Virus record (IMG/VR): IMGVR_UViG_3300030104_003651
Location: 1 to 25,318 of that record
DNA: 25,318 nucleotides
Source: a virus
Strand: one strand, 5' to 3'
Of this stretch, positions 1 to 25,318 are shown one piece after another (positions within the stretch are counted from its first letter, which is position 1; every line of letters begins with the position of its first letter). The notes below the pieces were generated by a model. That model worked only from the letters and a program-made list of their open reading frames with translations. It did no database searches and was not told where the DNA came from. The position numbers were made by a program, and so were the translations under genes.

Positions 1-5
1 AGAGA

Positions 6-21
6 GGGGCAGGAATGCCCC
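6..21 (-). terminator. Hairpin, probable terminator at window edge
   Basis: On the minus strand GGGGCA and TGCCCC form a perfect 6-bp stem around the loop TTCC, followed by TCTCT up to the edge of the window. It lies just after the stop of the gene at 31-366 in the direction of transcription, so an intrinsic terminator is likely. The T-tract is interrupted by C and cut off by the edge, so this is not certain. Confidence 0.5.
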
Positions 22-30
22 GATTATGTA

Positions 31-366
31 TCAGCGACGGACGCTTTGCTGATAGTATGTTACGAAGATGTTTTGTCCGACTTCAGGTTCAATCAGACCG
101 CCTTTGTAGCAATCCTCGGAGGTCTGATAGATTGCCATCTTGGAGTTCAATCTAGTCTCAATCTTACCATCAGAACCTAATATCGTGGTCTGAACTTGCT
201 CTGCCCCGTTCTCTTCAAACTCATTCAGAATGTGAGCATAGAGTGTAGTTTTACAATCGAAAAGAGCAGCGGTTGAAATATCATTATCGGTCACAGCAAT
301 ATAGGCACCGCTGAAATCTGGGTTTGCTTGAGCAAATGTTGCGAAGATTGGAGCGGAAAGTGTCAT
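31..366 (-). CDS. Hypothetical protein, 111 aa
   Basis: I do not recognise a family. The ATG at 364-366 lies 21 nt after conserved element copy 1, and no Shine-Dalgarno sequence is visible in front of it. The N terminus (MTLSAPIFATFAQANP) is mildly hydrophobic but lacks the basic residues of a classical signal peptide. The rest is a mixed soluble sequence with two cysteines (about residues 37 and 86). It forms a single-gene unit between the element and the hairpin at 6-21, which supports its being a real gene. Function unknown. Confidence 0.7.
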   Translation of the reverse strand: MTLSAPIFATFAQANPDFSGAYIAVTDNDISTAALFDCKTTLYAHILNEFEENGAEQVQTTILGSDGKIETRLNSKMAIYQTSEDCYKGGLIEPEVGQNIFVTYYQQSVRR

Positions 367-387
367 TTGAAAGAATTGAAAGCGTGG

Positions 388-420
388 TTACACTATAGGG
401 GACATTTGGAGGTTACTAAC
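388..420 (-). promoter_or_regulatory. Conserved 33-nt element, copy 1
   Basis: On the minus strand this reads GTTAGTAACCTCC, AAATGTCC, CCTATAGTGTAA. It is essentially identical to copy 2. The hexamer TATAGT resembles a sigma-70 -10 box and the conserved block covers the -35 region. It precedes the gene at 31-366, whose ATG is 21 nt further on. Confidence 0.75.
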
Positions 421-434
421 AATCTATCAACCTA

Positions 435-737
435 TTATCCCCCATAATACTCTTCCGCTAGTGGTGTGTCAGTGTATACACTAGGCACAGGAAATGATGG
501 GATATAGTCTATACTATTGACGCAGAATCCTGTTGCTGATGTAATCTCTTCTACTAAATCATCACCATCAATTGCCTGCCAGGTGTGGGATTTAACCTCA
601 TCCAGGATCCTAATCTGTTCTGTTGGTGATAACTCAAAGTTATCATCTTCAAAATCCAGGTTGATAGATTTGACTTGAAAGTTCATCGGTTTGTAGATTG
701 AAAGTTTACGAAGTTGACGCAGAGTATCATCGAACAT
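435..737 (-). CDS. Hypothetical acidic cyanophage-type protein, 100 aa
   Basis: I chose the ATG at 735-737 (MFDDTLRQL) over a GTG at 759-761 because GGGAG lies about 8 nt upstream. This start overlaps the end of the preceding gene (stop at 727-729) by 11 nt, which suggests translational coupling. The protein is acidic in its middle (DFEDDNFEL, DGDDLVEEI) and contains a segment TSATGFCVNSIDY that resembles small proteins of unknown function in cyanomyoviruses. It is the second gene of the unit headed by element copy 2. Confidence 0.75.
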   Translation of the reverse strand: MFDDTLRQLRKLSIYKPMNFQVKSINLDFEDDNFELSPTEQIRILDEVKSHTWQAIDGDDLVEEITSATGFCVNSIDYIPSFPVPSVYTDTPLAEEYYGG

Positions 738-1074
738 ACAAGAAACTCCCGTAAGGATCACAAATGTCAGGTTGGTTTGCTAGTTGATCAATCTGAAATC
801 TTATGCCCTTGGCAGGTGCTTTGTATGATGCTGGTTTGTATACATTACCAGTCTCTTTATCAACGAACGCATAACATGAACGTCCACGGATTCTGCCCTC
901 ACTACCAACAAGATATGTCCACAGTTTGAGATACTTACGACCGCATTCATACTCAACCTGAGTATAAACAGAGTGTCCAGATTCAATAGAATCTACCTTG
1001 AAACGGTCATTAAGTTGCTCCACCAAAGATTCAACGAGGAAGGTTGTTTTATCGGTGTTAAGTGTGGTTGTCAT
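727..1074 (-). CDS. Conserved hypothetical cyanophage protein, 115 aa
   Basis: The ATG at 1072-1074 is the first gene start after element copy 2, 15 nt away, without an evident Shine-Dalgarno sequence. The protein has the motif FVDKETGNVYKPASYKAP near residues 70-87, which I recall from small cyanomyovirus proteins of unknown function. I see no catalytic motif and no membrane segment. Its end overlaps the gene at 435-737 by 11 nt. Confidence 0.8.
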   Translation of the reverse strand: MTTTLNTDKTTFLVESLVEQLNDRFKVDSIESGHSVYTQVEYECGRKYLKLWTYLVGSEGRIRGRSCYAFVDKETGNVYKPASYKAPAKGIRFQIDQLANQPDICDPYGSFLYVR

Positions 1075-1089
1075 GGATTCGTGAGGTGA

Positions 1090-1122
1090 TTACACTATAG
1101 GGGACATTTGGAGGTTACTAAC
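1090..1122 (-). promoter_or_regulatory. Conserved 33-nt element, copy 2
   Basis: The minus strand has the same sequence as copy 1, with TATAGT in the -10-like position. It heads the two-gene unit 727-1074 and 435-737. Its TAACCTCC also pairs with GGAGGTTA at the end of the upstream gene, giving an 8-bp hairpin at 1110-1132. Confidence 0.75.
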
Positions 1123-1132
1123 TTTAACCTCC
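1110..1132. repeat. Perfect 8-bp inverted repeat at gene end/element junction
   Basis: GGAGGTTA and TAACCTCC form a perfect stem around a 7-nt loop. One arm is the final Gly-Gly-stop of the gene at 1124-1285 and the other is part of element copy 2. There is no T-tract. This may be chance, since the other copies have no matching arm. Confidence 0.4.
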
Positions 1133-1285
1133 GAACATTTCCTCAAACAGAGGTGTTTCAAACTGTGACTGATATACACGCTCAAGATGAGCAATCCTTT
1201 CTTTACAGAAATCAACGGTTAATTGTGCTTCATACATCTTCTGGCGAAGATCATATTGTTGTTGATTCTTTTCAGTGATTGTCAT
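1124..1285 (-). CDS. Small hypothetical protein, 53 aa
   Basis: This short gene runs from the ATG at 1283-1285 to a TAA at 1124-1126. The protein begins MTITEKNQQQYDLRQKM and ends ETPLFEEMFGG. It is rich in Gln, Glu and Lys and probably a single long helix, perhaps a short coiled coil. It starts 14 nt after element copy 3 and fills the space up to copy 2, so it forms its own unit. No Shine-Dalgarno sequence is visible. Function unknown. Confidence 0.7.
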   Translation of the reverse strand: MTITEKNQQQYDLRQKMYEAQLTVDFCKERIAHLERVYQSQFETPLFEEMFGG

Positions 1286-1299
1286 CGATTGATTGTTGC

Positions 1300-1332
1300 T
1301 TACACCATAGGGGACATTTGGAGGTTACTAAC
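1300..1332 (-). promoter_or_regulatory. Conserved 33-nt element, copy 3
   Basis: The conserved block is intact on the minus strand. The -10-like hexamer is TATGGT instead of TATAGT. It heads the single small gene at 1124-1285 (ATG 14 nt downstream). Confidence 0.72.
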
Positions 1333-1335
1333 AAT

Positions 1336-1926
1336 CTACTGGGATACTTGCTGCGGTGTGCTATTGTATCCGGTGATATTATGGATGCCTGATCCCAAAT
1401 AACCACCTCCGGTCATTGCCGCGATAGTGATAACGAGGACCAACCAAAAACGGGTGTGGAAGTTACTATTTTGCGTGAATTTGCTAGTATACTTGTAACC
1501 AACAAATGCGCCACCAAGTACACCAAACAGCGGCAACAATGCCCATACCATGAACAATCCAATCGCACCAAAAATGATCACCCAGATACCAACTGCCTGA
1601 CCGAAACTGATGCCACTGGTGATAAAATTACCACCACCGTCATTATTATTGTATGTGCCAGATTCGGTTCCTGATGTAGGACCATTTACACAATTAGGGT
1701 GTGGTTTGGAGGTCAAACTCCAGAAATATGGGTCTTGTGAATCTTTTTTCTCAGAGACATGTCTCGCGGCAGGTCGTACACTATTAACGAAGACTTTCTC
1801 CGCAGGATACCTCGCCTCCACAAGATCTATGATGTGAGATCTTTCAGCACGGTCAGATTCGATCTCAAAGTTATGAGTTCGACCTGAACTATCAATCCAA
1901 CGACCTTTACAGATTTGTTGAGTCAT
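1336..1926 (-). CDS. Predicted membrane protein, 196 aa
   Basis: The ATG at 1924-1926 gives MTQQICKGRWIDSSGRTHNF. The first ~100 residues are soluble, ending in a Gly/Asn-rich linker. Hydrophobic stretches follow at about residues 111-131 (AVGIWVIIFGAIGLFMVW), 131-145 and 160-181 (FWLVLVITIAAMTGG), suggesting two or three membrane segments. The gene follows the one at 1932-2297 by 5 nt and belongs to the unit headed by element copy 4. I do not recognise a family. A role at the host inner membrane during infection is only an inference. Confidence 0.75.
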   Translation of the reverse strand: MTQQICKGRWIDSSGRTHNFEIESDRAERSHIIDLVEARYPAEKVFVNSVRPAARHVSEKKDSQDPYFWSLTSKPHPNCVNGPTSGTESGTYNNNDGGGNFITSGISFGQAVGIWVIIFGAIGLFMVWALLPLFGVLGGAFVGYKYTSKFTQNSNFHTRFWLVLVITIAAMTGGGYLGSGIHNITGYNSTPQQVSQ

Positions 1927-1931
1927 GTCAA

Positions 1932-2297
1932 TTAAGAGAGAGAATAGCGACTGATAAGTTTACAATTGTGCCAGAGATAATCATTGCCACCTAGACAATC
2001 ATCACCAATTTCATCCACTGATATGTCATTACCAAACAAACCAAATTCTTCATCACCCTTCTCAAATACGGTCACGGTTGATGAACGACAGGCACGAACA
2101 TCTATCCAAATACTATCACTGATGTCAGCATACTTTTCAGCGATAAAGTTCTCAACGTTGCCGTATAGTGGTTCGTGGATTCTATCAATCCAGATCAAAT
2201 CATGGTCACCATCTTCATATCTTTCTTCACGATCTTCATCCTGCCAGCATTCAATCTGACAGAGTTCACCTTTTTCAGTGTCAAATACAACAGACAT
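1932..2297 (-). CDS. Hypothetical acidic protein, 121 aa
   Basis: The ATG at 2295-2297 overlaps the TAA of the upstream gene (TAATG), a typical coupling arrangement. The protein is strongly acidic (QDEDREERYEDGDHDL near residues 19-34, then many Asp/Glu) with several Trp and Cys. I do not recognise a family. Small acidic early phage proteins are often DNA mimics or inhibitors, but nothing here proves that. Confidence 0.75.
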   Translation of the reverse strand: MSVVFDTEKGELCQIECWQDEDREERYEDGDHDLIWIDRIHEPLYGNVENFIAEKYADISDSIWIDVRACRSSTVTVFEKGDEEFGLFGNDISVDEIGDDCLGGNDYLWHNCKLISRYSLS

Positions 2298-2458
2298 TAG
2301 AGAGACTCCAGAATAGTTTGACGTGCTTGATATGCTTGATGTTGTGAATTAAATGTAGCAATCTTAATGAAGTCATCCCTCCAATAGATTGCCCACTTAT
2401 GTGAACCCCATACACCTTTTACAATGATGGGATTATCAATGCCGAGAGGATAACTCAT
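2297..2458 (-). CDS. Small hypothetical protein, 53 aa
   Basis: Runs from the ATG at 2456-2458 to a TAA at 2297-2299. The protein begins MSYPLGIDNPIIVKGVW and ends ARQTILESL. Its start overlaps the TGA of the upstream gene (ATGA) and its stop overlaps the start of the next gene (TAATG), so it is locked into the operon. The sequence (HKWAIYWRDDFIKIATF) looks like a small beta-rich fold. Function unknown. Confidence 0.72.
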   Translation of the reverse strand: MSYPLGIDNPIIVKGVWGSHKWAIYWRDDFIKIATFNSQHQAYQARQTILESL

Positions 2459-2619
2459 TTGATTAAACCTTGGTCGTAAAGTGCTTCACAAGTTCTACCA
2501 TAATGACCCTGTAACCATTGATATGCTTTTGTATCAAAGATTTCTTGGAAAAGTGTCAAGAACTCATGTTCTTCGATGATACCTTGCTCGTACTTTAGGA
2601 GGAGGTCGGTGTTAGGCAT
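2455..2619 (-). CDS. Small conserved phage protein, DUF7417-like, 54 aa
   Basis: Runs from the ATG at 2617-2619 to a TGA at 2455-2457. The pattern (MPNTDLLLKYEQGIIEEHEF, then FQEIFDT, then WLQGHYGRTCEALYDQGLI) matches, from memory, a widespread small phage/bacterial family of unknown function whose hallmark is a WxLQGHYGRTA-type motif. It is the first gene after element copy 4, 14 nt downstream. The family has no known biochemical role. Confidence 0.8.
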   Translation of the reverse strand: MPNTDLLLKYEQGIIEEHEFLTLFQEIFDTKAYQWLQGHYGRTCEALYDQGLIK

Positions 2620-2633
2620 TTGAGGATTGTGTC

Positions 2634-2666
2634 TTATACTATAGTGGACGTTTGGAGGTTACTAAC
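2634..2666 (-). promoter_or_regulatory. Conserved 33-nt element, copy 4
   Basis: On the minus strand this is GTTAGTAACCTCC, AAACGTCC, ACTATAGTATAA. It heads the ATGA/TAATG-linked unit 2455-2619, 2297-2458, 1932-2297 and 1336-1926. Confidence 0.75.
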
Positions 2667-2671
2667 AATAA

Positions 2672-2833
2672 TCAGAAGATATTTGTCCATTTAATATGTT
2701 GCTCTTGTGTGATACGATGCTCTGATAGCATATTATCGCAAACTCCACAAAATACTTGAAACTTCTGCTCTCTGTTGAGTTTATGCGGAGAAGCAGTTTC
2801 TTTAATAACTTTCAGAAGTTGTGTTTTAGTCAT
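2672..2833 (-). CDS. Small hypothetical protein, 53 aa
   Basis: The open frame extends upstream, but the ATG at 2831-2833 (MTKTQLLKVIKETAS) overlaps the TGA of the gene before it as ATGA, so I prefer this start. The protein contains two cysteines in FCGVCDNML, a CxxC-like spacing that could bind metal, though two Cys alone are weak evidence. It is the last gene of the copy 5 unit. Confidence 0.68.
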   Translation of the reverse strand: MTKTQLLKVIKETASPHKLNREQKFQVFCGVCDNMLSEHRITQEQHIKWTNIF

Positions 2834-2979
2834 GCTTTTGTGATGCCAAGATAAACGGCAGAGGGAATAATTGAAATCCAGATTAGTGGTGCCCAAGCAA
2901 CACCCAACAACAATAATGCGATGCCAAGTGGATACGAACCAGCACCGATTGTCAGTGCTGTGAGTTGCTTACCAGTCAT
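2830..2979 (-). CDS. Small membrane protein, 49 aa
   Basis: Runs from the ATG at 2977-2979 to a TGA at 2830-2832. Nearly the whole sequence after residue 6 is hydrophobic, with segments around ALTIGAGSYPLGIALLLLGV and WAPLIWISIIPSAVYLGI, consistent with two membrane helices and a short loop. It is linked by ATGA to the next gene and starts 2 nt after the stop of the previous one. No family recognised. It could be an inner-membrane effector or holin-like protein, but context does not decide. Confidence 0.68.
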   Translation of the reverse strand: MTGKQLTALTIGAGSYPLGIALLLLGVAWAPLIWISIIPSAVYLGITKA

Positions 2980-2981
2980 GA

Positions 2982-3143
2982 TTAATAATGTGATTCAGAG
3001 TCAGTTACAGTTGAGAGATAGTGATAGATTCGTGGATAACATTTTGCGTTCATGTCATCATCATCATCTCTGTCCAGAAAATCATACAAATAGCGAAGGC
3101 GATTGTATGGGTCTGCTAGATGTTTTTCGACTGCTTTGTTCAT
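2982..3143 (-). CDS. Small hypothetical protein, 53 aa
   Basis: Runs from the ATG at 3141-3143 to a TAA at 2982-2984. The protein begins MNKAVEKHLADPYNRLRYLY, contains a run of five Asp (RDDDDDM) in its middle and ends TVTDSESHY. The start overlaps the previous TGA as ATGA. Function unknown. Confidence 0.7.
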   Translation of the reverse strand: MNKAVEKHLADPYNRLRYLYDFLDRDDDDDMNAKCYPRIYHYLSTVTDSESHY

Positions 3144-3349
3144 GAGTAGTGATTAGCGAGAGGGATCAGATTGGATTCTTCAACAACACTCGGGAGAGGA
3201 GATGTTGCCCACTTGTGAAAGGTTTTACCCTCATCACCTTCATTCATAATGTCCTCAACGAGATTACCTGTTACGGTAACAACGTAGGAACCCACATAGG
3301 GTGCCTGGTAGTGTTCGGAGAGGATTGAGATCGCTTTAGTAGTATTCAT
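3140..3349 (-). CDS. Hypothetical protein, 69 aa, start fused to element
   Basis: The ATG at 3347-3349 comes directly after the TATAGT of element copy 5 and also overlaps the TGA of the methyltransferase gene (ATGA). The protein begins MNTTKAISILSEHYQAPYVG and contains VVTVTGNLVEDIM. No family recognised. If TATAGT were a normal -10 box, a transcript starting from it would not include this ATG. The gene is therefore either read from upstream transcripts or the element works differently. Confidence 0.68.
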   Translation of the reverse strand: MNTTKAISILSEHYQAPYVGSYVVTVTGNLVEDIMNEGDEGKTFHKWATSPLPSVVEESNLIPLANHYS

Positions 3350-3378
3350 ACTATAGCGGACCTTTGGAGGTTACTAAC
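3346..3378 (-). promoter_or_regulatory. Conserved 33-nt element, copy 5, inside a coding sequence
   Basis: On the minus strand this is GTTAGTAACCTCC, AAAGGTCC, GCTATAGTATGA. This copy encodes the last ten residues (VSNLQRSAIV) and stop of the methyltransferase at 3346-4209, and also supplies the ATG of the next gene. It heads the unit 3140-3349, 2982-3143, 2830-2979 and 2672-2833. Confidence 0.72.
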
Positions 3379-4209
3379 TTTATTACAACGCTCTTTTGCT
3401 ATTTGAACATAATCTTCTGACAAATCTATACCAACAAACTCTCTATCAATATTGATACATCCCACACCCGTTGTACCTGAACCACAGAAAGGATCAAGGA
3501 CTTGTCCACCAATAGGACTGTAAATCTTTACGAGATACTCCATCAGACTGACTGGTTTTACAGTAGGGTGGTTGTTATCTTCCCCCTTCTCTTTTCTGGT
3601 TGCGCGTGGAGCATAGAAGTATTTTTGATGCTCTGGTTGTACCTCACCAATGATGTTTGATGGATACCTACCAGCAGGATTTGCGTCCTTTGTGCCATAT
3701 TCAGCACCAGTTCCCTTTGTGTTACCTTCCTTGCCAAATGTGCGACGACGAGCACCACCAGCAACCCAACCTTTTGGTGGTTCTTTATCCCATGGCACAC
3801 GGGTATTATCTACATCTATGATGCCACATCCCCACTGCTCAAAGTTACTTTGTAGTGAACCTTTGTATGGTTTCTGTGCTACAACAATCGGTTCGTGAGC
3901 AGGTTTTAGTCTGTTATGTTTAGGCATCTTGGTGGTAGTCATCCACATAATCTGGTCTTTAATAGTAAAACCAGCATCCTCCACATTCACCGCCATTCGG
4001 TGATACAATTCAGGAGAACAGAAAGATAACAAGAACGCACCCGGTCTTAAAGTTCTATAAACCTCACGCCAGATCTCTACAGTGGGGACAGCATAATCCC
4101 ATGAATCCATACCCATACCATAGGGCGGGTCAGTGATACAAGCATGAAAAAGATTCTCCCCATAAGTGGGAAGAATCTCTTGACAATTACCAGCAGTGAT
4201 TGAGAACAT
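3346..4209 (-). CDS. DNA methyltransferase, beta class (N6-A or N4-C)
   Basis: Predicted S-adenosylmethionine-dependent amino-methyltransferase of about 287 aa. The catalytic motif IV, TDPPYG, is near residues 26-31. The SAM-binding motif I, DPFCGSGTTG, is near the C terminus, preceded by HPTVKP. This order is typical of the permuted beta class. I chose the ATG at 4207-4209 (MFSITAGNCQ) because it is close to motif IV as in the family. It overlaps the nuclease gene at 4187-4717 by 23 nt, suggesting a coupled restriction-modification pair. The target sequence cannot be read from the protein. The last ten codons lie inside conserved element copy 5, so the natural C terminus is YVQIAKERCNK plus an element-derived tail. 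Confidence 0.9.
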   Translation of the reverse strand: MFSITAGNCQEILPTYGENLFHACITDPPYGMGMDSWDYAVPTVEIWREVYRTLRPGAFLLSFCSPELYHRMAVNVEDAGFTIKDQIMWMTTTKMPKHNRLKPAHEPIVVAQKPYKGSLQSNFEQWGCGIIDVDNTRVPWDKEPPKGWVAGGARRRTFGKEGNTKGTGAEYGTKDANPAGRYPSNIIGEVQPEHQKYFYAPRATRKEKGEDNNHPTVKPVSLMEYLVKIYSPIGGQVLDPFCGSGTTGVGCINIDREFVGIDLSEDYVQIAKERCNKVSNLQRSAIV

Positions 4210-4717
4210 TAGATTCGCAGGTTTGGCGTTCAGAGTGTTTGAAATAATCTTTCTTTCCAGCACCACTTTGAGTATACATGTTGCGAATATAAAAGTCAAA
4301 TCCGCGTGAATCTTCTTGCCAATCTTCTTCCATCTGATACATTTTGAGAACTGCGTTAAGTTCTTCAGTCAGATTAGTGAACTGTTGGCGTTTCTTATCG
4401 CTGACAATATCATCAGCAAAGAATATCGTAGTCTCATTGTATCTGGCACTAGAAAAGATGTAAACCACACCTTTTTTGGGCAAACCACCATTGTAAGTGG
4501 GGAAAGTTTGCTTGCTTGACTTACACTCAAGGTCAACAGTTTTACCTGTTGGGAGTGTTACTCTAAAATCAGGACTGTTCTGGATTCCGTTAGGTTGAGC
4601 AACATAATCAATGTTATGTTTGATCAGAAGTTCTTCAACCTGTTGTTCATGAAGTGGATTATCCTGACTGTTTGATTTATAACCAAGGGTCAGAACATCT
4701 TGAAAGAATTGTTTCAT
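4187..4717 (-). CDS. Putative PD-(D/E)XK restriction endonuclease
   Basis: 176-aa protein with a plausible PD-(D/E)XK core: PDF at residues 49-51, then VDLECKSSK with the ECK at 64-66, separated by a short beta-hairpin (TLPTGKT) as in restriction enzymes. The ATG at 4715-4717 lies 30 nt after element copy 6. It is followed by an overlapping DNA methyltransferase gene, the usual arrangement of a type II system, so I infer that it cuts unmethylated DNA. It could instead be a homing-type or housekeeping nuclease. The last ~20 residues are encoded in the overlap and may be poorly conserved. Confidence 0.7.
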   Translation of the reverse strand: MKQFFQDVLTLGYKSNSQDNPLHEQQVEELLIKHNIDYVAQPNGIQNSPDFRVTLPTGKTVDLECKSSKQTFPTYNGGLPKKGVVYIFSSARYNETTIFFADDIVSDKKRQQFTNLTEELNAVLKMYQMEEDWQEDSRGFDFYIRNMYTQSGAGKKDYFKHSERQTCESNVLNHCW

Positions 4718-4747
4718 AGTATCTCGGACTTAATTGCCCGTTGATGC

Positions 4748-4780
4748 TTACAATAGTGTGGACGTTTGAAGGTAACTAAC
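4748..4780 (-). promoter_or_regulatory. Conserved 33-nt element, copy 6 (divergent)
   Basis: On the minus strand this is GTTAGTTACCTTC, AAACGTCC, ACACTATTGTAA. It has changes in the conserved block and a shifted or weakened -10-like hexamer (TATTGT two bases later). It heads the nuclease/methyltransferase pair at 4187-4717 and 3346-4209. Confidence 0.68.
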
Positions 4781-4785
4781 AATAA

Positions 4786-5664
4786 TTACTTGAATCTGCT
4801 GTTGGTGAAGTTAGCATAACTGAACTCTTCACGGTTGACAAGTTTGATGGCACCATTTAGTGTCCAGTATACAAAACCCTCACCCACAGTTGGGTCACCA
4901 TTGGGCAGGAAAGTTTGAAAGTCAGAGTAAACAATCATGTCCTCAATCATCTCTTGCTTACGCTCAATGACCCACAAATACAGGTTGGCAAGATAATTAC
5001 AACGCAAAATAGTTGTAAGGATCTCGTCATCAAGTTTGTAACCAGATGCGACCAGTTGATTGATTGCTTGCTTGGCACGATTTGCCTGCTTTGGTGTCAG
5101 GAACTGAACCCTGCTAGTGTCAATCTCTGGCAGATCTTCATCACGATGGATACGATCAACCGAAGGCATTACGAACTTAACATGAACAGTATCATCAAAA
5201 GATTCACGCAATGGCAGAGGAGTAGCATCACAAAGATCACCGTCAACGTAATACTTTGTATGAGGTGCGATGACAAGTTTCTGCTCAATCTTCTCGGGGA
5301 AGATATAAGTCAAAGTGTTGTTGGTAAATTCACTCTGACGACCGAAACCAATAAAGTCACCCTGATACACACCTTCCGTGCGTGGAAGATACTTAAGCAT
5401 CAAATACAGCAGGTCAGCAACATCTTCCTGATGTCCAAAATGCTGGTGGATGTCTTCAACGGTGTAACAGAGGCGAATCTTTTTCTTGTTGAATGCTGCC
5501 TTGGTACATACAAAGAATTTGCCCTGATAAGTGCCCCAAACAATAGCAGGAGCACCATCAATCTTCAGACCGATGTGAAATGCTGACCCATAAAGGTCAT
5601 CAAAAATAGAAAGATCACCCGTAAGGATAGTATCTTCGGGGTGTTCGAGATGAGTGTTTGCCAT
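4786..5664 (-). CDS. DUF6267-like nucleotidyltransferase/ligase-fold protein
   Basis: 292-aa protein with the signature of covalent nucleotidyltransferases (DNA/RNA ligase superfamily). Motif I is KIDG at residues 34-37, within LKIDGAPAIVWG; an EGVYQGDF segment lies near the middle; motif IV is EGFV at 262-265; and motif V lysine is K274 (IKLVN). The N terminus THLEHPED and the TKAAFNKK segment match my memory of a phage family of unknown function, DUF6267. No separate OB-fold domain is apparent. The ATG directly follows the TATAGT of element copy 7, and the family-like N terminus supports it. It may seal nicked RNA or DNA, but the substrate is unknown. Confidence 0.75.
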   Translation of the reverse strand: MANTHLEHPEDTILTGDLSIFDDLYGSAFHIGLKIDGAPAIVWGTYQGKFFVCTKAAFNKKKIRLCYTVEDIHQHFGHQEDVADLLYLMLKYLPRTEGVYQGDFIGFGRQSEFTNNTLTYIFPEKIEQKLVIAPHTKYYVDGDLCDATPLPLRESFDDTVHVKFVMPSVDRIHRDEDLPEIDTSRVQFLTPKQANRAKQAINQLVASGYKLDDEILTTILRCNYLANLYLWVIERKQEMIEDMIVYSDFQTFLPNGDPTVGEGFVYWTLNGAIKLVNREEFSYANFTNSRFK

Positions 5665-5693
5665 ACTATAGAAGACGTTTGGAGGTTACTAAC
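5661..5693 (-). promoter_or_regulatory. Conserved 33-nt element, copy 7, fused to a start codon
   Basis: On the minus strand this is GTTAGTAACCTCC, AAACGTCT, TCTATAGTATGG. The ATG of the ligase-like gene is contained in the element, immediately after TATAGT, so a classical promoter here would yield no usable leader. Confidence 0.72.
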
Positions 5694-5702
5694 AATAATG
5701 CT

Positions 5703-5969
5703 TTAGAATCCTCGCGAGGATAGTTCATTATCAATCACTTGTTCGATAGTTTCAACGATATATTCATGATCTTCCAAATTGATTGCGTCCAGGATCATTT
5801 TAGCATCAGTTGATGATACTTTCTCTAAATTTGTAGAATCTTCAGCTTCTGTCAAAAGATCATCATTAGTGATGATCCACGCCGCACATGGTGCCTTGGC
5901 AGTTAATTTTGATTCCAATGAATTGACATAGGTTTTTAACTCTGCTACGGTCTTTAGTTTCTTCATCAT
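5703..5969 (-). CDS. Hypothetical protein, 88 aa
   Basis: The ATG at 5967-5969 (MMKKLKTVAELKTYVNSLES) overlaps the previous TGA as ATGA. The N terminus is a basic helix and the C-terminal half is acidic (INLEDHEYIVETIEQVIDNEL), likely all-helical. No family recognised. Last gene of the helicase unit headed by element copy 8. Confidence 0.75.
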   Translation of the reverse strand: MMKKLKTVAELKTYVNSLESKLTAKAPCAAWIITNDDLLTEAEDSTNLEKVSSTDAKMILDAINLEDHEYIVETIEQVIDNELSSRGF

Positions 5970-6193
5970 GACTTTTTACGGGATCGCTTGTGTTTATCTA
6001 TAAAGTTTATTGCTGATTGTCTGTTTCTACACACTTTAAGTACGTTTGCTTGATGAACAACAGCGAGTTTAGTTGTGTTGCCAGCAATAGGCACAGCAGC
6101 ATACATTTTGGGATCATCATACTTACCGACGATGAATCCCTCCTCGTATGGTACAGCATCAAGCAAACTTGTTCTGATATATGTTATTTTCAT
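5966..6193 (-). CDS. Hypothetical protein, 75 aa
   Basis: The ATG at 6191-6193 overlaps the TGA of the preceding gene. The first 50 residues (MKITYIRTSLLDAVPYEEGF) look like a small beta-rich domain; the end is strongly basic (DKHKRSRKKS), suggesting nucleic acid contact. No family recognised. Confidence 0.72.
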   Translation of the reverse strand: MKITYIRTSLLDAVPYEEGFIVGKYDDPKMYAAVPIAGNTTKLAVVHQANVLKVCRNRQSAINFIDKHKRSRKKS

Positions 6194-6351
6194 ACTAATC
6201 TCTTCCGTGCCTCTTTTACCGTGATTCTACGGGATTCATTACAAATCTTGGTTATGATTTGCTCTGCTCCATTAAGTTCATACCTATACTTGGATTTACA
6301 ATTCCGAAGCAAACAAGAAAGAATCCCCACTTCATGATCTTTTAGTTCCAT
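6190..6351 (-). CDS. Small basic hypothetical protein, 53 aa
   Basis: Runs from the ATG at 6349-6351 to a TGA at 6190-6192. The start has one of the strongest ribosome binding sites in this region: AAGGAGG five nt upstream, formed by the end of the helicase gene. The protein begins MELKDHEVGILSCLLRNCKS and ends basic (RRITVKEARKRLV). It is coupled to the next gene by ATGA. Function unknown. Confidence 0.72.
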   Translation of the reverse strand: MELKDHEVGILSCLLRNCKSKYRYELNGAEQIITKICNESRRITVKEARKRLV

Positions 6352-6353
6352 GA

Positions 6354-7535
6354 TTACCTCCTTACAACAGAATCCATGATTTCACCTTTTTCAAACACGG
6401 TGTCAACAACCCTCTGTAATGCTCGCTCGGTAGCGATACCCACATTGGAATAAACAGGGACACAAAGTAGACCATAGGACTTGGAATCGCCACCCTTACG
6501 GAGCACACGACCCACAGTCTGTGTCATCTCAATGACATCCATGTTACGCAGGAAGATAACACATTCAAGTTCAGACACATTGATACCTTCAGCAAGGATT
6601 GAACGATGAAGTACAACAAACTTGCGATCAGGATCTTTACCCCAAGCGTTCAGAACTTCAAAGAACTTCTCGCGGGATACTTTCTTGCCATTGATAACAG
6701 CACCAGTCTTGGAAGTGATGTAGAGATAATCATATCCACGCTTCTCAAGTTGATAAGCAAAATCAGTCTGAAACAGATTGATAAGTTGCTTGGTGGTTCT
6801 CACACAGGTGAGAATCTTCTTGATGCCGATGTCATCAATAGTCCTGATGATATTGTTAGAATCCATGCCAGGACTGATGGACTTGACTGGCATTTTCGCC
6901 ATGTCAATAACCTTCACTTTAGGAGGAAGAATGAACTTACCTTCTACCAGTTTAGGAGCAGAAACACGCGAGATAATCTGACCATAAACATCAGCATTGT
7001 TCATGCCTGGTTTGTTGGGAGTGACAGAAGTCTTGCGGGTTGCTGTGAAATAGTAGCAACGATCTGCCTTCTTGCTAAAGTGCTCAACCGAAGGATAGAA
7101 GTTACGCTGAACACTGTTATGTGCCTCATCAAAGTAGATTGTATCGACAGGAATATCTGCCTCAACAACACGATGGAGAGAATGATAAGTGGTGAAGATA
7201 ATAGTATGCTCACGCACTGTCTCACACATAGAGACAAACAGTTTGATACGATCAGACTTCGTAGTTCTGAAATGCTTTGTCTCTCCACTGTGAACATGAA
7301 GGACATTAGCATTAGTCACATGCTCAAGAAACTCGGAAGAGAGTTGTTCTGCGAGCAAAATACGAGGACAAACAACAACAATATTACGAGGAACTTTGAT
7401 CTCAAAACGACGCACAGCGTCCATGATTGCGACCAGAGTCTTACCACCGCCAGTGGGAAAGATACACTGACCAATAGAATTAACTTTAAGGGCGTTAAGT
7501 GCGTCTTGCTGATGAGGGCGAAGAGTTACGGTCAT
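6354..7535 (-). CDS. DEAH-type superfamily 2 helicase
   Basis: 393-aa ATP-dependent helicase/translocase. Walker A is FPTGGGKT at residues 26-33, Walker B is DEAH at 136-139, motif III is FTAT near residue 164, and motif VI is QTVGRVLRKG near the C terminus. The N-terminal RPHQQDAL is the Q-like motif of the Rad25/UvsW/type III Res group. I use the ATG at 7533-7535 (MTVTLRPHQQ) rather than the TTG one codon upstream; it is 12 nt after element copy 8. It has no nuclease domain. It could act in replication or recombination, as UvsW does in T4, or with the flanking nuclease/methylase genes. Confidence 0.88.
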   Translation of the reverse strand: MTVTLRPHQQDALNALKVNSIGQCIFPTGGGKTLVAIMDAVRRFEIKVPRNIVVVCPRILLAEQLSSEFLEHVTNANVLHVHSGETKHFRTTKSDRIKLFVSMCETVREHTIIFTTYHSLHRVVEADIPVDTIYFDEAHNSVQRNFYPSVEHFSKKADRCYYFTATRKTSVTPNKPGMNNADVYGQIISRVSAPKLVEGKFILPPKVKVIDMAKMPVKSISPGMDSNNIIRTIDDIGIKKILTCVRTTKQLINLFQTDFAYQLEKRGYDYLYITSKTGAVINGKKVSREKFFEVLNAWGKDPDRKFVVLHRSILAEGINVSELECVIFLRNMDVIEMTQTVGRVLRKGGDSKSYGLLCVPVYSNVGIATERALQRVVDTVFEKGEIMDSVVRR

Positions 7536-7547
7536 CAAATCAGTTGG

Positions 7548-7580
7548 TTACAATATAGAGGACATTTGGAGGTAACTAAC
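7548..7580 (-). promoter_or_regulatory. Conserved 33-nt element, copy 8
   Basis: On the minus strand this is GTTAGTTACCTCC, AAATGTCC, TCTATATTGTAA, with a good -10-like hexamer TATATT. It heads the helicase unit (6354-7535, 6190-6351, 5966-6193, 5703-5969). Confidence 0.75.
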
Positions 7581-7584
7581 AATA

Positions 7585-8319
7585 TCATAATGGAAGTTTA
7601 CCTACGTTGATACGACTTACTGCCCTATCAAAGTATTCTTTTTCTCGTTCAATCCCAATAAACTTTCTATCTTCCATATTTGCTGCTATTCCAGTTGTTC
7701 CGGCACCCATACAAGGGTCAAGTACAGTATCACCAGGGTTTGAATATGTTCTCACTAACCATCTATAAAGTTCAACAGGTTTCTGTGTGGGGTGAAACTT
7801 ACCCTCACTTTCTGCTGTCTTAAAGTATATCACACTTCTAGGATAACGTGTTCCCTCCTCATTTTTGACGTGAACTGCTTTGGTTTGTTTACCATATTGT
7901 TCGCAGTCTCGTAATGCTTTACCCTTGTCATATGGGTCACCCGATGTCATCTGTGGATTGTAAGTTGGTTGTTTCTTGTAGAAAACTACAATGTCCTCAT
8001 GTGCTCTCATCGGTTGCTTTTTAGCATTTAAGTAACCAGTTGCCTTGCTCTTCTCCCATACTAGATTATACTTGAAATCTCTGTAGTTTGTAGAGATCAA
8101 TACAGATGTGAATGGTTGTGCTGCTGTTGATATAATCGCACAATTTGGTTTACAAATTACACCAACAATCTCCCAAAATCTATCATAATCGATGATACGA
8201 TCCCACTGATTGCGAGACTTGTTTAATGTCCCATAGGGAAAATCTGTTAATAGAAGATCAATGCTCTGGGGTTCAAGATTACCCAGAACATTGAACATAT
8301 CATCGTTGTATAACATCAT
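7585..8319 (-). CDS. DNA methyltransferase, beta class, with DFPY motif
   Basis: About 244-aa predicted N4/N6 amino-methyltransferase. Motif IV reads TDFPYG at residues 25-30 instead of the usual DPPY. Motif I, DPCMGAGTTG, is C-terminal, with HPTQKP before it, so the order is beta class. The open frame starts at a TTG, but the ATG at 8317-8319 overlaps the nuclease stop as ATGA and is more likely. The tight coupling to 8316-8888 argues for a second restriction-modification-like pair. DLPY/DFPY variants occur in phage methylases, so it may well be active. The recognition site is unknown. Confidence 0.88.
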   Translation of the reverse strand: MMLYNDDMFNVLGNLEPQSIDLLLTDFPYGTLNKSRNQWDRIIDYDRFWEIVGVICKPNCAIISTAAQPFTSVLISTNYRDFKYNLVWEKSKATGYLNAKKQPMRAHEDIVVFYKKQPTYNPQMTSGDPYDKGKALRDCEQYGKQTKAVHVKNEEGTRYPRSVIYFKTAESEGKFHPTQKPVELYRWLVRTYSNPGDTVLDPCMGAGTTGIAANMEDRKFIGIEREKEYFDRAVSRINVGKLPL

Positions 8320-8888
8320 TTCAACCAATCGATGAACTCATTATAGACAGAGGTGTCAAGTCTAAAGTCCTCACGATACTCTTCTTTGTAGATAGAACGA
8401 GAAGATGAACGCTTACGCGAAGGATTGACAAAAAAGATCTTCACTTCCTTGCCTGTAATCTTTTTGAAAAAAGCAAGATAGTAGGCAAAAGCATCCTTCC
8501 CACAGGCATTTTGTCCAGCGAAGATTGCGTACTCTACATTGTCAGGAACATCAGGAGATTGATCCAGTTCAATGAAGTCCATTACAGCACGTTTGAGATA
8601 GCAAGCATCCAAATAACATTTAGATTCGACTGCTTTCGTCATCACATCGTTGTGGTAGATGTGTTTATCAACCTGAAGATTCTTCAGGCAAGTGCCATCA
8701 ACCTCCTCGGTACGTTTGTAATCATTTCTGCGAGCATCTAGTCCCAATTTATCACAAGTTCTTTCAATCAAGTTTTCATAAACTAGACCAGATGCTGACC
8801 GAGCAGCACCACCACCCAACTCAAAATGAGTCTGGGGAAGTTTATCAACTTCGGTTTCGTACTGTTCAATGATGTCAAGTAAACTCAT
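8316..8888 (-). CDS. Putative type II restriction endonuclease (PD-(D/E)XK-like)
   Basis: 190-aa protein. GLVYENLIERTCDKLG (E39) is followed by LQVDKHIYHN (D74) and AVESKCYLDACYLKRAVMDF (E88-S-K90), the spacing of an E...D...ExK nuclease core. The segment ESKCYLD..YLKRA is similar to what I recall from type II restriction enzymes. A Ser/Arg-rich stretch (SRKRSSSRS) near residue 160 may contact DNA. The ATG at 8886-8888 lies 19 nt after the previous stop. The overlapping methyltransferase downstream supports a restriction role. Confidence 0.72.
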   Translation of the reverse strand: MSLLDIIEQYETEVDKLPQTHFELGGGAARSASGLVYENLIERTCDKLGLDARRNDYKRTEEVDGTCLKNLQVDKHIYHNDVMTKAVESKCYLDACYLKRAVMDFIELDQSPDVPDNVEYAIFAGQNACGKDAFAYYLAFFKKITGKEVKIFFVNPSRKRSSSRSIYKEEYREDFRLDTSVYNEFIDWLK

Positions 8889-8907
8889 GATAAAAAAGAT
8901 AAGATGA

Positions 8908-9126
8908 TCAGGCGGCAGATTCTTCTGCTGTTGTTGTTGCTTTGCCTACGTTAGATGGACCTTTCCAAACTAGACCATTCTCTTCCCAATGTGCGATAAA
9001 TGCCCGACGAAGATCAGTAAGTTCATTATACCGTGCTTGCTGCTCTTTTGTCCAGTTAAAGTTATTATCTCTCCACACTTTGCGGAGTTCTTGAAGTTCA
9101 CGAAGGATGGTTGAAGAATTGTTCAT
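8908..9126 (-). CDS. Hypothetical helical protein, 72 aa
   Basis: The ATG at 9124-9126 is 12 nt after element copy 9. The sequence (STILRELQELRKVWRDNNFN, then KEQQARYNELTDLRRAFIAHW) is almost entirely heptad-like helix, ending in a flexible Thr/Ala/Glu tail. It precedes the second restriction-modification pair and might be its controller, but I see no clear helix-turn-helix, so that is only a possibility. Confidence 0.72.
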   Translation of the reverse strand: MNNSSTILRELQELRKVWRDNNFNWTKEQQARYNELTDLRRAFIAHWEENGLVWKGPSNVGKATTTAEESAA

Positions 9127-9138
9127 GATGATTGATGA

Positions 9139-9171
9139 TTACGATGTAGTGGACGTTTGGAGGTTACTAAC
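9139..9171 (-). promoter_or_regulatory. Conserved 33-nt element, copy 9
   Basis: On the minus strand this is GTTAGTAACCTCC, AAACGTCC, ACTACATCGTAA. The conserved block is perfect but the -10-like hexamer is degraded to TACATC. It heads the unit 8908-9126, 8316-8888 and 7585-8319. Confidence 0.7.
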
Positions 9172-9172
9172 T

Positions 9173-9382
9173 TTATTCTTGCTCACATGTGATGTCACGA
9201 TATTCTTCAATGATTCTATTCAAATCATCGACACAGTATCTCATGGCATAGGTGGAGTATCCCGTGGCGTAAGGATAAGTCCTTTCGACACCACTTTCCT
9301 CCCTTGAATCTACTTCATCGCAGACTCTTACAGCATCTTGTAACCTTTCAACTATACTAATCAGTTGATTGTCAAGATTCAT
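9173..9382 (-). CDS. Hypothetical protein, 69 aa
   Basis: The ATG at 9380-9382 is 14 nt after element copy 10. The protein begins MNLDNQLISIVERLQDAVRV and is acidic, with two helical stretches separated by a Tyr/Ala-rich middle (YPYATGYSTYAM). It is a single-gene unit, as its stop lies 1 nt before element copy 9. No family recognised. Confidence 0.72.
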   Translation of the reverse strand: MNLDNQLISIVERLQDAVRVCDEVDSREESGVERTYPYATGYSTYAMRYCVDDLNRIIEEYRDITCEQE

Positions 9383-9396
9383 TGTTTTCTCGTTGT

Positions 9397-9429
9397 CTAC
9401 ACCATAGTGGACATTCCGAGGTAACTAAC
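9397..9429 (-). promoter_or_regulatory. Conserved 33-nt element, copy 10 (divergent, outermost)
   Basis: On the minus strand this is GTTAGTTACCTCG, GAATGTCC, ACTATGGTGTAG. It is the most upstream copy and marks the boundary with the basic-protein genes; I see no further copies at higher coordinates. Confidence 0.68.
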
Positions 9430-9440
9430 AATAATACCTG

Positions 9441-10121
9441 TCAATTAGCAGCAGCAAGTTGTTTCTGTGGTGGTTTATTCTTATTAGGTGTGTTTGCTGT
9501 CACCTTTTGATTATTCTTGGAGGGTGATAATGCCTTTTGAGAACCACTACCAGTTACTTTCTTTTTATCACCTGAACCAATATAACCTGCCCTCTTTGGT
9601 CCGAGTACAGTAACTCTAACTGGTTTAATTCCTGATTGTGTGGCAGGTTTAGATTCTGGTCTCTTCGTTATTGATGAAGAACCAGGTTTTAATGCCTTAC
9701 GTTGTGGTGTTCCTGCTAGTTTCTTTTTAATATCACCACGTTGTGCTGTTCCTAGCATAGGACGTGATTTAACAGCAGTTTTAGCAGCAGTTTTAGCAGC
9801 AGTTTTTGCTGCTGTTTTAATAACATCAGAGGTTGTCTTTTTAGTCTTCGCTAATGCTCCACCCTTTTCAGGTTTAGGTGTTGCTTCTTTATTCTTCATT
9901 CTATATGGTGCTGGTTTGCGTTTCTGTTCAGAACCTGCTGTATTCTTACCAGCATTCTTGATACTTTGAACCGCACCTTTAGCAGCACCTTTCAAGGCAG
10001 AACCTAAACCAGTTCTAGGTCTTTTCTTAAATGATTTATATGAACCACCTTCGGTGCCTGATGTAGAATAATCAGCAACACCTTGTGGACCCTCTGTAAT
10101 AAACTCTTGAAAAGATTTCAT
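9441..10121 (-). CDS. Basic low-complexity protein with T4-like capsid-targeting N terminus
   Basis: 226-aa, very Lys/Ala/Gly/Pro-rich and probably disordered. It begins MKSFQEFITEGPQG, close to the T4 internal-protein capsid-targeting sequence (MKTYQEFIAE type). Its I-T-E at residues 8-10 fits the (L/I)xE cleavage preference of the T4 gp21 prohead protease. The middle has four tandem KTAA-type units (12-bp DNA repeats at 9771-9818), and the rest has many PK, KR and KP pairs suited to binding DNA. The ATG overlaps the stop of the preceding, similar gene as ATGA. I infer a virion-packaged, DNA-associated protein. Function not established. Confidence 0.72.
   Translation of the reverse strand: MKSFQEFITEGPQGVADYSTSGTEGGSYKSFKKRPRTGLGSALKGAAKGAVQSIKNAGKNTAGSEQKRKPAPYRMKNKEATPKPEKGGALAKTKKTTSDVIKTAAKTAAKTAAKTAVKSRPMLGTAQRGDIKKKLAGTPQRKALKPGSSSITKRPESKPATQSGIKPVRVTVLGPKRAGYIGSGDKKKVTGSGSQKALSPSKNNQKVTANTPNKNKPPQKQLAAAN
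9771..9818. repeat. Four tandem 12-bp repeats encoding KTAA units
   Basis: Four consecutive 12-bp units (agcagcagtttt type on the plus strand; the last has synonymous tgctgctg) encode the repeated Lys-Thr-Ala-Ala stretch of the basic protein. The units are nearly identical and likely arose by slippage. Confidence 0.8.
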
Positions 10122-10873
10122 GTTGACATCCTCTTGTGGACTCTACCCATGATCTTGGTTCTACCCTTGGCATCAGGATTTGTGCCTGTTTCTTTCTTAT
10201 ACTTGGCAGTTTCTTGGTCTTTCATGATACCACGCAGCATTGTTTCGCCTTTACGTTGCTGCTTCATTCTTTCCTGACGAGTCATACCAGATGCCTTTGC
10301 TGGTTTATAATCAGGAGAGACAGATTTAGTCTCTTTCTTTTTCAGGAGTTTAGATGCTTCTTTACTAGCATCTTTTGTAGATGTGGCAGGTTTCTTCGCA
10401 TCACCACCACCTTTTTTGGCGGCAATTCTTGCCTGTGCTGCTTTCTTCCTCTCTGCTTTCACTTTATCAGCATAGGATTGTTTTACCTCTGCTGACCCTC
10501 TTTCTTTTGTTGGTTGTTGTTCACGTTCAGATCTTGCTTTGGTAGTACCAACATCCTTTCTAGTCTTATATTCACCCACAGGGGCAGATTTGCCACCACC
10601 TGTTGCCTTGACCCTAGGTTTTACACCTGGTCGTCTTCTTGAACCAGTATCTCTTTTAGGTTCTTTTCTACCATCAGCACCGGTCTGTTTGATTTGAGAT
10701 CTACCTTGGACTTCAGGATCATACGCCTCCATGTTAGTGGTGGTATGCTGATGTGCCATCTTACGCTGTTTTGCTTTCTGTCTTCTCTGACGATATTCAG
10801 CGTTCTTATTTGCTTGGTTGAGAGGATTATCTTGGGGATCAATATCCTCCATGAATTGTTGAAATGTCTTCAT
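10118..10873 (-). CDS. Basic virion-type protein with MKTFQQFMED N terminus
   Basis: 251-aa, highly basic (long stretches such as RRQKAKQRKMAHQ and AERKKAAQARIAAKKGGG). It matches my memory of a cyanomyovirus protein family with the segments YKTRKDVGTTKARSEREQQP, RIAAKKG, SKLLKKK and SPDYKPAKASGMTR. The N terminus resembles the T4 capsid-targeting peptide, but the expected cleavage tripeptide reads M-E-D rather than (L/I)xE, so processing is less certain than for its neighbour. Gene order and style suggest a packaged head protein. It overlaps both neighbours by ATGA. Confidence 0.78.
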   Translation of the reverse strand: MKTFQQFMEDIDPQDNPLNQANKNAEYRQRRQKAKQRKMAHQHTTTNMEAYDPEVQGRSQIKQTGADGRKEPKRDTGSRRRPGVKPRVKATGGGKSAPVGEYKTRKDVGTTKARSEREQQPTKERGSAEVKQSYADKVKAERKKAAQARIAAKKGGGDAKKPATSTKDASKEASKLLKKKETKSVSPDYKPAKASGMTRQERMKQQRKGETMLRGIMKDQETAKYKKETGTNPDAKGRTKIMGRVHKRMST

Positions 10874-11058
10874 GATTGTACGACGGAAGCACCATCAAAT
10901 CCACCATTTTTGCCATCGGTATTTACAAGCATAGCATCTGCTTTTGCTTTGGTAGAATAACTAACCCTACCCACTGATTCATCAGACCAACGATTTCCAC
11001 CATGATAGTACATGGTACGTCCGTCTAATTTGCCGGGTCTTGTAATATGATACGCCAT
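10870..11058 (-). CDS. Small conserved cyanophage protein, 62 aa
   Basis: The ATG at 11056-11058 starts 2 nt after a perfect 12-bp inverted repeat. The sequence MAYHITRPGKLDGRTMYYHG followed by NRWSDESVGRVSYSTKAKAD has the layout of small repeat-like domains common in cyanophage genomes (YY.G.NRW....R..Y.TKA.A), apparently a single beta-rich unit. Function unknown. It is coupled by ATGA to the basic protein gene downstream. Confidence 0.78.
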   Translation of the reverse strand: MAYHITRPGKLDGRTMYYHGGNRWSDESVGRVSYSTKAKADAMLVNTDGKNGGFDGASVVQS

Positions 11059-11060
11059 AA

Positions 11061-11094
11061 CAGGAAGACTAATATATTTTATTTAGTCTTCCTG
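11061..11094 (-). promoter_or_regulatory. Perfect 12-bp inverted repeat with late-promoter-like core
   Basis: CAGGAAGACTAA and its exact complement flank a 10-nt AT-only loop. On the minus strand CTAAATAA (11079-11086) in the loop and stem edge resembles the T4 late promoter core TATAAATA, 20 nt before the ATG at 11058. The palindrome ends 2 nt before that ATG, so an RNA carrying it would have a hairpin next to the start codon. It could be a terminator (no T-tract), an operator or a translational control site. Confidence 0.6.
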
Positions 11095-11105
11095 ACTAAT
11101 TTAGT

Positions 11106-11276
11106 TCACCATGTATCGGGTGTGGACAAGTCCTCGATATAAGCATTCACTTTTTCTGAACCTTGAATGTCTAGAACTTTCTCCCAATCAATATTATGTG
11201 GTTGAAAGTCATCCATCACATCTAATTCTAGAGTGACGCGAAACTTTGCTTTTTGAGGGACGTAAGCGAAAGGCAT
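11106..11276 (-). CDS. Small conserved cyanophage protein, 56 aa
   Basis: Runs from the ATG at 11274-11276 to a TGA at 11106-11108. AGGAG lies 6 nt upstream of the start, and a sigma-70-like promoter lies at 11301-11329. The protein begins MPFAYVPQKAKFRVTLELDV and ends YIEDLSTPDTW; I recall near-identical small proteins (RVTLELDVMDDF, EKV..YIEDLS.PDTW) from cyanomyoviruses. Function unknown. Confidence 0.8.
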   Translation of the reverse strand: MPFAYVPQKAKFRVTLELDVMDDFQPHNIDWEKVLDIQGSEKVNAYIEDLSTPDTW

Positions 11277-11300
11277 GGTGAACTCCTGAACTACTTTAAC

Positions 11301-11329
11301 AATATAGTACGAAATCCACCCGCAGTCAA
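11301..11329 (-). promoter_or_regulatory. Sigma-70-like promoter, TTGACT-N17-TATATT
   Basis: On the minus strand TTGACT (11324-11329) and TATATT (11301-11306) are separated by exactly 17 nt. The predicted start is about 18 nt before the AGGAG of the gene at 11106-11276. It likely uses host RNA polymerase and drives that gene and perhaps 10870-11058 onward. Confidence 0.65.
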
Positions 11330-11336
11330 GGGGTGG
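11316..11336 (-). terminator. Hairpin at operon boundary, possible terminator
   Basis: CCACCC and GGGTGG form a 6-bp GC-rich stem around a 9-nt loop containing CTTGACTGC, so the loop holds the -35 box of the promoter at 11301-11329. It is followed by ATTTCG, not a T-tract. It may terminate transcription from upstream while leaving a promoter. Confidence 0.4.
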
Positions 11337-11529
11337 TGGTCAGTTGTTGGACTGGACAATGAATGTATTTAGTGTCAAAGAATAGGTTTTTAACATTTCC
11401 TGACACAATAAAGAGGTTCGTGATGACTAATTGTGCCATGATAAGTGTGCGGATGATGGCAATTTTATCCGCATCCCTCTGATTCCTACCCTCTTTCCTA
11501 CCGAGAGCAAGTGCCCACAATCTCCACAT
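11326..11529 (-). CDS. Small membrane protein, 67 aa, conserved in cyanophages
   Basis: The ATG at 11527-11529 gives MWRLWALALGRKEGRNQRDA followed by DKIAIIRTLIMAQLVITNLFIVSGNV. The GRKEGRNQR.ADKIAI motif followed by one membrane helix (about residues 24-44) resembles small cyanomyovirus membrane proteins I recall. The last ~20 residues overlap the hairpin/promoter region at 11316-11336 and may be variable. It follows the metalloprotease gene by 7 nt. Function unknown. Confidence 0.75.
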   Translation of the reverse strand: MWRLWALALGRKEGRNQRDADKIAIIRTLIMAQLVITNLFIVSGNVKNLFFDTKYIHCPVQQLTTTP

Positions 11530-11536
11530 GGATAAT

Positions 11537-12220
11537 TTAGTTTTTAATAAATCCTTTATCTAATAAGAATTGTTTGGTTAAAGGAGTTGGTTGATAAATT
11601 GTCCACATCTTACCTGTCTTACATGCTTTGAGAGCAGCAACTGTCATGCCTTCAGTTCTACCTGTCCACATTGCTTCTTGTTCCCAAGGTAATACCTGTT
11701 TGGGATAAGTATCCTTTGCCATGTCTTTCCACAGTTGTGGAATCTTCTTGTCATCAAAGATAACAGCAATATATGTGTTCTTAATATCTCCTGCCATACA
11801 ATCTTGTGCCATGTGCCATCCCTCATGGCGCATTACTGACATCAAGGTGCCTGGTCTTTTCATGAAACGATCATTCAAATAGAAATGATTGCTGACTGTA
11901 TGATATACCCCACGATGTCCGGGTGGGAAGTATTCTTCTGGTGCCAGATATACCTTTGAACCTACCGCATTGATATATTTAAGTAATTCGGTGAATTCAG
12001 ATCTTACTACATCGTATGACGTACCGTAATGATCTTCAATTGTCTTGATGGAAGTAACTTCCACAACACCATCTTTACACTCTTGTAAAAGAAGACAACC
12101 CATTGAATGATTCGTAAAGTAATCATCAGGATATTCAAGTGGGTTTGACTGAAAATCATTAGCTAATGTGGGTGTGGAAAGACTCACAGATGCTGCGAGT
12201 GCTAATAATAATTTTCTCAT
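11537..12220 (-). CDS. Secreted HExxH putative zinc metalloprotease
   Basis: 227-aa protein. The N terminus MRKLLLALAASVSLSTPTLA is a good Sec signal peptide with cleavage likely after residue 20 (TLA|ND). A zinc-binding HEGWH motif is at residues 132-136, with a possible third ligand Glu in the LPWEQEAMW segment near residue 180. Cysteines near residues 42, 48 and 141 could form disulfides in the periplasm. Related proteins are common in cyanomyoviruses with unknown substrate. A role in the cell envelope, such as lysis or superinfection control, is inference. It starts by ATGA overlap with the preceding gene. Confidence 0.8.
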   Translation of the reverse strand: MRKLLLALAASVSLSTPTLANDFQSNPLEYPDDYFTNHSMGCLLLQECKDGVVEVTSIKTIEDHYGTSYDVVRSEFTELLKYINAVGSKVYLAPEEYFPPGHRGVYHTVSNHFYLNDRFMKRPGTLMSVMRHEGWHMAQDCMAGDIKNTYIAVIFDDKKIPQLWKDMAKDTYPKQVLPWEQEAMWTGRTEGMTVAALKACKTGKMWTIYQPTPLTKQFLLDKGFIKN

Positions 12221-12498
12221 TGTTCCATTGACGAATTTCTGCTTCTTATATATTCAATCTCATGCCAGTACCACTTTTGACACACAATCAGACTATGAGT
12301 CTTTTTATGTTTTTCATCTTTTGTATATTGACATTTGGGTTTATCCTTTACACCAACTTCAATTGTGATATAATCTTCATCAACAAAGTATACCCACCCC
12401 TCGTCTATTAAACCAGTAGAACGAGTCCATCTTACATAATCATCAATCTTTGGGGTGAGATATTCAAATTTTAGTTTCTCTTTACGAGTTTCCATCAT
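12217..12498 (-). CDS. Conserved hypothetical cyanophage protein, about 93 aa
   Basis: The sequence LKFEYLTPKIDDYVRWTRST, then GWVYFVDEDYITIEVGVKDKP, then HKKTHSLIVCQKWYWHEIEY resembles small cyanomyovirus proteins of unknown function. The frame is open upstream to an ATG at 12567, but that would overlap the previous gene by 86 nt. ATGs at 12504, 12498 and 12495 are all possible, and I list 12498 (MMETRKEKL). The end overlaps the metalloprotease start as ATGA. Confidence 0.75.
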   Translation of the reverse strand: MMETRKEKLKFEYLTPKIDDYVRWTRSTGLIDEGWVYFVDEDYITIEVGVKDKPKCQYTKDEKHKKTHSLIVCQKWYWHEIEYIRSRNSSMEQ

Positions 12499-12694
12499 TC
12501 CCATCACTGATACTTGGCAATCCAATAAATGACATAGTTTCTTGTTGCTTGAAGTATAGTTTGACATAACACCGAAGTGCGTCTTTTAGTGCTTCAATAT
12601 CATTACAACTTTCAATATCTCTTGATAACTTTTCATAGGCAAATGATTTAGATGGTGTTGATAAAGATATAGTTGATGGATCTAGTTCTTTCAT
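12482..12694 (-). CDS. Conserved small helical protein, 70 aa
   Basis: The ATG at 12692-12694 overlaps the stop of the gene before it. The protein starts MKELDPSTISLSTPSKSFAY and continues EKLSRDIESCNDIEALKDAL and RCYVKLYFKQQETM, a pattern (PSK.FAYEK.SR.I......L......Y.KLYFKQQET) found in cyanophage hypotheticals I recall. Probably an all-helical regulator-sized protein. Function unknown. Confidence 0.8.
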   Translation of the reverse strand: MKELDPSTISLSTPSKSFAYEKLSRDIESCNDIEALKDALRCYVKLYFKQQETMSFIGLPSISDGNDGNS

Positions 12695-12993
12695 GAAAAT
12701 GCCTTCTCTAGGGGTGTTAGATTTAACTGCATAGCAGTATAAACCCTAGTATCATTTATATCTACTCCAGCACCTACTTTATTACAGTTGATGGGGGCAT
12801 GGTAAGTGTGCGAACTGCTTCCCTTGATTCTCTTGTATTTGATGAATCCCCAGATAGTCCGAACAGGATCACTAGTGAAAGTATATTTATCAGGATGACA
12901 CAACCATATAGCGTCGATATTCTTCTTGAACTGTTCAACTTTATATGAGAAACCTTCGGGGGCAACATGGGGAAAATCAATTGGGAGTTCCAT
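12691..12993 (-). CDS. Conserved hypothetical cyanophage protein, 100 aa
   Basis: The ATG at 12991-12993 gives MELPIDFPHVAPEGFSYKVE. Downstream, PVRTIWGFIKYKR, YHAPINCNKVGAGVDI and YTAMQLNLTPLEKAF follow a pattern seen in cyanomyovirus proteins of unknown function. I see no catalytic motif. It lies 6 nt after the gene at 13000-13155 and is coupled to 12482-12694. Confidence 0.8.
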   Translation of the reverse strand: MELPIDFPHVAPEGFSYKVEQFKKNIDAIWLCHPDKYTFTSDPVRTIWGFIKYKRIKGSSSHTYHAPINCNKVGAGVDINDTRVYTAMQLNLTPLEKAFS

Positions 12994-12999
12994 AATAAA

Positions 13000-13155
13000 T
13001 CAGAGTGGGCGAATCTGTGGGTTCTTACAACCCTGCTGTAAAACGTGACGCTCCCACATCATAGCATCACGAATATCAAAGAATACTGCTTTCTTACGAC
13101 CGTAACCTTTCTTCTTGGGTTGATCGTACTCCAGGAGGAATTTCATTGGTTTCAT
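13000..13155 (-). CDS. Small conserved protein, 51 aa
   Basis: Runs from the ATG at 13153-13155 to a TGA at 13000-13002. It begins MKPMKFLLEYDQPKKKGYGR and ends HVLQQGCKNPQIRPL. The second Met (13146) may be the true start. The GYGRKKAVFFDIRDAMMWE segment resembles small cyanophage proteins. Overlaps the gene at 13094-13237 in a different frame. Function unknown. Confidence 0.72.
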   Translation of the reverse strand: MKPMKFLLEYDQPKKKGYGRKKAVFFDIRDAMMWERHVLQQGCKNPQIRPL

Positions 13156-13237
13156 TACGAGAGGTCAGGGGAGTTAGGGGTTCAATAGACTCCATCTCCC
13201 ACCAAATTTGCTCAAACTGTTTGTTTTGCTCTTTCAT
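13094..13237 (-). CDS. Small hypothetical protein, 47 aa
   Basis: Runs from the ATG at 13235-13237 to a TAA at 13094-13096. It begins MKEQNKQFEQIWWEMESIEP. The second half overlaps the gene at 13000-13155 in another frame by 62 nt, which is more than usual, so one of the two may be shorter or spurious. The N-terminal half occupies DNA that has no other gene, which favours its being real. Confidence 0.5.
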   Translation of the reverse strand: MKEQNKQFEQIWWEMESIEPLTPLTSRNETNEIPPGVRSTQEERLRS

Positions 13238-13385
13238 AATCATACAGCATATCTAACATCTTACTACGCCACTCCATCAATTCATCATAGCAGTCCTGAT
13301 TATAAGCACAACCACGAAGTTTGGCGTCTGGTTTAAGGACACTCTCAATCATTAGACCAAGTGCTGCTTTTTGTTTGTCAGTCAT
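13212..13385 (-). CDS. Small hypothetical protein, 57 aa
   Basis: Runs from the ATG at 13383-13385 to a TGA at 13212-13214. It begins MTDKQKAALGLMIESVLKPD, contains RGCAYNQDCYDELMEWRSKM and ends ERAKQTV. The two Cys and the helical C terminus suggest a compact helical domain. The start overlaps the previous stop as ATGA. Function unknown. Confidence 0.72.
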   Translation of the reverse strand: MTDKQKAALGLMIESVLKPDAKLRGCAYNQDCYDELMEWRSKMLDMLYDYERAKQTV

Positions 13386-13603
13386 TCGTCAAAAACCTTA
13401 CACTGTGGCGCTCCAGGATGATCATTACAAAAATCATCTAGAAGTTTATCTTGATGCCTATTATGCCAATCACTAATTTTGCCATCATGTTCTTTATCCC
13501 ACTCATCTTCTTCGTGCTTTTCGTTAGCATCAAAGTCTACCTTATACTTAAGGTATTTGTCAGTGGGATCGTAAAGAGGACTCTCTGGATTAGTTGCTTT
13601 CAT
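13382..13603 (-). CDS. Hypothetical highly charged protein, 73 aa
   Basis: The ATG at 13601-13603 gives MKATNPESPLYDPTDKYLKY, then a highly charged stretch (DANEKHEEDEWDKEHDGKIS) and a C-terminal segment DDFCNDHPGAPQCKVFD with two Cys. It looks mostly disordered or metal/ion interacting. Starts 1 nt after the previous stop. No family recognised. Confidence 0.75.
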   Translation of the reverse strand: MKATNPESPLYDPTDKYLKYKVDFDANEKHEEDEWDKEHDGKISDWHNRHQDKLLDDFCNDHPGAPQCKVFDE

Positions 13604-13604
13604 T

Positions 13605-13838
13605 TTAGGTGAGAAAAGAAGAAACGACTTTGGACTCTACTTCGTCAACTAATGCGTATTTATCTGCCTTGCGAATATTCTCTCGTAGTTGAGTATAACA
13701 ACCAATGTTTAGGTCATCATCATCACATACAATAATATCAAAGCATTGTTCATCGTTGTCGGCAACAACATTCCAGACTCCACCATACTCTGATTGTGGG
13801 AATGGCACGAAATGGTCAACAATGTAAAGGTGTTTCAT
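13605..13838 (-). CDS. Small conserved protein, 77 aa
   Basis: The ATG at 13836-13838 has AGGAG close by (3-nt spacer). It begins MKHLYIVDHFVPFPQSEYGG, followed by VWNVVADNDEQCFDIIVCDD. I recall near-identical small cyanomyovirus proteins (VDHFVPFP.SEYGGVWNV.A.NDE.C). The alternating hydrophobic pattern suggests an alpha/beta fold. Function unknown. Confidence 0.8.
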   Translation of the reverse strand: MKHLYIVDHFVPFPQSEYGGVWNVVADNDEQCFDIIVCDDDDLNIGCYTQLRENIRKADKYALVDEVESKVVSSFLT

Positions 13839-13850
13839 CTGCTCCTGTTG

Positions 13851-14021
13851 TTACTCCTCAATTGTAGGGGGATTCTGTAAATTTGTCAACTGTCTCTCCA
13901 ATTCATATTTGATTGGAGAGAGATGATTATACAGATAGATTTTCCACTCATTATCCTTCAACAGATTAGTCACGTTGTCAATCTGATTAAGAGCAATGAT
14001 TAATCTTTCTCGTTCATTCAT
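13851..14021 (-). CDS. Small hypothetical protein, 56 aa
   Basis: Runs from the ATG at 14019-14021 to a TAA at 13851-13853. It begins MNERERLIIALNQIDNVTNL, continues LKDNEWKIYLYNHLSPIKYE and ends LQNPPTIEE. Helical and amphipathic. The start overlaps the previous TGA as ATGA. This pattern is familiar from cyanophage early small proteins. Function unknown. Confidence 0.72.
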   Translation of the reverse strand: MNERERLIIALNQIDNVTNLLKDNEWKIYLYNHLSPIKYELERQLTNLQNPPTIEE

Positions 14022-14137
14022 ACAAACTCTTCAAGATAGTAATCCAATGATACACCAATCTTTTCTGCCTCGGCAAGACATTCTTTGAGAAAATCCTCAA
14101 TGTCTTGAGGTTCAATCTCGTTGATCTTCTCGTTCAT
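14018..14137 (-). CDS. Very small acidic protein, 39 aa
   Basis: Runs from the ATG at 14135-14137 to a TGA at 14018-14020. It begins MNEKINEIEPQDIEDFLKEC and ends GVSLDYYLEEFV. It overlaps the preceding gene by 26 nt and is coupled to the following gene by ATGA, which supports real translation despite its size. Function unknown. Confidence 0.6.
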   Translation of the reverse strand: MNEKINEIEPQDIEDFLKECLAEAEKIGVSLDYYLEEFV

Positions 14138-14270
14138 TTTTCAATTTGTTAACAAGGTGGGCAGCAAACTCTTCAAGTTTATCGGGATGAATGGCAACAA
14201 TACCAGCATCTTTGGTTGCTTTCTCCATGGATTCAATCTCTTCTGGAGATGGTTTTCCTTTATAGGTCAT
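14112..14270 (-). CDS. Small hypothetical protein, 52 aa
   Basis: Runs from the ATG at 14268-14270 to a TGA at 14112-14114. It begins MTYKGKPSPEEIESMEKATK and continues DAGIVAIHPDKLEEFAAHLV, a charged helical protein. It starts 3 nt after the previous stop. No family recognised. Confidence 0.68.
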   Translation of the reverse strand: MTYKGKPSPEEIESMEKATKDAGIVAIHPDKLEEFAAHLVNKLKNEREDQRD

Positions 14271-14273
14271 GAT

Positions 14274-14609
14274 TCAACTCAAATCGATGTCTACATTATC
14301 AAAATTAATGTTTCTGATAGTCTCTTCAAGTTTATCCTTTTTGTTGTTGACTTTCCTATAAGGATTGTCAATCTTTCTTACTTCAAGCACAGTATTGTTC
14401 CATGCTCGTAATGATGCTTCCTCATACTGACGGCAATATACCGGGAGATAAGCATTGATAGCATGACTAATATCGACAATGGATTCTTGATCTCCATTGT
14501 TTACCGCCTTAATCAAATCCTCAACCATATCTTCCAGTGCCTTGATACGATTGAATGATTCTTCAAGGGAGTTCATGACTTCCCATGTTTTGTCATATGA
14601 AATTGTCAT
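14274..14609 (-). CDS. Hypothetical helical protein, 111 aa
   Basis: I use the ATG at 14607-14609 (MTISYDKTWEVMNSLEESFN), which overlaps the previous TGA as ATGA, over an upstream in-frame start. The protein is largely helical with coiled-coil-like heptads around residues 10-50 and a basic C-terminal part (RKIDNPYRKVNNKKDKLEE). No family recognised. Confidence 0.72.
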   Translation of the reverse strand: MTISYDKTWEVMNSLEESFNRIKALEDMVEDLIKAVNNGDQESIVDISHAINAYLPVYCRQYEEASLRAWNNTVLEVRKIDNPYRKVNNKKDKLEETIRNINFDNVDIDLS

Positions 14610-14800
14610 TTGATAATCTCCCAATTGGTATCGTTTTCCTTCTTCATCCAGAAGAAGTACATTTCAGTGATAGAAGCAAGGAACATCTTTTCCTGGTCCT
14701 CTTTCTCAACCCTACAAGAATGAAGTCCATTCATCAGGTTGGCAAACCTATTCTTTGCTTTGATGCTTTTTGGTTTGACTGTAATAAATTTGGTCTTCAT
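14606..14800 (-). CDS. Small conserved cyanophage protein, 64 aa
   Basis: The ATG at 14798-14800 gives MKTKFITVKPKSIKAKNRFA. The pattern KAKNRFANLM..LHSC.VE......FLASI...YFFW....ND.NWEI is one I recall from Prochlorococcus and Synechococcus myoviruses. Basic N terminus, aromatic-rich C terminus. Function unknown. Confidence 0.82.
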   Translation of the reverse strand: MKTKFITVKPKSIKAKNRFANLMNGLHSCRVEKEDQEKMFLASITEMYFFWMKKENDTNWEIIK

Positions 14801-14845
14801 GTTCTAGTTAGTTAAAGCTGGTCCTTCAAAGGCGACAAACCTAGT

Positions 14846-15181
14846 CTACACATCTTTGCGGTATCTGTCAAGCAGTTGTCGCTCTGCTTGATAGGCACAC
14901 ATCTCACATTGAGGTAAGTTGTTTAGATGTTGGTATACATGATACAACTCATGTAAAATAGTAGAGGTGTATTCATCTCCATCAAGTTGATTGTGGATTT
15001 GAATCATATACTCATTTTGTCCTAGTTTCATACACCAACCGGTGACACCTTCATTAGAGAGATCTTTATGCTCCACTATGAGGTCAATACCAAAGTTAGA
15101 TAGGTATTCCATCAGAAACCAGTCCACAGTGCCCCTACAAGCGATTGTAGAGTCCTCTGGCAATACTTCAATACAATGCAT
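14846..15181 (-). CDS. HExxH metallopeptidase-like protein, 111 aa
   Basis: Short cytosolic protein with the zinc-binding motif HELYH at residues 77-81 and a plausible third ligand, E100, in the AYQAERQLL helix. The arrangement (LHELYHVYQHL, then CEMCAYQAER) resembles SprT/IrrE-like minimal metallopeptidase domains. The CEMC pair is unusual and might add a structural metal. The ATG at 15179-15181 overlaps the previous small gene by 14 nt. No signal peptide. Substrate unknown. Confidence 0.75.
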   Translation of the reverse strand: MHCIEVLPEDSTIACRGTVDWFLMEYLSNFGIDLIVEHKDLSNEGVTGWCMKLGQNEYMIQIHNQLDGDEYTSTILHELYHVYQHLNNLPQCEMCAYQAERQLLDRYRKDV

Positions 15182-15266
15182 TGATACCTACCTGTGTAAG
15201 ACGCACACCCCATTGGAGCATGATGATGAAGGATGAGACGAAGATCAATTTGTCTAATTTAGTCAT
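15168..15266 (-). CDS. Tiny single-helix membrane protein, 32 aa
   Basis: Starting at the ATG at 15264-15266 the product is MTKLDKLIFVSSFIIMLQWG followed by VRLTQVGINALY, one hydrophobic helix of about 20 residues. An earlier ATG at 15287 would add seven residues. The frame overlaps the next start by 14 nt. A small membrane protein is likely but its size leaves doubt. Confidence 0.5.
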   Translation of the reverse strand: MTKLDKLIFVSSFIIMLQWGVRLTQVGINALY

Positions 15267-15294
15267 GGGTCTCTGTCCGACCTCCATACTATAA

Positions 15295-15321
15295 GACCCC
15301 CACCTGTCAAGGCGAGGGTCT
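15295..15321 (-). terminator. Long GC-rich hairpin after the sulfotransferase gene
   Basis: On the minus strand AGACCCTCGCC and GGTGGGGGTCT pair over 11 positions (two G-T wobbles) around the loop TTGACA. Wobble pairing makes the hairpin stable only in minus-strand RNA, as expected for a terminator of the gene at 15335-16141. It is followed by TATAGTATGG rather than a T-run. Confidence 0.5.
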
Positions 15322-15334
15322 AGTGGACGGTTTG

Positions 15335-16141
15335 TCAAGTGGTTCTCCAAAATTCCATTCCGCTATACTTACGAATAATTGAATCTGGTAAAATATCTGA
15401 TGGATTTATACTTCTCTTGGATATTTTCTTCCTTACCTTATGTAATTCGGGTATTCCATAGTAATCAGAATCTCTTGATTGTGAGATAAAATTGATATAT
15501 TTGAAATTATGCTCATAATAATCTATCTCTAAAAATTCATAGAGATCACTCACAACATGAGCAGGATCACTTACTAGATTATTATATTCTACAAAATGAT
15601 AATTGTCTGGTTTATATTTTGAATGTTCCATTGCGGACAAATCATGCATTAGACCACCATCACCATTAACTATTTCTTCACACCTGTTCTCATCAGTTAT
15701 ATCTAATCCTTTGGATTCTAACCTAATATCAACAAATGACTTCTTATTCTTATTTTTCTTAATTAAAACCAAAAAAGATGATATACACTCAATTACATCT
15801 CTTACAGGGCAAATAATTTTTACATTATTCGTGTAAAGAGACTTTATCATACTAAAATTATATGGTGTCCCCCAAGATCTAAACTTATCAATAACTATCT
15901 CTTGCTGAACATCTTGATAATAGTTATCAATCAGTCCTTTAAGTGTGTTTATTCTTCTTTGTTCGTTAGGACAACCTTGATAAAATATATTACTATCAAA
16001 AAGAAGATTTAACTTATAGGTCAGATCACATACTGGTGATTGTTCTGAAACAAATAACTTTGGATTTTGCTGCAAAATAGCACACAGTAGAGTTGATCCA
16101 CTGCGTGCCATTCCGCCCATAAAATAATATTGATGATTCAC
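15335..16141 (-). CDS. Sulfotransferase-like protein
   Basis: 268-aa, predicted to transfer a sulfuryl group from PAPS. The 5'-phosphosulfate-binding loop, GGMARSGSTLL, is at residues 9-19, and a 3'-phosphate-binding segment, CPVRDVIECISSFL, lies in the middle. The start is a GTG at 16139-16141; an internal ATG at 16120 would leave too few residues before the loop. The gene is visibly more AT-rich than its neighbours, suggesting separate acquisition. Such genes are scattered in cyanomyoviruses, often beside fibre genes, so a surface glycan or host lipid/carbohydrate target is plausible but unproven. Confidence 0.82.
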   Translation of the reverse strand: MNHQYYFMGGMARSGSTLLCAILQQNPKLFVSEQSPVCDLTYKLNLLFDSNIFYQGCPNEQRRINTLKGLIDNYYQDVQQEIVIDKFRSWGTPYNFSMIKSLYTNNVKIICPVRDVIECISSFLVLIKKNKNKKSFVDIRLESKGLDITDENRCEEIVNGDGGLMHDLSAMEHSKYKPDNYHFVEYNNLVSDPAHVVSDLYEFLEIDYYEHNFKYINFISQSRDSDYYGIPELHKVRKKISKRSINPSDILPDSIIRKYSGMEFWRTT

Positions 16142-16165
16142 ATTCAGTTTTAATCTATCTCTACT

Positions 16166-17275
16166 CTATACCAAGTATCTGATAATTACAATACCAGATC
16201 CACCCGATCCACCCGTACCGTTTGTTGATGGATTAGGATAATCATCAGCACCTGCTCCACCACCACCAGATCCAGTGTTCGCAAAAGCATTACCTCCAGT
16301 TCTGGCAGAAGTAGTAGTAGAGGTTCCACCAGCACCACCACCATGTGTGCCAGGGTAGGGTCCGGCAGCAGCATCGGCACCACCGCCACCACCACCTGCG
16401 AAGTATCTGCCTGGACCTGATCCAGGTCTACCATAACTTGCTGGGATACCAGTATCGCCATTAAATGCCGCTAATCCATCACCACCAGTGTGGGTAGGAT
16501 TGGTTCCGCCAGCACCACCGCCTCCACCACCGTTACTGCCAGTACCGGTGGCGTCATTTCCCCACCCATTTGCTGGTGCAGGGAATGACGGTCCAGATCC
16601 AGGGAATGGGTCGCCTGAACCCGCAATTGTTTCAGCAGGAGCATATCCACCAGGAGAACCAGCAGATCCACCAGCTGCACCTGCTTTACCAGGTGTATTA
16701 GTTCCACCACCACCAGCACCACCACCTTCTGCTGTTATAGCAGAAACACCATTAGCACCAGGAGCATTAAAAGATGAATCATTACCCTTGCCTCCACCCC
16801 ATCCTGTGCTAGCAGGAAAGGGTCCGTTGAGTGGAGTTGGCTGTAGGGGTCCGGGATATGATGAGGGATTTCCCTGTACAGGGTTATTATATAGACCACC
16901 ATCGCCAACAACGATGGCATAGGTTGCTGCTTGGAGTGTTGTCACCTGTCCTGTCATGAAAGCACCAGCACCACCTCCACCAGCACCTAGGTATGAACCA
17001 TTGTCTGGAGCATTACCACCTGATCCGCCACCACCAATTACCAGATAATCTATTTCACCGGGACCGGCACTAGATACTATAAAATTCCCAGGACTTGTAA
17101 AAAAGTGGTATTTGTATCCATTTCCTGGAGATTCTTCTGCGTTTCCACCAGAAGCATTAAGTCCACCAGGCCCAGTAGGGCCACCAATAGCAGTTCCAGT
17201 TCCTCCACCACCCATTCCAAGTAAAGAAAGGATTGGAGTTTGCTTTACATGAAAGAAATCGCTAAAAACTGACAT
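16166..17275 (-). CDS. Glycine-rich virion/fibre protein, 369 aa
   Basis: The N terminus MSVFSDFFHVKQTPILSLLG is followed by a very Gly-rich region and one glycine-rich module that begins near YHFFTSPGNFIVSSAGPGEI, continues DYLVIGGGGSGG and ends GGSGIVIIRYLV at the C terminus. Modules framed by Y-L-V-V-(A/G)-GGGG and G-x-x-G-I-V-I-(I/V)-x-Y occur in phage tail and host-recognition fibres. GGAGG lies 8 nt before the ATG (17273-17275) and overlaps the stop of the upstream gene. Likely a virion host-contact protein. Confidence 0.82.
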   Translation of the reverse strand: MSVFSDFFHVKQTPILSLLGMGGGGTGTAIGGPTGPGGLNASGGNAEESPGNGYKYHFFTSPGNFIVSSAGPGEIDYLVIGGGGSGGNAPDNGSYLGAGGGGAGAFMTGQVTTLQAATYAIVVGDGGLYNNPVQGNPSSYPGPLQPTPLNGPFPASTGWGGGKGNDSSFNAPGANGVSAITAEGGGAGGGGTNTPGKAGAAGGSAGSPGGYAPAETIAGSGDPFPGSGPSFPAPANGWGNDATGTGSNGGGGGGAGGTNPTHTGGDGLAAFNGDTGIPASYGRPGSGPGRYFAGGGGGGADAAAGPYPGTHGGGAGGTSTTTSARTGGNAFANTGSGGGGAGADDYPNPSTNGTGGSGGSGIVIIRYLV

Positions 17276-17287
17276 TACTTATCCTCC

Positions 17288-18034
17288 TCAAGAAGTCTTG
17301 GTTTGGTTACCAATAATGGTGTAGGTATCATCAGCTGTTTTGATAATAGTATATGAGTGAATATCAACTCCACTACTTCCACCATCAGAAGGAGCTGAAC
17401 CTCCAATCCATCTGATGGTTCTATTAGTACCGCCATCAATTGTAAGGTTAGCGGAATAAGCACTAGCATTTGCAGTTGTAATCAACGTAACAACAATACT
17501 CTGACCAATGCTCATTTTAACATTGAGTGCAGTAGAACCATTGTATCTAAGATTAGGTGTTGATGTGGTGGATTCTGCCGTGGTAAACAGATGAACCATT
17601 CCATCTTCAATACTGATGTTATTGTTATCACTCAACTTACCAGCGGTGACCTTAACTTCTTCTGCCAGAAGATTTTCAAAGTGTACTCCTTCGTGGAACG
17701 TTCCAATTCCAGTGGCGGTAATACCACCTCCAACAATATTGACACCACCAGCAAGAACTTTAATACCAGTTCGGGCAGTGATGAGACCAACAGAATCTAC
17801 GTTAGTTACATCTTCATAAGTTAAAACGCCACTAAAAGTTGCTCCAGCGCCAATAATGTTTCTAACTGTAATATCAGGTGTGCCTGTTAATCCTGCGGCA
17901 GTTCCTGAACTGTTAACCGCAAGAGTTCCAGATCCACTGATCGTCTTTCCACTGGGAATAGTCGCGCCTTCGGTGAATTCTACAGCACCTGAACCGGCTT
18001 CATCCTTAATTCTATTTACCCTAATTTCAGACAT
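17288..18034 (-). CDS. Cyanophage tail fibre-like structural protein, 248 aa
   Basis: Begins MSEIRVNRIKDEAGSGAVEF and contains the module LTYEDVTNVDSVGLITARTG near residues 75-94, which recurs in cyanophage fibre proteins and in the gene at 20457-22016 here. The sequence is beta-repeat-like with many Gly, Thr and Ser, as in trimeric fibres. The C-terminal part (INTANASAY... type, then TIDGGTNRTIRWIGG) probably forms a separate tip domain. A late-promoter-like GATAAATA lies 27 nt upstream. No S74 domain. Confidence 0.82.
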   Translation of the reverse strand: MSEIRVNRIKDEAGSGAVEFTEGATIPSGKTISGSGTLAVNSSGTAAGLTGTPDITVRNIIGAGATFSGVLTYEDVTNVDSVGLITARTGIKVLAGGVNIVGGGITATGIGTFHEGVHFENLLAEEVKVTAGKLSDNNNISIEDGMVHLFTTAESTTSTPNLRYNGSTALNVKMSIGQSIVVTLITTANASAYSANLTIDGGTNRTIRWIGGSAPSDGGSSGVDIHSYTIIKTADDTYTIIGNQTKTS

Positions 18035-18061
18035 TTTGTTCTAAAATCCTTTGCTATGAGT

Positions 18062-18069
18062 TATTTATC
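18062..18069 (-). promoter_or_regulatory. Late-promoter-like site GATAAATA
   Basis: Minus strand GATAAATAACT, one base from the T4 late promoter TATAAATA, located 27 nt before the ATG of the gene at 17288-18034 and overlapping the stop of the gene before it. Confidence 0.55.
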
Positions 18070-18475
18070 AAAAAACACCAAGCACATTAGTATTGAGTTG
18101 AGTTCCATTTACGACTCTGAATGTAGCACCAACGGCAACATGAATAATACTCTCTCTGATAAAAGCAACATTGCCTGATGTGGCATCTGATTCAACTTGA
18201 ATTGATGTTCCAGCAGCAATATTTACCTGCTGTGGTGTCTTGAAGAAGACATTCAGTGGTGATGTTTGGTCAGTTGATAATGCGGTGGCAAACCCACTTA
18301 CACCAGTCAGTTCACTACCATCACCAACAAATGCGGTAGCAGTTACAGTTCCACCGACATCCAATGTTGTTGTGGGTGTCGCAGAGTTAATACCAACCCT
18401 GTCGTTAACATTATCAACGACAAAAGTATCTTCTGATGCTAGGTTGGCAAGAGATACAGCGTTAGATATCGCCAT
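18068..18475 (-). CDS. Structural protein of the fibre cluster, 135 aa
   Basis: The ATG at 18473-18475 gives MAISNAVSLANLASEDTFVV. It contains DRVGINSATPTTTLDVGGTV followed by TATAFVGDGSELTGV, the 'GIGT/GINSATPTTTLDV-GDGSxLTG' pattern frequent in phage fibre proteins. The C terminus is beta-rich. A perfect late promoter TATAAATA is 20 nt upstream. Likely a short fibre or fibre-associated virion protein. Confidence 0.82.
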   Translation of the reverse strand: MAISNAVSLANLASEDTFVVDNVNDRVGINSATPTTTLDVGGTVTATAFVGDGSELTGVSGFATALSTDQTSPLNVFFKTPQQVNIAAGTSIQVESDATSGNVAFIRESIIHVAVGATFRVVNGTQLNTNVLGVF

Positions 18476-18495
18476 TAGACACTACACTTTTCAGT

Positions 18496-18503
18496 TATTT
18501 ATA
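18496..18503 (-). promoter_or_regulatory. T4-type late promoter TATAAATA
   Basis: Exact TATAAATA on the minus strand (followed by ACT), 20 nt before the ATG of the structural gene at 18068-18475. It overlaps the end of the oxygenase gene at 18499-19047, so late expression restarts after the oxygenase operon. Confidence 0.75.
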
Positions 18504-19047
18504 CTGACTGATGATCGGGAAGTGTAGGTAATAGATCAAATGCTATAATGGTTCTATGCTTTCTTACTTGGTTAGGATGAACAAAATGTAATGTATATGA
18601 TGGTGCTATGAAAATAGTTCCCTCTTTTACATTCTGTGGGTATGCTAATGACGTGGTATCAGACCTTGGATCTTGCCATGGTGCTACAAAACAAGTAGGA
18701 GTATGAATTTTAGGGTCATACTCGGCATATACGATACCACTAAATCCAAAACTTCTGTGATTGTGTATGGTTTGCTGGTCTCCTCTTTGATATCGAACTG
18801 CCCAACAGTCAGTCATACCACAAGTAACCTGTGCCTCTTGGCAAAACTCCATCAACTCCGGTTTAATTAAATCTTGAAAGTAACGAAGATAAGACTTCTT
18901 ATTAGTCTGCCTATCGGTCTCAAAGGTTTGGAGGTCAGTTCTAATAAACTTCTCCTCCTTTAACCTTTTGAGTAGTCCTTTCTTCTTGAACTCCCAGTCT
19001 TTAATCTGATATTGATAGGTGGGGTATTCAAAAAGTGGTGCTCTCAT
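18499..19047 (-). CDS. 2OG-Fe(II) oxygenase-like protein, 182 aa
   Basis: Third gene of the oxygenase operon. TIHNHRSFGFSGIVYAEYDP (H95, H97) and IAPSYTLHFVHPNQVRKHRT (H154, H157, with Arg at about 165) match the pattern of the 2OG-FeII_Oxy_5 family (H.H...SG..Y, then P..L.H.V.....R). Enzymes of this fold use iron, oxygen and 2-oxoglutarate to hydroxylate proteins, nucleic acids or small molecules. The target here is unknown. The start overlaps the previous stop as ATGA. Confidence 0.85.
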   Translation of the reverse strand: MRAPLFEYPTYQYQIKDWEFKKKGLLKRLKEEKFIRTDLQTFETDRQTNKKSYLRYFQDLIKPELMEFCQEAQVTCGMTDCWAVRYQRGDQQTIHNHRSFGFSGIVYAEYDPKIHTPTCFVAPWQDPRSDTTSLAYPQNVKEGTIFIAPSYTLHFVHPNQVRKHRTIIAFDLLPTLPDHQSV

Positions 19048-19760
19048 CGTGCTCTATCCCATGCACAGTGAGCACGTCGCCCATCTTGTAACACATAGTG
19101 GAAGAAGATTTGATGGTAGTAGAGTTCAATCTTTTTACCAAATACTTTCTTCGCCTTTCCTGGCATAGGTTCACGCCAATGTGGACGTTCACATCCTTTA
19201 TATAATAATCCATCACCAGGTTTCAATACAACACTTCTATTCTCACCAGGAATCAGGATGGTTGTCTTTTTCTTATCGGTAAATGTATCGGGAGTCTTAA
19301 TCCAGAAGGGCCAATCAGCATCGTCACCAGTAAGATTGGTGCCAATGTGAACCGATACTGAAATCTCACACGCATCACGATCAGCGTGTGTGGTTAATTC
19401 CTGTCCTGGGAAGTAGTATCTGTCATAATAATATGTGTTGTAAAGCGGACGACCAATAATTTCTTCTAATTTCTTACGAACACCCGTGTGAATCTTACGA
19501 TACTGTGGATGCCAGTAACGTGCGAGTGAACCTTCTACCTGTTGTTCATTAGGTACATGTTGAAAGTGTTCAGGATTCTTATCCCAATAGTTAAGTTGTC
19601 CTCTTAATTCAGGAAGAGGGTGATACAGTTCTTCCACATCCCACAAATCCTTAACTACTAGGTATCCATTCTTTTCAAAACTATCATTACGAGTCCAAGC
19701 AGTTCCAGTATTTTGTCTCTCCTGAAACAATAATTGAATGTCGCTCATTTGTTCTGCCAT
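19044..19760 (-). CDS. 2OG-Fe(II) oxygenase-like protein, 238 aa
   Basis: I start at the ATG at 19758-19760 (MAEQMSDIQLLFQERQNTGT), with GAGGT six nt upstream, rather than at an upstream in-frame codon that would overlap the previous gene. The double-stranded beta-helix iron ligands are H125 and D127 (THADRDACEISVSVHIGTNL) and probably H194 (GCERPHWRE). Phage proteins of this kind are often called prolyl-4-hydroxylase-like. A basic, aromatic C terminus (FFHYVLQDGRRAHC) follows. Substrate unknown. Confidence 0.82.
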   Translation of the reverse strand: MAEQMSDIQLLFQERQNTGTAWTRNDSFEKNGYLVVKDLWDVEELYHPLPELRGQLNYWDKNPEHFQHVPNEQQVEGSLARYWHPQYRKIHTGVRKKLEEIIGRPLYNTYYYDRYYFPGQELTTHADRDACEISVSVHIGTNLTGDDADWPFWIKTPDTFTDKKKTTILIPGENRSVVLKPGDGLLYKGCERPHWREPMPGKAKKVFGKKIELYYHQIFFHYVLQDGRRAHCAWDRAR

Positions 19761-19767
19761 GTTTACC

Positions 19768-20388
19768 TCACTTCCAGCGTGGTCCGACAACCCAACCCAC
19801 AATGGATTTACGGGTGCCCTTTTTTACTTTCAGAACTCTATGCTGTGTGCGAGAGTCAAATAAACAAATACATCCTCTTTGTCTTGGGGCAATGTAGTGT
19901 TGGTTTGCCTCATCAATCAATTCAAGATTACCACCTTCATAATCATCAGGGTCAGACAACTGAATAGAGAATGATAACTTACGAACAAGTTCAATGTTCT
20001 CGTTTACAAAGTCTTGTGCTAATCCTTCGGCACGATTACCAACACTCACAGGTTTGTATTGTGTTGCTAATCCAGCGTCATTATGCCATCCATAGAACTG
20101 ACCCTCACCGTATCGCGTATATTGAAGACTCTCTCCATCAATGTTTCTTAAATCATATAGAAAGTTCTCACGGTTCGCACGTTGAACATAATGCCAAAGG
20201 AATCCAGCAACCCAATGTGCTGTGGGAATCCAGGTATTTTGTGAGTTTCTTTTATCTTTATTCAGTGCGTCACCATGAAGACGGGAGTCTGCCATTTGCT
20301 CATCGAAATTCTCTGCCAAGTCGCTCTCGATAAGTTCCACAATATTTTCTGGCAGGCTGGTATAATACCAAACTGATTGAAATGCCAT
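19768..20388 (-). CDS. PKHD-type 2OG-Fe(II) oxygenase, 206 aa
   Basis: Predicted Fe(II)/2-oxoglutarate-dependent hydroxylase: iron ligands H102 and D104 (FYGWHNDAG) and H183 (SRTQHRV), and 2OG-binding R193 (TRKSIVGW), in the right order for the PKHD-type family. The conserved DDYEGGNLEL strand is also present. It is the first gene of a three-oxygenase operon and sits 24 nt downstream of a consensus sigma-70 promoter. Such genes are frequent in cyanomyoviruses. The substrate is unknown and could be a virion or host protein. Confidence 0.88.
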   Translation of the reverse strand: MAFQSVWYYTSLPENIVELIESDLAENFDEQMADSRLHGDALNKDKRNSQNTWIPTAHWVAGFLWHYVQRANRENFLYDLRNIDGESLQYTRYGEGQFYGWHNDAGLATQYKPVSVGNRAEGLAQDFVNENIELVRKLSFSIQLSDPDDYEGGNLELIDEANQHYIAPRQRGCICLFDSRTQHRVLKVKKGTRKSIVGWVVGPRWK

Positions 20389-20411
20389 ATGCCTATGATG
20401 TATTCAGGGAT

Positions 20412-20440
20412 ATTATATATCAGGTTTTATGGGGTGTCAA
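20412..20440 (-). promoter_or_regulatory. Consensus sigma-70 promoter, TTGACA-N17-TATAAT
   Basis: On the minus strand TTGACA (20435-20440) and TATAAT (20412-20417) both match the consensus exactly and are 17 nt apart. The predicted start (about 20405) precedes the ATG of the first oxygenase by about 17 nt. It lies directly after the stop of the tail fibre gene. Confidence 0.8.
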
Positions 20441-20456
20441 TTATTTAAATCTAGAG

Positions 20457-22016
20457 TTATGAACCCTCAAGCGCAGTAAGTCTTGCCTCAAGAGCTGCAT
20501 TTTGTGTCTCAAGGGTTTCAATTCTTGCCATTGCTTCTTGGAGTGCTTTAGTTGCCATCCATTGCATCTGCTGTTCTTTAACTCCCAAGCGTTGTTCGCG
20601 AGCAGGTTCTGTCTCAGTGGCTTCTTTTGCCTCTTGATAGATAGTAACCATCTCAGGAGAGATTTCCTCTATCTGCTGTGCAATAACACCAAGATTTAGA
20701 TCAGCATCATCTGGTTGTTCCTTGTATCGGAAATTAACAATCTCCCAATTTTTAATTGAGTTCCAAGTATCAGAAGCGAGGGTAATGTCTTTTTTAGTGT
20801 TGCGGTCAGAAAGGTTGGCGTTGTTGGCGCTGTAGTTTGCAAGTCCACCATTACTTCTGATCACTGCTTTGCTGCCAGCACTACTATCATCGCATGATAA
20901 AAATGCGCTGAAAATACTGTCTGGTGCAGAATTTCTCAATCTTGCTCTAATACAAGATAAATTACCACTACTTGCTGTATTTTCAACAGCAAGAACAGAA
21001 GTGTTGGAGCCAACGTCTTGAGATATTTGAACTCGCGTATTAGTGTCAGCACCAGCGACAGGAGATGACGCACCAATCATCACCCGACCAGATGAATCAA
21101 TGCGGAGTCTTTCTGTTGGTGTTGCATCACCAACTGCGGTAGTGGAGCACTGAATACGTCCTGGCATATCGCTGGAACCAGGTGTGCCATCCACATCAAC
21201 ATTAATTCTTGCAGCAGTTCTAAATGCTGCACCATCACTTCCAGCAAAACTAATATCACCCAATTCATCATTATCAGCAACTATTGTGTGACTGCCAATA
21301 GTGTCATTTTTACTCTTTTGAAAAATAAGAGGAGCAGCAAATGCATTTCCAGCTTGAAAGCGATTAATGCTTACACCATTAGTCCCTGCGCTTGAAGGTG
21401 CATGAACTACTTGTAATGCTGGTGTATATCCCTGTGCATCAGGTTCAGTAGCAATACTTGATGAAGTGTTTATTAAAGTTCTACCAGCAGAATCAACACG
21501 AAGTCTTTCTGTCCCATTTGTATAGAGCTGCTGAGTGGCACCTTTGAAAATAAGGTCCATCCAAGTAGCACCATCTCTGTCAAATGCTGATATCTGTCCT
21601 GATGAAGAACTTGGTTTAAAGATTTCAACACCACTACCAGTTGTAGGAGTTATGTTTTCAGAAACTTGAATACCACCGCTAACATCAATCAGACCACCAG
21701 AAGTTACACGAAGTCTCTCATTACCACCAGTCTCTACTGTAAATGTATCAGCAGCAGGAAACCTGATGGCAGTGTTAGTGTCACTCAGATGGAATATTGA
21801 ATCCGCAATTCCAACACCACCAGATGAAACTCTGATTCCACTTTGTGCGGTGATAATACCAACCGAGTCAATATTCTTGACATCTTCGTAGGTCAGTGTT
21901 CCGCCGATGGAAACATCTCCACCTAATGTGCTGACACCAGTCACAACAATACCGGATGGTGCGCCGATGGCACCACCTGTTCTATTCTTTATATTGTCAA
22001 CGAATAGCTGTGACAT
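20457..22016 (-). CDS. Tail fibre with C-terminal peptidase S74 chaperone
   Basis: 519-aa. The N terminus MSQLFVDNIKNRTGGAIGAP is followed by LTYEDVKNIDSVGIITAQSG, the cyanophage fibre module, then repeated 'GNERLRV..GGLIDV' and 'TERLRIDSSGRVMIG' units that form a trimeric beta shaft. The last 117 residues form an intramolecular chaperone (peptidase S74). The self-cleavage site precedes S403 in NLSDRNTKKD, with the catalytic partner K408 at +5, and the conserved LGVIAQQIEEISPEMV follows. A coiled coil closes the C terminus (ALQEAMARIETLETQNAALE). Likely a host-recognition fibre cleaved after folding. Confidence 0.92.
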   Translation of the reverse strand: MSQLFVDNIKNRTGGAIGAPSGIVVTGVSTLGGDVSIGGTLTYEDVKNIDSVGIITAQSGIRVSSGGVGIADSIFHLSDTNTAIRFPAADTFTVETGGNERLRVTSGGLIDVSGGIQVSENITPTTGSGVEIFKPSSSSGQISAFDRDGATWMDLIFKGATQQLYTNGTERLRVDSAGRTLINTSSSIATEPDAQGYTPALQVVHAPSSAGTNGVSINRFQAGNAFAAPLIFQKSKNDTIGSHTIVADNDELGDISFAGSDGAAFRTAARINVDVDGTPGSSDMPGRIQCSTTAVGDATPTERLRIDSSGRVMIGASSPVAGADTNTRVQISQDVGSNTSVLAVENTASSGNLSCIRARLRNSAPDSIFSAFLSCDDSSAGSKAVIRSNGGLANYSANNANLSDRNTKKDITLASDTWNSIKNWEIVNFRYKEQPDDADLNLGVIAQQIEEISPEMVTIYQEAKEATETEPAREQRLGVKEQQMQWMATKALQEAMARIETLETQNAALEARLTALEGS

Positions 22017-22030
22017 CTTATCTACTTTTT

Positions 22031-22040
22031 AGTTATTTAG
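22031..22040 (-). promoter_or_regulatory. Late-promoter-like site CTAAATAACT
   Basis: On the minus strand CTAAATAACT lies 14 nt before the ATG of the S74 fibre gene and overlaps the TAA of the upstream glycine-rich gene. The identical decamer recurs at 24866-24875 in the same position relative to its gene. Confidence 0.5.
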
Positions 22041-24190
22041 GTTGGATAAGCAACGATGACAATCCCTGGAGCACCATTACCTCCATAAGTTGTTTCCACT
22101 TCTGCCGTTGGCATACCAGGGAATGGTCCTCCAGCACCACCGCCGCCGCCACCGCCAGTGCTAAATGTTGCGTGTTGTCCTATAACAGATGCAAAAGTGC
22201 CACCAGGATTACCAGTTGCTCCTGCTCCACCACCATGAGTTGCAGTTCCATGATGAACGGTAGGTCTTGGAACAGCAGCACCACCGCCACCTCCACCACC
22301 ATAACCAGTGGATGTGCCTGAGATAGAAAGGGAGATTCCAGCACCTCCGTTACCACCACCATCTCCACCACTTTCACCAACTTCAGTGAATCCACCACCT
22401 CCACCAGCACCATAGTTATTGATTGGTGGAGAATTTCCTTTACCACCAGCGTAACCTTGATTACTCATGGTTCCTGGATGATTTGGAGAATCAGGAGTCC
22501 AAGTATTTCCTGCACCACCATCTCCAGCAGATCCTCCACCTGATGAACCTCCACCAGATCCACCCGCTTGACCATTTTCACTTGCACCAAGACTACCTCC
22601 ACCACCACCTGATGCCTGTAGTGGAATACCTAAGTATGATACTGAACCAGGTATGCCATTACCTGAAGGTGCTGGAGCTCCTGGTGCAGCACCAGCAGCA
22701 CCTCCTCCACCAGAACCAACAACAATGGTCATATCACTAGTTGGAATAGTGATTTGAGATCCTTTTGTCCCTCCTGGCATCTCTGGATGAGATGATATAA
22801 GACCACCTGCACCACCACCTGCAGCACCATCACCACTTAGATTAGTACCAGCACCGCCACCGCCACCACCAACCACAAGATAGTCTGCGTTTGTGATTGG
22901 AGATCCTGATGGGTTCTTTAATACACCGGAGGAGACAAAAACATGAATAGTTTTACCTGCCATTGGTGAGGGTGAATCCGCAGCAAACTGAGTTACTATG
23001 CCACCAGTTGCTTTAGTTGAAGCAGCTTCTCCAATTTGATATCTGATGATAACAATACCACTACCACCAGCAGCTCCTGGTTCATTGTTGGTTCCACCAC
23101 CACCGCCACCACCAGTGGTTCCTTGACCTTGTGTTGCTTGGATTTGGTCTCCATTTGGTGGATCTCCATTACCACCAGCACCACCTCCGCCAACACCACC
23201 TTGACTTGGATTAGATGGAGGATCAGGATTCCATCCACCTCCACCACCACCGGCAAACCATTGATATTGTCCTGGACCAGGATTTAATGCACCAACACCA
23301 GTTGTATCTGCTGCTGGACCAGCAATTGCGACTTGAACACCATTACCACCAGTTCCCCATTCAGGACCACTTTCAACACCAGCTTGACCAGCACCACCTC
23401 CACCACCACCAAATCTTTCAGGAGATTCTTGAGCATTACCACCATCATGTCCTTGAATTGGTGAGAATGGAGGACTATTTCCTGATCCTCCTACTCTTGG
23501 TCCATTATAAGCACCAGCGCCGCCACCAGATCCACCTGGGTGACCAGCACCACCTAATGGGTGAGGACTACTTTCTGCTCCTCCTCCTCCACCACCAGAT
23601 GAGGTTATTCCATTTGGAGTTGAAGGTGGCCCAAAATATGAATCATTTCCGTCATTTCCATCTCTTCGTTGAGATGAAGGTCCAATACCTCTGGACATAC
23701 CACCAGCCGCACCAACTGTTACAGTATAAACACCACTTCCATTTCCACCTGTTGCTGGTGCTGGAAATGTAGATCCTGTTAATGGTGTTCCACCAGCGGT
23801 TTGTACTCCAGGTAAATTAGTTCTCAATCCACCAGCGCCACCACCACCAGCGTTTGATCCACCACCACCGCCACCACCAGCTACTACAAGATATTCAACA
23901 TTAGTACCAAAATCACTAGTGTCATCAGTTACATTAAAAGTTCCTGATGAGGTAAAGATATGTGCTCTGTAAAAATCACTCCCAGAAGTATAATCAGTAA
24001 TGTAACCACCAGTTGCTGTTAAACCAAATCGTGCGATTGTTCCAGGAGCATTGTAAAGATCTCCTTGTCTCTCAAAATATCCATGTGCAAATAAATCTAA
24101 TAATCCACCACCAACAGCACCACCTGCTGCTCCTGGATTAGAATCTCCGTTGTCTTGTGATAAACCTATGCGTCTGCCTAGATATCCCAT
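22037..24190 (-). CDS. Glycine-rich fibre protein with two modules, 717 aa
   Basis: The N terminus MGYLGRRIGLSQDNGDSNPG is followed by two successive glycine-rich modules. Module 1 opens with YRAHIFTSSGTFNVTDDTSD and EYLVVAGGGGGGG and closes with GGSGIVIIRYQIG. Module 2 opens with GKTIHVFVSSGVLKNPSGSP and DYLVVGGGGGGAG and closes with GAPGIVIVAYPT. The tandem organisation indicates a domain duplication, and both resemble the single module at 16166-17275. AAGGAGG lies 7 nt before the ATG at 24188-24190. Likely a virion surface or host-contact protein; no enzymatic motif. Confidence 0.85.
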   Translation of the reverse strand: MGYLGRRIGLSQDNGDSNPGAAGGAVGGGLLDLFAHGYFERQGDLYNAPGTIARFGLTATGGYITDYTSGSDFYRAHIFTSSGTFNVTDDTSDFGTNVEYLVVAGGGGGGGSNAGGGGAGGLRTNLPGVQTAGGTPLTGSTFPAPATGGNGSGVYTVTVGAAGGMSRGIGPSSQRRDGNDGNDSYFGPPSTPNGITSSGGGGGGAESSPHPLGGAGHPGGSGGGAGAYNGPRVGGSGNSPPFSPIQGHDGGNAQESPERFGGGGGGAGQAGVESGPEWGTGGNGVQVAIAGPAADTTGVGALNPGPGQYQWFAGGGGGGWNPDPPSNPSQGGVGGGGAGGNGDPPNGDQIQATQGQGTTGGGGGGGTNNEPGAAGGSGIVIIRYQIGEAASTKATGGIVTQFAADSPSPMAGKTIHVFVSSGVLKNPSGSPITNADYLVVGGGGGGAGTNLSGDGAAGGGAGGLISSHPEMPGGTKGSQITIPTSDMTIVVGSGGGGAAGAAPGAPAPSGNGIPGSVSYLGIPLQASGGGGGSLGASENGQAGGSGGGSSGGGSAGDGGAGNTWTPDSPNHPGTMSNQGYAGGKGNSPPINNYGAGGGGGFTEVGESGGDGGGNGGAGISLSISGTSTGYGGGGGGGAAVPRPTVHHGTATHGGGAGATGNPGGTFASVIGQHATFSTGGGGGGGAGGPFPGMPTAEVETTYGGNGAPGIVIVAYPT

Positions 24191-24202
24191 GGTTTATCCT
24201 CC

Positions 24203-24586
24203 TTAACTAATGTCTTCGTAAGAGCAAATAATATCTATATTTCCACCTGTACCCACTTGCTTAAAGGCAGCGATTGATTGATCTTCTTGAACGTATATTG
24301 AATTCTCTTTACTAATTATAACCAGTGATGAGAACACGGGCACTGATACGGTATGAGCAATACCTGTTGATGTTCCTGCTCCCGCTGCTTGATTGAATAA
24401 TTTAACAGTAACACCACAAGTAGCACCAATACCAGCAGCAGTTAGTGTGTTAATCTTTAATACTTTACCACTAGAAGCAGGGTTAGAGGCAATGACGGAC
24501 ATTCCACCCTGTTGTGTGTTGATACTAGACACAAATGTTACTACCCCAGTAATGGTATTAACATTTACAATATTAGGAGCAGCCAT
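24203..24586 (-). CDS. Small virion protein of the fibre cluster, 127 aa
   Basis: The ATG at 24584-24586 gives MAAPNIVNVNTITGVVTFVS. It contains ASNPASSGKVLKINTLTAAG and AGTSTGIAHTVSVPVFSSLV with a C-terminal EDQSIAAFKQVGTGGNIDII, a pattern seen in small T4-like cyanophage structural proteins of unknown role. It is Ser/Thr/Ala-rich and beta-like. It is followed by the glycine-rich gene with a 12-nt gap. Confidence 0.8.
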   Translation of the reverse strand: MAAPNIVNVNTITGVVTFVSSINTQQGGMSVIASNPASSGKVLKINTLTAAGIGATCGVTVKLFNQAAGAGTSTGIAHTVSVPVFSSLVIISKENSIYVQEDQSIAAFKQVGTGGNIDIICSYEDIS

Positions 24587-24608
24587 TTCCTACGATACCT
24601 CTTTTGTT

Positions 24609-24616
24609 TATTTATC
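24609..24616 (-). promoter_or_regulatory. Late-promoter-like site GATAAATA
   Basis: Minus-strand GATAAATA 22 nt before the ATG of the gene at 24203-24586, overlapping the stop of the previous gene. Same form as the site at 18062-18069. Confidence 0.5.
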
Positions 24617-24851
24617 AACCAAAGACCATAGACAATGCGATTGCTTTGCCTGGTGATGTTTTGCCGTCAATGAGTGTGTTGACACTTGTTCCACCAACAC
24701 TAACTGAACTTGATGCGACAACAGTGGTGCCAGATACATTACCGCTAAATGATGTGGCAGTTGTTACACCAGTGACGACGGCACCCTTGGGAAAACTAAC
24801 GGCACCGTCATCATCCTTATTTACAACGTCGTCAACTTGTAATTTTGACAT
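24615..24851 (-). CDS. Short fibre-like virion protein, 78 aa
   Basis: The ATG at 24849-24851 gives MSKLQVDDVVNKDDDGAVSF, followed by PKGAVVTGVTTATSFSGNVS. The opening 'M.(K/E)L.VD.(I/V)...D..GAV.FPKG..VTGV.TATSFSG' is the standard N terminus of cyanophage fibre proteins. At 78 aa it is far shorter than full-length fibres, so it may be a truncated remnant or a small accessory fibre protein. Confidence 0.8.
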   Translation of the reverse strand: MSKLQVDDVVNKDDDGAVSFPKGAVVTGVTTATSFSGNVSGTTVVASSSVSVGGTSVNTLIDGKTSPGKAIALSMVFG

Positions 24852-24865
24852 GGGTTTATATTTTT

Positions 24866-24875
24866 AGTTATTTAG
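24866..24875 (-). promoter_or_regulatory. Late-promoter-like site CTAAATAACT
   Basis: Minus-strand CTAAATAACT overlapping the stop of the partial glycine-rich gene and 14 nt before the ATG of the gene at 24615-24851. Confidence 0.5.
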
Positions 24876-25318
24876 ACTGCTGTGTAGGCAATGAGAACCA
24901 AACCAGATCCTCCCTGAGCACCGGGTTGCAGCGGTGCTGGTGGGCCATATGATCCACCACCGCCACCGCCACCAGTGCCACCTTGACCAGATTTTGACGC
25001 AGTTGGTGAAAGATCAGCACCTCCGCCATTACCACCGCCAGCCCAACCCGCATCTGGTGATCCAGAACCACCGCCACGACCAGCGTTTGAGGAACCATAA
25101 CCTCCTCCACCACCGCCGCCGCCAACCCACCATTTGGCAGCATCACCAGATCCTGGTCCAGGAGCACCAGCACCAACTAAATCAGACTGGAAAGTTGAGG
25201 GTAATCTAGCTCCTATACCACCAACTCCTCCAACACCATCAGATGCGGATTGACCAGCACCACCAGCGCCACCGCCACCGCCTCCACCATAGGCAGGGCT
25301 AGGATGAGAACCACCATC
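24872..25318 (-). CDS. Glycine-rich fibre protein, partial (C-terminal part)
   Basis: The frame is open from the window edge (25318) to a TAA at 24872-24874, giving 148 residues of a longer protein. It is extremely Gly-rich (YGGGGGGGAGGAG, KWWVGGGGGGGG, GTGGGGGGSYGPP) and ends GGSGLVLIAYTAV, the same closing motif (G-x-x-G-(I/L)-V-(I/L)-I-x-Y) as the modules at 16166-17275 and 22037-24190. The start lies outside the window. Probably another virion or host-contact protein. Confidence 0.82.
   Translation of the reverse strand, partial: DGGSHPSPAYGGGGGGGAGGAGQSASDGVGGVGGIGARLPSTFQSDLVGAGAPGPGSGDAAKWWVGGGGGGGGYGSSNAGRGGGSGSPDAGWAGGGNGGGADLSPTASKSGQGGTGGGGGGGSYGPPAPLQPGAQGGSGLVLIAYTAV

What the first reader, a model, noticed from the sequence alone, without database searches (positions are those of the whole stretch)
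388..9429. Ten phased copies of a 33-nt element head every transcription unit of the left region
Copies at 388, 1090, 1300, 2634, 3346, 4748, 5661, 7548, 9139 and 9397 (33 nt each) all lie in the same orientation, just upstream of a gene or operon start, and none is seen beyond 9430. The block GTTAGT(A/T)ACCTCC-AAAnGTCC is better conserved than the -10-like hexamer (TATAGT, TATGGT, TATATT, TACATC). That suggests a dedicated DNA-binding factor plus sigma-70, analogous to but different in sequence from T4 MotA middle promoters. In eight copies the leader would be short (12-30 nt to the ATG from the element edge). This looks like a phage-specific early/middle regulon signal.
Basis: partly seen in the sequence, partly recalled or inferred. 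Interest (0 to 1): 0.78.

Follow-up and report, generated by a model that had tools for sequence, protein, structure and literature searches.

The report
Cyanophage early-gene promoter array
A family of marine viruses of cyanobacteria places one shared DNA signal in front of many genes of a cluster thought to act early in infection, and comparison of hundreds of copies suggests that messages start right at the signal's edge, often directly on the protein's first codon.

Summary
Confirmed: ten co-directional copies of a 33-nt element, 0.01 expected, each shortly upstream of a gene start, none beyond 9429. Related arrays with clade-specific left blocks sit in the cluster of small genes of S-SM2, SynMITS9220M01, S-B05, RB11-B, S-B43 and P-TIM68 and in 214 stretches of viral contigs; nine other cyanomyoviruses gave none. 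Best reading: a phage-clade-specific promoter of the early-type region. About a quarter of copies carry ATG directly after TATAGT (p30-32). Where the gene has another start, this ATG is in frame in 38 of 39 (replication 42 of 48; controls 43%, 39%); elsewhere it is the only start, as for the DUF6267 gene, a one-gene unit in the window. p30 is a purine in 509 of 510 copies. This argues that the message contains p30 and probably begins there, giving leaderless or short-leader mRNAs. Read-through RNA could also explain part of it. Polymerase and factor are unknown; a basic protein with a capsid-targeting-like N-terminus co-occurs (6 of 7 against 0 of 9). No transcript was mapped.

The parts
388..420 (-). 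element copy; downstream ORF 31-366, ATG at p55
1090..1122 (-). element copy; downstream ORF 727-1074 (DUF7717), ATG at p49
1300..1332 (-). element copy; downstream ORF 1124-1285, ATG at p48
2634..2666 (-). element copy; downstream ORF 2455-2619, ATG at p48
3346..3378 (-). element copy with ATG at p30 as only qualifying start of ORF 3140-3349; the upstream methyltransferase ORF 3346-4299 reads through the element and stops at TGA overlapping this ATG
4748..4780 (-). element copy (1 mismatch); downstream ORF 4187-4717, ATG at p64
5661..5693 (-). element copy (1 mismatch) with ATG at p30 as only qualifying start of ORF 4786-5664 (DUF6267)
7548..7580 (-). element copy; downstream helicase ORF 6354-7538 (first start TTG 7538; ATG at p46 = 7535)
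9139..9171 (-). element copy; downstream ORF 8908-9126, ATG at p46
9397..9429 (-). element copy (1 mismatch), most upstream of the array; downstream ORF 9173-9382, ATG at p48
4786..5664 (-). DUF6267 / phrog_455 gene, the only gene between the copy at 5661-5693 and the next copy, which starts 5 nt after its stop
   Evidence: Pfam PF19782 E 6e-64, model position 1 at residue 3; phrog_455; gap 5 nt
10118..10873 (-). lysine/arginine-rich protein (251 aa) with capsid-targeting-like N-terminus (likeness recalled); candidate injected partner, role not shown
   Evidence: sequence; homologues
9441..10121 (-). second basic protein (226 aa, K+R 22%) with capsid-targeting-like N-terminus, next to the array; homologues not searched among phages

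Best explanation
The element is a phage-clade-specific promoter used repeatedly through the early-type gene cluster of a subgroup of cyanomyoviruses. Recognition runs over p1-p29: a clade-specific left block (GTTAGTWACC, [AG]TTACTCACC or GGGGGGTCG), a middle CTCYAAANGTCC-like block, and TA(G/A)T at p26-29. The transcript most likely begins at the purine p30 directly after this T. About a quarter of copies put ATG at p30 and would give leaderless mRNA; most of the rest (90 of 139 with a qualifying start) would give a leader of 13-20 nt. Shown from sequence: element, placement, clustering, selection on ATG at p30, purine at p30. Inferred: that it acts in DNA as a promoter, the exact start, early timing. 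Unknown: polymerase and recognition factor; most likely host RNA polymerase redirected by an injected or newly made phage protein.
For: Copies and clustering. Start-codon test: 201 non-redundant copies (31 of 232 dropped because the left block did not match); 58 have ATG at p30; where another start exists at p36-75 it is in frame in 38 of 39, against 51 of 119 for other copies, Fisher 1e-10. By gene family 19 of 20 are always in frame against 7 of 37; within-family permutation P 1e-4; in the six families with both classes 17 of 17 against 19 of 38. Replication on 160 new loci, 309 further copies: 42 of 48 against 68 of 176, 9e-10. ATG at p16 shows no such rule: of 89, 81 close before the main start and of the 8 that do not, 1 is in frame and 7 out (Fisher against p30 1e-6), which brackets the 5' end to p17-30, on 8 cases. 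p30 is a purine in 200 of 201 and 309 of 309 and 11 of 11 in P-TIM68. In the first set G at p32 occurs almost only when it makes ATG (58 of 83 with A30, 1 of 89 with G30). Non-ATG copies start at p43-50 in 90 of 139, p31-42 in 2, later in 47. 10 of 28 strictly ATG-p30-only copies head single-gene units, window 5693 among them. In L042 such a copy has no other copy in the 6.2 kb held upstream. The ATG class is A/C-rich after the start; [quoted passage not shown] coli and is enhanced by downstream CA repeats. No copy in the window scored as sigma-70-like with its TATAGT.
Against: No 5' ends were mapped. Genes are co-directional and tightly packed, so read-through mRNA also contains p30. Sigma-70-like sites exist in the region: 39 found against 24.7 +/- 5.3 in shuffles, and four on the minus strand end at or within 34 nt upstream of a copy (9170, 5727, 4813, 444), so ordinary promoters might feed the p30 starts there; some gaps of S-SM2 and SynMITS9220M01 look sigma-70-like by eye too. 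p35-36 is CA in most copies (C .64/.55, A .78/.67), like an initiator for a start at p36. T26, A27 and T31 also fit a -10 in another register (start near p38). ATG at p16 is more often closed by a stop at p31 (93 of 102 against 58 of 86 without it; 69 of 72 against 40 of 52 in intact TATAGT copies), a hint that p16 is sometimes in RNA. In the GGGGGG clade the frame rule is not significant alone (4 of 5 against 16 of 39, p 0.16) and GTG at p30 is not avoided (10 GTG, 7 ATG). I found no polymerase in these phages that would explain the geometry.
Confidence: 0.54

Rival explanations
1. Sigma-70-type promoter plus phage DNA-binding factor: -10 at p24-29 (or TANNNT at p26-31), start at p35-38; the ATG at p30 is used only in read-through mRNA from upstream promoters.
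For: TATAGT is the commonest hexamer (126 of 201); CA at p35-36 and conserved T26, A27, T31; predicted leader hairpins begin at p34-35 in nine of eleven folds; AT-rich p-5..0 and p-17..-13, though p-7..+3 is also where many upstream stop codons fall; sigma-70-like sites just upstream of four of ten window copies.
Against: p25, the -11 equivalent, is A in only .82 and .54 of the two sets, and p24 is A or T about equally in the second. None of the ten copies scored as sigma-70-like with its TATAGT. ATG at p30 is in frame in 38 of 39 and 42 of 48, whereas ATG at p16, equally present in read-through RNA, is not (8 cases). 10 of 28 ATG-p30-only copies head one-gene units whose gene such a promoter could not express. 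The upstream stop position does not differ between classes (p 0.41). The logo shows no conserved promoter boxes upstream of p-17 in the stretch printed, p-24 onward.
Confidence: 0.26
2. RNA-level signal: the element is transcribed and acts as an mRNA processing site or ribosome-recruiting element that creates or selects a start at p30 or at p43-50.
For: Narrow spacing between element and start codon; in many copies the upstream stop is at p-7..+3, so the element fills the intergenic space.
Against: No pairing is evident in the element (inspection of the logo; not folded); left blocks change completely between clades at fixed spacing; one class puts a structured leader in between, with the ATG at p116-133.
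Confidence: 0.13
3. Recently spread repeat (mobile or recombination-generated) without regulatory function.
For: Copies are near-identical within a genome and repeated many times.
Against: Copies of one array share one strand and lie near starts; kept before different genes in different phages with variation at the same positions; left block exchanged as a unit between clades.
Confidence: 0.03

Closest known systems
Early-gene regulatory element of cyanophage Syn9 (Doron et al. 2016, ISME J; paper not held; abstract recalled, not seen)
   Same: A novel element said to control early genes of T4-like cyanophages; Syn9 too has a repeated motif in its cluster of small genes at 46-53 kb.
   Different: The sequence reported here was not found in Syn9 or S-PM2 (0 copies by whole-genome scan); Syn9's repeated motif differs. 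Whether it is the published motif is not known to me.
T4 MotA/AsiA middle promoters
   Same: Phage-specific block upstream of a TATA-like sequence; repeated before many genes.
   Different: Block sequence differs (MotA box recalled); conservation runs to p33; cyanomyoviruses are reported to lack motA and asiA (PMC2984593 section 10 passage; PMC5780444 passages); ATG can directly follow the TATA-like hexamer.
Promoters of phage RNA polymerases whose consensus ends at a purine start (AR9 late promoters: AACA-6N-T(A/G), last purine = start; PMC5312081 passages)
   Same: T followed by a purine at the inferred start.
   Different: No RNAP Rpb1_5 or Rpb2_6 domain found in S-SM2, SynMITS9220M01, S-B05 or RB11-B (0 of 4, controls 14 of 14); T7-type RNAP family 0 of 10 but its control did not ring.
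Leaderless mRNAs of bacteria (PMC9031893, passages)
   Same: AUG at the inferred 5' end, A/C-rich start of the coding region.
   Different: Here within one promoter cassette reused before many unrelated genes; not proven.

Membership tests
sigma-70 promoter with -10 = TATAGT | Near-invariant A at -11 and T at -7 | tested here: not met
   p25 A .82 and .54 although copies were chosen for TATAGT-likeness; p29 T .97 in both sets
sigma-70 promoter with -10 = TATAGT | A -35-like hexamer 16-18 nt upstream | tested here: not met
   None of ten copies listed with its TATAGT among 39 sigma-70-like sites
sigma-70 promoter with -10 = TATAGT | Start 5-9 nt downstream of the hexamer | tested here: inconclusive
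   Indirect: ATG at p30 selected and in frame argues against; CA at p35-36 argues for; no 5' ends mapped
T4 MotA middle promoter | MotA box sequence (recalled) | tested here: not met
   Logo of 187 copies shows GTTAGTWACCTCCAAANGTCC, no MotA-box-like core
T4 MotA middle promoter | motA and asiA genes | not tested
   Not searched here; literature passages say absent from cyanomyoviruses
Syn9-type early element | Same motif as in Syn9 | tested here: not met
   0 copies in Syn9 and in S-PM2; the published motif itself was not seen
Syn9-type early element | Controls early-time transcription | not testable with these tools
   No transcript data
T7-like RNA polymerase promoter | Phage encodes a single-subunit RNA polymerase | tested here: inconclusive
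   PF00940 0 of 10 records; control genomes did not ring
Promoter of a phage multisubunit RNA polymerase | Phage beta and beta-prime-like subunits | tested here: not met
   PF04998 and PF00562 0 of 4, controls 14 of 14
Leaderless-mRNA promoter | Start codon at the transcript 5' end | tested here: inconclusive
   5' end bracketed to p17-30 by frame selection; no 5' end mapped

The most novel reading that the evidence does not exclude
A promoter class outside the sigma-70 -10 rule: the phage injects a basic capsid-targeted protein (or an unrecognised polymerase) that recognises clade-specific left blocks and starts RNA at the purine directly after TAGT. About a quarter of the promoter copies thereby make leaderless mRNAs whose first codons (often M-N-T/N-T) belong to the promoter cassette.
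Probability: 0.25. Interest if true: 0.82.

Novelty: new variant of a known kind. Interest (0 to 1): 0.62.

Why it matters
How T4-like cyanophages control early and middle transcription without Alt, MotA or AsiA was described as unclear in a 2010 review (PMC2984593 passage). This gives a sequence-defined regulon marker across about two hundred contigs, a precise testable start position, a frame-selection method for bracketing transcript ends without RNA, better start-codon calls for many genes, and a short list of possibly injected candidate factors.

Tried and rejected
Palindrome or dimer-site reading of GTTAGTAAC: position 7 is A or T with no matching change at position 3 (logo). Anti-Shine-Dalgarno reading of ACCTCC: not kept in the GGGGGG clade. 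Upstream open reading frame from ATG at p16: position 17 is T in only about half the copies; stop association noted but weak. T7-type polymerase: not found, control silent. T4 late promoter TATAAATA: one hit in the window, 0.93 expected. The first whole-record pattern was one base short and is superseded. Gibbs sampling on Syn9 gave no strong motif; k-mer counting found its own repeat. Rfam: no match at gathering score in 11 sources, 107,386 bases (S-B05 not among them). The 'basic protein predicts element' idea held for P-TIM68 and AG-345-O18 but failed twice: S-B43 has the element without the protein, and fragment AG-345-E15 has the protein without a detected element.

Literature on the specific motif: in the listings and passages seen from nine searches I noticed no description of it; the Syn9 transcriptome paper is not held, so I cannot say that the motif is unpublished.

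Full report
What is there. The window is a 25,318-base virus record; no more of its genome is held. By DNA it has only short matches to three records of two Synechococcus phages. Of the ORFs scanned, the left region has methyltransferases, a helicase, a DUF6267 protein and unknown proteins; the right region has tail-fibre-like proteins, 2OG oxygenases and a ferrochelatase-like protein.

Numbering. p1 is the G of GTTAGT, TATAGT is p24-29 and the edge of the 33-mer is p33.

Spread. An exact pattern is present in 54 stretches of viral contigs. A logo of 187 non-redundant copies, from 330 with up to 3 mismatches and enough flank in the window plus 54 loci, shows near-invariant p1-6, p8-10, p14-16 and p18-20 (these positions were used to pick the copies) and, not used for picking, p26 .95, p27 .88, p29 .96, with p24-25 at .78 and .77. 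Arrays with other left blocks were seen in upstream sequences of S-SM2 and SynMITS9220M01 and by matrix scan in S-B05 and RB11-B. Patterns for them hit 31, 59 and 58 stretches of viral contigs, and a variant of the window's block hit 34, 22 of them already held: 214 stretches in all. Whole-genome scans: S-SM2 11 copies, SynMITS9220M01 10, S-B05 14, S-PM2 0, Syn9 0; they lie in the cluster of small genes, S-B05 having two more at 156 kb. By pattern, RB11-B 12, S-B43 8, P-TIM68 13 and AG-345-O18 9. S-SM1, P-SSM2, P-HM2, S-RSM4, S-SSM7, P-SSM4, S-H38, S-PM2 and Syn9 give 0 or 1 stray hit with each of the two patterns; reversed controls gave 0-3 per record. A variant with both halves changed would be missed.

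Start-codon test. Of 232 non-redundant copies, 31 had no qualifying ATG start at p24-139; separately, 201 of the 232 passed the left-block filter and 31 were dropped. Codons at p30-32: GTA 87, ATG 58, ATA 25, ACA 14, GTG 1. Of the 58 with ATG, 39 have another start at p36-75 with an ORF of at least 45 aa, and 38 of these 39 are in frame with p30; without ATG at p30 the corresponding frame holds in 51 of 119 (Fisher 1e-10). The other 19 have no other qualifying start; in 18 the p30 ORF is at least 48 aa, in one (L051) only 24 aa. Downstream proteins fall into 62 families, 24 with ATG-p30 members. Family-level and permutation controls agree. In 160 new loci (643 copies, 309 non-redundant, 299 of them from the other clades) 42 of 48 are in frame against 68 of 176; 23 more have only the p30 start and 3 neither. 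One of the six exceptions, L113, is by its N-terminus a DUF6267-type gene whose p30 frame is the long one. By clade: TTACTC 38 of 43 against 49 of 130 (4e-9); GGGGGG 4 of 5 against 16 of 39 (not significant); the ten new GTTAGTW copies had no ATG at p30.

What it implies. An out-of-frame ATG at p30 is rare and an in-frame one is favoured, so p30 is in translated RNA. ATG at p16 shows 7 out-of-frame and 1 in-frame case among the 8 whose frame runs past the main start, while 81 close earlier (contrast Fisher 1e-6), although read-through RNA would contain p16 too. This brackets the relevant 5' end to p17-30, on few cases. In the bracket p30 is always a purine yet evenly A or G (200 of 201; 309 of 309), as expected of an initiating nucleotide; T precedes it in .97. 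The scans that chose these copies scored p8-29 and the left block only, so p30 was not selected for. For the DUF6267 gene the Pfam domain begins at residue 3 of the window protein, and no other qualifying ATG precedes it. Its relatives start at the same residue whether the ATG is at p30 or at p45-48. 10 of 28 strictly p30-only copies are followed by the next copy 0-19 nt after that gene's stop; 15 head longer units and 3 have no next copy in the contig.

Against this reading: CA at p35-36, the TANNNT register at p26-31, the p16 stop association, the GGGGGG clade and possible read-through. A consensus scan of window 1-9500 found 39 sigma-70-like sites against 24.7 +/- 5.3 in shuffles. None uses a copy's TATAGT, but four minus-strand sites end at or within 34 nt upstream of a copy, one of them (5755-5727) before the DUF6267 unit. 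I give 0.54 to the promoter with a start at the element edge and 0.26 to the sigma-70-like version.

Partner candidate. Two lysine/arginine-rich proteins whose N-termini resemble T4 capsid-targeting sequences (letters recalled, not seen in a paper) lie next to the array. The 251-aa one and its S-SM2 relative match S-SM2, SynMITS9220M01, S-B05, RB11-B, RN05-S, P-TIM68 and two single-cell virus fragments, and no other of 50,697 phage records at E 1e-3; the 226-aa one was not searched. PMC9026906 (passages) describes T4 internal proteins as basic, targeted by their first ten residues and in many cases ejected into the host, and Alt as modifying host RNA polymerase. Tested array phages with the protein: 6 of 7 (S-B43 lacks it); phages without an array: 0 of 9. 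A hand-computed hypergeometric value is 0.0009, but phylogeny is not controlled for. AG-345-E15 carries the protein but no element was found in its 16.8 kb. This is a lead, not a result.

Known work. From recall only, the Syn9 transcriptome paper reports a novel early element in T4-like cyanophages; I could not read it. Syn9 lacks the present sequence. I therefore call this a new variant of a known kind.

Noticed in passing
L001 1152+, L009, L018, L032 3581+, L035, L039, L049, L054 537+, S-B05 L055 13556- (related loci, not the window): In some copies the element is followed by a roughly 65-nt 5' leader predicted to fold into a long hairpin with conserved internal-loop strands CTTCTC and TTGYTTC and stems that, by eye, change in a compensatory way (pairs not counted). 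The stem begins at p34-35 in nine of eleven folds. No Rfam match in the sources searched (S-B05 not included). Possibly a new structured leader RNA.
   Followed up: partly
window 9441-10121(-) and 10118-10873(-): Two adjacent basic proteins with capsid-targeting-like N-termini, directly upstream of the array: possible internal head proteins.
   Followed up: partly
window 3346-4299(-): A methyltransferase ORF reads through the entire element and ends at TGA overlapping the next gene's ATG, so the element also encodes its C-terminus.
   Followed up: no
Syn9 46337, 47252, 48606, 51048, 53044: Syn9 has its own repeat, like TCGTGTATTCTATAAGAGTCAAAGG (0-7 mismatches), shortly upstream of gene starts in its cluster of small genes, a possible counterpart with a different sequence.
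   Followed up: partly
L274 (P-TIM68) 11048-18074: P-TIM68 keeps the left block GTTAGTWACCTCTAAA but has a different right half, mostly ending TAAT before a purine.
   Followed up: partly
S-SM2 59228-59995 and homologues in SynMITS9220M01 and S-B05: A 255-aa protein at the end of the cluster, about 83-84% identical between these element-bearing phages, with no hit in Syn9 or S-PM2 at E 1e-3.
   Followed up: no
window 9198-9170, 5755-5727, 4841-4813, 472-444 (-): Sigma-70-like sites ending at or just upstream of four of the ten copies; could be chance or alternative promoters.
   Followed up: no

What the first reader, a model, noticed from the sequence alone, without database searches (positions are those of the whole stretch)
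9441..10873. Two basic proteins with T4-like capsid-targeting N termini
MKTFQQFMED and MKSFQEFITE closely resemble the T4 internal-protein targeting peptide (MKTYQEFIAE type). The second contains I-T-E followed by Gly, matching the (L/I)xE rule of the gp21 prohead protease. Both proteins are highly basic and disordered. They may be packaged with the DNA and injected into the cyanobacterium as early effectors, like T4 IPI-III and Alt.
Basis: partly seen in the sequence, partly recalled or inferred. Interest (0 to 1): 0.62.

Follow-up and report, generated by a model that had tools for sequence, protein, structure and literature searches.

The report
Phage head-packaging tags on two proteins
Two very basic proteins of a marine cyanobacterial virus begin with a short address tag like the one phage T4 uses to load proteins into its head; the same tag sits on dozens of unrelated proteins in related viruses, and most tagged proteins of three viruses studied by mass spectrometry were found in the particle, so the tag may let us read from a genome what these viruses carry in with their DNA.

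Summary
In detail: two adjacent minus-strand genes (P2 10118-10873, P1 9441-10121) start MKTFQQFMED and MKSFQEFITE|G, which shuffled DNA never gives. P2 has about 140 IMG/VR relatives, P1 eight. Leaders vary but keep hydrophobic residues 4 and 7; short leaders keep a hydrophobic-x-Glu junction. P2 mature parts avoid the T4 gp21 site (0 seen, about 30 expected, p=0.0005). Where P1 is fused behind P2 it has no leader of its own. In T4 the same scan returns exactly IPII and IPIII. In three cyanophages with published virion mass spectrometry, 5 of 6 leader proteins are in the particle with the motif fixed beforehand (P=0.0015), 7 of 8 with a slightly widened one. The strict leader occurs once in 257 Gb of bacterial genomes but at least 120 times in viral contigs, on roughly 85 cargo families. 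P2, however, lacks a canonical cut site: it has Asp10, which in T4 blocks cleavage but allows packaging, and 39 extra residues. Injection as effectors is untested.

The parts
9441..10121 (-). P1, 226 aa, basic (pI 10.8), leader MKSFQEFITE then GPQGVADYSTSG
   Evidence: 8 related IMG/VR loci
10092..10121 (-). P1 capsid-targeting-type leader, residues 1-10 (MKSFQEFITE); predicted gp21 cut after Glu10
   Evidence: only [LI]xE in P1
10118..10873 (-). P2, 251 aa, basic (pI 10.4), family of about 140 IMG/VR relatives, in annotated isolates a few genes upstream of a helicase gene
10853..10873 (-). P2 targeting half of the leader, residues 1-7 (MKTFQQF)
10730..10852 (-). P2 residues 8-48: lost cut site (M8, E9, D10) and the extra stretch of the long leader
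   Evidence: aligned with short-leader relative L170
10727..10729 (-). P2 Glu49, the conserved junction Glu before AYDPEV
10124..10279 (-). P2 C-terminal predicted helical hairpin, residues 199-250
   Evidence: AlphaFold2
10870..11058 (-). 62-aa gene (phrog_24339) upstream, ATGA overlap with P2
11080..11086 (-). CTAAATA, late-promoter-like, 21 nt before the 62-aa gene; lies inside an inverted repeat at 11062-11093
   Evidence: late promoter NATAAATA in PMC2984593

Best explanation
P1 and P2 are late-made internal head proteins of a T4-like cyanophage, addressed to the prohead core by an N-terminal capsid-targeting sequence that works like that of T4 IPI-III. Hydrophobic residues 4 and 7 bind the scaffold core (inferred from T4). 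In P1 the prohead protease gp21 then cuts after ITE10, freeing a 216-aa polycation (inferred). In P2 the targeting half is kept, but the cut site at residues 8-10 is lost and 39 residues are added, so P2 is packaged with its leader still attached (inferred from the T4 Asp10 result). Both most likely sit on the packaged DNA and leave with it during infection; whether they mainly condense or protect DNA or act on the host is open. The leader is a module that T4-like phages put on many unrelated cargoes (shown by sequence).
For: Two leaders in the window, 0 in 100 shuffles. In six cyanophage genomes, T4 and the window, the loose leader is at 13 of 2,751 first ATGs and 0 of 9,291 internal ATGs; in T4 the hits are exactly IPII and IPIII. 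P2 short leaders: junction Glu preceded two residues before by I/L/M/V/F in 30 of 30 distinct leaders; shifted sites restore LTE, ITE, LAE, LCE. P2 mature parts lack [LI]xE, p=0.0005 with relatedness kept. P1 fused behind P2 has no leader. S-CREM2: all leader-bearing ORFs are virion proteins; S-SM1 GC190; S-SCSM1 NMNAT; combined P 0.0015 with the original motif, 1e-4 widened. Strict leader: 1 hit in bacterial genomes, at least 120 in IMG/VR, mostly beside T4-core genes. Asp10 effect and roles of residues 4, 7, 8, 10 in T4: PMC9026906.
Against: No virion proteomics exists for this phage or for any P1 or P2 homolog that I found. The window is a fragment, so its own gp21 and gp22 cannot be seen. 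S-SCSM1 ORF30 carries the leader but was not flagged as detected. The junction Glu is kept in P2 long leaders even though P3 is no longer I/L/M/F, so that Glu may have another reason. Folded leader cargoes (phrog_1742, GC190) do not avoid [LI]xE (60).
Confidence: 0.8

Rival explanations
1. Packaged, but not effectors: P1 and P2 are DNA-condensing or core-filling head proteins whose job is inside the particle.
For: Polycationic, low-complexity, no enzyme domain. S-CREM2 ORF136, a lysine-rich leader protein, is in the virion. T4 IPIII also affects head assembly (PMC9026906).
Against: P1 is patchily distributed (8 loci against about 140 for P2), more like an accessory factor; T4 internal proteins with a known role counter host defences.
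Confidence: 0.45
2. Both leaders are cut, P2 at Glu49 or at Glu9, so P2 is an ordinary processed internal protein.
For: Glu49 is conserved before AYD; T4 IPI has a 19-residue propeptide.
Against: P2 has no [LI]xE at all; Asp10 blocks processing in T4; long leaders as a class lack I/L/M/F at P3; their extensions also avoid [LI]xE (0 against 6.9 expected).
Confidence: 0.3
3. The shared leader has another use (translation start, folding, chaperone or protease recognition) unrelated to packaging.
For: It lies at the very start of genes and is short; no experiment was done on these proteins.
Against: Synonymous codons vary, so protein is conserved; hydrophobic-x-Glu junction and its shifts; virion enrichment; loss of the leader in P2-P1 fusions.
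Confidence: 0.06
4. Chance resemblance of two short N-termini.
For: The motif is short and phages have many small genes.
Against: 0 in 100 shuffles; conserved across both families; 0 of 9,291 internal ATGs.
Confidence: 0.01

Closest known systems
T4 internal proteins IPI, IPII, IPIII with the capsid targeting sequence (CTS)
   Same: N-terminal MK(T/S)(F/Y)xxF leader; in P1 I-x-E at residues 8-10; small basic cargo; hypervariable cargo behind a constant leader.
   Different: Cyanophage host; cargo unrelated to T4 IPs by the searches made; P2 has a long leader with the processing residues changed; two leader genes form one operon, fused into one ORF in some phages.
T4 Alt
   Same: Packaged protein cut by gp21 (review PMC9026906); ART-like proteins are among the leader cargoes in relatives.
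   Different: P1 and P2 have no detectable enzyme domain.
Virion-associated non-structural proteins of cyanophages (NMNAT/cytidylyltransferase, SAM hydrolase, kinase; PMC10665884, PMC9602691, PMC3037559)
   Same: The leader is on these proteins and they are in virions.
   Different: Enzymes rather than polycations; the passages read do not mention a leader.
phiKZ/SPN3US-type processed head and ejection proteins
   Same: Propeptides removed by a gp21-like protease after Glu.
   Different: Different cleavage motif (S/A-x-E for phiKZ) and, in what was read, no shared ten-residue leader.

Membership tests
T4-type CTS internal proteins (P1) | N-terminal leader with hydrophobic residues 4 and 7 | tested here: met
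   MKSFQEFITE; F4 and F7 invariant in 5 aligned P1 proteins
T4-type CTS internal proteins (P1) | L/I-x-E at residues 8-10 | tested here: met
   ITE, LSE or LLE in the aligned relatives
T4-type CTS internal proteins (P1) | Present in the virion head | not testable with these tools
   No proteomics for a P1-bearing phage; other leader proteins are in virions
T4-type CTS internal proteins (P1) | Cut by gp21 in the prohead | not testable with these tools
   Site present; gp21 and an ILTE|T-type site in gp23 seen in relative S-SM1 only
T4-type CTS internal proteins (P2) | N-terminal leader with hydrophobic residues 4 and 7 | tested here: met
   MKTFQQF; kept as F/L4 and F7 in nearly all relatives
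T4-type CTS internal proteins (P2) | L/I-x-E at residues 8-10 | tested here: not met
   M8 E9 D10; no [LI]xE anywhere; short-leader relatives do meet it. Hence 'works like' a targeting-only CTS, not filed as a processed IP
T4-type CTS internal proteins (P2) | Sequence homology to T4 IPI-III | tested here: not met
   tblastn with P2 found only marine cyanophage-type records
T4 Alt-type injected enzymes | Catalytic ART domain | tested here: not met
   No Pfam or PHROG match for P1 or P2

The most novel reading that the evidence does not exclude
The MKxFxxF(I/L/M)xE leader is a general, modular encapsidation code of T4-like phages of cyanobacteria and other environmental hosts. Roughly 80 unrelated cargo families carry it (nucleotidyltransferase/NMNAT, SAM hydrolase, kinase, ADP-ribosyltransferase-like, NUDIX, methyltransferase, adenylate kinase-like, peptidoglycan hydrolase-like, and polycationic proteins), so the protein payload of a phage can be read from its genome. 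The code has at least two forms: cleavable, and targeting-only with a retained long leader, as in window P2.
Probability: 0.7. Interest if true: 0.82.

Novelty: new variant of a known kind. Interest (0 to 1): 0.72.

Why it matters
Cyanophage virions contain non-structural proteins (NMNAT-like enzymes, SAM hydrolase, kinases), but the papers read here do not say how they get in. A ten-residue tag that predicts virion content would make the payload of very abundant marine viruses readable from sequence, point to early anti-defence or takeover proteins, and supply natural cargo-loading tags for T4-like heads. The P2 form is a natural test of the old T4 mutant result that targeting and processing are separable.

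Tried and rejected
Family searches of P1 and P2 in Pfam and PHROGs: nothing. tblastn of P1 in isolate phages: chance hits only. Fold search with the P2 model: one confident hit, a 220-aa protein 53% identical that I take to be the S-B05 homolog; nothing informative on function. [LI]xE avoidance as a general test for leader cargo: holds for the P2 family, not for phrog_1742 or GC190, so it is used for P2 only. The TAAATA count is not above chance (15 against 17.4 expected); only strand and position are suggestive. The idea that P2-P1 fusions always carry a gp21 site at the joint: true for one contig (YITE|YQDP, seen as L184 and L238); the other fusions have MSE there.

Full report
What is there. 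The window is a 25,318-base virus record of a T4-like cyanomyovirus whose tail-fibre end is nearest to Synechococcus phage Bellamy. On the minus strand three genes follow each other with ATGA overlaps: a 62-aa gene (phrog_24339), P2 (251 aa) and P1 (226 aa). P2 starts MKTFQQFMED and P1 starts MKSFQEFITE|GPQG. The DNA pattern for these starts occurs twice in the window and never in 100 shuffles. P1 and P2 are the most basic of 46 minus-strand ORFs examined.

P2 relatives. 142 IMG/VR stretches (best 80 read) and several isolates (P-TIM68, SynMITS9220M01, S-SM2, S-B05) encode P2; in the annotated isolates it lies a few genes upstream of a helicase gene. Nearly all start MK(T/S/N)(F/L)xxF. One of the six search patterns contained the leader, so the collection is slightly biased towards it. 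In 30 distinct short leaders (9-13 residues) the residue before the mature part is Glu and the residue two before that Glu is I, L, M, V or F. Where residues 8-10 do not form a site, one lies 2-3 residues on: QEKLTE|VYD, MQITE|AYD, MILAE|ASYD. Twelve distinct long leaders (49-115 residues, including the window type) keep the targeting residues, but have N, Q, S, M or V at position 8 and D, E, S, Y or Q at position 10, and at the old junction P3 is never I, L, M or F. A review of T4 mutants states that residues 4 and 7 govern targeting, 8 and 10 processing, and that Asp10 blocks processing but still allows targeting (PMC9026906). Window P2 has F4, F7, M8 and D10. I therefore predict that it is packaged uncut at residue 10.

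Protease avoidance. In 38 non-redundant P2 proteins the mature part has no [LI]xE, against 29.8 expected when alignment columns are permuted, which keeps relatedness (fraction 0.0005). [LI]xD, [LI]xK, [LI]xQ, Ex[LI] and [LI]xxE are not significantly depleted, though [LI]E is. The long-leader extensions have none either (0 against 6.9). S-SM1 ORFs as a whole show no depletion (ratio 1.16). This is what a flexible protein living beside gp21 should look like. Leader cargoes that are presumably folded (phrog_1742, GC190) show no depletion.

P1 relatives. Eight loci. L155 has FITE, L235 FLSE, L236 and L237 FLLE, each followed by GPQG. L240 has the FSED form and an S-B05 protein that resembles P1 by eye has FNED. 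In several contigs P1 is fused to the C-terminus of P2 (L178, L181, L182, L184/L238, L199, L216, and the 5'-cut L180), and there P1 has no leader of its own: one leader per polypeptide.

How special is the leader. In six cyanophage genomes, T4 and the window, the loose motif is at 13 of 2,751 first-ATG positions and 0 of 9,291 internal ATGs; in T4 it hits exactly ipII and ipIII (ORFs of 60 codons or more; a few stretches were not scanned). Three leader scans gave 296 distinct proteins, all close behind an upstream stop codon, in about 85 BLAST families of cargo. The count is approximate: the largest cluster merges several families and short sequences may be split. Pfam sees NUDIX, DPBB, glucosaminidase, ADP-ribosyltransferase exoenzyme, adenylate kinase-like, methyltransferase, cytidylyltransferase, DUF6267 and DUF6321 cargoes above cut-off. 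100 of 120 and 89 of 119 loci of the two MKxF scans also carry S-SM1-type T4-core genes.

Independent experiment. Published virion proteomics allows a direct test. In S-CREM2 (PMC10665884, Table 3) five start codons are followed by the motif: ORF6 SAM hydrolase MKDFDSFLEE, ORF13 MKDLHSFLTE, ORF14 kinase (V)KRFDAFLTE, ORF136 MQTFSMFFSE and ORF154 cytidylyltransferase MKNFSSFLTE; all five products were detected, against 52 of 219 ORFs overall (P=6e-4). A sixth virion protein, the Cas9-like ORF12, has RFASFMAE near its N-terminus. S-SM1 has one strong leader gene, GC190 MKKFSAFLNE, and the paper reports GC190 in the virion (PMC3037559). S-SCSM1 has two: NMNAT MKSFLQFLKE, flagged as virion protein, and ORF30 (phrog_1742), not flagged. 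Caveat: the motif was fixed on T4 and cyanophage genomes before these tables were opened, but I widened it (Q/N at position 2, GTG/TTG starts) after seeing the S-CREM2 N-termini. With the original motif the tally is 5 of 6 (P=0.0015); widened it is 7 of 8 (P=1e-4). GC190 orthologs occur in all three phages; counting families, 5 of 6 (P=0.004).

Timing. A late-promoter-like CTAAATA lies 21 nt before the 62-aa gene; similar motifs lie 17-27 nt before five of the tail-side genes. The total number of TAAATA is not above chance, so this is only supportive.

Mechanism. Shown: conserved leaders, junction Glu, site avoidance in P2, leader absence in fusions, virion presence of leader-bearing proteins in relatives. 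Inferred: binding to the gp22 core, gp21 cut of P1 after Glu10, retention of the P2 leader, DNA association, ejection. Between injected effector and head-internal DNA protein I cannot decide; I put them near even.

Literature. The reviews read describe the T4 CTS and suggest that it serves T4-like phages to load diverse proteins (PMC9026906, PMC3012670). Head-packaged ARTs and Nudix proteins were inferred elsewhere from fusions and gene neighbourhoods (PMC9503650). In the searches made I found no report of this leader in cyanophages or of its link to their virion proteomes; most subscription papers were not searchable.

Noticed in passing
T4 NC_000866.4:18966-19130 minus (L150): T4 gp61.1 (54 aa) starts MKTFKEFIKE and ends in a lysine-rich tail; a CTS-like leader on a T4 protein not listed among the internal proteins in the review read.
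   Followed up: partly
window 4786-5664 minus; L319:5457-6701: The window DUF6267 protein starts MANTHLEHPED with no leader, while the DUF6267 protein of L319 has MKTFKSFLLE|AEAV: leaders are gained and lost.
   Followed up: partly
L257:2322 (P-TIM68), L153:1536-3023 (S-SM1 GC119), L210: Leader-like segments inside long proteins (MKNFTSFMEA, LSFQDFQEKAMKCWKGY, YTFEDFMEAKALDP) whose counterparts elsewhere are N-terminal leaders: possible polyproteins of leader-cargo units.
   Followed up: partly
L009-L128 (scan A): A 102-106 aa family (phrog_1742, MKSFKQFISESVNI) is the commonest leader protein; many scan-A loci also carry gp17-gp23 head genes. No function known.
   Followed up: no
L354, L374, L094, L338, L124: Several leader cargoes look like ADP-ribosyltransferases (L354 above the Pfam cut-off, L374 and L094 below it, L338 and L124 by eye only).
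   Followed up: partly
S-CREM2 OR473000 7704-10313 minus (L453): A protein annotated as Cas9-like nuclease, detected in the virion, has RFASFMAE near its N-terminus and then a region resembling the N-terminal part of the cytidylyltransferase GC190 (AMKAERLGLVSDGHGSYMDP).
   Followed up: no
window, whole: All 15 TAAATA hexamers are on the coding (minus) strand although their number is at the chance level; it may reflect late promoters or strand composition.
   Followed up: partly
L281:1557-1808: The one hit of the strict leader in bacterial genomes is an 83-aa ORF (MKRFKEFISEGSYPFW) near a recombinase-like gene in an alphaproteobacterial MAG; it may be phage-derived.
   Followed up: no
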